From NCBI GenBank assembly GCA_963971535.1, contig CAXASK010002155.1, positions 1-64,000 of the forward strand: a stretch of 64,000 nt of DNA, given 5' to 3'. The notes beneath the pieces are model-generated. The model searched no databases. It was given only the letters and a program-made list of their open reading frames with translations, and was not told the DNA's origin. Of this stretch, positions 1-64,000 are shown one piece after another. Both the position numbers and the translations under genes were made by a program. This DNA comes from Notolepis coatsorum. Lineage: Eukaryota; Chordata; Actinopteri; Aulopiformes; Paralepididae. Positions within the stretch are counted from its first letter, which is position 1, and each line of letters begins with the position of its first letter.

Positions 1-518
1 CACGCTAGTAAACATTGAATTCATCACTTACGTCTACTTTTTTCCATACTTACAATTACAAGACATGCCTTGTTTAGTAGCCAGAGCATGTATATGACTG
101 CAATAACAATAGACCAGTAATCTATGGAGACAGTTTGCCCCCTTGTGGAGGCTTCGGGAACCACCGTTGCAGACGCTTCCTCGCTCTGTAACTGTGGTCC
201 GAAAGCCAGGATTTTCTATACACTTCTGCACTGCTCCAAGAAATTAAATCCAATAGTTGGCCTAATCCTATTTGCATTGCAGTACTCTGTGAAGTGTTGG
301 AATACCCCGGAAAACACAACACGTTTACAATAACAGGTGCCGTTCGTCGCCACGGGCTGTTTGTTTTAGCTGAAGTTGGGTCTGAATCTGAAACGATCTC
401 TGTTAGAAGACTTTTTTACCTGGCGCTGCAGGCTGACGGAAAACCATCTGTTTTGTGTTGTCATGGTCAGCAGGTTTGGGCCCTTGCCTCTTACCATATG
501 GTCTTGTATAATGGTGTA
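1..518. other. unique-looking DNA, no gene seen
   Basis: No reading frame here has protein-like composition and I recognise no repeat. It ends at a (TG)n microsatellite. Confidence 0.5.
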
Positions 519-638
519 CGTGTGTGTGTGTGTGTGTGTGTGCGTGTGTGTGTGTGTGTGCACGGCGTGTGTGCGTGTGTGTGTACGTGCGTGAGCGTGC
601 GTGCGCGTGTGTGTGTGTGTGCGTGCGTGCGTGTGTAC
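519..638. repeat. (TG)n microsatellite
   Basis: About 120 bp of TG dinucleotides with CG and TA interruptions. Open frames across it (Val-Cys runs) are composition artefacts. Confidence 0.95.
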
Positions 639-1310
639 CCTTAAGGCAGGTGTGTGTGTTGGGAACAGTCTCCAGTCAAAGCAGGGAGAATCACGTGGCT
701 CCAGCCTCTTTATTAGCCTCCTGTTTCCCAGTTGACTTCTCTTCAGCTGAGGCGTGAAACAGCTCTGTGTAACAGCAGCCTCGCCTGTTTGGCCCGTGTC
801 TGCACGCCTCTCACAGCTGCTCTCCTACTCGAGGTACAACCCCCTCTTCTCCTCCTCTCTCTCCTCCCCTGCTCTACCGCGTTGTTTGGGCGCGTAGAGA
901 GAGCGTACGTCAGTGGCCAATCAGATCGCAGAACCCGGCGAACGCGGAACTGCAAGTTTGTTGGTAAAAGACTACACGCACCCCTACCTCTCTTCCTCCT
1001 TGAGCCATTCCTCCACTCCCTCCTCTCTCGTGTTCTGCTCTCTCTCTCTTTTCTCTCTTCTTCTCTCTCACACGATGCCAAAACCACTCGTGCCTTAGTG
1101 GTTTAAATGGCCCGTCTTCCTCTCTCTCTTTAGCCCCCTGTCCGTCCACCATCAACACGGTGCCGTGGCTTTAGAGGTGCGTCCGTAAGTTAAACACCAC
1201 ACAGCCGAGGTGCCTTCACAGCTGCATTGTGCTTCCTGTGAACTGACCAGATCAACACCTGTTACTCCTCGTCCAGCAGGGACCACGGGGACAGACAGGG
1301 CTCGCCTTGC
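639..1310. other. unique-looking DNA with CCAAT-containing block
   Basis: No convincing exon. The 3' half is pyrimidine-rich (CTCTCT). A block at about 907-975 with a GGCCAATCAG (CCAAT-type) motif resembles 37529-37593 over about 65 bp, so part of this stretch is probably a dispersed repeat or a shared promoter-like fragment. Confidence 0.4.
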
Positions 1311-1760
1311 ACTATATTATATAAACATAATATAAAAAAACATATCCGAAACAGAATAATTTGTATTCTTCCATTCGCCAAGTATACTGTTTACAAGGAG
1401 TTTGGCTTGATCAAAAACAAACAATATATATATAATATATATTATCATTCAACATGTATCTAAAATATACATGACATATACAGATATATACAGTACAGTA
1501 TATATATATTTATATATTATTATTATATATTATATTATTATATATATTATTCAAGATGTATCTAAAAATATACATTATATATACAGTGTGTATATATATA
1601 TACACACACACATATATACTGTATATATAATCATTGATCATATTCTATATATATAAAGATAAGAATATAAGAATTACAGTTCAAATATATAAAATATATA
1701 GATTATAGATTATAAATTAATAATATTATATATCTGATATTATATAGATGATATATGATT
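1311..1760. repeat. AT-rich (TA)n low-complexity DNA
   Basis: Dense TATATA tracts with short inverted repeats, such as paired copies of ATGTATCTAAAA with ATATACAT. No coding potential. Confidence 0.85.
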
Positions 1761-2528
1761 GGATAGATTCACAGTTGAATGGCACATGTCTCCTGGGAGA
1801 GTTTTAGATTCAACTGAAGGTGAAACATGTTTATTCTACGAGCTTCATTTAAAAAAACGAGACATGAAGAATGTAAAAGTTACTAAGTATTATACCATTA
1901 CTTATAAAATAATACATTTTGAGAACGTTACTTATATGTATTATTTTGTCCCCAGATACGTTCTGAAATCAAAGTGACCAGTGTTTCCATGTAGTTCCCT
2001 GACACTCAGTGATCGGACAGCAGGTGGCGCCAGTGTTCCAGTATCTAACAGCAAGGTGTTTAGTTGTGTTTGAGGATGAAAGTCAGTAGTTTGGAAGAAG
2101 TCATAAAGGTGTTGAAGCTTATTATCTCGTGGTGACCTGAGTCTGCCCCCTGGTGGATTTACCTCCACACACTGACAATCACTCTATTCCCACAGGCTCT
2201 ATTCCACTGATGAAGCGCAGTTAGAAAAGGTTAGACTCAATAGCGAGATAAACACTGAAATCAGAAACTCTGTATCCACCAAAATACTGTAGCGTCCTCG
2301 CTAATGAATGACTCACCGAGGCTGTTGTTGTTTCTCACTTTGGTTTATTATAACTTCAGTTACAGGTTTTCCCTACACAAGTCGGGGTGCATCACCTCTG
2401 CTCTGCCCTTGCCCCCTCCCCTCTGCCAACACCGGCTCGCGCGACCAATAGCGTCGCCGCCAGCCCCAGGTTGGTTGTCAGAGTGCAGAGTGACAGCTCG
2501 GCTGACCAATCGTCCCAATCCCAGGGTC
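1761..2528. other. unique-looking DNA, no gene seen
   Basis: Short frames only. There are CCAAT-like motifs near 2440 and 2510 but no TATA box or exon that would support calling a promoter. Confidence 0.4.
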
Positions 2529-2530
2529 GC

Positions 2531-2614
<84 letters not shown>
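2529..2614. repeat. (TTGA)n tail of a LINE-A copy
   Basis: About 21 copies of a 4-bp unit directly abut the 3' end of the LINE-A fragment that follows on the minus strand. Other copies end in (CAAT)n or (TGAA)n, so this tract is the element's simple-repeat tail, probably expanded later. Confidence 0.85.
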
Positions 2615-2615
<1 letters not shown>

Positions 2616-2900
2616 AACTTAATTAACAGATTGCAGAATGGGTACAATACAGTACGGGCTCAATACACACAATTGTTAAGGGGATGCAGACCAGAGAAGA
2701 CTTTCGTCTGTTTACATCAGGGTCCCCCATTTTCAATTCATCAGGACATATATGACATACAGATAGACAGTACTGCTACATCTATACATTTATGACATAC
2801 CAGATTTGCAAATACAGTACTGTTTGTGATACAAAAGAGTCCAGAAAAGAGTATATACATTTGACGGTAAAAACTGTACATTGGGGGAGGTTGGGTAGGT

Positions 2901-2942
<42 letters not shown>

Positions 2943-3145
2943 GGGCAGGAGGGGTGGGGGAACACTGTACAACTGTACAAGCAAAACTGTACATTGGAAT
3001 ATTGACAACCATACTTGGTCATTTACTGTACATTGGAGGGGGTTGGGTTAGGACATTTACATGGGCCAGTTTTGAATTCCAGTCTCCCGTAGGTGTTCTT
3101 TGAGAGTGTTTTTGAACGTTTTTGAAAATGCGTAGGACAATCAGC
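2615..3145 (-). mobile_element. LINE-A 3' fragment
   Basis: Non-LTR retrotransposon 3' UTR and the end of its ORF, 5'-truncated. The same sequence recurs, diverged, at 8350-8815, 30739-36200 (interrupted), 36345-36788, 50272-52045, 62085-62429 and 63186-63372. A recognisable block is the reverse complement of GAAAATGGGGGACCCTGATG. The ORF end (…KEHLRE-type) lies near 3085. A G homopolymer of about 40 bp at 2900-2940 sits in the 3' UTR. Confidence 0.8.
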
Positions 3146-3396
3146 GATTTCCACAGTACAATGACAACATGACCTCACATAGTGGACAGTGACAGAGTGA
3201 TAAGCAGGGGTATATACCATCACCCCCTCCTTTATTACATTATTATTAGCAGTATGGCATATGGCTGCCACTCTGGGGGGTAGTACAGTGAGTGTAAGCA
3301 TGAAATAAATTGTGAGCGTTCTAGGACACATCTAAATCAACAGTGACGTCACAGAACACACAGTATGATGCACCGTGTGAAACACATTGACGAGGG

Positions 3397-3663
3397 TGAC
3401 AGTGGCTCGGGAGGTAGAGCAGTCATCTGGCAATCCGGAGGTTCCCGGTTAAATTCCCGCAGCGTGTCGAAGTGTCCTTGAGCAAGACACTTAACCCATA
3501 ATTGCTCTCGATGAGCAGGTTGGCACCTTGCATGGTTGGCACCTTGCATGGTTGCCTCCGCCGTCTGTGAGGTGTGTGAATGTGTGAGTGAACGGTTAAA
3601 ATGTGAGGAACAAATTGTAAAGCACTTTGGATAAAAGCCCTATATAAATGCAGCCATTTACCA
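3397..3663 (+). mobile_element. tRNA-derived SINE (SINE-1), copy 1
   Basis: The 5' head looks like a tRNA gene: an A-box-like GTGGCTCGGGAGGTAGAGC and a B-box-like region ending CCCGGTTAAATTCCCG. The body runs through TGTCCTTGAGCAAGACACTT and ends AGCACTTTGGATAAAAGCCC, TATATAAATGCAGCCATTTA. It matches 62806-63063 closely. Relative to that copy it lacks about 11 bp after the B box, and it has a tandem duplication of TTGGCACCTTGCATGG. Transcription would be by RNA polymerase III, with mobilisation by a LINE in trans. Confidence 0.85.
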
Positions 3664-4628
3664 TTTTATAATGAAAATGGTCACTGTGTGCATTATCCTC
3701 TGTGTGGATTCTGGGGACGTCAGCGTAGACCTGCTCCTTCCCTGTCAGCAGCAGTGTTGTCCAGGTGTTGTCACGGAGACCTTCAGTAGGTGGGGTCTGA
3801 CAGCTGTTTGGGCAGATCACAATGATCCAGCCAATCAGGCGGCTCGACCCCCCTGGGGGGGGGGGGGGGGGGGGGGGGGGGGCTGGGTGGTGATTAAGCT
3901 CAGCAGCATCGTCATACCTCGCTCTGTCTGGATCTGCTGACCACTCAGAGGTGTCTCACGGTGATCAAAATGCAGTTGTGAATTATTTCTTTCTTTTTAA
4001 TGGAAGAAAATAATGTTTCAATAATCTTTAATACCAACCAAGACATATAAAAAATGAATAACCCATTATCACTGTATAGCAAGACATCATGTGTGGACAA
4101 AAACGACACAACATTAACTTACATTTAATTTTTGCATCTGAAATGGGTGAGGGTAGGGATGGGATGGGGTTGTGGGGGGAAAATACCCAAAACAAATAAG
4201 GTAGGACATTTGCTTTTTTTATCTGTATATTTTGTAGCCTACACCTATTGCTCCTCCCAATAAAATATTGCATAAAAGAATTACACTACAGTCAAAAACG
4301 GGTAAACCCCATAATATTCATCACTTCACTTTTTTTTTTTTTTTAATAAACATAATTATTTTTTTTTATACTTGATCTGGTATCTTTGTTTAGAGGGTTT
4401 TTTAATCACATAATACCAGAGACATCTGAGTATTTTTCTCACACCGACAGACCACTTGGATTTACAGTGTAAATACTCAGAGAGACAATCAGATTAAAGA
4501 TGATGGCTCATGATACATTACGGTCATTCTCAAGATTCTGCCACCAAGTTAGATTTTAGTTTACAAATGTATAATAGCAATAATAATGTATTATAATAGA
4601 AATATATATCATGTGTCCATGTATATGG
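3664..4628. other. unique-looking DNA with poly-G and poly-T tracts
   Basis: A G homopolymer lies at about 3855-3881 and T-rich tracts at 4330-4370. No gene recognised. It ends at the left LTR of the next element. Confidence 0.4.
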
Positions 4629-5491
4629 TGTAAGATCCTGATCAAACTGGCCAGTATCACGTCTTCGTCTGTTTGGCCCTCCATCCAATTCCTCTGCGTT
4701 GTGTACTTTTAATGGTCCTGACGTCTCCGATACTGGTAGATAAGATCCTTATCTCCCCCGTTAGTGCAATCCATAAACCATACTAATTCTCCACCTCCGT
4801 AAGAATTCGACACTTCGACACCGTGAGATACCTTATGAGGAAAAGCGTTGTTTTATTGCTATAAACAGAACCTCATAATCAGATGTTATCAGATGTTATC
4901 AAATTGTATCGTCCTTGAAGAGTCTATTCTAATGATCTTTCGGTGTGTTCGTCTATCGTCCTTTTGTGATTCAGTCCAATAGTGTTCAGGCCTGTTCGTT
5001 AGCCTAACCCTCCTCGCGTTAGCCGAAGCTACTGTAATGATGATGTGGCATTCTCCCTCCCCCCCCCCCCCCCCTCCGTGGTGGAGGAGGAAGAGTCTCT
5101 CCTGGTTCCTTCCCTCCTAGTCTCAGTCAGATTTTAGTCTGCCCTCCACCCGGAAACACCGCTCGACTCATAGATCCTCGCCGTAGCAACGACGGCCCCG
5201 CCTTCTGGTTGTCATGCGACATGTTGTCATGACAACTGCATAACCTTTAACACCATTAAACGTTTCATTCACTGTTGCATTAAAATAAACCCCCCTCCCT
5301 CGCTCTGGGAGACACTTGCTCTTATCTCAGATGTTCTCACAAGGAATGTCAACAAACATTCTCTCGCTGGCAGTGTGGTGCTCTGCTAAGCCAAACACAT
5401 TTCTGCCCTCTCTGACCTGGCACCGTTAGATGCTACCATCTTCCCCCAATCTATACATCACATACATTGAAAAAGCACCCCAAATCTCTCA
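4629..5491 (-). repeat. LTR (3' LTR in element orientation)
   Basis: It differs from its partner at about six single bases plus poly-C length changes. By eye that is about 1% divergence, implying a young insertion. Confidence 0.9.
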
Positions 5492-7404
5492 TTCCCCCCT
5501 TTGATTCTTAATCAACCTTCAGAATCATAAGACTACTTGGTTTTTCAATTAATTATACACAAAAAATAGACTCATAACAATTAGGGCCCCGCCGTCTGCT
5601 GTTTTGCCTTTTTGTTTTCCATTACCCGCATCACACCCAAACCAGAAAGGATAAACAACGGTCATGGAGGAGAGAAAGAGAGAGAGACAGATAAAAACAC
5701 AGATTGCAACTTTTCAGACGACACACCTAACCCTTCGGCCCCCCTATTAGGTACCCCACGTCCAAATCAGAGCGCTCCCTTCCCTCTTACAGTACACCTC
5801 CCATCTTGGGCCGGTCCCGTCTTCTAGGGCAAGGGCCCCTTTCAGTGACGGCTCCTTTCTTAAGCTGGTCCCCCCCCCAGGGCGCGGTCCCCTAGGCAAA
5901 AATGTCCCCCCTGGTCTGCTACTGCTCAATGTCTCTGGCTGTCCCCTCCACATCTGCTCCTCCACCGCCGCCGTCTCCTCTCTCTCGTCGTGGACGATCT
6001 GTGTACCAGGCTGCCGTGCCTGGCCCCTGCGGCTTCCTCCTCCTCCAGTCTGTCTCCTGGCCATCTCCATCGCTGTCGGTGTCATTCCCCCCTTGAAAGC
6101 AGAAACACAACACCGGCAGTCGTCTGTACATTCGACTTCCCTTGTTTTGCTATTAGTCTAGCACCTTCTCCATACCTATTATCTATCTTACAGGGCGGTT
6201 CCCTGTTTGTTGTCTTCCGGCGTGACACTTGCAGTTTCCGATACCCACTCCGCGCAACTCTTCATCCCAGTTTGACCCCCAGCGCGCGCCAGTTCTTCTG
6301 GTGACGTGTCTTCTGAAGACCCTGCCTATCTATTAGGTGTGAGAAGGCCCCACTGGAATTCAACCTCCCTCTTTATTCCATAATTAACCCATTCAAATAA
6401 CTGCACCATCTTTCTGTGCAATTCTTATTTAATCAATTAATAATTAAACTCTATATCTAATATTATTATTATAATAATAATCCACTCTGTGCTAAATATT
6501 CCCCTATGGGTAATGAAAACTCCCCAGCACTACCCCCCCTCCGCCAGTAGGTGGCGACCTACTCCTCCTCGATGGTGTTTTAGTTGACGTGTCACTTCCT
6601 GGTTCTTTATCTGTTGTTATCTCCTCGTGGCTCACGGCCATCTTGTATCATCCCCCTCGTGGCCCCTTTTGCGGCCATCTTGACTCGGTGCAAATGGCTA
6701 CTCTCTCAACAAACGAACGCTGCCCTTCCTTCCAAGGCCTAAAAACACAGCTGTTTTTCCTCTCTTTCCTATCCATTATCAGGGGACGCTTTCTCAGACT
6801 AATACTCTTGCCTGATCGGACATAATACACACTGGTACAATCTCCTTTCGACTTTCCTTCTGTTATGAAAACAGTCCCGCCATCAACAATTTTTCGATCT
6901 GATTCAAGCGCCCCCCCCCCCCCCCCCCTTTCCTCATCTCGCATTACCCTCCTTAAACCAAAACTGTGCAGCCTGCCTCGTTTGCTTTTCATTCTCTGTA
7001 GATAACACCCTCGATTTTCACCATGGCTCTCTGCTCATATTATTACAGCTGGCTTCTCTGTCGCTACTTATTTACGGATGCACTATCTTTGTTCGTTTTT
7101 ATTTGGCTTAAAAGATCAAAACAACCATGTGTGCACAGTGAACTCACATCTTTCTCCGGCGCGCTGTTTCTCCTACAGCGCTGGTCCGCCTCATGACCGC
7201 TCGACTCGACGCTCTCTCCCAGGGCTGGCCGGCCTTGCTTCGATCATGATTCTCCCACACATTGATGACTGTTGTCCACTGTCGCCCCATTATTGAAAAA
7301 GTCTTTATCCGTTGTTCTTATCTCTTGCAAATCCGGCTGTCATCAACAACCAACTGTTCCCGTTGTTTTAATCTCTTGCAAATCCGGCTGTCATCGGCAC
7401 CAAC
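5492..7404 (-). other. interior of the non-autonomous LTR element
   Basis: On the minus strand the longest frames (7-8 codons of Gly/Arg-rich sequence, then about 112-114 codons, at 5747-6085 and 6648-6992) have no retroviral zinc knuckle, DTG/DSG or Y-x-DD motif. Next to the primer site, a ~65-bp block containing TCTTGCAAATCCGGCTGTCA is tandemly duplicated (7318-7404). A poly-C run lies at 6910-6928. I recognise no gene here. Confidence 0.6.
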
Positions 7405-8265
7405 TGTAAGATTCTGAACAAACTGGCCAGTATCACGTCTTCGTCTGTTTGGCCCTCCATCCAATTCCTCTGCGTTGTGTACTTTTAATGGTCCTGACGT
7501 CTCCGATACTGGTAGATAAGATCCTTATCTCCCCTGTTAGTGCAATCCATAAACCATACTAATTCTCCACCTCCGTAAGAATTCGACACTTCGACACCGT
7601 GAGATACCTTATGAGGAAAAGCGTTGTTTTATTGCTATAAACAGAACCTCATAATCAGATGTTATCAGATGTTATCAAATTGTATCGTCCTTGAAGAGTC
7701 TATTCTAATGATCTTTCGGTGTGTTCGTCTATCGTCCTTTTGTGATTCAGTCCAATAGTGTTCAGGCCTGTTCGTTAGCCTAACCCTCCTCGCGTTAGCC
7801 GAAGCTACTGTAATGATGATGTGGCATTCTCCCTTCCCCCCCCCCCCTCCGTGGTGGAGGAGGAAGAGTCTCTCCTGGTTCCTTCCCTCCTAGTCTCAGT
7901 CAGATTTTAGTCTGCCCCTCCACCCGGAAACACCGTTCGACTCATAGATCCTCGCCGTAGCAACGACGGCCCCGCCTTCTGGTTGTCATGCGACATGTTG
8001 TCATGACAACTGCATAACCTTTAACACCATTAAACGTTTCATTCACTGTTGCATTAAAATAAACCCCCCTCCCTCGCTCTGGGAGACACTTGCTCTTATC
8101 TCAGATGTTCTCACAAGGAATGTCAACAAACATTCTCTTGCTGGCAGTGTGGTGCTCTGCTAAGCCAAACACATTTCTGCCCTCTCTGACCTGGCACCGT
8201 TAGATGCTACCATCTTCCCCCAATCTATACATCACATACATTGAAAAAGCACCCCAAATCTCTCA
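7405..8265 (-). repeat. LTR (5' LTR in element orientation)
   Basis: Partner of 4629-5491. It is followed leftwards on the minus strand by the primer-binding-site-like GTTGGTGCCG. Confidence 0.9.
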
Positions 8266-8349
8266 GTGGGCATCATGCATGAAAGGGTTCATCGTCGTAA
8301 TCGACATCCTCTGTGGCAGCACAGTTTGTATCTACGGGTCAGTGCTTAT

Positions 8350-8815
8350 CAAAAGTCACCAATGTACTCCAATGTACAGCCCCACCCAACCCAACACCTA
8401 CCCAACCTCCTCCAATGTACAGTTTCCATGTCAAATGTATGTCAGTATTCCAATGTACAGTGTCCCCCCCCCTACCCAACCCCCCACCTCCAATGTACAG
8501 CCCCACCCCACCTACCCAACCTCCCCCAATGCACAGTTTCTATGTCAAATGTATATACTCTTCTTCTGGATTTTTTTAGTATCACAAACAGTACTGTATT
8601 TGAAAATCTGGTATGTCATAAATGTATAGATGTAGCAGTACTGTCTATCTGTATGTCATGTGTGTCATATGATGAATTGAAAATGGGGGACCCTGATGGA
8701 AACAAGACGAAAGTCTTTCTCAGGTCTGCATCCTCTTAACAATTGTATGTATTGAGCTGTACTGTACTGTACCCATTCTGCAATCTGTTAATAAACTTTT
8801 CAATCAATCAATCAA
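8350..8815 (+). mobile_element. LINE-A 3' fragment
   Basis: 3' UTR of LINE-A in plus orientation: a C-rich segment with repeated CCAATGTACAG, then ATGGGGGACCCTGATG and CTGCAATCTGTTAATAAAC, ending in (CAAT)n at about 8805. The tetranucleotide tail and 5' truncation are typical of target-primed reverse transcription. Confidence 0.8.
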
Positions 8816-8873
8816 AACCAGCCAATACTTGGCCGACCTCTATGTACTGTAAGTGCATCTAAGAGACCACTGC

Positions 8874-9917
8874 TGTCCCTGTTGTCCACTGCTCTCCCTG
8901 TCGTCCACTGCTCTCCCTGTCGACCACTGCTCTCCCTGTCGACCACTGCTCCCCCTGTCGACCACTGCTCTCCCTGTCGACCACTGCTCCCCCTGTCGAC
9001 CACTGCTCCCCCTGTCGACCACTGCTCCCCCTGTCGACCACTGCTCTCCCTGTCGACCACTGCTCCCCCTGTCGACCACTGCTCCCCCTGTCGACCACTG
9101 CTCCCCCTGTCGACCACTGCTCTCCCTGTCGACCACTGCTCCCCCTGTCGACCACTGCTCCCCCTGTCGTCCACTGCTCTCCCTGTTGACCACTGCTCCC
9201 CCTGTCGACCACTGCTCCCCCTGTCGACCACTGCTCCCCCTGTCGACCACTGCTCCCCCTGTCGACCACTGCTCCCCCTGTCGACCACTGCTCCCCCTGT
9301 CGACCACTGCTCCCCCTGTCGACCACTGCTCCCTCTGTCGACCACTGCTCTCCCTGTCGACCACTGCTCCCCCTGTCGACCACTGCTCTCCCTGTCGACC
9401 ACTGCTCTCCCTGTCGACCACTGCTCCCCCTGTCGACCACTGCTCCCCCTGTCGACCACTGCTCCCCCTGTCGACCACTGCTCCCCCTGTCGACCACTGC
9501 TCTCCCTGTCGACCACTGCTCCCCCTGTCGACCACTGCTCCCCCTGTCGACCACTGCTCTCCCTGTCGACCACTGCTCCCCCTGTCGACCACTGCTCTCC
9601 CTGTCGACCACTGCTCCCCCTGTCGACCACTGCTCTCCCTGTCGACCACTGCTCTCCCTGTCGACCACTGCTCCCCCTGTCGACCACTGCTCTCCCTGTC
9701 GACCACTGCTCTCCCTGTCGACCACTGCTCCCCCTGTCGACCACTGCTCTCCCTGTCGACCACTGCTCTCCCTGTCGACCACTGCTCCCCCTGTCGACCA
9801 CTGCTCCCCCTGTCGACCACTGCTCCCCCTGTCGACCACTGCTCTCCCTGTCGACCACTGCTCCCCCTGTCGACCACTGCTCCCCCTGTCGACCACTGCT
9901 CTCCCTGTCGTCCACCG
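8874..9917. repeat. 19-bp minisatellite, about 55 copies
   Basis: Head-to-tail copies of a 19-bp unit, CTGCTCCCCCTGTCGACCA, with a few variant positions (C/T in the C run, GTCGTC or GTTGAC for GTCGAC). Nearly every unit carries the 6-bp palindrome GTCGAC. Because 19 is not a multiple of three and the unit lacks stops, five of the six frames are open for over 350 codons. Those translations are products of the repeat, not proteins. Confidence 0.97.
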
Positions 9918-10308
9918 TCCACACCAGCATCCCTCCCAGGTGACGGCCACCTCGTGTGGACCTCGTCTAAATATCATACTTCTGAAGTATAAACAAACGT
10001 TTGATGCATTTGATGCTTCTTTACAGATTCAGTACCTTTGAAAAATAAGAGCAGATCTGGTCAATTTGTTGCATGTTTTTGCCTTTTGTGGAATGTTCAG
10101 GGAGTGGTTACCATGGTTACCTGCTGCCTTGTTGGAAGAAAGATTCTAAACATAATGTGAAAGTCCACAGTTGGTCAAACTACACCTCAAATGAGAAATA
10201 GTTCCTTTACTGATCATTTGAAAATGGCAACATTAGCTCATAAAAGTACCGTTAACACTGAAGAATACATTACACAAAATCACATTTATGTATACGGTAG
10301 TTTGTTTA
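9918..10308. other. unique-looking DNA, no gene seen
   Basis: No exon-like frame or recognised repeat. Confidence 0.4.

Positions 10309-10402
<94 letters not shown>
10309..10402. repeat. (ATA)n microsatellite
   Basis: About 31 copies of a 3-bp unit, uninterrupted. Confidence 0.97.
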
Positions 10403-10667
10403 TGTTAGACTAGAAGTATTTATTTGTCATTCAGTTTTAACACACACACACGAGACCCACAGGAACACACACACACATGCACTGAATCGCAGATGAAATG
10501 TCTCTCTGCACTTTTCCCATCCCGTTGTCCTTCCCCCCATGGGCAGCCGAGAGCAGATAGGGCGTCAACGTGAGCCGCGCCCCGGGGACCAATCCAAGTG
10601 CTCCTGTCCGTCTTCGTCAAGGACACCACAGCGTTAGCGATCTGCTGTGCATGTTTTTCCATTGGGT

Positions 10668-10849
10668 TTATCTTATCGGGGGGGAAACCCTTGCAAGCAC
10701 GGGGAGAACATGCAAACTCCACACAGAAAGGCCTGGGAGATACCCCACCTGAGTACCTGGCATCATGGAAACCTGGTCCCCAAGCGGGAATCAAACCCTG
10801 GACCTTCTTGCTGTGAGGCGAGTGTTAACCACTACACCACCGTGCCGCT
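10668..10849 (-). mobile_element. V-SINE-like tRNA-derived SINE
   Basis: On the minus strand it starts CGGCACGGTGGTGTAGTGGT (A box), reaches CCAGGGTTTGATTCCCG (B box), then GGCCTTTCTGTGTGGAGTTT and GCATGTTCTCCCCGTGCTTG. The last two match the conserved core that I recall from fish V-SINEs (DANA/Mermaid type). The 3' tail is not clear. The tRNA-like head is a polymerase III promoter and not a functional tRNA. Confidence 0.8.
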
Positions 10850-11444
10850 CCTACTTACTTACTTTACTTACTTACTTTAGAAATATGATATTTAGACTAG
10901 GTCATCAAAATGAAGTGAGCCCTGACACTTGGGAGGAAGGGTGGCGTTGACAGCGGAGAACAGGGACAGCAGTGGCCGCTAGCTTACTTGTACAGAGTAG
11001 ATGACCTTAGATAGAGAGGCGAGACTGCCAAGTTCTACTAAAGTGAAATATCCCTTTAAGGCAATAGCCCAAAATATGCTGAGCCAGCCACACTCATCTG
11101 CTTATGCTTAATCATAATGTCAACATAATAATGTAGGCGACCTCTAATGGGCTCTGCTATTGGCGAGTAACACTGGTTGACTTCAATCTTATGTGCAGTG
11201 CGTACTTCATACTTCACTGAATAACATTGTCGCAGTACAGTGGGCATTGATTTGACTGGAATGAGCTTTCCTTCCCCGATCCATTATGTAGGCCTGTGCT
11301 GAAGCCAGAGGTGACTTCACAGACCGCTCTCTGGAGAGGTCTTGCATTGGAGTGGCTGCTGGAGGATTGCCTCAAAGTGGGACAGCAAATGTGGTCCGTC
11401 TGAGGAACTGATTATGCCACCAAATACCTCATTGGTCTCCCACT
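10850..11444. other. unique-looking DNA with short (TTAC)n
   Basis: A short TTAC tract lies at 10854-10876. Nothing else recognised. Confidence 0.35.
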
Positions 11445-11700
11445 CATTTACATAAATTTACATTACATTTACATTCACATTTACATTTACATTTAGTCAT
11501 TTAGCTGACGCTTTCATCCAAAGCGACTTACAAGTTCTGCACAACAAGTCAGCAGGAAGGGTACAACTCTGGCAGCTAAGGGTAAGTTAGATTGGTCATC
11601 AAACAGTGTCGATCTTGAGTGCTACAGTCTTGAGTGAATCACGGCTTCAGTAGCTAAACCAGTGTAACTTACCATGTACTCACTTCTTCTAGAAACCCAA
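11445..11700 (-). mobile_element. L2-like LINE 3' tail
   Basis: Reverse complement of the 3' end shared with 28420-28553 and 31790-31942: (ACATTT)n, TCATTTAGCTGACGCTTT, then CCAAAGCGACTTACAAGTTC. No ORF remains. Confidence 0.8.
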
Positions 11701-11741
11701 AAATCTTAAGTTAATGACACAGCAGGGCACACATTTAGCAC

Positions 11742-11746
11742 ACACA

Positions 11747-11778
<32 letters not shown>

Positions 11779-11785
11779 CACACAC
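11742..11785. repeat. (CACG)n/(CA)n microsatellite
   Basis: A short compound tract of CACG and CA units. Confidence 0.9.
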
Positions 11786-12510
11786 GTGAGTGAGCCCTCA
11801 TCAGTGCGATTCATTCTTCTCTTCTATTTTCATTTCAGGTAGTTGTACCTTAAAGGGGAACTATTTTACTATTTCTTTCACTATTTGGGCACTTTTACAC
11901 AATTCCTGTGAGTCTATGGAACACCTCTGTAATATATATATATTTTTTTATTCATTGTTTTGTATTTCTAATCAAGTCCTCAAAAACAGCATTTTTCTAC
12001 CTCAAGATCTCGAGCTGTTTTGAGCCTGGGCTCCTAAACCACTGCGCAGCGTCGTCTTCGCCTGAACATTAACATGCAGCAGTGACTATATGACATCACA
12101 TATAGGCACATTTTCAAACGACTCAGTTCAGTGAGGGTGAATATTGTGAGAGGAGAATTGGAAGAATGCGCCAATATGAGAATTTTGAGACATAGATCAT
12201 ATTAATATAAGTTCACATAGCTAGGAAACAATGCTAAACACTCAAAAAGGCCATTTATAAGATAGTTCCCCTTTAAGATAATTGAAGGCTGGCATCTGTA
12301 AATCCAGATATAAGTACTTGTCTTTATTCTTATTTTATTATCATTATTATTAGTATTATCATTATTTTCTTTCCAATGAAATGAAAATCAGAAAATAAGT
12401 GGTATATGATGGAAAATATGAAAGTCAATGCTTGAAGGAAAATGGACTTCGGAAATCAGTTTTCATTCTATTTATTTACTGTTCTGTAAAAGTCTTGTTG
12501 AATGTAATGT
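11786..12510. other. unique-looking DNA, no gene seen
   Basis: CTTAAAGGGGAACTATTTTA near 11850 and its near-complement AGATAGTTCCCCTTTAAG near 12260 form a ~19-bp inverted pair 400 bp apart. This could mark the ends of a small DNA element. Confidence 0.4.
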
Positions 12511-12582
12511 TTTATGTTTTGTGTGGACCCCAGGAAGACTAGTTGTTGTCATGCAACAGCTAATGGGGATCCTAATAAACTC
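12511..12582 (+). mobile_element. LINE 3' tail fragment
   Basis: TGTGGACCCCAGGAAGACTA … GCTAATGGGGATCCTAATAA is a 3' end I recall as common behind fish non-LTR elements. Upstream sequence is not recognisable. Confidence 0.55.
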
Positions 12583-12949
12583 AAACTCTTCACTAGTCAG
12601 TATAGGATGTAACTTCCAGAGCATAGGCGGCGGGTGAGCTGGACATCAGGGTAGGCTGTAGATGGGATGGGACAGTGCTGTCCAGGTTCTGATTTCATAC
12701 AATACACACACCCACTAGGCTACTACAGCGAGCTCCACTCATTTCGTATAGTGCAAATTAATTGTTCAAATGAAGACATCCAATATGATTAACCATTGTC
12801 TTACCTTAATGCAAAAAAAAATGCAACGTTTCGCGCATCAATGATCTTTTCTGCTTTAAGTTTGTCTGTGAGATCACTTTCAATGTGAAGCTGCTTTGAA
12901 AACAATGTACATAGTAGCTCTAAAAAGTTTCCACGATTTGATTAACTCT

Positions 12950-13280
12950 GACTCAGTCTCATCATGCCCTCGTAGAGCAAGCCTTTGGCCTCAGGTGATC
13001 CGGTGTTATGCCCAGGCGGCATGTAACTTGGAATGGAGTTCCAGGTCTTGGCAGCTCTCACGGAGAGGGCTGATTTGCTAAATGTACTTGTCCTTAATGG
13101 AACAGCCAAGTCACCCGGTACAACAATTCTGGTGAACCTGGAGGTGAAAATCGGAAAGTGGGGGTGGGGCTAGACCATGGAGGATTTTGAAGACCAGGCT
13201 GGCATCGGTTAGTTTGATGATGCGGCGTGATTGGTTACTGCCTGCAGTCTGGAATGTTAAACGACCACCACACCTACTGC
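12950..13280 (-). pseudogene. LINE reverse-transcriptase C-terminal fragment
   Basis: On the minus strand, 13250-13110 encodes LTDASLVFKILHGLAPPPLS, typical of the region after the RT domain in fish non-LTR elements. After a frame change, about 13100-13010 reads DLAVPLRTSTFSKSALSVRA and AKTWNSIP, the usual end of such ORFs. The fragment is short and lacks the catalytic YADD. It would have no function. Confidence 0.75.
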
Positions 13281-13904
13281 CATTGACACCTTGGTTGGCT
13301 GACCCTTGCGTATTGTCACCACCGGGCTGCAGCAGCCCACACACACACAATATCGTAGCCTAGGCTGCCTATAATAATGCGCAGACTGGGGCTGCTGGTT
13401 TGGGTCGGCATAGCCTCGCCTGGCCTTACATACCCGCCGCCTATGTTCCAGAGGCATTGGTACAGTGAGTGTCTGTCTGGCAGGTCTCCTCGAGACTCAG
13501 TGAGAGGAGTATTCAGGCCTCGCCCTCTACTCCTTCCTACAGCTGTGACCCACACTGGAAATGGGCCTTGAAACCGTAATTAATGAGTTAAGATAATTAC
13601 AGGGAACAAAATATATTGATCAGGTCGGCGAACTCCTGAGTGTTAAACACACGAGGCACAAGGCTCAGCGGTTACCTCATGCCGGTGTCAGGAAACGTGA
13701 GGTAATGTGATGTGTTTGACCATATTTTGGCATTTGCGCCGCCCCAGCACATTATTGAGATGCATAGAGAATTCTCCCTGAGACATGAGGGAGTTCTCTG
13801 GTAACTCTGTCTTCGTTTGATTAATTGGAAGCAGATATCTGACCCAGGCAGAATGATTGCTATTTGCAGCTATTTGCTGCTGGAAAATTGATATGTCTCT
13901 AGTA
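13281..13904. other. unique-looking DNA, no gene seen
   Basis: No exon or repeat recognised. Confidence 0.35.
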
Positions 13905-14066
13905 CTATGCACTCAACACTGCAGCACCCAAGTTTCAACACTGTTTGATGAACATTGTTACTCAGCTGATAGACTTGTATACCCTTCCTGCTGACTTGTC
14001 GTAAAGAACTTGTAAGTCGCTTTGGATGAAAGTGTCAGCTAAATGACTAAATGTACTGTAAAACAA
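13905..14066 (+). mobile_element. L2-like LINE 3' tail
   Basis: It contains GATGAACATTGTTACTCAGC, CTTGTAAGTCGCTTTGGATG and CAGCTAAATGACTAAATGTA, matching the L2 copies at 27024 and 31130. The last ~70 bp, plus ACAAACCACCTTATTACACT, are repeated in tandem up to 14162 and once more at 19381-19433, beyond the next element. Confidence 0.8.
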
Positions 14067-14162
14067 ACCACCTTATTACACTTGTAAAGAATCAGCTAAA
14101 TGACTAAATGTAATGTAAAAACAAACCACCTTATTACACTTGTAAAGTGTCAGCTAAATAAC

Positions 14163-14450
14163 GTAAGGTTATGTATATAACCAAGTTCTGTGAGTTATGG
14201 TGCGCTCAGCACCAGTTGCACTGTACTTCACTTCGTGCACGAGCACTGAATAAAAAATTCCACCATGTACCTTTACATCCCAACATTCGTCTGGCCACAC
14301 CCCCATCCGCTTACCTTCATAAGCAGGAGTGTGGTCACCTACTCGCCTCCTTCCCAAACTTTCACCATAAGGCGAGATCAAGGGCCGCAGCGGCGTCCTG
14401 GTGCTGAGCGCACCATAACTCACAGAACTTGGTTATATACATAACCTTAC
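14163..14450. mobile_element. hairpin (MITE-like) element
   Basis: The two ends (14163-14213 and 14399-14450) are inverted copies of about 51 bp, including GTTCTGTGAGTTATGGTGCG and a self-complementary block GGTTATGTATATAACC. Bases 14186-14370 also match the reverse complement of 19380-19200, the right end of the neighbouring large element. This looks like a deletion derivative of that family. It has no coding capacity. Confidence 0.75.
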
Positions 14451-17400
14451 GTTCTGTTTCGTTATGGCTTCGCTCAGCACCAGTTGCACAACAGGAGCTG
14501 AGCGGGAGCCATAGCCCGACAAATGTACCCCACTGAGGCCCCCCACAACCATCAGACCGGGGAGGACCGAGCCCCCCGACCCTCCCTAATGGAGGATACC
14601 CCCCCTATTGGAGGCTTACGGGAGGGAGATGGATCCGACAGTGTGAAGAGGAACTCAAGCAACTCAACGCACAGGGTGAGCAGACCGTGGCTTGACCCCA
14701 CGACTACACACACGCACAACCCGCATGCCACCCGGGAACGAACGGAAGGAACAACCTCGTTACTGCCCCCAAAATCACGGGGTCAAGAGCAACCCAACCC
14801 CGTGGCAAGGCTGTAGCAGCGGAGCACGAAGGAAGACCCAGACCCACCGAAGGGACTGGATCCCCTGGAAAAAGGGGGCCCGGAGAGGTCAATGACGCCA
14901 GGCATCAAGACCCCACCAGGCGGTCACTTAGTGACACCGCCCCCCACATCGCCAGCGTATTCGGATAAGGCCCCTCCAAGAGCGAGCCCTTTCCCCCCAA
15001 TAGCACACCGCCTGGCACACTGACCCTGCAGAACAGGCAGTCAGCATGGCCGTAAGCACTCAAAAAGGTTAACTAACGGAAGCAGGCAGCGCACCGGGGA
15101 AACCAGGCAGCAGGCTGTAACCTGAGCCTGGAGCACTGCGGACGAGACAGGCGCCAAAGGAGTCAGCTGAAAACAGCCCCCCCCGGCGGAAGGGGCGTAT
15201 GCTGGCGTTGTTGATCACCATGACAACGCCTCCATTAAAAAAAACCCACCCAGAGGGGTCGAGGCAGAGAAGGCTGACATGATTGGCAGACGTCATGAAC
15301 GTGCAGGGGCACACTCAACCGGGTAACCCGGGAGTTGACTCTGCTCCAACACACCAGGAAATCAACCACCCTCTCGCTACAGACGGTGGTTGTTCCTATA
15401 ACCCCTCAAGAAAAAACTCCAAAACACACCTGCGGGTATACACCGGCTATACCGCAGTACAAGCGTTTCAGTTTTCAAAAAAAGGTTATCCCAGGCCTAC
15501 GGTATCAACGAAACTTTACTTCGGACCGGGCCCGGCGGCACGGGAAGCACAGGGTTACCAGAGGAGGTCCAAGACCACCCCAACAGCCCCCTCTTCGCCA
15601 CACGTGAGAGAGGAGCGAAATAATGGAGAACCAGCCCTAAGCACACCGCACTTGGTATTCCCAGGCGGTCTCCCAACCAAGTACTAACCAGGACCGAACC
15701 TGCTTAGCTACCGAGATCGGGCGTGTACAGGTTGGTATGGCCGTAAGCCATTACGATAGTGCAGAGTACAACATGTACCCAACAAAGGGCCTCCATAACG
15801 CCTAACCCTGTGACACCCGGACCGACCCGGCATTTTTCCCCCCGAAAAAAGCACAAGTCCCTCAGGGTACCAGAACAGCAGATCTGCATCCCCGGCGGAC
15901 AACGGGTTAACTGACCTGGACCAGCGCGACCAGACCAGTCCCGTGTCCTAACCACGCCGACATGCCCACTCCAGAAGAGGGGGTAGGTATGCGTGTCGAT
16001 CTAAAACATGAAAAGAGGGCGCCACCCAGACGGTCCCCATTTGGACCGTGCTCAGTGGCCCACCCCAAGGGCGTGAGACCCCTCTACCTATGTTCTGATC
16101 TATTCCGTTAACATCCCCCAGATATGAACGAGAATTCATCGAGACAACCTAGTAAACTGGCGCTCGGAAGAGACAAAACTCCATCCCAGTTGCCCTATAA
16201 AAACGCTGTTTTAACAAGCAACCAAGGCGCACTTAGCCCCTGCGTGATTCTTTAACAGAAACACACCGAGCCAGCACTATGTATGCGTCAAGACCCAAAT
16301 ACATCAATGGATAGTCTAGCAAGACACCAAACATTGTTCCTCCAAGTCGCTTGGGAGAACGACACGGAGCCGTCGTGCTTCATGTACCTTCCTCTTTTTA
16401 TCCAAAAAAGAAAGAAACACAGACTGACATGAATCCCACATGACGCAGCTGAGGGTAATTTTTTTTTTACATTTTTACATCCCACCACCCTCGCCATAGG
16501 GAGGAGACGGAAATCCCCAGAGAGACTTCCCACGCGAGCTGTATAGATTGAAAAGAATATATTGCAACATTGAGCTATGTAATATTTGGGTTAGGGCTCT
16601 CCGAGGAGGAGGCACTGAACCAATACACACTCAATAATCGAATTGAATCGAATACACACACAATAGAGCAGAACTCCTTTTTGAAGTTCTACTCACCTTG
16701 ACAATCTGAGGAGGAGGCTCTGAACTCTGAGGAGGCTCCCTCACAGGGAAGGAGTCCGAACTCACAGAAGGCCCGAGGAGGAGCTTCGTGAGGAGGAGCT
16801 CTGACAACTCCCTGAAACAGATCCATAACATGGACCTGAACAACTCACGGAAGTCTTACCAACAGAGACGCGCACAGTGACATACTCTATGGCGGGGGAA
16901 TTTCTGCGGTGCACACGCCCAATCTTCCAGGGCGTGGGACCAGGAAACTCCCCCCCCCCCCCCCCTCTTACCCTGTAACGTGCCGAACAGCAACGTGACA
17001 GGAACCTTGAAGGACAGGAGGTTTTAACCCCTGACCAATCAGAAAAGGGGAGGAAAGGATTACCAGGTCGTACCAGTACGACCCCACACCCATGATACGA
17101 TGTAATGACAAAAAAGAGCATGACACAGTCATAGTCTGCTACATGAAGTGTCTAACAGCTACACATAGCTCATGTGCTAACCTGCTATCTGATTTTTACT
17201 AAGGAAAAAACACAGAATAGAGAGGGCCCCCTTTAAGAGCCCCGGTACCAGACTTACACATGTGCTTCTGTGACCAAACCTAACCCAGTTGTAGATCACA
17301 AGACACACACAACCCTTCATCACAACAAAAAATGGCAAAAGTACACTCTTGCTACAGAGGAACGCCGTTTTTCATAACGAGAGAATACAGAATCCTTGAT

Positions 17401-19380
17401 TATGTATTGGCCACAGGCCTTGCTAAGCACACATGATAAGTGACCAAACAATCTTTTCTTTAGGAAAATATAGTTTCTCAAGCGGAAAGCACAACCCCAG
17501 CAATTAAGCTAAGGGTTACATCGTATCCCCACAAACACAGTGACACAATATATTGTAAACAACATGTCTGAGAGGAGGGTGGGGAAGCCCCAGGGAAACC
17601 GGGGGGATCACCCCTCCTTCCTTACCCTTGAGACGGCCAAGTTGAACAGGTAACCCTGTTAATATGTGAACACACTGTTCATTGTCATTACAGGCTGAGA
17701 AAAGAATTCATTCCTCAATCACATGTCACTAAGCATAGCTTTATAGGTTAATTAACCCCCTTAGTTGTGAGTTCACGGTACATGAACACACATGTTCTCA
17801 TCACAACTAACCAGATCATTTTTACACATGTAAACAACAACCCGATTTCTATGAAGAGAGAAGCTATACCAGTGACAAGACAATTCACACACAACACGCG
17901 CCGTATCCTCAATGTATTGCAGCAACACACGTTTTGGAAAACATCGTTATTACAAAACACTTAGAAGGGAAGGAAAGAAGAAGTGTTTAAGGTCCGGTCG
18001 GGACCTTCCTACCCTGAGCGCCGGCCAAGAGAACTGCAATCTGGCTAACGGGGGACCGAAGTTGAACACAGCATCCCTGTGTTGACGATGAGGGTAACGT
18101 CGTTGCGCCACCCAGCCGCTACGTTTTTCCATGTTTGACACAGTCCTCGCTGGCAGGGCTCCGGTGTAGGTTTGACTAACATCCTCTGTCAAAGATGACG
18201 TCGTAGTCAGAGTGTTTAAGGCATGTTATAGTCATAAAAAACGTTCAACAGTGTAGCATTAAGCTAACAGCCGTTCGACCGATAGCAACAAGCTAACGTT
18301 TACTAGCCTGGTAACACAGCGGGCTAGCGTCGCAGCTAACAGCTGGCTGGCTAACACAGTAGTCCACAACTAGCACGCAAGCTAAGCAGCTATCACCTGA
18401 ACTGTACACAACGACATAACAAGCCACACTTCAGACAGGCCGCTGTCCAAGTCCCTCCCCTAAGAGGGAAAAGAAAAAGAATGTCAGAACACAGTTTTCA
18501 ACGGTGATCCAGACATGCAGCGGGGCCAGCACAGTTCCCATTTCGGGCTGCAGCCGACTTTGAGCATGGAACTCCCGATAAAGAAGATCCTATGCCCACA
18601 TTTCCTCGTTAGGGTATACTTTCATTTGTATATGAAAGATGGGGCCTGCACGGGACAGAGAAGCATCCGCTCGAGAATCCTGGGATCACCAGGTCCTGGT
18701 CGGGGCCCACTAGATTGACCATCATGGGCATCAGACCAAGATCCTCCGACCGCCGTTTAAGCCGAGCAGAGGACCCCAGCCTGAAGTCGGCGTTTCGTAA
18801 ATTGTCAGCTAACCCCCACAGCATCAACAACAACCAGAGCTCGCAAGCAAAACAGTACGTACCCAACCTGGAAACAACCGCTTCTCACAACAGTCGGTGC
18901 TTCCCACAGTCCAGCTGTGTGGCCGGAGGGCAACCCCATCCAGCCGCAGCAAGGAGGACTGTAGCTGGGGAGCATGTCAGCGGCGTGAGCTCCTAATACG
19001 AAAAAGCCGATGAAGGTCGGAATGACCATCATCTTCCAGACACTCCAGTAACGAAGACAATATCGCCGTATTTTCTCGAAAATAGTGAGAGAGAAAATAA
19101 AGATATGATGTCAACGTATCTTCCGTTCTTTTGTTTTCCAACTTTCTTCTACTAACAACCTCGTCAAGTGGGGATCTACCGAAGGCACTTCCTTGTGGTG
19201 AAAGTGAAGAAGGAGGCGAGTAGGTGACCACACTCCTGCTTATGAAGGTAAGCGGGTTGGGGGTGTGGCCAGACGAATGTTGGGATGTAAAGGTACGTGG
19301 TGGAATTTTTTATTCAGTGCTCGTGCACGAAGTGAAGTACAGTGCAACTGGTGCTGAGCGAAGCCATAACGAAGCAGAAC
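14451..19380. mobile_element. large non-coding element with inverted ends
   Basis: The left end GTTCTGTTTCGTTATGGCTT is repeated inverted at the right end (AAGCCATAACGAAGCAGAAC, ending 19380); the match runs about 39 bp. The adjacent hairpin element supplies a ~185-bp version of the right end. The host sequence resumes at 19381 with the same ~50 bp that precedes 14163, so the whole 5.2 kb is absent from an ancestral site. The longest frame inside is 134 codons with no recognised domain. The interior is GC-richer than its surroundings and holds a 5S rRNA-derived block (15638-15748) and gene-less sequence. A large non-autonomous DNA transposon, possibly carrying captured host DNA, is the best reading. 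Its superfamily is not identified. Confidence 0.65.
15638..15748 (-). pseudogene. 5S rRNA-derived sequence
   Basis: Read on the minus strand it starts GCTTACGGCCATACC, then CACGCCCGATCTCG, AGCTAAGCAGG, CCTGGTTAGTACTTGG and GGGAGACCGCCTGGGAATAC. This is vertebrate 5S rRNA order over the whole ~110 bp. About 11 bp are missing between two GATCTCG repeats near residue 30, and there are scattered substitutions, so it would not make normal 5S rRNA. The internal promoter boxes (A box and C box) are largely kept. It could be a retroposed 5S copy or part of a 5S-headed SINE trapped inside the large element. Confidence 0.85.
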
Positions 19381-19974
19381 TAAATGTAATGTAAAAACAA
19401 ACCACCTTATTACACTTGTAAAGAATCAGGGGGCTATTCGGCAATCATATGCAGAGTCTAGCTCTGCAATGGCCAGGTCACCTCAGGAAAGCTGTCGCAA
19501 TTACACCGTTTCTATTGCTAGAGTTTTGTTTTATAGACTTTTCTATTTTTAGACGACGGTTGACCGTGAACCTGTGTAAGACGCGTGGGAGACTTCTTCA
19601 TTGTACCTGCATAATAAGCACCTCCTGCTTCCTGGTTGACTGATGAAATGGACTCACCCACTAGACACAATCAATGAAAGACAAAAAGCTTAGCGGAATG
19701 AAATGACCAACGGTCAAAGCGCAAACAAATAGACCTGCGCACAGCGGTTTAACAGCTTTGATGCAGAAACCTGGCGGGATGACCTGGAAAGACATCTTTT
19801 CACCGTATCCTTAAATAACTACTTGATTTGTCAAACTTCATACAGTATCAGTCAATATCAGAAGGGAGCTAATGAGTACAGCTGAAATATTGATTATAGG
19901 AAGATGATGATACTGCCTGAAATGAGATCAAATGATTGGCCAACGCACTGCATGCTAAGCAGCAGAGCGGTTAA
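19381..19974. other. L2-flanking repeat, then unique DNA
   Basis: Bases 19381-19433 repeat the sequence left of 14163 (TAAATGTAATGTAAAAACAA). The remainder shows no gene. Confidence 0.5.
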
Positions 19975-20115
19975 AGTGTGTGTGTCTGTGCACGTGTGTG
20001 CGTGCGTGTATGCGTGTGTGTGCGTGCTTCACAATTCACAGTGTGTGAGTGTGCATTTGGTGTCTGTGTGTGTGTTCAGAATGTATGCGTGTACTACATG
20101 GTTGTGTGTAGTAGT
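19975..20115. repeat. interrupted (TG)n
   Basis: TG-rich sequence with CG and TC interruptions. Confidence 0.8.
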
Positions 20116-20734
20116 ATGTGTGAACTCTGATCTCACATGTTGTACCTATACATCTCCTCTCCTCATCTCTCTTGTCCTCTCCTCTCTACTCCTCACCTGT
20201 GCAGTGTAGCTAATGAGGCTGTGAGCTGATGGCCAGATGAGAGATGGTCAGTGGGAGTGACAGGTTTATTTTGGTCAGCTCGTGCAGCAGCGGGCATGAA
20301 AAATTACGTGCCAGCTTGAATAATTAAACAGCCTCGGAGCTCCACTGATCCGCCCGTCCGGAGATCAATAGACGGCGTTCAGACGGAGCGTGCCAGTCTT
20401 CTGTCCTCTAAAGCCCTGTGTCACCACAGACCTGAGACTGGAGGTGCGTTTCATTTGAGGGCGAGGAGCTGCTTAGATGACCAGATGTGGGTTCTTCAAG
20501 CTGGAGGTGTGAACCGTTATTAGTGACTGGTGGGCTTCATCTAGTCAGAGGCTAAAACATAGTTGTGGCTTAGAGGTGCTATAGATAACATTCAGCCATT
20601 AGATGTCGCACCAGATCACCAGCCTGCCATTTTATCCAATCGGGTGCATTCCACATGGGGAAATGGGAAGTAGGGAGGGGATACATCTCACTCTCTCCCC
20701 CACCGACGTGTGTGTGTGTGTGCTAAGGACTAAT
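20116..20734. other. unique-looking DNA, no gene seen
   Basis: Short (CTCT) stretches at 20155-20200. No exon recognised. Confidence 0.35.
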
Positions 20735-21545
20735 GCACATACAGTAAGGCTGCTGGCCCTGATGGCATCCACGGTCGTGTGCTCAGGTCCTGCACTGAGC
20801 GGCTGACTGAGGTCCTAACTGACATCTTCAACCTGTCACCAGCCCAGGCAGTTGTCCCAGCGTGCTTCAAAACCACCTCCATCATGCCAGTGCTGAAACA
20901 CTCCTCTACCACGAGCCTTAATGACTTCTGCCCTGTCGCACTCACCTCCATCATCATGAAGTGCTTCGAGAGGATGGTCCTGGCTCACCTCAAATCTGGC
21001 CTTTCACCCTCCCTGGATAAATACCAATTTGCCTTCTGTGAGAAAATTTGCATGGAGGACGTTATCTCCTCAGTGCTACACTCCGCCCTCTCCCACCTAG
21101 ATGACAGCAACACCCATGTGAGCAGAGGGTGGTGAACACTTCCCAACGCATCACCGGTACATCACTCCCTGCCATTGAGGCTGTCCATCACAAACAGTGT
21201 CTGAGGAACACACGCAGCATCGTCAAGGACCCCTCTCACCCCAACCACAGACTGTTTTCCCTCCCCAACTCTGGGAGGTGCTGCAGGAATCTCAGTTCCA
21301 GGACATTTGTTGTCACCTTGCTAAACTCCATGGTGACCGTCCTCCCCCATCCCTCACGCAGCCTACTCCAGAACTCTGTTGAACTTTGAACTCTACTACC
21401 TACACTGTATACGTCTGTCTTACACTGTACTGTACTCATACCTACTTTCATTATGCTACTATATCCAACCTACAGTATAGTTTATCAAGTTACGTGTTCC
21501 TTTATTGATCCCCTTGGGGTAATGCAGGTGTCATGGCAGCACGGG
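20735..21545 (+). pseudogene. non-LTR retrotransposon RT fragment with internal deletion
   Basis: The frame at 20741-21130 reads [15 protein letters not shown], then [37 protein letters not shown] and ALSHLDDSNTHV. These are RT palm motifs of a fish non-LTR element. The catalytic YADD region is missing. The sequence then jumps to the ORF C-terminus at 21127-21388, reading TSQRITGTSLPAIEAV and VKDPSHPNHRLFSLP. A tail TTTATTGATCCCCTTGGGGT near 21500 follows. It is non-functional. Confidence 0.8.
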
Positions 21546-21594
21546 GGAGGGGGAGGGGAGGTACAGGCAGAAGATATAAAGAGCATAATGAGAC

Positions 21595-22085
21595 ATTTAC
21601 ATTTAAATGCCATGTAGATAATCTTGCAAGTACACTGTGACAGATGGTTGGCATTTTGTACAGAAACAAAGAAATGTTTAGAAGAAGGAAGGTTGTTGAA
21701 GCAGTCTGTTTTGGATTATGGAGACATGGTTTATAGACATGCTGCTGCTTCCACTCTGAAGCCTTTGGACTCTGTATATCTTTCTGCCCTCAGAACTATC
21801 ACTGGTGAAAGTTACGGTACCCAACATTGTATATGTGTATATTTTTACATCTAGTGTATATTACATCTTTAGTAGCAAACCACTCCACCACAGTCTGCAG
21901 TTGTTTTTAATGAATTGTATTTGTATAACATTATTATAAATGTTTAATTGATTGACTTTCTGTTTCCATATTGTTTTTGTATTCATTATGTGCTGTATTT
22001 CTCGACATCATTGTAAATGAGAACGTGCTCTCAATGAGCTTTTGAGATTAAATAAAGATTGAATGAATAAATAAATTAATGAATA
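21595..22085 (+). pseudogene. LINE C-terminal fragment and 3' tail
   Basis: About 21690-21830 encodes VLDYGDMVYRHAAASTLKPL and SALRTITGESYGTQHC, a segment common near the end of fish LINE ORF2. It ends TGTAAATGAGAACGTGCTCT … AATAAAGATTGAATGAATAA, a polyadenylation-like 3' end. Confidence 0.75.
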
Positions 22086-22268
22086 GTAATTATTACCTTA
22101 ACACTGTATAATAACAATGTATAATAACACTGTACACACCGTATACGTGTATCTATATCTGTGTATCTATCGGGCTAGACTGGTTTATGTATTCCTACTC
22201 GTACCACTGTATATAATAATACTGAACATACATTATCTTAACTTATTACATGGCGTTTTAACATTCGC

Positions 22269-22394
22269 CAAAATGCTTGATTGTGATTGGTCAATAGCGC
22301 TCCGTTGCCCCTAGCAGCGGTCAATTATTTCTCGATAATTCACCGCTGCTAGGGGCAACAGATCGCTATTGACCAATCACAATCAAGCATTTTG
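22269..22394. repeat. hairpin 1 (inverted repeat, ~53-bp arms)
   Basis: The left arm starts CAAAATGCTTGATTGTGATT and the right arm ends AATCACAATCAAGCATTTTG, with a 20-bp loop and few mismatches. MITE-like. Confidence 0.9.
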
Positions 22395-22579
22395 ATCGCA
22401 GTCACGAAAGGGGCTAAGCTTTACCATATGCACAGCTGCACTACATCAGGTGCAATCAAGTCCACACACCCGCCGATGACAGAGGAGCAACAGAACAACT
22501 GCGTCTGCATTTGATCTCGTCTTGTCGATGGTGTAAAATGAATTACGTATATTGTTAGTAAGTTAGCCCTGTAATAAGC

Positions 22580-22726
22580 GGGATAATGTATAGCTATACT
22601 CGGTCATTGTCGCAAAATAATTGACCTTAACTGCGTTTAGAACACCTCAGCGCGGAGCCTCTGTGTTCCAGAACGCAGTCTCTGTCAATTTTTTGCGACA
22701 ATGACCTCGTAGCTATACATTATCCC
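22580..22726. repeat. hairpin 2 (inverted repeat, ~60-bp arms)
   Basis: GGGATAATGTATAGCTATAC pairs with GTAGCTATACATTATCCC, and CTGCGTTTAGAACAC with GTGTTCCAGAACGCAG, around a ~15-bp GC-rich loop. Confidence 0.88.
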
Positions 22727-22799
22727 TTACATATTTACTCCCTAGCTTTTTCATATTTACTCCATATACACATTATACTCTATAGTATAATATAGAGTA

Positions 22800-22870
22800 T
22801 GGCTTGATTTGAGCTGCCCTTTTTGTAATATAGAGTCTATATTACAAAAAGGGTAGCTCAAATCAAGCCA
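22800..22870. repeat. hairpin 3 (near-perfect, ~34-bp arms)
   Basis: TGGCTTGATTTGAGCTGCCC is matched by GGGTAGCTCAAATCAAGCCA with a loop of about 3 bases. A shorter inverted pair, GGTATATCAGACCATATACC, follows at 22891-22912. Confidence 0.9.
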
Positions 22871-23129
22871 TCTGATTGGTTCACAGCCGTGGTATATCAG
22901 ACCATATACCATGGCTATGATATATAATTCAGGGCTTTGGGTTCATATACTTCCAGAGATCATTGGATCATTCAGGGGCTCATCTTAATCTTCCCATCTT
23001 TAAACCGAATGAAACGGTAAACAGAGAGGCCTATTGGGATGTTAGATCCTAATGTGAAAAACTGTGATTTACCTTACCTTGCTACCTCTTTTATCTTTTT
23101 TATGCTTGCTTATGCCTGTATTTCTTGTA

Positions 23130-23205
23130 CTGCTGTGAAGCACTTTGAACTGCAATTTCTGTATGAAAAGTGCTATACAAATAAAGTTTATTATTATTAT
23201 TATAT
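23130..23205 (+). mobile_element. retroelement 3' tail
   Basis: GAAGCACTTTGAACTGC, AAAGTGCTATACAAATAAAG and a (TTA)n tail form a 3' end common to fish LINEs and SINEs. The body is not recognisable. Confidence 0.5.
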
Positions 23206-23215
23206 TATTCCCATA

Positions 23216-23654
23216 ACTGTGGTTCCCAACCCACACGCTAGACTAGATATACATGCACATATATACATACATATACGTGTTGGCATTCAACCTTCAACCT
23301 TCACTACTTACCTCCATCATAACGTCTGACTAAAACCATGATTCCATGTCAGAATGAACGACATGGTGTCCCCTGAGTGAATATTCCTGTGTGGAACATC
23401 AAATAGTGTGCCGCGCCTCTCTGGGGGATTGAAGGGCTTGTCGTATCCTAAAAGACTCCTGACCTTCTGTGGCGTGCATTAGCCCCACCTGGGAACATCC
23501 TGCTGCACGGGACCCGCAATGCAAATCTCACGTCACCACATCAAACGGGCCGGCTGATCAAAGGTCAGCCCTCCTTTGTGTAGGTGTTTGATATCGAAAT
23601 TTCTATTTCATCTCCAACTGTCAAGGACTGTTAGTGCTGGAATGGAGAGGAGAG
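23216..23654. other. unique-looking DNA, no gene seen
   Basis: No exon or repeat recognised. Confidence 0.35.
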
Positions 23655-23742
23655 GGGGGGGGGGGGGGGTAGAGAGGGATGAGAGGGGGGGGGGGGGTAG
23701 AGATGGAGGAGAGGGGGGGGGGGGGGAGGGAGGGAGAGATGA
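23655..23742. repeat. three G homopolymer runs in GA-rich DNA
   Basis: Runs of about 13, 12 and 13 G separated by AGAGATGAGA-type spacers. This sequence could form G-quadruplexes. Confidence 0.9.
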
Positions 23743-24312
23743 GCAGAAGAGATGTGGTTTCAGAGTAGCAGTCAGGGAGGGAGCTGAGAAAGATCGTTGT
23801 TATTTGGGGCTTTTTGTGATTTTACATAAATTTACATGCGTCTTTGTATATATTTGTCCTGAATCAACCCTCCCACCTCCCTCGGGAGTATTTGCATAGC
23901 CTGCCATACACTGTGATTGTGTGATAGCATAAATCATATCGAACAGCGCACCGTGGTCGAATGAAACGTGTGAGATATCCATAATCTAGGCCTGTGTTAT
24001 CTTACCTACCGGGGAGAAGTTCTCCCTTCCTGGCGGTGTTGTTATTTCCCCGCGTGGTCCTCATTAGAGCTGGACTACTGTGTGACGTCACGTAGGGAAG
24101 AGAGAGAAGGGGTTGGTTGGAACTGATGCATCATTGTGGTTAATTAGGGACATGATTCTCTGCGGCATCGCCGAAATAAAGCAATCAGAATGAGAGTGGA
24201 ATTAGAATTCAGAGGAGAGCAGCGGTGGTGGCATGGGGAGCCTCCAGATCTGTTCCATTACGCATGAAATTCAGAAAGATGGCATCTCTGTCAATCACAC
24301 AGTCTAACGGCC
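23743..24312. other. unique-looking DNA, no gene seen
   Basis: A CRE-like TGACGTCA lies at about 24083. No exon is visible to make it meaningful. Confidence 0.35.
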
Positions 24313-24383
24313 TTCATTGTGTGTGTCTGTGTGTGTGCACGTGTATTTCCATGGGCCTACATCATGTGTGTGTGTGCGTGTGC

Positions 24384-24445
<62 letters not shown>

Positions 24446-24454
24446 GTGTGTGTA
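24313..24454. repeat. compound (TG)n/(CG)n microsatellite
   Basis: TG units with TGCG stretches. Confidence 0.93.
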
Positions 24455-24811
24455 TATTAATAAAACAAAGGCCATGCATCACACACGCTGTGAAGTCTTC
24501 ATCGAGCACGGTAACCGAGCGTACACCGCGGCTATGTGGGACACGTGTTTAATCACTCGTACCGTCTCCACCGCTGCTCCGCCGCGGCTCCGGTATATCT
24601 CACCCAGTCGGGCCACTCCGTAAGCTACACTTTTCACTGTATTAGCCTGCAGGAATTAAATCAGATTCATGACAGGCACCTGTGGGACCCCGCTGGCCCA
24701 GCATGCGAGGCTGGTATTATCATTTCACTTGACGGCAACGACCACCACATCCCATGCTAATGCAATACCTTCAGCCTGTGTGCTCAGTGTGGCGTCAGAG
24801 GAGCACGTCTC
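24455..24811. other. unique-looking DNA, no gene seen
   Basis: No frame with clear exon character. Confidence 0.35.
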
Positions 24812-24819
24812 TCTCTCTC

Positions 24820-24870
<51 letters not shown>
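24812..24870. repeat. (CT)n microsatellite
   Basis: About 29 CT units with one CG interruption. Confidence 0.95.
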
Positions 24871-24875
<5 letters not shown>

Positions 24876-25051
24876 CCCAGCCAAGGCCACACTGAAGACA
24901 TTATGTGCATAAGAAGCCGTCTATCCGATGGCAGTCAGAATGCTGGAGGGCAGAGAGGAAGGGAAGTGATGTTCGGGACAAACCGATCATGATCGCTGAG
25001 TTGTTAAATCACAATGTTGTTATTTGTAATTACGTAGCATTTGTCTTTATA

Positions 25052-27023
25052 TCCACACATCAGCCTGCCTTAGAGTCTTTATATCCACACATCAGCCTGC
25101 CCGAGAGAGTCTTTATATCTACATATCAGCCTGCCCGAGAGAGTCTTTATATCTACATATCAGCCTGCCCAAGAGAGTCTTTATATCTACATATCAGCCT
25201 GCCAGAGAGTCCTTATATCTACACATCAACCTGCCAGAGAGTCTTTATATCTACACATTAGCCTGCCCGAGAGAGTCTTTATATCTACATATCAGCCTGC
25301 CCAAGAGAGTCTTTATATCTACATATCAGCCTGCCCAAGAGAGTCTTTATATCTACATATCAGCCTGCCCAAGAGAGTCTTTATATCTACATATCAGCCA
25401 GCCTGAGAGTGTTTATATCTACACATCAGCCTGCCTTAGAGTCTTTATATCCACACATCAGCCTGCCAGAGAGAGTCTTTATATCTACATATCAGCCTGC
25501 AAGAGAGAGTCTTTATATCTACATATCAGCCTGCCAGAGAGTCCTTATATCTACACATCAACCTGCCAGAGAGTCTTTATATCTACACATTAGCCTGCCC
25601 GAGAGAGTCTTTATATCTACATATCAGCCTGCCCAAGAGAGTCTTTATATCTACATATCAGCCTGCCCAAGAGAGTCTTTATATCTACATATCAGCCTGC
25701 CTGAGAGTGTTTATATCTACACATCAGCCTGCCTTAGAGTCTTTATATCCACACATCAGCCTGCCAGAGAGAGTCTTTATATCTACATATCAGCCTGCAA
25801 GAGAGAGTCTTTATATCTACATATCAACCTGCCCAGAGAGTCTTTATATCTACACATCAACCTGCCTGAGAGAGTCTTATATCTACACATCAGCCTGCAA
25901 GACAGAGTCTTTATATCTACACATCAGCCTGCCCAAGAGAGTCTTTATATCTACACATCAGCCTGCCCAAGAGTCTTTATATCTACACATCAACCTGCCT
26001 GAGAGAGTCTTATATCTACACATCAGCCTGCCCAAGAGAGTCTTTATATCTACACATCAGCCTGCCCGAGAGTCTTTATATCTACATATCAGCCTGCCCG
26101 AGAGAGTCTTTATATCTACATATCAACCTGCCCAAGAGTCTTTATATCTACACATCAACCTGCCCGAGAGTCTTTATATCTACATATCAGCCTGCCTGAG
26201 AGAGTCTTTATATCTACACATCAACCTGCCAGAGAGTCTTTATATCTACATATCAGCCTGCCTGAGAGAGTCTTTATATCTACACATCAACCTGCCCAAG
26301 AGTCTTTATATCTACACATCAACCTGCCCGAGAGTCTTTATATCTACATATCAGCCTGCCTGAGAGAGTCTTTATATCTACACATCAACCTGCCCAAGAG
26401 TCTTTATATCTACACATCAACCTGCCCGAGAGTCTTTATATCTACATATCAGCCTGCCTGAGAGAGTCTTTATATCTACACATCAACCTGCCAGAGAGTC
26501 TTTATATCTACATATCAGCCTGCCTGAGAGAGTCTTTATATCTACACATCAACCTGCCTGAGAGGGTCTTTATATCTACACATCAACCTGCCAGAGAGAG
26601 TCTTTATATCTACATATCAGCCTGCCAGAGAGAGTCTTTATATCTACACATCAGCCTGCCCGAGAGAGTCTTTATATCTACATATCAGCCTGCCCGAGAG
26701 AGTCTTTATATCTACACATCAACCTGCCAGAGAGTCTTTATATCTACACATCAACCTGCCCGAGAGAGTCTTTATATCTACATATCAACCTGCCTGAGAG
26801 AGTCTTTATATCTACATATCAGCCTGCAAGAGAGAGTCTTTATATCTACACATCAACCTGCCAGAGAGAGTCTTTATATCTACACATCAACCTGCCTGAG
26901 AGAGTCTTTATATCTACACATCAACCTGCCCGAGATAATCTTTATATCTACATATCAGCCTGCCAGAGAGAGTCTTTATATCTACACATCAACCTGCCTG
27001 AGAGAGTCTTTATATCTACACAT
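25052..27023. repeat. 31-34-bp minisatellite, left part
   Basis: About 60 copies of a unit such as AGCCTGCCCGAGAGAGTCTT + TATATCTACATATC. Variants have CAGCCTGCC or CAACCTGCC, ACACAT or ACATAT, and 2-3-bp length changes in the GAGAG part. Higher-order repetition is visible, since blocks near 25060-25440 reappear near 25410-25740. Long frames across it (ESLYIYISACPR type) are by-products. Confidence 0.96.
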
Positions 27024-28330
27024 ATCTTCTCTCCTTCCTTTCTAAAACACTTGAACGTGCTGTATCCAACCAACTTACTACTTATCTCTTACAGAATGAC
27101 CTCCTAGACCCTAATCAGTCAGGCTTCAGGACTGGTCACTCCACAGAGACAGCCCTCATTGCGGTCACAGAGGCACTTCACTTAGCAAAAGCGAAAGGCC
27201 TCTCCTCTGTCCTGATTCTCCTAGATCTATCTGCAGCCTTCGACACAGTCAACCACCAGATCCTCCTTGCGGCCCTCGCAGGAATGGGAGTGGCTGGCTC
27301 TGCGCTGACATGGCTGTCATCATACCTCAATGACCGCTCCTACCAAGTGTCATGGAGAGGGACCCTGTCGGCCACCCGCCCCCTGCGGACGGGTGTCCCC
27401 CAGGGCTCGGTTTTAGGACCCCTTCTCTTCTCCCTCTACACTAAATCACTGGGTAACATTATCACGTCTCATGGCTTCTCCTACCATTGTTATGCCGACG
27501 ATACTCAACTCTTCCTCTCCTTCCCTCCCTCAGATATCCACGTCTCTGTGCGGATCTCGGCCTGTCTGTCCGACATCTCAGCCTGGATGACGTCCAACCA
27601 CCTCAAACTGAACCTAAGCAAAACAGAATTGCTCCACCTGCCGGCCAAATCCTCCCCCCTAACCGACCTTTCAATCACAGTCGAGAATGCAGCTGTGACT
27701 GCGTCCCCGACCGCCAAGAACCTTGGTGTTGTCCTCGACGACCAATTGAACTTCTCTGCTCACATCGCAGCGACGACCAGAACCTGCCGATTCCTCCTGA
27801 GCAATGTCAGAAGGATACGCCCCTTCCTGACAAAAGAAGCCACCCAACTCCTCGTCCAATCAACAGTCATCTCCCGCCTCGACTACTGCAATGCACTGCT
27901 CGCTGGCCTCCCGGCCACTGCCACTAAGCCTCTTCAACTCATTCAGAACGCAGCGGCCCGCCTGATCTCAAACCTACCGAAGTCGGCCCATGTCACCCCA
28001 CTTCTTAGGGACCTGCACTGGCTCCCCATTGCTGCACGAATCCGCTTCAAGGCCCTCGACCTAGCATACCGTGCGGCAAAGGGAACCGCTCCCGCCTACC
28101 TCCGGTCAATGGTCTCTAACTACACACCCTCAAGACCCCTACGCTCTGCATCTTCTGGCCGCCTCAGACCTACTCCTATCCAAGCTCCGGGAGGGTCATC
28201 AAAGAGAAGTCGCATATTCTCAGTCCTTGCCCCACAATGGTGGAATGAACTACCCACCCCAGTTAGGACAGCCGAATCACGTCCAATCTTTCGCCGTCGA
28301 CTAAAGACGCACTTCTTCAACCATTATCTG

Positions 28331-28336
<6 letters not shown>
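27023..28336 (+). pseudogene. L2-like reverse transcriptase, 5'-truncated ORF
   Basis: One uninterrupted frame of about 437 codons begins at the insertion junction, so the true start is lost with the 5' truncation. It opens with SFLSKTLERAVSNQL, then GFRTGHSTETALIAVTEALH and LDLSAAFDTVNHQILL (RT motif A, with the catalytic Asp). GVPQGSVLGPLLFSLYT (motif B) follows, then YHCYADDTQLFLSF (catalytic YADD, 27491-27502). The C-terminal region includes RLDYCNALLAGLPA and LHWLPIAARIRFKAL, ending RRRLKTHFFNHYLN. The endonuclease and N-terminal RT region are absent, so it could not retrotranspose. The clean frame indicates a recent insertion. L2 assignment rests on motif style and could be another CR1/L2-group clade. 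Confidence 0.9.
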
Positions 28337-28366
<30 letters not shown>

Positions 28367-28553
28367 AACCCTAACTAACCGTACTGTCATGCACTTGTCC
28401 TAATAAACTAACCTACACTGTAGCACTCAACACTTTGATGAACATTGTTGCTCAGCTGATAGAGTTGTGCCCTTCCTGATGGCTTGTCGTACAGAACTTG
28501 TAAGTCGCTTTGGATAAAAGCGTCAGCTAAATGACTAAATGTAAATGTAAATG
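27024..28553 (+). mobile_element. 5'-truncated L2-like LINE inside the minisatellite
   Basis: It is flanked by a 7-bp direct repeat TACACAT (27017-27023 and 28554-28560), and the minisatellite continues on both sides. The 3' end has a ~32-bp A tract at 28336-28364, then CTTGTAAGTCGCTTTGGATA and a short (ATGTAA)n tail. The 5' truncation, short target duplication and repeat tail fit target-primed integration. It is the best-preserved of the L2 copies in the window. Confidence 0.93.
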
Positions 28554-29008
28554 TACACATCAACCTGCCTGAGAGAGTCTTTATATCTACACATCAGCCT
28601 GCCCGAGAGAGTCTTTATATCTACACATCAGCCTGCCAGAGAGAGTCTTTATATCTACATATCAGCCTGCCAGAGAGAGTCTTTATATCTACACATCAAC
28701 CTGCCAGAGAGAGTCTTTATATCTACATATCAGCCTGCCAGAGAGAGTCTTTATATCTACACATCAGCCTGCCTGAGAGAGTCTTTATATCTACACATCA
28801 GCCTGCCAAAGAGAGTCTTTATATCTACATATCAGCCTGCCAGAGAGTCTTTATATCTACATATCAGCCTGCCCAAGAGAGTCTTTATATCTACACATCA
28901 GCCTGCCCGAGAGAGTCTTTATATCTACACATCAGCCTGCCCCGAGAGAGTCTTTATATCTACACATCAACCTGCCAGAGAGAGTCTTTATATCTACACA
29001 TCAGTGTC
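28554..29008. repeat. 31-34-bp minisatellite, right part
   Basis: Continuation of the 25052-27023 array after the L2 insertion, about 14 units, ending in unique DNA. Confidence 0.95.
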
Positions 29009-29511
29009 TAAATGGTGGAATGGAGATGATTTATATTCTTTCATTTCATTCTTTATTTGTCATCACAATGAGAGAAAGCAGTGACTCCTATCCCAATGCT
29101 TATGGTTTCAGTGAAAGATATCTTACAAAATGCTGAGGATATTTTTTTTTACAGTACAATAAAGATATTGGTGTGTGTTGTGGTGATATTCTGGACGTAC
29201 CATGGTTGTTGTTTTATTTCTAGATGATAGATGGCAATGTTGCTCTTCCATAGAATCCTGTCTAGTTCAGTTTGAACAGTTGTGTCAGTATTCCCCAAAT
29301 AATAATAAAAACTGAACCGTTTGCCTACATAAATAAGATATCACATGAATATGGAATTTATCTGGTTTCATTGTATGTATTATTGATAACCAGGAAGCAC
29401 AAATACAGGAGTCATGTTCTTTGAGTACATTATAATAAGTGTATTTATATTCTTGAAATGTAGGACTTGGAAAATAAGCTTTGTGTCTGAGATCCTTTTG
29501 TAACTCAAAAC
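29009..29511. other. unique-looking AT-rich DNA, no gene seen
   Basis: CATTCTTTATTTGTCATCACAATG at 29048-29071 resembles the retroelement tail at 39588. Nothing else recognised. Confidence 0.35.
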
Positions 29512-29748
29512 ACAAGTCTGATTCACTTCAGCACAAGTCTGATTCACTTCAGCACAAGTCTGATTCACTTCAGCACAAGTCCGATTCACTTCAGCACAAG
29601 TCTGATTCACTTCAGCACAAGTCCGATTCACTTCAGCACAAGTCTGATTCACTTCAGCACAAGTCCGATTCACTTCAGCACAAGTCTGATTCACTTCAGC
29701 ACAAGTCCGATTCACTTCAGCACAAGTCCGATTCACTTCTGCACACGT
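29512..29748. repeat. 21-bp minisatellite, about 11 copies
   Basis: Unit CACAAGTCTGATTCACTTCAG with T/C variation at one site (TCTGAT/TCCGAT). As 21 is a multiple of three, one frame repeats HKSDSLQ and the opposite strand NRTCAEV. The flanks look non-coding. Confidence 0.95.
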
Positions 29749-29906
29749 CCAATTACCACTAACTTGTACAGCTCCATTTACAGTAAACTAATTTCTATCT
29801 GTCACTCAATATTAGAATATCCTGTCACTGTAATGAGTTTGAGAATTGAAAAAAATAATATATACAATTCTTAAAACGCCTTTCTGAGTTATTTTTGCCT
29901 GCATTT

Positions 29907-30253
29907 AGACCTGATTTGGGACTTTAAACATTTAGATGTGATTTGGGACTTTAAACAGTAAGTTGCTCTATGAGTTACTGTATGTGATTTGATACTTTAA
30001 ATTGTAAGTTGTTCTATGAGTGATGTGATTTGGGACTTTAAACATTTAGATGTGATTTGGGACTTTACAGTAAACATTTAGATGTGATTTGGGACTTTAA
30101 ACATTTAGATTTGATTTGGGACTTTAAACATTTAGATGTGATTTGGAACTTTAAACATTTAGATGTGATTTGGGACTTTAAACATTTAGACGTGATTTGG
30201 GACTTTAAACATTTAGATGTGATTTGGGACTTTAAACAGTAAGTTGTTCTATG
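29907..30253. repeat. 27-bp minisatellite, left part
   Basis: About ten irregular copies of GATGTGATTTGGGACTTTAA + ACATTTA, some with AGTAAGTTGTTCTATG inserts. The array resumes at 38255, beyond an 8-kb nested insertion. Confidence 0.9.
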
Positions 30254-30281
30254 GGTGGTGTCACGGTTCCTACCTGGCTTT

Positions 30282-30381
<100 letters not shown>

Positions 30382-31129
30382 CCCTGCCTGCCTGACAAAC
30401 TCTCCTTGCCTTTCCCGGAACATATGAGGACCTGTACCCGCTCTGATCCCTGCCTGGCTAACTCCCCTGTACCCGCTCTGACCCCTGCCTGGCTAACTCC
30501 CCTGTACCCGCTCTGACCCCTGCCTGGCTGACTACTCCGTTCCCGTGTATCGACCCCTGCCTGTCTGCAAGGCCAGATTAAGACTTCAGAGGCCCCTGGG
30601 CCAGATTCTTGTGGAGGCCCCCCCACACACACATACACGTGCACGCACGCACAGTGGCGTTTTTATATGTCACTTTATAAAATATATAGAATATTTAGAA
30701 GTGGTGGGCTCTGAGGGCCAAGCTAAAAGGACTTTGATCACCCCTGCCCACTTTGACAACCTAGGATGGCTTAGAGTAGACGACAGAGTACAGCAACTTG
30801 CAATGGGCCAGGTCTACAAGATACACTACACGACCAAGGTACTAGGGCGGGCCATACTTTTTTTTTTGGAAAATCAATCGAGTGAGGTGTCTAAAATATG
30901 TGTTTTTTTGTGGGGAATTCAAATATGGGATTATTTTTCTAATCGGATAACTCCTACCTACATTGTTTTGGATTTCAAAATGGCCGATTTGACCATTTTT
31001 CACCCCTTGGCCATACATGGATGCCAACATGAATCTGAAGGAAATCCTAACATGCAAGGTGTCTAAATGATGTGTTTCTTAATGGGGAATTCAAATATGA
31101 GTTCATTTTTGGGATAGGATAACTCTAAC

Positions 31130-31942
31130 GACCAGTTGAACTTCTCTGCTCACATCGCAGCGACAACCAGAACCTGCAGATTCCTCCTGAGCAACGTCAG
31201 AAGGATACGCCCATTCCTGACAAAAGAAGCCACCCAACTCCTCGTCCAATCAACAGTCATCTCCCGCCTCGACTACTGCAACGCACTGCTAGCTGGCCTC
31301 CCGGCCACTGCCACCAAGCCTCTTCAACTCATTCAAAACGCAGCGGCCCGCCTGATCTCAAACCTACCGAAGTCGGCCCATGTCACCCCACTTCTTAGGG
31401 ACCTGCACTGGCTCCCCATTGCTGCACGTATCCGCTTCAAGGCCCTCGGAGTCGACCTAGCATACCGTGCGGCAAAGGGAACCGCTCCCGCCTACCTCCG
31501 GTCAATGGTCTCTAACTACACACCCTCAAGACCCCTACGCTCTGCATCTTCTGGCCGCCTCAGATCTACTCCTATCCAAGCTCCCGGAGGGTCATCAAAG
31601 AGAAGCCGCCTATTCTCAGTCCTTGCCCCACAATGGTGGAATGAACTACCCATCCCAGTTAGGACAGCCGAATCCCGTCCAATCTTTCGCCGTCGACTAA
31701 AGACTCACTTCTTCAACCATTATCTGAAATGATAAAAAAAAAAAAAAAAAAATCTAACCCCGACTAACCTTACTGTCATGCACTTGTCCTAATAAACTAA
31801 CCTACACTGTAACACGCAACACTTTGATGAACATTGTTACTCAGCTGATAGAGTTATACCCTTCTTGCTGTCTTGTCGCACAGAACTTGTAAGTCGCTTT
31901 GGATAAAAGCGTCAGCTAAATGACTAAATGTAAATGTAAATG
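31130..31942 (+). mobile_element. 5'-truncated L2-like LINE nested in the left arm
   Basis: It starts in frame at DQLNFSAHIAATTRTCRFLL and ends with a 3' tail identical in type to 28420-28553, including (ATGTAA)n. The interrupted host sequence ACTCTAACCTACATC can be restored if TAAC (31126-31129 and 31943-31946) is the target duplication. It is nearly identical to the 27024 copy, indicating recent activity of one subfamily. Confidence 0.9.
31136..31732 (+). pseudogene. L2-like RT C-terminal fragment
   Basis: Open frame of 198 codons with RLDYCNALLAGLPATATKPL, LHWLPIAARIRFKALGVDLA and RRRLKTHFFNHYLK. It has a 2-codon insertion (GV) relative to the 27023 copy. No RT catalytic residues are included. 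Confidence 0.9.
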
Positions 31943-32578
31943 TAACCTACATCATTTTGGATTTCAAAATGGCCGATTTTACAATTTTTCACCCCTTGGC
32001 CATACATGGATGCCAACATGAATCTGAAGGAAATCCTAACATGCAAGGTGTCTAAATGATGTGTTTCTTAATGGGGAATTCAAATATGAGGTAATTTTTG
32101 GGATAGGATAAATATAACCTGCATAATTTTGGATTTCAAAATGGCTGATTTTACCATTTGAACCCATTGGTATTGTATTACAAAATTGCAAATATAAAAA
32201 ATATATGGGAAATCATTTATAATGACAAAGCCATCAAATTTATTAACAAGTGAACTGTATATAACTGGATACAACTCCAAAGATCAATAATAATAATACT
32301 AACAATAATAAATTGTATTTGTAATGCACACAAACACCTAAGTGCTAAATCTCGATCTCCTGACTTCTTGAACTTTGCCAGGTTCCAATATCTTGATTGG
32401 ACTCATTCTTGGATGGCAAGATCTCCTACTATACTGCTTTAGCCACCAACCTACAAACACAAACTTAAAGTCAACGTCAGCCATAAATAGGTGAGCTCTT
32501 TCCAGAACTACTCAGCAGAAACCTCTGTAACCATTTTAACAAACGTCTCAATGTATTGAGAAAATCCATGGGGCTCCA

Positions 32579-34334
32579 TCAATCCTCTATCTTCTTAAAT
32601 TTGATCAGGTTGCACAAGTCCTGCTTGGATTCATTCTTGGACATCAGCCTCCTGCTGGTCTCCTGAGCCCTGATCCCTCCATCCCTTTTTTCTTGTGAAA
32701 AGTACTTAGCAGAGGCCTCAGTCACCATTTTAACAACCCTCTCGATGCTTTGTGTGTGGCAAGGCCAGTCGAGAACCTCCATGGGGGTGTTGATTAAGTT
32801 CTTCACCTCGGAGGTGCTTAGGGAGCAGGTGAGAGGTGGCTCTGACAAATCTTCTGACCAGCTGATTAAGCCACCAATGCTGGAAGCGTCACTATTGATG
32901 TGATGTGTTCTTCTGATCCTGACACAGGAGTCTCCCAGCTGAGTGTCTGGATCCCCCTCTCCCCTGATGGCCAGGATTCTCTCCACCCCCTCAATTCTCT
33001 CTTTTTGATCCTCAGAGCACAGCAGTGTTTGGAGGATGGCTTCACTGTGGGCATACCAAGCAGATCTTCTCATAGTTGGCATCACAACATCCAGCACCTC
33101 CTTCCTCTGAGACTTGAGGCAGTCCAGCTGAAACAGGATGTGCCTAGGCCCTTTGATCCAGGAGTGCTTGACCTTCATGTTGAACCAACATGGATAATAC
33201 ACTCCAATGATGAATTCCACAATGCATTGTAGATTATTCAGGTTCTTTCTTTTAAGTTGATGCTTTGACACCCAGAGCCTGGAGTCTGTTTGCTGTGGTG
33301 AGCCAGCGGCTGTGGTTTACCGGTCCAATCTCCAGCAGAGCCAGCCTTGCAGAAAGCACTCCATCCCTGATTGCACAGACCAGCTTATAGCCATAGTGTT
33401 GATCAGTTGAGAGATCTTGAATGATCTTCTCAGGCAGCTTGATCAGCGGAGGGCCAAGAAAGATCCTGGTGAAGTTAGGATTGATCTCCAAGTCTGTAAC
33501 AGAATCAAGGAGCTGTCCTATTGGCCCAGACAATTTGTTGTCTGACAGAGTAGCCCCATCAACTTCAACAATGAGACGGCGCAGTGGAAGTTCACCAGTG
33601 TGCAGGTTGCACACCAACCAGACCAGCTTTCTCCCCAGGTGCAGCTCCAGCTTCCGCATTACACCTGCCTTCACTCCAGTGTTGACATTGGTCGAGTCTC
33701 CTCCAATGGCCCACAAGGTCTTATCAGAACCTCTCTCGTTCAGCCAGGCAAACAGGACCTTAGCAATCTTCTCTGCATGGGACTCCTCTTTAGTTGCTTT
33801 CTCTGGTGTAAAGTGGAACAGATAGTTGCTGCCAGGCTCACTAGCAACACTATAGTGTTCTTCCTTGATCTTTGCAGGAAAAGATTGGTCACTGCCCTCA
33901 GCTTCCATCATCACATTGGTCATGTCAATCCGCCCATCAAAGAGGATACAGGAGATCCCCCCCTCCTCCCTGCACTTCTCCTCAAACTCTTCCCCCAGCT
34001 CTTGCATCAACTTTTCTTGTGCTCTCTTAACCTTGTTCTTATCAATCACTTTACTTGTGTCATCTTCTAAGATGAGTCCTGCATCAATCAGAGCTGCAGT
34101 TGCTATAGCTGCAGTTGGCCTTAGACCTATGCCATACCTTACACTAGCAAGGGCGATGTTTGGAATCTCATCATAATTTTTCCGTAGCTTTGCTGAAGCT
34201 GCAGGGTCAGTTTCAGGAATGAGCTCAACTTCAGGGACTGTAAGGAAGCTCTCAACATCCTTCCTGGCAACCTTGTCTGCTGCTGCAAAGCTTTCTTCTT
34301 TGCCCCTTCTCCTTTTCTCTGCCTTCTTTTCCAT
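32579..34334 (-). pseudogene. transposase-like protein of the long-TIR element, frameshifted
   Basis: The first frame runs from an ATG at 34334 (MEKKAEKRRRGKEES) to a stop at 33252, about 360 residues. A second frame, 33271-32579, continues the same protein for about 230 residues, so one frameshift near 33265 separates the halves (about 585 residues in all). Motifs in order: basic N-terminus; CILFDGRIDMTN (Asp near 133); AIGGDSTNVNTGVKAG (Asp near 213); WLVCNLHTGELPLRRLI; STDQHYGY; NHSRWLTTANRL near 340. The second frame has YYPCWFNMKVKHSWIKG, PCHTQSIERVVKMVTEAS and RDGGIRAQETSRRLMSK. The D…D…C-H…RW order resembles the RNase H-like fold of hAT-type transposases. From memory it also resembles unannotated proteins widespread in arthropods and cnidarians. 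The last codons lie inside the left inverted arm. A functional transposase is unlikely unless the frame change is programmed. Confidence 0.75.
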
Positions 34335-34352
34335 CCCCTGCCTTTCCAATGT

Positions 34353-35465
34353 TTTAAGAAGATAGAGGATTGATGGAGCCCCATGGATTTTCTCAATACA
34401 TTGAGACGTTTGTTAAAATGGTTACAGAGGTTTCTGCTGAGTAGTTCTGGAAAGAGCTCACCTATTTATGGCTGACGTTGACTTTAAGTTTGTGTTTGTA
34501 GGTTGGTGGCTAAAGCAGTACAGTAGGAGATCTTGCCATCCAAGAATGAGTCCAATCAAGATATTGGAACCTGGCAAAGTTCAAGAAGTCAGGAGATCGA
34601 GATTTAGCACTTAGGTGTTTGTGTGCATTACAAATACAATTTATTATTGTTAGTATTATTATTATTGATCTTTGGAGTTGTATCCAGTTATATACAGTTC
34701 ACTTGTTAATACATTTGATGGCTTTGTCATTATAAATGATTTCCCATATATTTTTTATCTTTGCAATTTTGTAATACAATACCAATGGAATCAAATGGTA
34801 AAATCAGCCATTTTGAAATCCAAAATTATGCAGGTTATATTTATCCTATCCCAAAAATGACCTCATATTTGAATTCCCCATTAAGAAACACACCATTTAG
34901 ACACCTTGCATGTTAGGATTTCCTTCAGATACATGTAGGCATCCATGTATGGCCAAGGGGTGAAAAATGGTAAAATCGGCCATTTTGAAATCCAAAATGA
35001 TGTAGGTTAGAGTTATCCTATCCCAAAAATGAACTCATATTTGAATTCCCCATTAAGAAACACACCATTTAGACACCTTGCATGTTAGGATTTCCTTCAG
35101 ATACATGTAGGCATCCATGTATGGCCAAGGGGTGAAAAATGGTAAAATCGGCCATTTTGAAATCCAAAATGATGTAGGTTAGAGTTATCCTATCCCAAAA
35201 ATTAACTCATATTTGAATTCCCCATTAAGAAACACATCATTTAGACACCTTGCATGTCAGGATTTCCTTCAGATTCATGTTGGCATCCATGTATGGCCAA
35301 GGGGTGAAAAATGGTCAAATCGGCCATTTTGAAATCCAAAACAATGTAGGTAGGAGTTATCCGATTAGAAAAATAATCCCATATTTGAATTCCCCACAAA
35401 AAAACACATATTTTAGACACCCCCCTCGATTGATTTTCCAAAAAAAAAAAGTATGGCCCGCCCTA
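34353..35465. repeat. right inverted arm with four 172-bp-spaced repeats
   Basis: GCCATTTTGAAATCCAAAA recurs at about 34807, 34979, 35151 and 35323, spacing 172 bp. The unit includes ATTTGAATTCCCCATTAAGA, ACACCTTGCATGTTAGGATT and ATGTATGGCCAAGGGGTGAA. This arm has one more unit than the left arm, which explains the length difference. Confidence 0.92.
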
Positions 35466-36344
35466 CCAAGGTACCCATGTACATGTCAAAATACTTCGCA
35501 AAGGTCAGTGAATACCACGATCACAACACCAGAGGGAGCTCCACAAATCATGTTAAACCCAGATTCGGCTCAAACAAGGGACTAAACACGTTTCGCAATT
35601 ATGCCACATCAATGTGGAACACCCTACCCAAAGCTGTAAAGGAATGTGAATCACTACCCACTTTCAAAAACACTCTCAAAGAACACCTACGGGAGACTGC
35701 AATTCGAAACTAGCCCCTGTAAATGTCTTAACACAACCCTCCAATGTACAGTAAATGACCAAGTATGGTTCTGTCAATATTCCAATGTACAGTTTTGCTT
35801 GTACAGTTGTACAGTGTCCCCCACCCACCCAAAACCCTCCCACCCACCGAACCACCTCCAATGTACAGTCCCCCCAACCCCACCCCACCTACCCAACCTC
35901 CTCCAATGTACAGTTTCTACGTCAAATGTATATACTCTCTTTTCTGGACTCTTTTCGTATCACAAACAGTACTGTATTTGCAAATCTGGTATGTCATAAA
36001 TGTATAGATGTAGCAGTACTGTCTATCTGTATGTCATGTATGTCATATATGTTATGATGAATTGAAAATGGGGGACCCTGATGTAAACAAGACGAAAGTC
36101 TTTCTCTGGTCTGCATCCCCTTAACAATTATTGAGCTGTACTGTACTGTACTGTACTGTACCCATTCTACAATCTGTTAATAAAGTTTTCAATCAATCAG
36201 TCAAGAAGAGAAAAGAAACACATCATGTTGGAGACAAGAATATAATATTAGAATAGTAAGCTTAATTTTACGTGAATGTCAATTTAAATTATAATTAGGG
36301 AAGGGAGGGGGTTGAAATGTGTTTTTTGTCCTGTGTTACTTACT

Positions 36345-36788
36345 GTCTGTGAATGAATGAATTAATGAAAATTGTATTTAACAGATTGCAGAATGGGTAC
36401 AAATAATACAGTACGGCTCAATACACACAATTGTTAAGGGGATGCAGACCAGAGAAAGACGTTTGTCTTGTTTACATCAGGGTCCCCCATTTTCAATTCA
36501 TAGTGACATGTATGACATGCACAACATATATGACATCATGACATTTATGGCATAGGGACATACATGACATACAGGTATATAGTACTGTTACATTTGTGAC
36601 ATATATGATATGCAAATATACAGTACTGTTACCCATAGATCCTGACAGAGAGTATATACATATGATGGGGAGGGGACTGTACATTAGGAGGGGGTGGGTG
36701 GGTGGGAGAGAAATATACATACGGTGGGGAGAGAATATATACATTACATACGGTGGGGAGGGGACTGTCTATTAGGTGGGGTTGGGGC
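36345..36788 (-). mobile_element. LINE-A 3' fragment
   Basis: Minus-strand copy. It starts with a (TGAA)n tail and AACAGATTGCAGAATGGGTA and runs through CATCAGGGTCCCCCATTTTC into the G-rich 3' UTR (GGGGAGGGGACTGTACATTA). It is 5'-truncated against a (TATG)n tract. Confidence 0.8.
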
Positions 36789-37324
36789 TGTATGTATGTA
36801 TGTATGTATGTATGTATGTATGTATGTATGTATGTATGTATGTATGTATGTATGTATGTATGTATGTATGTATGTATGTATGTATGTATGTATGTATGTA
36901 TGTATGTATGTATGTATGTATGTTAGGGTGACCAGGTGTCCCCCTTTTGGTTGTACTGTCCCACCATTTGAGACCGCGTCCCACATATTGAGAGGATGTC
37001 CCTCTTTTCGAAGCAAAAAAAATAAATATCGAACACAAGACATTCCTGTCAAGTGATAAAGTTTGAATATTTAAAACAGATGTTAGGTGGTAACAAGCCG
37101 GTTGCCAGTGCCAAGATGAATGTGGAGAGATATAATTCTGTATTTAATTTGTATTTATTTTGATTTAACCTTTATCTATTCGGTGAAGACGAGTTATTCT
37201 AATAAAAAATTGTACATTATCTATCTGTCCCACTTTGTCCCACCAAAATCTTACTGTTGTCCTGCTTTTGGACTTTTTGCATCTGGTCACCCTAATGTAT
37301 GTATGTATGTATGTATGTATGTAT
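36789..37324. repeat. (TATG)n microsatellite split by a small DNA element
   Basis: About 33 units at 36789-36923 and about 7 more at 37295-37324. Confidence 0.93.
36924..37294. mobile_element. small DNA element with TAGGGTGACCAG ends
   Basis: 371 bp with inverted ends TAGGGTGACCAGGTG and TAGGGTGACCAGATG (right end, reversed). Subterminal blocks such as GTCCCACCATTTGAGA and GTCCCACTTTGTCCCACCAA flank an AT-rich centre. Flanking ATGTATGT on both sides could be an 8-bp target duplication but is also the microsatellite unit. A related end is at 63789. It has no ORF. hAT-like by end and duplication size, tentatively. Confidence 0.8.
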
Positions 37325-37366
37325 AAAAGAAAAAAAATACAATAGAAATATTGACTGACGTTTCTT

Positions 37367-37475
37367 AGGCGACTCTTTCGAAGTTGGTTAAGGTTAGAGT
37401 ATGGAATCAGGGCTGGTGTTCTATAGCCCTGCTCTAAGACAAACTCTAACCTTAACCAACTTCGAAAGAGTGCCT
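37367..37475. repeat. hairpin (inverted repeat, ~34-bp arms)
   Basis: GGCGACTCTTTCGAAGTTGG pairs with CCAACTTCGAAAGAGTGCC. The arms continue through AAGGTTAGAGT/ACTCTAACCTT, with an inner AGGGCT/AGCCCT pair. Confidence 0.9.
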
Positions 37476-38254
37476 AAGCTTAACCGGTGAAAGAAAGAGG
37501 CGTCACACGATTGACGCTACCAGAAACGTCAGTGGCCAATCAGAGCGCAGAACGCAAATGCGGACCTGGAAATCCGTTGGTAAAAGTATTCAGGCGTCGG
37601 GGCTGGGATGTGGAGATGCAAGTTTTGACTTTTTATTGCTGTTTTTACCTCAAACGGAAAACCTCAAACTCTTATGAAGAGGAGAAAAAATACTCAAGAT
37701 TAGCCACTTGCAGACGGCAGGGTGTGATGTACTGTATATTTTAGTTGATGAAATATTTTTGTTGACTAAATATTTTAGTTGATGAAATATGTTTTCATTT
37801 CAGTGTCACAGTATGACATCGATCTCCAAAATAAAAAAAATAAATGTAGTGACGAGGGGCCTCCAAAGTTTTTTAAAATAAAAGTAAAAAAAGAAATAAA
37901 CAAATATTTGGGGCCTCTATTGACGAGGGGTCTCCAAAAAGGCCTCTAGTGAAGAGGGGCCTCAAAAGAAATAAAAATAATATATATATATATATTTTTT
38001 TTTGGAGGCCCCTCATCACTAGAGGCCCACGGGCCGCGGCCCGGACGGCCCGTTCGTTAATCCGGCCCTGCCTGTCTGACTCTCCTGTCCCGCACACGTC
38101 CCTGGACTGTACGAGTGCTCCCTCCGTGTATCGACCCCTGCCTGAATACTCTACCATTCTATATTTATTAAATATACCCAAGACTGGGTTTGAACAAGAC
38201 ATGTCTATCTTTGCTCTGTACTGCATATTGGGTTCAATACCGCGAGACGTAACA

Positions 38255-38425
38255 GGTGGTGTGATTTGGGACTTTAAATAGTAAGTTGTTCTATGGGCGG
38301 TGTGCTTTGGGACTTTAAACATTTAGATGTGATTTGGGACTTTAGACAGTAAGTTGTTCTATGGGCGGTGTGATTTGGGACTTTAAACATTTAGATGTGA
38401 CTTGGGACTTTAAACAGTAAATTGT
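38255..38425. repeat. 27-bp minisatellite, right part
   Basis: Resumption of the 29907 array: GTGATTTGGGACTTTAAA and AGTAAGTTGTTCTATGGGCG. It proves that 30259-38254 is an insertion into the array. Confidence 0.9.
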
Positions 38426-38435
38426 GTTCTATGAG

Positions 38436-38522
38436 TGATGTGTGTCTGTGTGTGTCTGTGTGTATTTGTGTCTGTGTGTGTCTGTGTCTGTGTGTGTCTA
38501 GTGTCTGTGTGTGTTTCTGTGT
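38436..38522. repeat. (TG)n/(TC) compound microsatellite
   Basis: TGTGTGTCTG-type units. Confidence 0.9.
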
Positions 38523-39155
38523 TCAAACTTGATCCATAATCTCTTGTCATATCACTGTAGAAACCCACTACATCACCATGTATTTCATAGAAATATGAGA
38601 TTTTCACTAACTACTTGTGCGCCTGTATCATTGTATGTTCTCTAATACTGAGGGAGCCATTCATTTATTCCGACTGCAATTAAAGGCCAGACTCTCGCTG
38701 GCTCGAAAGAACATGAATTCACACTCTTTGCAGGAAAATCCGAGAGAATCCGGCTGCAATCCATAACATAACATCAGAATGTGAATTAAAGGAAGAGAAA
38801 TAGGAATCTTTTTAAACAGATTGCCGTATCATCATGAATAGGCTGTAAGATGAATCAATGGGTAGGAAGATGGATTCATTCCATTCCACAGGAATCCCCC
38901 CCACCCCACACACATACGTACCGCCTCCCCCTCCCCCTCTCTATTCCCATTTGATACAGATGAAAGCATGCATGAGGCCCGGCTTCCAGCGCTGTGAATA
39001 GACTTTGTTTATGACGTAGGGGGGGATGCAGCCGTGGAGTGCAGCATTAATAGTCTGACGGGCTGAACCCTGAGCCGCTGGAGAGAGAGATGAGCAGCAG
39101 AAGAAAGGAGATCAGTCTGTGGTCTGTTGTCAGGGCTTCACCACCTGTGGAGGGA

Positions 39156-39159
<4 letters not shown>
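38523..39159. other. unique-looking DNA, no gene seen
   Basis: Balanced composition and no repeat recognised. It is one of the few plausible single-copy stretches, but it has no exon-like frame. Confidence 0.35.
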
Positions 39160-39248
<89 letters not shown>

Positions 39249-39312
39249 AGGGAGGGTTGTGGAGAGAGAGAGGGAGGGAGAGCGCGCGAGAGAGAGAGAG
39301 AGAGAGAGAGAA
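39160..39312. repeat. (GA)n microsatellite
   Basis: An ~85-bp pure (GA)n tract, then interrupted GA to 39312. Confidence 0.95.
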
Positions 39313-39339
39313 TGTGGTATGGAATGGACAAAATTCCTT

Positions 39340-39456
39340 ACAGCAGCCATTTTGCTCTTATGTCATGCTTGGGTTGGGATCGCTTTCCCAATCTGTACGA
39401 ACAGGGTGGAAAGGAATCCCAACCTGAGTGTGACATGAGAGAAAAATGGCCGCTCT
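39340..39456. repeat. hairpin (inverted repeat, ~46-bp arms)
   Basis: TTACAGCAGCCATTTTGCTC … GGGTTGGGAT pairs with ATCCCAACCTGAGTG … AAAATGGCCGCTCTGTAA. A shorter inner pair (CCCAATCTGTACGAACAG region) lies at the tip. MITE-like. Confidence 0.82.
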
Positions 39457-39575
39457 GTAAATATGGTCAATTAAAATGAAGTTAGCGAAGATGGAGGGGA
39501 GACAGATAGAGAGAGTGACAGAGAGAGAAGAGAGACAAACAGAGACAGAAACAGAGAGCGTGAGAGAGATAGAGA

Positions 39576-39650
39576 GTTTCAAGTTTGTTTATTATTTGTC
39601 ACAATGGAATACATGTACTTTACGGGGAAATGCTTGGTTCTGTACTGTAG
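39576..39650 (-). mobile_element. retroelement tail fragment
   Basis: TTTCAAGTTTGTTTATTATTT, then TACGGGGAAATGCTTGGTTC. It matches the reverse complement of 46585-46665 (GAACCAAGCATTTCACT … AAACTTGAAA). Both are remnants of one 3' end. Confidence 0.6.
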
Positions 39651-39656
39651 AGAGAG

Positions 39657-40364
39657 AGAGAGAGAGAAGGAGGGAGAGAGAGAGACAGAACCATTGAAAG
39701 AAATGAAGGACACAAGAATGTAAAAATAAAGACAAATAAGGTGAATATGGTAAGATAGAAGGATAATAATAATAATACATTGTATTTGTACTAGTGCACC
39801 TTTCGTTCACTAAGATCCCAAGAGAGATGGACAGAATGTGAATAGATACATGCTGTTGAAACCTAATGGCTATTGTGGAGGAGGCTTCTTCCGGTGGTCA
39901 AAAGGGACACACACGCACGCACGCACGCACAGGGTAGGTGAGGGTGCAGTGACACAAAACCAAGGAAACAATTAGCAAAATAATTGTATTTATTTTTATA
40001 AACAAAAAAAAGAGAGCAAGGAGGACTACCTAGTGGCACCAAATGAAATATCAAAAGGAAATGAAAACCCACCCCCCCTTACAGGCGCTGGCGCCCCAAA
40101 AGTACAGGTGGCGGTGCTCACTCTAAAGCTGGTGTCTTTAACATCAGGTCACCTACGTGGTGCAAAAATTTAGACCCCAGAGTATCTTCCTATCCTCAAT
40201 GTTTCTGTGTGCGAAACAAAAGATTAATACAAAGAAAAGCAATCACCATAGGCTATACAAGGGATTACGGTTAGACAGAAATGTGCAATAAACAACGAAC
40301 ACCAAAATATACTGTGAGAGTTACACCAGAAACACATTACCAGGGCCTTCACCAGCTCTACACA
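39657..40364. other. unique and low-complexity DNA, no gene seen
   Basis: Includes GA tracts, an (ATA) run with a retroelement-like tail at 39758-39805, and (CACG)n at 39910-39930. Confidence 0.4.
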
Positions 40365-41345
40365 AGCTCAGAGCCTTCACCAGCTCTACAAAAGACCAGA
40401 GCCTTCACCAGCTCTACAAGAGGCCAGAGCCTTCACCAGCTCTACAAGAGGCCAGAGCCTTCACCAGCTCTACAAGAGGCCAGAGCCTTCACCAGCTCTA
40501 CAAGAGGCCAGAGCCTTCACCAGCTCTACAAGAGGCCAGAGCCTTCACCAGCTCTACAAGAGGCCAGAGCCTCCACCAGCTCTACAAAAGACCAGAGCCT
40601 CCACCAGCTCTACAAAAGACCAGAGCCTTCACCAGCTCTACAAAAGACCAGAGCCTTCACCAGCTCTACAAAAGACCAGAGCCTTCACCAGCTCTACAAA
40701 AGACCAGAGCCTTCACCAGCTCTACAAGAGGCCAGAGCCTTCACCAGCTCTACAAAAGACCAGAGCCTTCACCAGCTCTACAAAAGACCAGAGCCTTCAC
40801 CAGCTCTACAAGAGGCCAGAGCCTTCCCCAGCTCTACAAAAGACCAGAGCCTTCACCAGCTCTACAAGAGGCCAGAGCCTTCACCAGCTCTACAAAAGAC
40901 CAGAGCCTTCACCAGCTCTACAAAAGACCAGAGCCTTCACCAGCTCTACAAGAGGCCAGAGCCTTCACCAGCTCTACAAAAGACCAGAGCCTTCACCAGC
41001 TCTACAAAAGACCAGAGCCTTCACCAGCTCTACAAGAGGCCAGAGCCTTCACCAGCTCTACAAAAGACCAGAGCCTTCACCAGCTCTACAAGAGGCCAGA
41101 GCCTTCACCAGCTCTACAAAAGACCAGAGCCTTCACCAGCTCTACAAAAGACCAGAGCCTTCACCAGCTCTACAAAAGACCAGAGCCTTCACCAGCTCTA
41201 CAAGAGGCCAGAGCCTTCACCAGCTCTACAAAAGACCAGAGCCTTCACCAGCTCTACAAAAGACCAGAGCCTTCACCAGCTCTACAAGAGGCCAGAGCCT
41301 TCACCAGCTCTACAAAAGACCAGAGCCTTCACTAGCTCTACAAAG
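40365..41345. repeat. 28-bp minisatellite, about 35 copies
   Basis: Unit AGCCTTCACCAGCTCTACAA + AAGACCAG, with two main variants (AAAGACCAG and GAGGCCAG) intermixed. Since 28 is not a multiple of three and the unit has no stop, a 372-codon frame (SLHQLYKRPEPSPALQ type) crosses it. It is a by-product. Confidence 0.97.
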
Positions 41346-41655
41346 TACAGTATACCCGCTCTCCCACAAAGACACAGAATAGTTACCACAACCAAATGAA
41401 CCAGGGAGCTAACTAACACGGCACACAATGCGGTATATGAAGGGGTGTGGAGATTAATTGCTGACGAGCCTCAGCTGCGGCTGCACTGGGGTGAGTTGCT
41501 GATTGACCAGCTGCTGCTGCAACTGGGACTGGGAGACACCTGAGAATGGGGATATGTAGACACAAGAGGGAGACAAGACAAGAACAAACAAAACATGCCT
41601 ATATATACAACAGATAACATACATAACTCCCTCTATATACATCCATGGGTCCGTA
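41346..41655. other. unique-looking DNA, no gene seen
   Basis: AGCTGCTGCTGCAACTGGGA and similar GC-rich sequence. No supported exon. Confidence 0.35.
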
Positions 41656-41693
41656 ACACACACACGCATGCGCGCACACGCATGCGCATGCGC

Positions 41694-41724
<31 letters not shown>

Positions 41725-41795
41725 TGCACACTCATGCACACACACACACATGCACACGCATGCACACACACATGCATACACACGCACACCTGCCT
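41656..41795. repeat. compound (CA)n/(CATG) microsatellite
   Basis: CA units with GCATGCGC and ATGCACAC interruptions. Confidence 0.93.
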
Positions 41796-41805
41796 TACCT
41801 TAATC

Positions 41806-42345
41806 CTCTTTACCCCGTTGGGGGGCATAGGGCGTCCACCAGAGCTCTCCATCTCACTCTCTTCTGGGCCAGGGCCTTTGCTTCTTGCCAGCTCACTCCG
41901 ATGTTCTTTAGGTCTTGGAGTGTGGAACGTCTCCAGGTGTTTCTCGGCCTACCGGCTTTCCTCTTCCCCTGTGGGTTGTAGTCCAAGGCCTGTCTAGTGA
42001 TGTTGTTTGAGTCCTTCCTAAGGGTATGCCCTATCCAGTTCCACTTGAGGATGTAGTGCAGGCATTTGTTGACAAATACCTGGATCTTGCTTGTGAGGCC
42101 CTCCGTAGTCTTCCATGTCTCAGAGCCGTATAGCAGGACAGTCTTCACATTGGTATTGAAGATCCGTAGCTTGGTGTTGTTGGAGAGTTGCTTGGACAAC
42201 CAGATTGGCCTGAGTATCCTGAATGCTACCTGTGCTTTGCTGATGCGTGCCTCTATGTCCCTGTCTGCTCCTCCATCCCTGCTGATGTTACTAGGTAGGT
42301 GTGTAAGTGCTCCAGCTCCACGTCCTCTATGGCCTCTCACCTCAG
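41806..42345 (-). pseudogene. RTE-like LINE ORF2 C-terminal fragment
   Basis: Frame of about 175 codons. It starts around SRDGGADRDIEARISKAQVA and reads LRIFNTNVKTVLLYGSETWK and KIQVFVNKCLHYIL. After an apparent internal deletion it continues WNWIGHTLRKDSNNITRQAL and GKRKAGRPRNTWRR, ending RVRWRALVDALCPPTG. This is the C-terminal part of a widespread animal non-LTR ORF, often listed as RTE-like or craniofacial development protein 2-like. The RT catalytic core is absent. A (CA)n tract bounds it on both sides. Confidence 0.85.
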
Positions 42346-42374
42346 TGTGATTGGATCATGTGTTTTTGGATTTA

Positions 42375-42490
42375 ACCTCACACACGCACACACACATGCA
42401 TACACACGCACACACACGCATGCATACACACACACATACACACACACATGCATACACACGCACACACACATGCATACACACACACAGCAT
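42375..42490. repeat. (CACACATGCATA)n-like microsatellite
   Basis: CA repeats punctuated by GCATACACA. Confidence 0.92.
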
Positions 42491-42718
42491 CAGCTGGGTT
42501 GTGGCACTCCGTGACGCTTCCCTGAAGAACTATTTCACCTCTAACGTGAGTTCTGGTTCTGTAATGAAAACATGACATCTCGCCTCTCAATGGCACATAA
42601 TGTCAAACGAGTTCACATTCCGCTGGGGTCACTTCTGGACTCTCGTGATTGACAGGTAGAGATTTTAGACAGGGGAAGTGGATGCGTTGTGCTGGGATAG
42701 CTGCGTCTCCCACAGAGC

Positions 42719-43104
42719 CAATTTCACAAGTTTGTTGCGGCCCTGCCCATGCTAACATTCAACACATTTAAGTGTTCTGTAATGTCCACAAAAAAGGCAA
42801 GATCCCTAAGCCATTGTGGATCATCCAACTCGGTCACTTGCTTTCCTTTCTGCTCCATGAATTGAGCAATCTCCGTGCGTAATTTGTGTTTGAACACTGC
42901 TCCTCGGCTCAACCAACGGACCTCAGTGTGGTAGGGCAGGCCGTGACTAATATTGTGTTCTGATAAAAGTGCGTCAAATTGCCGATGGTTAAGTCCTTTG
43001 GCTCTAATAAAATGTACAGTTTGGATAACAACACGCATTACATTGTCCATTTTCAGGCTCTTGTTGCATAACTCAAGCCGACTCGTTGTCAGCGCAGCAC
43101 TCAC
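42719..43104 (-). pseudogene. hAT-family transposase fragment (GTF2IRD2/ZBED-like)
   Basis: An open stretch of 126 codons reads VVIQTVHFIRAKGLNHRQFD, HGLPYHTEVRWLSRGAVF and FMEQKGKQVTELDDPQWL, then FVDITEHLNVLN. The EVRWLSRG and WLxDLAFxxDIT…LN signatures belong to Charlie-type hAT transposases and the host genes derived from them. The N-terminal catalytic part and the C-terminal dimerisation domain are missing. Sequence at 44500-44610 on the same strand may be another piece of the same element. Confidence 0.82.
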
Positions 43105-43113
43105 AGGAATATA

Positions 43114-44388
43114 TGTAACGGATGGTACCGCGAAGCGCCGTCACGAAGGACTGGGGTGAGTAGTGTCGGGTTCAGTTAATTTGACCGTGAAGAGACGATA
43201 AGAAGAGGGTTTTAGGTTCAAAGATTTATTACAGAGTGAATAAAACAATATTACAGAGAATACACATCACAGCTGTGGAGTGGACACGGTCAGTGCTTAG
43301 CCAGAGCCTCGCAGAGAGAGTGTGTTGAACCTCTCTAACATATGGCATTTTATACTCTTTGGGGCTCAAACGACTCAAACGACTAAACAAGGAAAACAGG
43401 CTAAAATAGCAAGGATCTAGAGTTACAGTCTTGTCACCTGTGGTTCAGTTGTGAAGGACAGACTGAGGGTCAAAGCAGTGCATTTCTACACATGGGCAAT
43501 GGCCTGTTTTAATACAGTAAACAGCACATTTTGTAATAGTACACATATTTGTAGATGTTTGTCTATACATTCTTACCATAGATAAATGGAACAATAGATT
43601 GATTCATACATAGCATACATTTGTGAATACTGTAACCAGTTTCCTCTAGTCAGCCAACATCCTGCCGTCTCTGCAGCCCTCTGCCTGTGATTCTTACCAA
43701 CAGCTGCCCGGCCTTCCGGTCAGAAATAGCTGTTGACAAGGCGGTTAGGTGGCCGAGCGGAGATTGCGTTCGTCACCAGCCCCGGAGCTGAGCTGGATTT
43801 GCCTGTTCGAATCCAGCTCACAGCTCCGGGGTTGTCACCAGCTTGGCTGGCCGTCTGCACTGATACAATTGGCTGTATCAGAGGGTGGGAGAAGCTGGCG
43901 GGGTGGGTCCGGGTCGTTGTAAACAGCGACTCCTACAGTTCGGTCGGGGCGCCTGCTAAGCGCGGATTGGACGTGAGGGGGATAGTGTGGTCCTCCCACA
44001 CGCTACGCCCTCTCAATGAGAATCCGCGCTGCCAGGTGAAAAGAAGCGGTGATTGGCTGGACGTGTGTCGGAGGAAGCACGTGGTAGCCTCCACTCTCCC
44101 AGATGATCTGACTGTGGGGGGTAAGTGCGCAGCGACCAGGAAGGGACTGGGAATTGGCATACGACTAACATTGGGATGGGAGAAAATCGGAGGAAAATGG
44201 AGGGGGAAAAAGACCAAAAAAAAAAAAAAAAAAAAAATAGCTGTTGACAATTGCCACTGAACAGAGGCTTAAGATTTCCATACAAGACATGAGAATGATA
44301 GACATGAATACATTTATTAAGGGTGACAGTAGCTGTGCTATGGGTTAAACTCACTCTCATCCTCAAAAAGACACATAGACACGTTACA
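43114..44388 (-). mobile_element. possible solo LTR containing SINE-2
   Basis: The stretch begins TGTAACGG and ends CGTTACA, a 7-bp inverted pair of the TG…CA kind. It contains a reverse-strand TTTATT/AATAAA signal near 43228 and separates two hAT-like pieces. The flanking five bases (ATATA and AAGCA) do not match, so this is tentative. Confidence 0.3.
43740..44234 (+). mobile_element. tRNA-derived SINE (SINE-2), copy 1
   Basis: Flanked by a 16-bp direct repeat AAATAGCTGTTGACAA (43724-43739 and 44235-44250). The head is tRNA-like, with A box GTTAGGTGGCCGAGCGGAG and B box TGTTCGAATCC. The ~400-bp body includes GTAAACAGCGACTCCTACAG and GGTGAAAAGAAGCGGTGATT, and the tail is a run of about 20 A. 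The long target duplication and poly-A suggest L1-type machinery. Copies 2 and 3 are at 45542-46007 and 63437-63775. Confidence 0.93.
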
Positions 44389-44402
44389 AAGCAGTGAATT
44401 CA

Positions 44403-44470
44403 CCTCTTGGTATAGCGGTCTGTGCTGTTGCCCGCGGCGTGGGAGACCTGGGTTCGAAACCCCCTCGGGG
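44403..44470 (+). other. tRNA-like sequence
   Basis: TTGGTATAGCGGTCTGTGCT … GACCTGGGTTCGAAACCCCC has A-box- and B-box-like blocks at tRNA spacing. The acceptor stem does not pair, so it is probably the head of a SINE rather than a tRNA gene. Confidence 0.5.
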
Positions 44471-44499
44471 AATCGAAGTTTAAGGTCACGGTGTCACAA

Positions 44500-44612
44500 C
44501 CGTTAAATTTTTTTTTATCTCGCTTTCCAAAAACACCTCGGGGGCCGGATGATACCCGCTGGCGGGCCGGATGCGGCCCGCGGGCCGTATCTCTGACATC
44601 CAGACACTTTAG
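44500..44612 (-). mobile_element. hAT-like non-coding fragment
   Basis: GGCCGGATGCGGCCCGCGGG is a block I associate with the terminal regions of fish Charlie/ZBED-like hAT elements. It may belong with the transposase fragment at 42719-43104. Confidence 0.45.
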
Positions 44613-45524
44613 TTTGTGCAGAGAGTTGAACAATGCCCAAAGAGGAGGAAAAACTAACCGGGGCTACTTATAGTAACTATATTTTTCCTTTTCTCATATC
44701 CTCGCACCGGGTCGTTTTAAAGACGATTTGCCCACCAGCGCGACACGCCACTTTGGCGACCTCTAGCGACTCGGTGTGCATATTTTTTAATACAATAATA
44801 TTATATATTATATGGATCGAATTAAAGCCCTAATTGTCGATTGCCCTTCAGGCGACAAAATCCGTTCAGCGGTTCTCGAGTTACATTGTCGATATGTTCT
44901 GCGTGCGCCGAAGCGCACGGCTGACTTTCTATTTTTTCAAATACCACTCCCGACGTCCGAGCCTCTACCTCCGTCAATCATTTGGCGATCTCGAAAATTA
45001 TTGGACAGGGTTGTAAAGAAGGAGTGTGTGGCTTTCCAATGGTACCCCATGTGGGAATCAGGGATCTAGTTGAAAACTCACGAGGCAAACCAGGAAGAGA
45101 ATTCTCCGTCGATAGCATTGGAGTCAATGAGGAAAGGGTTTTCAGAGCTCTTTTATTTTTTTCACTTTTTACCAAAACCGCATCTAAGCACTCATTCTGA
45201 ACGGACTTTTATAAAATTTGGACATGTACTACACAAGACTTCAGGCTATGGACCCAGGGTGTTTTTTCAGCCATACATTTTTTTTGGATATACTACTTCT
45301 GATATTGCAACTACTACAGAAATACGTGAGTAACAAGTTTTTCTACAACTCATGTTCAGACCTATGTTACTCTATTTCATTAGCACTAATGCTATAAGTA
45401 TAAAGTATAGTATTTTGGTTTTCAACAAAAGTATGCAGTCCTCAAGTTCAAGTAAAAAAATTGCCACTTTTGGGGGCGTCAGTTAAGAGGTTTTAACATA
45501 CTCAATAAATAATCGTATATTAAT
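44613..45524. other. unidentified DNA, no gene seen
   Basis: Short frames of up to 87 codons without recognisable domains. GTCGATATGTTCTGCGTGCG and nearby GC-rich blocks could be part of an unrecognised repeat. Confidence 0.35.
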
Positions 45525-45541
45525 TGTTCCCCCTATCTTTT

Positions 45542-46007
45542 TTTTTTTTTTATATTTTCCCCCCTCCTTTATCCTCAGTTTTTCTCCCATCCCAATGTTA
45601 GTCCTTATGCCAATTCCCAATCCCCTTCCTGGTCGCTGCGCACCTACCCCCTACGGTCGGTCTGGGAGAGTGGAGGCTATCACATGCTTCCTCCGACACA
45701 TGTGTAGCCAATCAACCGCTTCTTTTCACCTGGCAGCGCGGACTCTCACTGAGAGGGTGTAACGTGTGGAAGGATCACACTACCCCCCTTAGATCCTTTC
45801 CTCGCTGAGCAGGCGCCCCGACCGAACTGTAGGAGTCGCTGTTTACAATGACCAGGACCCACCCACCAGCTTTCCCACCCCTAACACTGCCAATTGTGTT
45901 AGTATGAACGACCAGCCAAGCTGGTAGCAATGCCGAGAGCTGGGCTCGAACCCAGCATCTCCTGCACTAGTGGCGAGCGCCTTGCCCACTGCGCCACTTA
46001 GCCGCTC
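45542..46007 (-). mobile_element. SINE-2, copy 2
   Basis: Minus orientation: poly-T on the left, tRNA-like head on the right (reverse strand GCGGCTAAGTGGCGCAGTGG … GCTGGGTTCGAGCCCAGC). Flanking TGTTCCCCCTATCTTT repeats at 45525-45540 and 46008-46023 form a ≥16-bp target duplication. Confidence 0.93.
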
Positions 46008-46041
46008 TGTTCCCCCTATCTTTTAAGTTAAATAATTTCAC

Positions 46042-46134
46042 TTAAACCTTTCACTACCACACTACAGAAGGTTAACCGTCTGTATGTGGTAGCGAAAGGG
46101 TTAACCTTCTATAGTGTGGTAGTGAAAGGGTTAA
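46042..46134. repeat. hairpin (inverted repeat) with GGTTAACC motifs
   Basis: AAACCTTTCACTACCACACT … AAGGTTAAC is inverted as GTTAACCTTC … AGTGTGGTAGTGAAAGGGTT. Related direct copies stand at 52038-52100. Confidence 0.82.
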
Positions 46135-47356
46135 CAACCTCTGTGCAACCATTTCTAGCCACTGTGTCCATGACGACAATAATGAACGCAGCCATAACAA
46201 TATGGTTTCCTTACGCAGAAAATATCGTCTGTTTCTAAAGTAGACTAAAGGTAAAGGGTAGAGGGAACTATTAATCTATGGTTATTTATTCACTATGTTA
46301 AAGTGACAATGTGTATTTTTTTATTTGTATTAATGAATATCCATTCTACATTCATTGCACACAACATCCACATGCACAGACTCACTTTAAACATTCACCT
46401 AACATTCACTTTAAACACTTAAACACCATATTGTATCTATTTATTCTTACAAATTTGCACTACCTCCTCCACCTCATTTTTGCATTTATTTTTCTTTTGC
46501 ACATTTTAGGTTTGTATATTGTATATTTTGTATAGTGTTTGGTCTTTATTATTTCACTTTTTTACTGTATGAAGCACAATCTCAGGAGGCTCATACAGAA
46601 CCAAGCATTTCACTATAATGTACATGTACCTTATATGTGACAAATAAAACAAAACTTGAAACTTGAACTTGAATCAAGTTCTGTCAAGTTCTGTACAGAG
46701 CAAATTGAGACCACCGGCGCTTCAATGCGGCACTCACCTACGCTGTTCTAGCCTCAAATGGTCTGGTGAGACACAATGTGTAGCTGTAAAATTAAATAAT
46801 AAAACATATTGTCACTTTAAGGGAAAATGATAGGAGTGTAAGTATCACCAGTTTGTTGACTTCATTCTGGATGTTTGATAGTGAAACGTCATTCAACTCT
46901 CTGCGTGGTTTCCTTCCAGTAATGCCTCTAGGACCTAGAGCTCATCAGTATTCCAGGAAGCTCTGTGGCAGAAACCCCCCGGATCCTGTGAGGAAAACAA
47001 GGTGTTGGTGTCATTGTAGGATTCACTTCTTCCACAATTGCTGTGATATGATTGTAGCCGCAGCCAGACAGAGGGAGGAGAGAGAGAGGATAGAGAGAGA
47101 GGAATGAGGGAGAGAGAGGGCCGAGGGAGACGAGGAATTGGATTTAGGAGCCAAATGGGAGGAATGGAAGGTGTTATCTCTCAAGATGAAACTGTTGGAA
47201 AACAGTTCATGGCGATTTAGGCTGCTCGTGTGGTTATTTTGAAAGGTCTTAGATTAGGCCTGCACATAGGAATGTTGTCAACATTTACACAGGCAAATAA
47301 GCTGTAGACATGCAGGGGTAGGGTAAGAACTTGTAGATGCATGCATCAAGCTTTCT
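46135..47356. other. unique-looking DNA with one retroelement tail
   Basis: Bases 46545-46670 (CAGAACCAAGCATTTCACT, ACTTGAAACTTGAACTTGAA) match the inverted fragment at 39576-39650. The remainder shows no gene, only a GA-rich stretch at 47070-47130. Confidence 0.4.
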
Positions 47357-47655
47357 AAAAGCTGATATCAACATATCAACAAACTGATATCAAGCTATCT
47401 AAAAACTGATATCAAGCTATCTAAAAACTGATATCAAGCTATCTACAAACTGATATCAAGCTACAGTATTTAAAAGCTGATATCAACATGTCAAAAAACT
47501 AATATCTAGCTATCGAAAAACTGATATCAAGCTACAGTATCTAAAAGCTGATATCAACATATCAAAAAACTGATATAAAAAAATGGATATCAAGCTATAT
47601 AAATACTGATATTAAGCTATCTACAAATTGATATAAAGCTATCTAAAAACCGATA
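47357..47655. repeat. 22-bp minisatellite, degenerate
   Basis: About 13 irregular copies of CTGATATCAAGCTATCTAAAAA, varying in length and sequence. The L2 copy to the right begins within it. Confidence 0.88.
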
Positions 47656-49735
47656 TTACATTTACATTTACATTTAGTCATTTAGCTGACGCTTTTATCC
47701 AAAGCGACTTACAAGTTCTGTACGACAAGTCATCAGGAAGGGTACAACTCTATCAGCTGAGTAACAATGTTCATCAAAGTGTTGTGTGCTACAGTGTAGG
47801 TTAGTTTATTAGGACAAGTGCATGACAGTAAGGTTAGTTGGGGTTAGATATATATATATCTTTTCTTTTTTTTCTTCAGATAATGGTTGAAGAAGTGCGT
47901 CTTTAGTCGACGGCGAAAGATTGGACGGGTTTCGGCTGTCCTAACTGGGGTGGGTAGTTCATTCCACTATTGTGGGGCAAGGACTGAGAATAGGCAACTT
48001 CTCTTTGATGACCTTCCCGGAGCTTAGATAGAAGTAGGTCTGAGGCGGCCAGAAGATGCAGAGCGTAGGGGTCTTGAGGGTGTGTAGTTAGAGACCATTG
48101 ACCGGAGGTAGGCGGGAGCGGTTCCCTTTGCGGCACAGTATGCCAGGTCAAGGGCCTTGAAGCGGATTCGTGCAGAAATGGGGAGCCAGTGCAGGTCCCT
48201 AGGAAGTGGGGTGACATGGGCCGACTTCGGTAGGAGATCAGGCGGGCCGCTGCGTTCTGAATGAGTTGAAGAGGCTTGGTGGCAGTGGTCGGAAGGCCAG
48301 CAAGCAGTGCGTTGCAGTAGTCGAGGCGGGAGATGACTGTTGATTGGACGAGGAGTTGGGTGGCTTCTTTTGTCAGGAAGGGGCGGATCCTTCTGACGTT
48401 GCTCAGGAGGAATCTGCAGGTTCTGGTTGTCATTGCGATGTGAGCAGAGAAGTTCAACTGGTCATCGAGGACAACACCAATGTTCTTGGCGGTCGGGGAT
48501 GTGGTCACAGCTGCATTCTCGACTGTGATGGAAAGGTCGGTCAGGGGGGAGGATTTGACCGGCAGGTGGAGCAATTCTGTTTTGCTTAGGTTCAGTTTGA
48601 GGTGGTTGGTCGTCATCCAGACGGAGATGTCAGACAGACAGGCCAAGATCCGCTCAGAGACGTGGATATCTGAGGGAGGGAAGGAGAGGAAGAGTTGAGT
48701 ATCATCGGCATAACAATGATACGAGAAGCCATGAGACGTGATAATGTTACCCAGTGATTTAGTGTAGAGGGAGAAGAGAAGGGGTCCTAGGACCGAGCCC
48801 TGGGGGACACCCGTCCGCAGGGGGCAGGTGGCCGACAGGGTCCCTCTTGGTAGGAGCGGTCATTGAGGTATGATGTCAGCCATGTCAGCGCAGAGCCAGC
48901 CACTCCCATTCTTGCGAGGGCCGCGAGGAGGATCTGATGGTTGACTGTGTCGAAGGCTGCAAATAGATCTAGGAGAATCAGGACAGAGGAGAGGCCTTTC
49001 GCTTTTGCTAAGTAAAGTGCCTCTGTGACCGCAATGAGGGTCGTTTCTGTGGATTGGCCAGTCCGGAAGCCAGACTGATTAGGGTCTAGGAGGTCATTCT
49101 GTAAGAGATAAGCAGTAAGTTGGTCGGATACAGCACATTCAAGTGTTTTAGAAAGTAAGGAGAGAAGAGAGACAGGGCGATAGTTGCTTATGACGGTTGG
49201 GTTTTTTATGAGCGGCGTGACACTGGCTTGTTTTACGGAGGTGGGGACCACCCCCGAGTTGAGTGAGGAGTTGATGGTTGCAGTTAGAAATGGGAGGATG
49301 TCCAGTGCTATGGTCTGGAGGAGTGGGGAGGGTAGCTGGTCCAGCTGGCATGTAGTCGGACGGTTCGACGTTACCAGTGTCAGGGTCTCGGCTTCTGTAA
49401 TGGGAGAGAAAGATGACAGAGTGAAGGATGAGGTTCTGGATTCAGTGTTTGGAATGGGTGGGGGTTGGGAGAAGGAGCTGCGGATGTTCTCCACTTTTTC
49501 CTCAAAGAAGATCGCAAAGTCTTCAGCAGAGAAAGATGAGGGAGGGGGGATGGGGGGGGAGTGAGGAGGGAGGACATGGTCATGGTAGCATGCAGTTTGC
49601 GAAGATTCTTGGCAGAGGCCTCGATCCTATGGTGAAAGAAAGAAGCTTTGGCATTAGTAATGGTTTTGGAGAATGTTAACAACAGGTTGTGATATGTGTC
49701 GATGTCAGCAGTGAGGCGTGACTTTCTATACTTAT
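47656..49735 (-). mobile_element. L2-like LINE, longer but decayed copy
   Basis: The 3' tail (ACATTT)n on the left is followed by the reverse of the RT ORF. It is 5'-truncated near 49735 (KYRKSRLTADIDTYHN on the minus strand), within the linker before the RT domain, so the endonuclease is missing. It extends about 640 bp further 5' than the copy at 27024. Confidence 0.9.
47903..49682 (-). pseudogene. L2-like reverse transcriptase with frameshifts
   Basis: Reading leftwards: FSKTITNAKASFFHHRIEAS, a frame change near 49490, then CQLDQLPSPLLQTIALDILP, SNYRPVSLLSLLSKTLE and LDLFAAFDTVNHQILL. A ~10-bp deletion relative to the 27023 copy removes the reading frame after LNDRSYQ (near 48848). YADD is still encoded at about 48703-48714. 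The frame after RISKLxx resumes at 48646 and shifts again near 48235, where 4 bp are missing after AARLIS. It is inactive. Confidence 0.88.
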
Positions 49736-49917
49736 ACCATATAGTTCTTTGGGTTTCCCTTTTAGTTAACGTTATACATAACGCTAGTAAAAATGCAACT
49801 TAACTTACCCAGTACTGGTGTTTCTCCGCCTGTTAGCTGTGGTGCGTCTCTCTCTCTCCAGTCCGCGAGCCGTTTGAATTAAAATGTAACGTGAAGAACG
49901 GAACTGTTTTAAATTGG
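49736..49917. other. short unidentified segment
   Basis: No feature recognised. Confidence 0.3.
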
Positions 49918-50160
49918 TGGGCGCTTCGAACGAACACCCGTGGTTGGTTGAACCAGCCTAAAGCCTGCCTTCACACAGGCTCGTGGTTGGTTGAACCAGC
50001 CTAAAGCCCGCCTTCACACGGGCTCGTGGTTGGTTGAACCAGCCTAAAGCCCGCCTTCACACAGGGCTCGTGGTTGGTTGAACCAGCCTAAAGCCCGCCT
50101 TCACACAGGCTCGTGGTTGGTTGAACCAGCCTAAAGCCCGCCCTCACACGGGCTTGTGGT
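49918..50160. repeat. ~43-bp minisatellite, about five copies
   Basis: Unit GGCTCGTGGTTGGTTGAACC + AGCCTAAAGCCCGCCTTCACACA. Copies differ by one or two bases. Confidence 0.93.
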
Positions 50161-50271
50161 TAATTAATTAATTAATTTGATTTCATCTTTATTTATTAAT
50201 GAATGAATGAATGAATGAATGAACGAATGAATGAATCAATGAATGAATGAATGAATGAATGAATGAATGAA
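50161..50271. repeat. (TTAA)n and (TGAA)n tail of LINE-A
   Basis: A tetranucleotide tract abutting the LINE-A 3' end, on its minus strand. Confidence 0.85.
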
Positions 50272-52045
50272 AACTTTATTTAACAGATTGCAGAATGGGT
50301 ACAATACAGTACGGCTCAATACACACAATTGTTAAGGGGATGCAGACCAGAGAAAGACGTTTGTCTTGTTTACATCAGGGTCCCCCATTTTCAATTTATA
50401 TTGACATTTATGACATACACAACATACATGACATTTATGGCATAGGGACATACAGGTATTTAGTACTGATACATTTGTGACATAAACGGTATTCAAATAT
50501 AAAGTACTGTTACCCATAGATCCTGACAGAGTATATACATATGATGGGGAGGGGACTGTACATTAGGAGGGGGTGGGTGGGTGGGAGAGAAATATACATA
50601 CGGTGGGGTGGAGACTGTACATTTGGAGGGGGTGGGTGGGTGGGAGAGAAATATACCTACGGCGGAGAGAGAATATATACATGCGGTGGGGAGGAGACTG
50701 TCTATTAGGAGGGGGTGGGGGGTTTGGGCATTTACGGTGGCCAGTTTCGAATTGCAGCCTCCCGTAGGTGCTCTTTAAGAGCGGTTTTGAATGTGGGTAG
50801 GGATTCACATTCCTTTACAGCTTTGGGTAGGGCGTTCCACATTGATGTGGCATAATTGCAAAACGTGTTTAGTCCCTTGTTTGAGCCGAATCTGGGTTTA
50901 ACATGATTTGTTGAGCTTCCTCTGGTGTAGTGGTCGTGGTATTCACTGACCTTTGGGAAGTATTTTGACATGTACATGGGTACCTTAGTCGTATGTATAG
51001 TGCATCTTGTAGACCAGGCCCATTGCAAGTTGCTGTACTCTGTCGTCTACTCTAAGCCATCCTAGGTTGTCAAAGTGGGCAGGGGTGAGGTGGGTTCTAG
51101 GAGTAAGGTCAAGCAGTAGTCTGACCAGTTTATTTTGTGATGTTTGTAATTTTGTTTTTAGCGCCTTTGAGGTGCTTTGGTACCATGAGGTGCAAGCATA
51201 GTCGTAGTGATGATGAGTGTTCCTGCCAGAGTCATGGACATGTCATTTGCATAAATTAGGAACAGTAGCGGTCCTAGTATGCTTCCTTGTGGAACACCAC
51301 AGCTCACTGGGAGGGGGGGATAGGGTACCGTTTACCTCCACCATCTGTTCTCTCCCCTCCAGGTAGGATTGCATCCAGCTCACTGATAGACTATCAAAAC
51401 CAATTGCTTTTATCCTGTCAATCAGAATAGAGTGATTGACAGTGTCGAAGGCCTTTTGTAGGTCCAGCATGACCATGCCGCAGTATTTGCCCGCGTCCAC
51501 CTCTTGTTTGATGTGGTCATTCAAATAGAGAAGGCATGTGTCAGTGGAGTGGGATGTTCTGAAGCCAGATTATATTAGATTAGATTTTTTTCCGCAAGGT
51601 ACTTTTCGACCTGTTCCTATACTATTTTTTCCATGACTTTCGAGATGGAGGTAAGAATAGAAACAGGGCGGTAGTTGCCTGGGTCTAATTTGCTGCCATT
51701 TTTGTGCAGGTGGGTTACTCGCAATTTTGAAGTCTTTGGGTACGTGTCCCTGTTTTATGGAGAGGTTTATTATGTGTGTGATGACTGGGGTGATGGCGGC
51801 TGCTGAGTCTCTGAGGAATTTGGAGGGGATATTGGATCTCATTCACCAACGACTTACGACAAAAAGATGAAATTCTTTTTTGCAGTTTTGATCATGGAGT
51901 TTACTTCATTTCTTAGTCTGTTTCTTTGCAGTTTGAGTTCAGTCACGTGGGCTTGGAGTTCACTGCTCGAGCTTTTGGTAAGCTTTGACTGACTTTTATG
52001 AAACTCAGAGCATTTTTTGTCTCTGGTTTTCATAGCGGTAACCAT
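50272..52045 (-). mobile_element. LINE-A, largest copy
   Basis: 3' UTR (50272-50730), ORF C-terminus (50732-51120) and part of the RT (51180-51850), then an upstream segment with KTRDKKCSEFHKSQSKLTKS and LRNEVNSMIKTAKKNFIF near 52030-51870. It defines the family's order and shows the uninterrupted site used by the long-TIR element near 50985. Confidence 0.88.
50732..52045 (-). pseudogene. LINE-A reverse transcriptase, broken
   Basis: Pieces in order on the minus strand: IPSKFLRDSAAAITPVITHI (51842-51780), several frame changes, SGFRTSHSTDTCLLYLNDHI, MVMLDLQKAFDTVNHSILID (motif A) and SYLEGREQMVEVNGTLSPPP. PQGSILGPLLFLIYANDMS follows near 51290-51235. An internal deletion then removes the YADD motif. 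The C-terminus is KYFPKVSEYHDHYTRGSSTN … MWNALPKAVKECESLPTFKT. The order and motifs place it in the Jockey/CR1/L2/I group of non-LTR elements. I cannot assign a clade. Confidence 0.85.
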
Positions 52046-52100
52046 CTGTAGTGTGATAGTAAAGGGTTAACCTTCTCTGTAGTGTGGCAGTGAAAGGGTT
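52038..52100. repeat. direct repeats related to the 46042 hairpin
   Basis: Two tandem copies of ATCTGTAGTGTGATAGTAAA-GGGTTAAC-like sequence. Confidence 0.7.
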
Positions 52101-52467
52101 AAGAACACATTCATATTTACAATGATGACCTGGCGAGAGGACAAAGAGCCAGAGGAGCCAGAGGTAAGGGAAATAATTAAAACACACATCAAACAAACAA
52201 CCAAATACAATTACAAGGTAATACATGAAGCAGAACAGACTATTTACATGTCAGTTAAAAGTTGCAGGTGTATGTAAACAACTTTGCGATAGCCGGGTTG
52301 TACATAAGCGCATATTGTAACATTATTGATATACATATGCCCCACCTGTTGACTCACAGTGATCCAGACCTTTATTTAAATTATTCTGGTATGTTTGGAT
52401 CCTTATTCCTACCTACCTCTTCTCATTGCTGCTATGACACCTGCATTTCCCTACGGATGAATAAAGG
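52101..52467. other. unidentified DNA ending in a retroelement-like tail
   Basis: TTTCCCTACGGATGAATAAAGG at 52446-52467 resembles fish LINE tails and, joined to 58254, reads on as TTTATCTTATCTTGC. The LTR element therefore inserted into an older tail. Confidence 0.5.
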
Positions 52468-53169
52468 TGTGAGGGCTGGCCCAGTACTGCACGCTTCCAG
52501 GTACCAATTACCTTCACGCACCTGAAGGGAGTTTCAAATCAGCTCGATGGGAGCCCTTATATACTCAGGGTTTCTGAACGTTCAGTGTCGGGTCGTTTTG
52601 CTTAACACCACCTGCTGCTTGTTCCTCCCGTGTTGTTTCTCCATTGTTTTCTCCAGTACGTTTTCCTGGAGATCGCCGCTGTTACCCCTCTCTGCCCTGT
52701 GGACCCGTGCCTCGTTTTTCTCCCGTTGCCCTCGGTGAGTTTTTGGAAATATATTTTTGATGTTCTGTTTTCCTCATTCTTTCCTGGACTCAAGACCTGC
52801 ATTCTGTTTTTGTGTGTTCCGTTAACACTGAAGAGGTGTCGCTTGTTTTAGTTACTGGACTCTACTTATTACTGGACTGCCTCGTAATCCCTACGCTCGC
52901 TTATTGACACTCTTTTTCTCTGTTCCTCCCGAGTGGATATACAAGAAGCTGCAGAGCCGCAGAGCCAGGGCCGCAGCGCCACAGAGCCAACTCTGCTCTG
53001 GGCCGAGCAGCAGAGCCGCAGAGCCTACTCTGCTCAAGGACATTCCCCCTGAATGCTTTATGTTGTTTTTTTGCTCTTTCTGTTTGTAAATAAATACGCC
53101 CATTGTTTTTGGCTAACTCTGAACTACCTGTCTGTGTCGTGCTGTTGGGGTTGTTTACAAACCTTAACA
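52468..53169 (+). repeat. 5' LTR of the sushi-like element
   Basis: U3 holds a TATA box TTATATAC (52558-52565). The predicted RNA start lies near 52587. AATAAA lies near 53090. The end is TTAACA. Confidence 0.93.
52558..52596 (+). promoter_or_regulatory. LTR TATA box and self-priming 5' RNA end
   Basis: GTCGGGTCGT (52587-52596), about 29 bp after TTATATAC, is exactly complementary to ACGACCCGAC (53172-53181) just behind the LTR. In Tf1 and sushi elements the RNA 5' end folds back on the primer site and is cleaved to prime reverse transcription. This pair fits that scheme. Confidence 0.75.
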
Positions 53170-53182
53170 TTACGACCCGACC
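53170..53182 (+). other. primer-binding site (self-complementary)
   Basis: Immediately after the LTR end, TTACGACCCGACC lies next to the gag ATG at 53183. It pairs with the LTR, not with an obvious tRNA 3' end. Confidence 0.75.
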
Positions 53183-54264
53183 ATGTCGACCCCAGCCGAC
53201 ACAGACAGTGTTAGAGCAGCCTTGGCAGGTCAGATCCAGCTGACCAATGACCACACCCAACAGCTAGACGCGGCTGCGGCTGCTGTGCAGGACCTCCGGG
53301 CCCAGGTTCAGCCTATCCGGATTTCTCTTGACACTCTGACCACCCAGCAGACTGCCCAGGGTAATCAGGAGGCTGATATTCTGCACCAGTTGCAGGCTCT
53401 CAGTGCAGCATTTAACACCCTGCTTTTAACCCCACCTGTGGCAGGAGTTCCAGCCGGACCACCACCTGCCGCCGCGACTAACCCTGCGCCTCCTGACCCC
53501 GCTCCTCGGGAGCCCCATCTCTCCAACCCACGATTGTTCAACGGTAACTTCGAGGACTGTGCCATGTTCATCATGCAATGTGACTTAGTTTTCATTCATC
53601 AACCCAGCAGATTTACGAGAGAGGGAGCCCGGGTGGCTTACATGACTAACCTGCTCACAGGCCGAGCAGCACAGCACTGCTTCCTGGTCAATGAGGGCTG
53701 ACTTCTGTTTTTCATACACAGATTTTGTGGCTCCGCAGGGTTTTCCACCACCCAGCTCGTGGCCAGGACCCAGGAGCCCGGTTGGGCACCTTCCGGAAGG
53801 GCAGTGGCAGTGTCACCGTCTATGCGCTGGAGTTCAGACTGGCCGCGACCGAGAGTTGTTGGAATGATCGGGCGCTTCATCTCACTTTTCTGAAGAGGCT
53901 CAACGACGCTGTGAGGGACCAGCTCGCCACCCGGGAGGAGCCCGATTAGCTCGAGGCCCTAATCAGCCTCGCCATCCGCATCGACGGACGCCTCCGGGAG
54001 AGAAGGCGCGAGCGAGCCCGACTGGGACCCCCAGCCGCTCCCCAGACCTCCCGCACTCGTGACTGGACTGCTGATCGTCCTGTCTCCTCCGCGACAGGTG
54101 GCCTTTTTCCCTCCCGACCTGTGACCAAGGAGGAACCCATGCAGCTGGGACGCACACACCTTAGCCCGGCCGAACGGGAGTCCCGGCTCAGGTCCGGCCT
54201 TTGTCTCTACTGCGGCCTGGATGGACACCGTATCAACAATTGTCCTACCCGGCCAAAAGACTAG
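53183..54264 (+). pseudogene. gag, frameshifted
   Basis: Starts MSTPADTDSVRAALAGQIQL, with a helical region and a Pro/Ala stretch. The capsid-like part LSNPRLFNGNFEDCAMFIMQ … FTREGARVAYMTNLLTGRAA stops at 53701 (TGA). The protein continues in another frame from about 53725 (GSGSVTVYALEFRLAATESC, LHLTFLKRLNDAVRDQLATR), with a further in-frame TAG at 53947. It ends in a zinc knuckle [14 protein letters not shown] (C-x2-C-x4-H-x4-C) at about 54205-54246, stopping at 54264. Gag packages element RNA. This copy cannot make it whole. The same domain type gave rise to host PEG10/RTL genes in mammals. Confidence 0.9.
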
Positions 54265-57200
54265 GCTTGCTGGGACCCCGGGAGATGCACCACCTAGCCA
54301 TCTGACGAGCGTCACCCTGGCCTGGGCGGACCAGCGGGTGACGGTGGGTGCACTCGTTGACTCTGGGGCTGATGAGAGCTTCCTGGATTTTGAGTTTGCC
54401 ACCCAGGCCAACATTCCACTTGAGAACCTCGAGAGGCCCTTGGAGGTTTTCGCGTTGGATCAGCACCGCCTGGCTGACATCACTCAACGCACCTGTCCTG
54501 TCCTCCTCACGATTGCTGGTAATCACGTTGAGAGACTCCAGTTCTTTATTACCAGATCCCCTCTAGTCCCAGTAGTTCTGGGTCATCCCTGGCTCACGCT
54601 GCATGAGCCCCACATCGCCTGGTCCTCCGGCACCATCATGGGGTGGAGCTCCTCCTGTCATGCCCAGTGTCTTCAGGCAGCGTCTAGTCCGTCGCCCCGG
54701 AGTTCCCCTAGTGTGCCGCCCCCGGACCTCTCAACTAGGTGTTCAGCAAGTCCCGGGCTCAGGTCCTTTCTCCTCATCGGCCTTACGACTGTGCAATCGA
54801 CCTCCGCTCTGGGGCTCCCATTCCCGGCAGCCGCCTTTACAGTATGACCGTCCCTGAGAAGGCAGCGATGGAGAAGTACATCTCTGAGTCCTTGGCAGCA
54901 GGCCTCATTCGGCCCTCGTCCTCCCTGGTGGCGGCCGGCTTCTTTTTTGTTGGGAAGAAGGACGGAGATCTCCGGCCCTGCATTGACTATCGCCAACTCA
55001 ACGAGATCACCATCAAGAACAAGCATCCTCTTCCTCTCATGAACTCCACCTTCGATCCCCTCACCCAGGCTACCGTCTTCACTAAACTGGACCTCCGGAG
55101 TGCCTACCATCTGGTCCGTATCCGAGAGGGCGACGAGTGGAAGACCGCCTTCAAGACTCCCAGGGGTCATTATGAGTATCTGGTGATGCCATTCGGCCTC
55201 ACCAACGCTCCGGCCATATTCCAGGCGCTCATGAACGACGTTCTCCGTGACATGCTCGAGGAGTTTGTGGTGGTCTACCTTGACGACATCCTCATCTTCT
55301 CCAAGACTCTCGAGGAACATGTCCAGCATGTCCGCCGAGTACTTGAGCGCCTTCTCCACAACCGGCTCTTCGTTAAGGTAGAGAAGTGCCGTTTCCACTC
55401 CAACTCCGTCGATTACCTTGGCTTCATCGTGGAGAGTGGCCAGACCCGAACCGACCCCCGCAAGATCCAGGCGGTGGAGGAGTGGCCGGAGCCCTCCTCT
55501 CGGAAGGAGCTACAAAGCTTCCTCGGTTTCGCAAACTTTTACCGGAGGTTCATCCGGAACTACAGCCAAGTGGTGGAACCGCTTACCAGGCTGACCTCTC
55601 CCTCCCTGCCGTTTGACTGGTCTCCAGCGGCCTGCGCTGCGTTCCGTTCCCTCAAGAGGAGATTCACCACCGCCCCGGTCTTGCTCCACCCAGACCCCAA
55701 GAGGCAGTTCATTGTGGAGGTGGACGCCTCGGATACTGGACTAGGGGCTATCCTGTCTCAGTGGTCGGCGACGGACCAGAAGGTCCATCCGTGCGCCTTC
55801 TACTCTCGTTGTTTCCTTCCTGCTGAGAGGAACTATGACATTGGAAATCGGGAGCTGCTGGCGGTAGTGGCTGCCTTGGAGGAGTGGCGTCATTGGCTGG
55901 AGGGGGCCGAGGAACCGTTCACCATTTGGACAGACCATAAGAACTTGATGTACATCCGTGCTTCCAAGCGCCTCAACGGCCGACAAGCAAGGTGGGCCAG
56001 CTTCCTCAGTCGGTTCGACTTCTCTTTGACCTTTCGCCCTGGGTCCCGCAACACGAAGGCCGACTCTCTGTCCCGGTTACACTCCAAGGGGGCTCCAACC
56101 ACTGAGGATCCGACTCCCATCCTCCCTGAGGTCAGGGTGGTGGGAGTGGTCACCTTGGGCATCGAGACCGTGGTCAGGCGTGCCTTACGTTTCCATCCCG
56201 CTCCAAGCAACGTACCTTATTGTCGCCTCTTCGTCCCCGACTCAGTCCGGTCCCGGGTTCTTCAATGGGGCCATACTAGCCGGTTTGCCTGCCACCCCGG
56301 CATCCACCGCACTTTCTCCTTCCTGGCTCGTCGGTTCTGGTGGCCCACCATGAGGAACGACGTCAGGGAGTTCGTACTGGCCTGCACGGTCTGCGCCCGC
56401 AGCAAGGCCTCTCACCAGGCACCCTCCGGTCTACTACAGCCACTTCCCATTCCGAGCCGCCCTTGGTCCCATGTGGCGTTGGACTTCGTCACTGGCCTTC
56501 CACCTTCCCAGGGAAACACTGTCCTTCTGACAGTGCTGGATCGTTTCAGCAAGGGGGTTCACCTCGTGGCCCTTCCCAAACTTCCATCAGCTTCCGAGAC
56601 AGCGGACCTCCTGACGAGCCATGTGTTCCGCCTCCATGGTTTCCCCCAGGACGTCGTCTCGGACCGGGGGCCCCAGTTCACTTCCCAGGTATGGCGGGCC
56701 TTTTGCAAGGGATTGGGGGCCACTGTTAGTCTTTCGTCTGGTTACCATCCACAGACTAACGGACAGACTGAGAGAATGAACCAGAGCGTGGAGTCTGCTC
56801 TCCAGTGTGTTGCCGCCAAGAGACCTGCTTCCTGGAGCCGGTTCCTCCCCTGGGTTGAGTATGCCATCAACTCCCTGGTCAGCTCCGCCACCGGCCTCTC
56901 GCCATTCGAGGTATCTCTGGGCTACCAACCCCCTCTTTTCTCTGCACAGGAGTCGGAAGTGGCAGTTCCCTCTGTGCAGGATAATCTCGACCGGTGTCGT
57001 CGTGTCTGGGAGATCACCACGACTGCGCTGCTCCGGGCATCGGAGCGCGCCAGTCGGGGAGCTAACCGACGTCGGATCCCTGCGCCGACTTACCAACCTG
57101 GGCAGAAAGTTTGGTTGTCCTCCAAGGATTAGTCCACCGCCAAGAAGCTTAATCCCCGGTTCGTCGGCCCTTTCGAGATCCGGAAGGTGCTCAGTCCCAC

Positions 57201-57609
57201 GGCGGTGAGTCTTAAGCTTCCAGCGTCCATGCGCATTCATCCTGTGTTTCATGTGTCCCGAGTGAAGCCTGTCTCTCTCAGTCCCCTGATGCCGCCTGCC
57301 CCAGATCCGCCTCCTCCCGAGATGGTGGACGGACACCCCCAGTGGAAGGTCCGCCGGCTCATGGACATCCGGCTCCGAGGACGGGGGTTCCAGTATCTGG
57401 TGGACTGGGAGGGATACGGTCCTGAGGAACGGAGCTGGGTCTCCCAACAGCTCATCATGGATCCCGCCCTGATCACCGACTTCCATCATTCCCATCCGGA
57501 GAAGCCGAGGCCGGGCAGGTCGCCGGGTGGCTCCCGTGGAGGGGGGGGTACTGTGAGGGCTGGCCCAGTACCGCACGCTTCCAGGTACCAATTACCTTCA
57601 CGCAACTGA
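54221..57609 (+). pseudogene. pol: protease, RT, RNase H, integrase, chromodomain; interrupted
   Basis: Protease in the first frame: ALVDSGADESFLD (active-site DSGA) and VPVVLGHPWLTLHEPHIAWS. A frame change and TAG codons near 54690-54738 precede the main frame (54739-57132, 797 codons). RT follows, with [33 protein letters not shown] and [12 protein letters not shown] (YLDD at residues 180-183). RNase H has [28 protein letters not shown] and TDHKNLMYI. Integrase has a His-x3-His…Cys-x2-Cys zinc site (HPGIHRTF … CTVC), catalytic Asp in ALDFVTGLP and [10 protein letters not shown], and Glu in [13 protein letters not shown] at 57130 interrupts before RFVGPFEI. Downstream, [20 protein letters not shown] and [11 protein letters not shown] form a chromodomain. 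Confidence 0.95.
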
Positions 57610-58253
57610 AGGGAGTTTCAAATCAGCTCGATGGGAGCCCTTATATACTCAGGGTTTCTGAACGTTCAGTGTCGGGTCGTTTTGCTTACCACCACCTGCT
57701 GCTTGTTCCTCCCGTGTTGTTTCTCCGTTGTTTTTTCCAGTACGTTTTCCTGGAGATCGCCGCTGTTACCCCTCTCTGCCCCGTGGACCCGTGCCTCGTT
57801 TTTCTCCCGTTGCCCTCGGTGAGTTTTTGGAAGTACATTTTTGATGCTCTGTTTTCCTCATTCTTTCCTGGACTCAAGACCTGCATTCTGTTTTTGTGTG
57901 TTCCGTTAACACTGAAGAGGTGTCGCTTGTTTTAATTACTGGACTCTACTTATTACTGGACTGCCTCGTAATCCCTACGCTCGCTTATTGAAACTCTTTT
58001 TCTCTGTTCCTCTCGAGTGGATATACAAGAAACTGCAGAGCCGCAGAGCCAGGGCCGCAGCGCCACAGAGCCAACTCTGCTCTGGGCCGAGCTGCAGAGC
58101 CGCAGAGCCTACTCTACTCAAGGACATTCCCCCTGAATGCTTTATGTTGTTTTTTTGCTCTTTCTGTTTGTAAATAAATACGCCCATTGTTTTTGGCTAA
58201 CTCTGAACTACCTGTCTGTGTCGTGCTGTTGGGGTTGTTTACAAACCTTAACA
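57552..58253 (+). repeat. 3' LTR of the sushi-like element
   Basis: 702 bp, preceded by the purine tract at 57537-57551 and followed by AAAGG. It is almost identical (one difference seen) to the LTR at 60983. Confidence 0.93.
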
Positions 58254-58753
58254 AAAGGTTTATCTTATCTTGCTGTCATTACCCTGTCCTTAGACCGGTT
58301 ACATGTTTATGACCAGCCCTACTGTCCAAGAACAGGAGTAGGATCTGGCCCTAATTCCTAGACATCAAACATTATTGTATGCATTGGTGGTGATCAGGGG
58401 TGCAGTGCTGGGCAAACGCGGTCAAACGGCGTTTGGCCTTCGTCACTGAGGCCGAAGTACGCGCATCCTATTATTATGCAAAGTCTAGGTGATAAAATGA
58501 CTCGTCGCGCCACTTTTCATATATTTACATTATATAATCACCTGACAGCTGGGCATGTAGGAAAGAATTCTGAATGTAATAATTCTCCAGACTTTTTAAT
58601 ACCCTGCAGATACCCTGACACACACACACCTGGTCCCTGCCACACACACCCCCTCCTAATGTACATTTCCCTCCCCCTCGTATGTATATATTTACTGTTA
58701 GGATCTCTGGTTAACAGTACTGTATATTTGCATATCTTGTATGTCACAAATGT
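58254..58753. other. flank of the retrotransposon with a LINE-A fragment
   Basis: AAAGGTTTATCTTATCTTGC continues the pre-insertion site. Bases 58655-58753 (AATGTACATTTCCCTCCCCC, TAACAGTACTGTATATTTGC) are LINE-A 3' UTR. It is repeated at 61685-62184. Confidence 0.7.
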
Positions 58754-61040
58754 CCAGCATGTCCGCCGAGTACTTGAGCGCCTTCTCCACAACCGGCTCT
58801 TCGTTAAGGTAGAGAAGTGCCGTTTCCACTCCAACTCCGTCGATTACCTTGGCTTCATCGTGGAGAGTGGCCAGACCCGAACCGACCCCCGCAAGATCCA
58901 GGCGGTGGAGGAGTGGCCGGAGCCCTCCTCTCGGAAGGAGCTACAAAGCTTCCTCGGTTTCGCAAACTTTTACCGGAGGTTCATCCGGAACTACAGCCAA
59001 GTGGTGGAACCGCTTACCAGGCTGACCTCTCCCTCCCTGCCGTTTGACTGGTCTCCAGCGGCCTGCGCTGCGTTCCGTTCCCTCAAGAGGAGATTCACCA
59101 CCGCCCCGGTCTTGCTCCACCCAGACCCCAAGAGGCAGTTCATTGTGGAGGTGGACGCCTCGGATACTGGACTAGGGGCTATCCTGTCTCAGTGGTCGGC
59201 GACGGACCAGAAGGTCCATCCGTGCGCCTTCTACTCTCGTTGTTTCCTTCCTGCTGAGAGGAACTATGACATTGGAAATCGGGAGCTGCTGGCGGTAGTG
59301 GCTGCCTTGGAGGAGTGGCGTCATTGGCTGGAGGGGGCCGAGGAACCATTCACCATTTGGACAGACCATAAGAACTTGATGTACATCCGTGCTTCCAAGC
59401 GCCTCAACGGCCGACAAGCAAGGTGGGCCAGCTTCCTCAGTCGGTTCGACTTCTCTTTGACCTTTCGCCCTGGGTCCCGCAACACGAAGGCCGACTCTCT
59501 GTCCCGGTTACACTCCAAGGGGGCTCCAACCACTGAGGATCCGACTCCCATCCTCCCTGAGGTCAGGGTGGTGGGAGTGGTCACCTTGGGCATCGAGACC
59601 GTGGTCAGGCGTGCCTTACGTTTCCATCCCGCTCCAAGCAACGTACCTTATTGTCGCCTCTTCGTCCCCGACTCAGTCCGGTCCCGGGTTCTCCAATGGG
59701 GCCATACCAGCCGGTTTGCCTGCCACCCCGGCATCCACCGCACTTTCTCCTTCCTGGCTCGTCGGTTCTGGTGGCCCACCATGAGGAACGACGTCAGGGA
59801 GTTTGTACTGGCCTGCACGGTCTGCGCCCGCAGCAAGGCCTCTCACCAGGCACCCTCCGGTCTACTACAGCCACTTCCCATTCCGAGCCGCCCTTGGTCC
59901 CATGTGGCGTTGGACTTCGTCACTGGCCTTCCACCTTCCCAGGGAAACACTGTCCTTCTGACAGTGCTGGATCGTTTCAGCAAGGGGGTTCACCTCGTGG
60001 CCCTTCCCAAACTTCCATCAGCTTCCGAGACAGCGGACCTCCTGACGAGCCATGTGTTCCGCCTCCATGGTTTCCCCCAGGACGTCGTCTCGGACCGGGG
60101 GCCCCAGTTCACTTCCCAGGTATGGCGGGCCTTTTGCAAGGGATTGGGGGCCACTGTTAGTCTTTCGTCTGGTTACCATCCACAGACTAACGGACAGACT
60201 GAGAGAATGAACCAGAGCGTGGAGTCTGCTCTCCAGTGTGTTGCCGCCAAGAGACCTGCTTCCTGGAGCCGGTTCCTCCCCTGGGTCGAGTATGCCATCA
60301 ACTCCCTGGTCAGCTCCGCCACCGGCCTCTCGCCGTTCGAGGTATCTCTGGGCTACCAACCCCCTCTTTTCTCTGCACAGGAGTCGGAAGTGGCAGTTCC
60401 CTCTGTGCAGGATAATCTCGACCGGTGTCGTCGTGTCTGGGAGATCACCACGACTGCGCTGCTCCGGGCATCGGAGCGCGCCAGTCGGGGAGCTAACCGA
60501 CGCCGGATCCCTGCGCCGACTTACCAACCTGGGCAGAAAGTATGGTTGTCCTCCAAGGATTAGTCCACCGCCAAGAAGCTTAATCCCCGGTTCGTCGGCC
60601 CTTTCGAGATCCGGAAGGTGCTCAGTCCCACGGCGGTGAGTCTTAAGCTTCCAGCGTCCATGCGCATTCATCCTGTGTTTCATGTGTCCCGAGTGAAGCC
60701 TGTCTCTCTCAGTCCCCTGATGCCGCCTGCCCCAGATCCGCCTCCTCCCGAGATGGTGGACGGACACCCCCAGTGGAAGGTCCGCCGGCTCATGGACATC
60801 CGGCTCCGAGGACGGGGGTTCCAGTATCTGGTGGACTGGGAGGGATACGGTCCTGAGGAACGGAGCTGGGTCTCCCAACAGCTCATCATGGATCCCGCCC
60901 TGATCACCGACTTCCATCATTCCCATCCGGAGAAGCCGAGGCCGGGCAGGTCGCCGGGTGGCTCCCGTGGAGGGGGGGGTACTGTGAGGGCTGGCCCAGT
61001 ACCGCACGCTTCCAGGTACCAATTACCTTCACGCAACTGA
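58754..61040 (+). pseudogene. duplicated pol fragment (RT end to chromodomain)
   Basis: It begins in the RT just after [16 protein letters not shown], so it lacks the polymerase active site. It includes connection, RNase H, integrase ([15 protein letters not shown]) and chromodomain with the same TAG after WLSSKD (60561-60563). An open frame from 58476 joins upstream LINE-A/flank codons to this fragment across the duplication junction (695 codons). This fusion is accidental. Confidence 0.93.
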
Positions 61041-61684
61041 AGGGAGTTTCAAATCAGCTCGATGGGAGCCCTTATATACTCAGGGTTTCTGAACGTTCAG
61101 TGTCGGGTCGTTTTGCTTACCACCACCTGCTGCTTGTTCCTCCCGTGTTGTTTCTCCGTTGTTTTTTCCAGTACGTTTTCCTGGAGATCGCCGCTGTTAC
61201 CCCTCTCTGCCCCGTGGACCCGTGCCTCGTTTTTCTCCCGTTGCCCTCGGTGAGTTTTTGGAAGTACATTTTTGATGCTCTGTTTTCCTCATTCTTTCCT
61301 GGACTCAAGACCTGCATTCTGTTTTTGTGTGTTCCGTTAACACTGAAGAGGTGTCGCTTGTTTTAATTACTGGACTCTACTTATTACTGGACTGCCTCGT
61401 AATCCCTACGCTCGCTTATTGAAACTCTTTTTCTCTGTTCCTCTCGAGTGGATATACAAGAAACTGCAGAGCTGCAGAGCCAGGGCCGCAGCGCCACAGA
61501 GCCAACTCTGCTCTGGGCCGAGCTGCAGAGCCGCAGAGCCTACTCTACTCAAGGACATTCCCCCTGAATGCTTTATGTTGTTTTTTTGCTCTTTCTGTTT
61601 GTAAATAAATACGCCCATTGTTTTTGGCTAACTCTGAACTACCTGTCTGTGTCGTGCTGTTGGGGTTGTTTACAAACCTTAACA
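60983..61684 (+). repeat. duplicated LTR
   Basis: Third LTR copy, part of the second duplication unit. Confidence 0.93.
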
Positions 61685-62084
61685 AAAGGTTTATCTTATC
61701 TTGCTGTCATTACCCTGTCCTTAGACCGGTTACATGTTTATGACCAGCCCTACTGTCCAAGAACAGGAGTAGGATCTGGCCCTAATTCCTAGACATCAAA
61801 CATTATTGTATGCATTGGTGGTGATCAGGGGTGCAGTGCTGGGCAAACGCGGTCAAACGGCGTTTGGCCTTCGTCACTGAGGCCGAAGTACGCGCATCCT
61901 ATTATTATGCAAAGTCTAGGTGATAAAATGACTCGTCGCGCCACTTTTCATATATTTACATTATATAATCACCTGACAGCTGGGCATGTAGGAAAGAATT
62001 CTGAATGTAATAATTCTCCAGACTTTTTAATACCCTGCAGATACCCTGACACACACACACCTGGTCCCTGCCACACACACCCCC

Positions 62085-62429
62085 TCCTAATGTACATTTC
62101 CCTCCCCCTCGTATGTATATATTTACTGTTAGGATCTCTGTTTAACAGTACTGTATATTTGCATATCTTGTATGTCACAAATGTAACAGTACTGTATATC
62201 TGTATGTCATACATGTCATGATTAGATTAAATTAGATGATTAGATTCGATTTTTATATCTGTATATGTCATATATGTTATGATGAATTGAAAATGGGGGA
62301 CACTGATGTAAACAAGACGAAAGTCTTTCTCTGATCTGTATCCCCTTAACAATTGTGTGTATTGAGTTGTACTGTACTGTATCCATTCTGCAATCTGTTA
62401 ATTAAAGTTTTCAATCAATCAATCAATCA
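62085..62429 (+). mobile_element. LINE-A 3' fragment
   Basis: TAACAGTACTGTATATTTGC through GAAAATGGGGGACACTGATG to CTGCAATCTGTTAATTAAAG and (CAAT)n, ending at about 62429. An ATTAGATTAAATTAGATGAT insert lies at 62221. The tail ends about 8 bp from the BTB exon. Confidence 0.85.
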
Positions 62430-62436
62430 CACACAC

Positions 62437-62649
62437 CTGGTCGTGGAAGTAGGGCGAGGAGGCAGCCAGGACGCAGCGGTGGGCCTTGAACACCTGCCCC
62501 TGCACCTGGATGGAGAGGTCACAGAGCCGGCCCTCCTCCCTCTGCCTGTTCAGGCCGTCCAGCACGGAGGCCTGGGCGCTGGGGAAGCTCACCTGGACCA
62601 CGCAGGGGTCAGAGCCGGAGCTGCTGCAGCCCGCGTCCAGAGACTGCAT
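62437..62649 (-). CDS. BTB/POZ-domain exon of a ZBTB-type gene (partial)
   Basis: The minus-strand frame starts MQSLDAGCSSSGSDPC and continues VQVSFPSAQASVLDGLNRQR and LCDLSIQVQGQVFKAHRCVL, then AASSPYFHDQ. This is the first half of a BTB domain (LCD-x-V/I-x-V…F-x-AHR-x-VLAA-SPYF), most like ZBTB22 as I recall it. A pyrimidine-rich tract ending CTGCCCAG lies directly before the ATG, a good splice acceptor. The last codon CAG is followed by GTGTGTGTG, a possible splice donor. The rest of the BTB domain and the zinc fingers should follow to the left, but I see none in the window. Either the intron is very long and repeat-filled, or insertion of LINE-A at 62429 truncated the exon. The full protein would be a DNA-binding transcriptional regulator in the nucleus. 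Confidence 0.72.
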
Positions 62650-62805
62650 CTGGGCAGGACAGACGGACGGGAGAGAGTGTTAATCCAAGGAAACTCCTCT
62701 GTACATGTAGGACTTAAGACGGTTAGTTATACAGTATAAAAAATACATCCAGTACAAATTCACTTTAACTATGAATTTCATATACGGTATATCTGGGCGT
62801 ATGTG
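62650..62805. other. putative upstream intron or 5' UTR sequence
   Basis: CTCTCTCCCGTCCGTCTGTC just upstream (minus strand) looks like a branch/polypyrimidine region. No further exon recognised. Confidence 0.35.
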
Positions 62806-63063
62806 GGGGTGACAGTGGCTCGAGAGGTAGAGCAGTCGTCTGGCAATCCGGAGGTTCCCGGTTCGATTCCCGCTCCTCCCGGGCAGCGTGTCGATGTGTC
62901 CTTGAGCAAGACACTTAACCCCTAATTGCTCCCGATGAGCAGGTTGGCACCTTGCATGGTTGCCTCCGCCGTCGGTGTGTGAATGGGTAAAATGTGAGTA
63001 ACAAATTGTAAAGCATTTTGGAAAAAGGCTCTATATAAAAAAGCAGCCATTTACCATTTACCA
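62806..63063 (+). mobile_element. SINE-1, copy 2
   Basis: A better-preserved copy: GGGGGTGACAGTGGCTCGAG (A box), CCCGGTTCGATTCCCGCTCC (B box), TCCTTGAGCAAGACACTTAA, ending AAAGCAGCCATTTACCATTT. Confidence 0.88.
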
Positions 63064-63075
63064 TGTGTTTTATTA

Positions 63076-63372
63076 CTTGTTTTTAGCGCCTTTGAGGTGC
63101 TTTGGTACCACGAGGTGCAAGCATAGTTGTAGTACCCTTGAATGAGTGCTCTTGCCAGAGTCTTCTTAAACCACTGGACTTCGGAATGGATGTAACAGTA
63201 CTACATACATGTTGTGTATGTCATAAATGTTATGAATTGAAAATGGGGGACCCTGATGTAAACAAGACGAAAGCCTTTCTCTGGTCTGCCCCCCTTAACA
63301 ATTGTGTGTATTGAGCTGTACTGTATTGTACCCATTCTGCAATCTGTTAACAATTTTCAATCAATCAACGTG
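63076..63372. mobile_element. LINE-A copy with internal inversion
   Basis: Bases 63076-63170 (TTGTTTTTAGCGCCTTTGAG, GGTGCTTTGGTACCACGAGG) match 51157-51230 in the same plus direction, so they are antisense to the LINE. Bases 63186-63372 are sense 3' UTR ending (CAAT)n. 5' sequence inverted relative to the 3' end is the signature of twin priming. Confidence 0.8.
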
Positions 63373-63436
63373 TTTCAGGATGTTTGGCCAGAGGGATTCA
63401 ACACTTCCCTCATACACGTCATTAAAGATGGATTTG

Positions 63437-63775
63437 CAGGGGCGGCTACGTGGCGTAGTGGGCAAGGCGCTCGCCACGAAATCTGGAGACGCTGGGCTTG
63501 CCTGTTCGAGCCCAGCGCTCCACATTTGCGTTCAGTTTAGCTGGTCGTCCGTACTAATACACATTGGCCGTATTAGGGGGTGGGAAACTGATGGGTGGGG
63601 ATCGGGCGTTGTGGACAGCGACTCCTACAGGTCGGTTGGTGTGCCTGCGCAGTAGAATCAGGAAGTGTCGGGGGCAGCGTGAGCCTCCCACGCGTTACTC
63701 CTCGCCACTGAGAGATCGAGCTGCGCAGGTGAAAAGATGCGACTGCTGTTACCTCAAGTACCGGAGGGGACTTGT
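63437..63775 (+). mobile_element. SINE-2, copy 3 (3'-truncated)
   Basis: GGGGCGGCTACGTGGCGTAG, then GCCTGTTCGAGCCCAGC (B box), GACAGCGACTCCTACAGGTC and GGTGAAAAGATGCGACTG. It diverges before the poly-A region. No target duplication is clear. Confidence 0.82.
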
Positions 63776-63788
63776 GCTATGTATGACT

Positions 63789-64000
63789 AGGGTGACCACC
63801 TGTCCCGCGAGTGATATTGGGCCGTTTGTCCCGCGTCCCGCAACAACAAAGCAATGTCCTGCAATTCAAAGATAAAAAAAAATATATATATATATATTTA
63901 TTTTTTATTTTTTATTTTTTATTTTTTATTTTTTATTTTTTATTTTTTATTTTTTATCTTTCAAGGATTATTATTTAAAAAATGTTTTAAATGTTGTTAA
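63789..64000. mobile_element. left end of a TAGGGTGACC-type element (runs off window)
   Basis: TAGGGTGACCACCTGTCCCG with TCCCGCGTCCCGC subterminal blocks resembles the ends of 36924-37294. The second end would lie outside the window. It is interrupted by the AT-rich tract below. Confidence 0.6.
63882..63958. repeat. (TA)n and (TATTTTT)n tract
   Basis: A short (AT)n followed by about eight copies of a 7-bp unit, TATTTTT. Confidence 0.93.

Follow-up and report, generated by a model that had tools for sequence, protein, structure and literature searches.

The element at positions 30843 to 35465 of the window, by which we mean the whole 64,000-nucleotide stretch of Notolepis coatsorum DNA that was analysed, is a recently multiplied cut-and-paste transposon and very probably a nonautonomous, foldback-like derivative of a larger one. 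Relative to its parent, the window type has the 3' end, including the stop codon and the seven codons before it, copied in inverted orientation over the 5' end. The features are collected in Table 1.

Table 1. Features of the element, its flanks and the paralogous empty site
Feature	Position	Strand	Basis or remark
Left target site duplication (TSD), CCAAGGTAC	30834..30842		Identical to 35466-35474; single, one base off, at paralogous empty site
Left arm (3' arm relative to gene)	30843..32599	+	Inverted repeats I1, I2, I12; arm alignment
LINE-like piece with terminal TGTAAA repeats	31130..31936	+	Also present at 27738-28555 and 48463-47656
Probable decayed duplicate of 3' coding end (left arm, downstream of gene)	32387..32564	-	P0131 match and direct repeats
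Transposase frame B, containing a helical region and HTQSIER	32582..33316	-	Joined with A as one frame in 9/20 other copies
Transposase frame A from MEKK	33255..34334	-	Open frame; motif conservation
Right arm (5' arm relative to gene), 1,113 bp	34353..35465	-	Inverted repeats; arm alignment
Arm/gene junction, 3-base microhomology AAA	34353..34355	-	Window compared with full-length sequences
Same probable decayed 3' coding copy, inverted in right arm	34388..34565	+	Protein match as for 32387..32564
172-bp tandem repeat, 3.7 units	34793..35421	-	Tandem Repeats Finder
Right TSD, CCAAGGTAC	35466..35474		Identical to 30834-30842
Empty site: paralogous target repeat without element	50956..51010	-	Compared with flanks of element

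The identical ends and the 9-bp duplication reported in the initial annotation were both confirmed: each terminus reads TAGGGCGGGCC, with TAGGGCGGGCCATAC beginning at 30843 and its inverted counterpart finishing at 35465, and the duplication stands on both sides. The empty site that had been noted near 50985 is equally real; read on the minus strand from 51010 to 50956, it holds the target once, as CTAAGGTAC, a single base different from the duplicated sequence, in a diverged paralogue that matches the left flank at 92.7% over 109 bases and the right flank at 76.4% over 770. An inverted pair of 11-mers separated by 1 to 8 kb and bordered by an identical 9-mer occurred once in the window and in none of 20 control windows shuffled in two-base blocks. 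Sites at 58307 and 61738 that resemble the terminus with three mismatches fall inside copies of one repeat and were discarded, as were weak similarities to the protein at 55.2-55.5 and 58.8-58.9 kb, which lie antisense to frames that we take to be Gypsy-like.

The 9-bp length of the duplication, first known from one insertion, recurs in other copies. The same genome contains many near-identical copies, which rule out a reading of the window gene as one broken relic, and among the 20 fetched (the top-ranked by likeness to the window, which do not give a share among all copies) 17 were two-ended and 11 of those had an exact 9-bp TSD, or 12 of 18 with the window included. A credible 9-bp TSD was lacking in three of the 17, and another three required an indel; in one full-length copy, L041, the terminal base is mutated and the exact duplication is 8 bp, not 9. 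Across the duplications the target preference is symmetric, nYRnnnYRn, a pattern absent from 10 of 25 test flanks. The 1,368 candidates of the first look are not a count of window-type copies, the 3' part of the query being common to all classes.

A two-frame gene of about 585 codons had been proposed, and the two frames are real (frame A open from 33255 to 34412, frame B switching with it near 33280, both on the minus strand), but these codons are not the whole gene: the window gene lacks the first ~195 codons, and full-length relatives are mostly 740 to 860 aa long. Nor is the broken frame general, because in 9 of the 20 other copies the frame runs unbroken for 594 to 611 codons, and 7 of these contain all five motif strings. 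The motif codons, located from the motif residue numbers, are D1 (33936-33938), D2 (33696-33698), CxxH (33600-33611), and RW (33303-33308) in frame A; the presumed third acidic residue (32741-32743) and the stop codon (32579-32581) belong to frame B. The order D...D...CxxH...RW suggested at the outset recurs among 178 relatives, with D347, D427, R557, and W558 each kept in 177, C456 in 176, and H459 in all 178; E746, kept in 174 with 3 gaps, is from its helix the likely third catalytic residue. Of 178 long relatives, 176 retain the four cysteines of an N-terminal cluster (C128 C130 ... C151 C153), and 2 have gaps. Full-length relatives in the genome encode a transposase of ~800 aa, with an N-terminal helical domain bearing this cluster, a long helix, and a catalytic domain whose RNase H fold is like that of hAT and IS256 proteins (D, D, CxxH, RW, E) and contains a helical insertion.

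Comparison with solved structures upheld the initial view of an RNase H-fold transposase nearest hAT and favoured hAT over IS256, a bacterial relative of the MULEs; the fit of the whole chain to Hermes in Foldseek is loose (TM 0.37/0.43, rmsd 13.8). Sequence search of solved structures returned TMK1 kinase at E 0.0076 and, at E 0.34, cytidylate kinase, and we took both as chance matches. The transposase had been described as unassigned, and against Pfam it stays so, with no family above chance in the window frames, in 36 relatives (25 families listed), or in 10 full-length relatives. Among the matches listed in these scans there were no hAT models, the dimerisation domain included, and no MULE transposase domain (PF10551), to which a remote relation may exist; in the 10 full-length members no PHD finger matched at E values up to 1, and the Cys cluster is found there instead. 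Kinship with Kolobok, Zisupton/KDZ, and Merlin was addressed through Pfam scans of the relatives only, which gave nothing above chance. The family extends beyond fish, relatives being present in insects, crustaceans, and a leech. Viral and prokaryote contigs gave 67 and 24 pattern matches, respectively, with 0 confirmed relatives, and a search of predicted viral structures found nothing at E <= 0.001. The terminal 15-mer does, however, occur once, without mismatch, in each of 9 stretches of viral contig.

The arms, put initially at near 1 kb, match at 940 of 961 aligned bases when the 807-bp LINE-like piece is excluded. That piece is confined to the left arm and missing from all 20 other copies, and its frame has no Pfam match. 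The left arm otherwise comprises the terminus, tandem repeats, and the gene's 3' flank, and its inner end is the stop codon and last seven codons. The inner ~440 bp of the right arm (34353-34792) are an inverted copy of this 3' flank and gene tail and, to judge from the sequence comparison, took the place of the 5' leader and N terminus. Within the flank, the probable decayed coding copy matches P0131 at 741-763 and 778-788 in order, a match weak on its own (E 0.09), and coincides with direct repeats D4 (76%) and D5 (87%).

Relatives in the same genome, mostly 98 to 99.6% identical in the gene, carry the ~195 extra N-terminal codons. The derived junction is present in 20 of 20 window-type copies and in none of 20 loci with N-terminal sequence; its microhomology, first read as TTAAA, was reduced to AAA on comparison with a full-length locus. 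In the 14 N-terminus-bearing loci with a visible 5' arm, that arm stops at position 673 (13 loci) or 685 (1 locus). These results do not support the ~1-kb arms as a defining MULE-like trait: the 5' arm is shorter in 14 of 14 loci, and the long arms are derived, their inner part having been copied, in inverted order, from the 3' end of the gene itself. Were the long arms instead ancestral and the window type a simple deletion of the 5' leader and N terminus, it would resemble other shortened classes, which do arise by direct joining of terminal repeat and gene (at codon ~145 in two copies examined and at codon 47 in L056 and L057). We consider this highly improbable: no arm position above 690 lies upstream of the gene in any of the 14 loci, the inner arm part occurring downstream and inverted in the three N-terminus-bearing loci where it was found (L043, L045, and L052); the arms of the single full-length copy compared end to end match each other over ~0.5 kb; and ancestral arms would still need a past inverted duplication of the gene tail.

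We saw no trace of selection on the shortened gene, the 17 shared variants having no synonymous excess (12 versus 5, with an expectation of 0.70 versus 0.27), and window-type copies were therefore probably moved by the full-length enzyme. It is improbable, in our estimation, that the ~585-aa form is itself autonomous, dispensing with the Cys-cluster domain and aided by the tandem repeats of the arms. In copies this young the unbroken frames prove little, but they do leave room for a working short enzyme. A second class, shortened at codon ~147 and lacking codons 1 to 146, has also multiplied, often with a 625-codon frame (684 in one row), and loss of the N terminus might accordingly not be disabling. 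Against autonomy stand the near invariance of the four lost cysteines among long relatives, the variant counts, and the near-identical N-terminus-bearing copies in the genome, a possible source of enzyme. Among 12 loci reaching codon 1 or 2, no intact full-length gene was seen; the longest frame with the N-terminal motif has 567 codons, and most N-terminus-bearing loci stop short of the gene end.

For the derivation of the window type from a parent with terminal inverted repeats of ~0.5 kb (one copy), built on 172-bp tandem units, we suggest that during gap repair or replication, synthesis would have started in one terminal repeat with the opposite arm as template, overrun the arm into the 3' flank and the last seven codons, and then switched template at the AAA microhomology to codon ~196. 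The 5' leader and N terminus would thereby have been exchanged for an inverted 3' end, and the arms lengthened to ~1.1 kb. A single founder may then have multiplied, its copies probably mobilised in trans by the full-length enzyme through hairpin-forming chemistry as in Hermes. Insertion generates the 9-bp duplications, with preference for the symmetric target.

The origin of long foldback arms has hitherto been debated on the basis of the final products. One genome here contains, at ~99% identity, a full-length relative, a shortened derivative, and the exact junction, and the lengthening step can therefore be read base by base. Because the genome also has at least two other N-terminally shortened classes (codon 47 and codon ~147), whether and why short forms win becomes a testable question. 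The transposase family, widespread in animals and without a Pfam match here, is probably underannotated, and a profile built from it should find unrecognized elements; that a hAT-like core goes together with a symmetric 9-bp target is relevant to how the fold sets TSD length.

The likeness to hAT elements (Hermes, PDB 4d1q) lies in the RNase H catalytic fold with its helical insertion and in the order D, D, CxxH, RW, E. hAT elements make 8-bp TSDs and have an N-terminal BED finger, whereas here the TSD is 9 bp and a Cys cluster stands in place of the finger; identity to Hermes is 10 to 12%, and the scanned proteins had no Pfam hAT match. MULE/IS256 transposases (ISCth4, PDB 6xgx) share the wider fold and the CxxH motif. 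TSDs of 8 to 11 bp and long inverted repeats are described as usual for MULEs (PMC6446971), and the element resembles them in its 9-bp TSD and its arms, ~0.5 kb in one full-length copy and 1.1 kb in the window type.

Rehavkus, compared by description only, is the nearest named candidate, and that the family is Rehavkus, a reading compatible with a foldback-like derivative, seems to us a serious possibility at somewhat less than even chances. Published descriptions give Rehavkus a 9-bp TSD, TIRs of 26 to 400 bp, and hosts in Arthropoda and Annelida (PMC6446971), with 164-bp tandem repeats inside the inverted termini of the 9.5-kb Rehavkus-1_TC (PMC10218199), and place it in MuDR in Repbase, to which it was moved (PMC4455052). 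The family here likewise combines a 9-bp TSD, 172-bp repeats in inverted termini, and its arthropod and leech relatives. The same descriptions assign Rehavkus a PHD finger and, ahead of the 3' TIR, a minisatellite (PMC6446971), unlike the 10 full-length members with neither PHD nor MULE domain match, and the structure comparison puts the family nearer hAT than IS256. Dada elements share fish, crustacean, and annelid hosts and a D-D-E triad with DxxH but are described as lacking terminal inverted repeats, making 6- to 7-bp TSDs, and targeting small-RNA genes (PMC3706591); the TIRs and 9-bp TSDs of our element rule out that identity.

Among the papers listed by a literature search there was no prior description of the family, which may nevertheless already bear a name in Repbase or Dfam. 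Tentatively, and with more doubt than conviction, we raise the possibility of an unnamed large superfamily of animal cut-and-paste transposons with a hAT-like core, an N-terminal Cys-cluster domain peculiar to it, tandem repeats at the termini, 9-bp duplications at nYRnnnYRn, foldbacks made by copying the opposite arm, and shortened forms that multiply repeatedly, perhaps beyond their parents. Published accounts of foldback elements (FB, Galileo, Tetris, and Tm1) describe long inverted termini that contain tandem repeats and hold that such elements arose separately in several superfamilies as their termini lengthened (PMC4079207, PMC3169594). The window element shares such termini and differs in that a shorter-armed full-length relative and the exact lengthening junction lie in one genome and in that the stop codon of the gene itself is contained in the new arm.

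The perfect inverted ends, the 9-bp target-site duplication with its empty site, and the two-frame gene described in the initial annotation were all recovered from the window. The termini, TAGGGCGGGCCATAC, are exact inverted copies of each other, CCAAGGTAC flanks the element on both sides, and shuffling of the window in two-base blocks, carried out 20 times, never produced this combination of ends and duplication. With an 807-bp LINE-like piece of the left arm excluded, the two arms agree at 940 of 961 aligned bases, and the right arm carries a tandem repeat of 3.7 units of 172 bp. The transposase is encoded by two overlapping frames on the minus strand; the probable decayed copies of its 3' coding end would go back to an earlier tandem duplication of the gene's tail.

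Coordinates of the transposon and of other features of the window
Feature	Position	Strand	Observation
Transposon	30843-35465	gene on minus	Inverted ends and flanking duplication
Empty site	50956-51010		Diverged paralog of the surrounding repeat; target present once, 1 base different
Probable decayed duplicate of transposase 3' coding end	32387-32564		Just 3' of the gene
Same duplicate, inverted	34388-34565		In the other arm
5S rRNA	15640-15748	minus	75.3 bits, full model; sole Rfam match at the gathering threshold in the window
Gypsy-like retrotransposon frames	52468-61366		Three repeats of ~300 nt at 52468, 57552, and 60983; 3' half duplicated, spacing 3,431 bp
Long repetitive arrays	8795-10038, 25030-27104, 40275-41396		Open in several frames

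A 1,501-bp DNA query against the assembly that contains the window (3.42 Gb; 4,787 contigs) returned 1,368 first-look candidates, a figure that is not a count of window-type copies because the 3' part of the query is common to other classes; all 40 scored candidates, the window included, matched at full length with 99 to 100% identity. Twenty of the 39 non-window copies were taken for comparison. Aligned with the window element minus its LINE-like piece, which was absent from all 20, 18 copies showed 99.0 to 99.5% identity, and loci L022 and L025 showed 88% and 81%. Both ends were located in 17 of the 20, and among these two-ended copies the 9-bp duplication was exact in 11, required an indel in 3 (L021, L033, and L037), and was absent in 3 (L024, L028, and L031); no exact duplication limited to 8 bp occurred in any of the 17. 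Twelve exact duplications, the window's included, yielded a target pattern of Y at position 2, R at 3, Y at 7, and R at 8, to which 11 conform and ATGGGGGGG is the exception, with one position broken. Of further flanks unused in deriving the pattern, 15 of 25 fitted, compared with 5.45% of control 9-mers (binomial P of about 2e-13), the 25 being not all independent, as some damaged copies contributed both of their flanks and two loci share one 9-mer.

The 193 residues absent from the window protein were used to search the genome for longer relatives, and 150 of 206 candidates were scored, giving 152 matches; among the matches listed, 16 start at residue 1 or 3 and run to 193, and about 70 are confined to residues 147 to 193. 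Of 20 loci taken from this search, 18 began to match the window element at the identical base, 1111 from the 5' end, and identity was 98.2 to 99.6% in 16 and 90.1 to 97.5% in the remaining four. No intact full-length gene was seen in these loci, most of which are too short to decide the matter, and a single full-length copy of 4,618 bp was read end to end across two neighboring loci, its arms matching over ~500 bp at 97%. The 5' arm was in view in 14 of the 20 loci, where it extended to position 673 in 13 cases and to 685 in the other; the inner arm part was found upstream of the gene in none of the 14 and only downstream, inverted, in L043, L045, and L052.

The window-type junction was present in 20 of 20 window-type copies versus 0 of 20 N-terminus-bearing loci, and the arm there repeats the 3' end of the gene in inverted orientation, ...FKKIED and the stop included. 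Comparison of GTG-AAAACATTGG in the full-length sequence with CTTCTTAAA-TTTG in the arm source and CTTCTTAAAACATTGG in the product gives an overlap of three bases, AAA. The simplest account of arm growth, read from these sequences, is that synthesis would have been primed in one terminal repeat with the opposite arm as the template and, after copying that arm, would have switched back to the gene at AAA. Sequence capture by template switching at short microhomologies (median, 2 bp) is reported for animal TIR transposons (PMC8277862). A second shortened class (L060, L061, and the rows covering residues 147 to 193) is the same transposon without codons 1 to 146; many of these rows carry an open frame of 625 codons and one has 684, and two copies examined have the terminal repeats fused to the gene at codon ~145. 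In a third form (L056 and L057) the fusion lies at codon 47. Both of these forms arose without arm growth.

An unbroken frame of 594 to 611 codons persists in 9 of 20 window-type copies, 7 of which keep all five motif strings. Across 21 copies, variants shared by at least two comprised 12 nonsynonymous, 5 synonymous, and no stop changes, and private variants comprised 56, 21, and 6, respectively, against a no-selection expectation of 0.70, 0.27, and 0.03; the test thus revealed no constraint on the shortened gene, although shared variants were few (n = 17). We therefore favor the view that window-type copies are moved in trans by a full-length enzyme.

Protein searches with frame A (best 120 of 236 proteins at an E value of ≤0.001), a 36-sequence alignment (best 120 of 174), and a divergent-branch query (best 120 of 1,222) placed notothenioids, other teleosts, hagfish, Hydra, snow crab, sea louse, leech, a moth, and a phylloxera among the matches listed. 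Full-length members are mostly 740 to 860 residues, and in the 178 of 324 with at least 650 residues, two aspartates, CxxH, RW, a C-terminal ER motif, and four N-terminal cysteines are nearly invariant. In a quick tree without bootstrap, the window protein clusters with those of teleosts, the kinship on which its assignment to a fish host is based, and sequences from snow crab (P0178, P0060, and P0051) and the sea louse Caligus (P0082 and P0083) fall inside the same 21-row clade (SH-aLRT, 100), several rows of which are short and one crab row of which is long branched. P0178 is 76% and 85% identical to the two pieces of the window protein. This nesting could reflect horizontal transfer, possibly between host and parasite, or contamination.

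The initial annotation saw a mixture of MULE and hAT characters, and this stands in part. In fold and motif order, the element works like a hAT-type cut-and-paste transposon, and in duplication length and arms it is MULE-like. The hAT target-site duplication is 8 bp, whereas that of the element is 9 bp; the transposase matched neither a Pfam hAT model nor the MULE domain model, and Pfam scans gave no family above chance. The PHD finger that figures in the description of Rehavkus (PMC6446971) was not found in 10 full-length members of this transposase family. With the hAT and MULE correspondence partial and this finger not found, we assign the element to no named superfamily; compared by description, Rehavkus resembles it in target-site duplication length, in having tandemly repeated units within its termini, and in some of its hosts.
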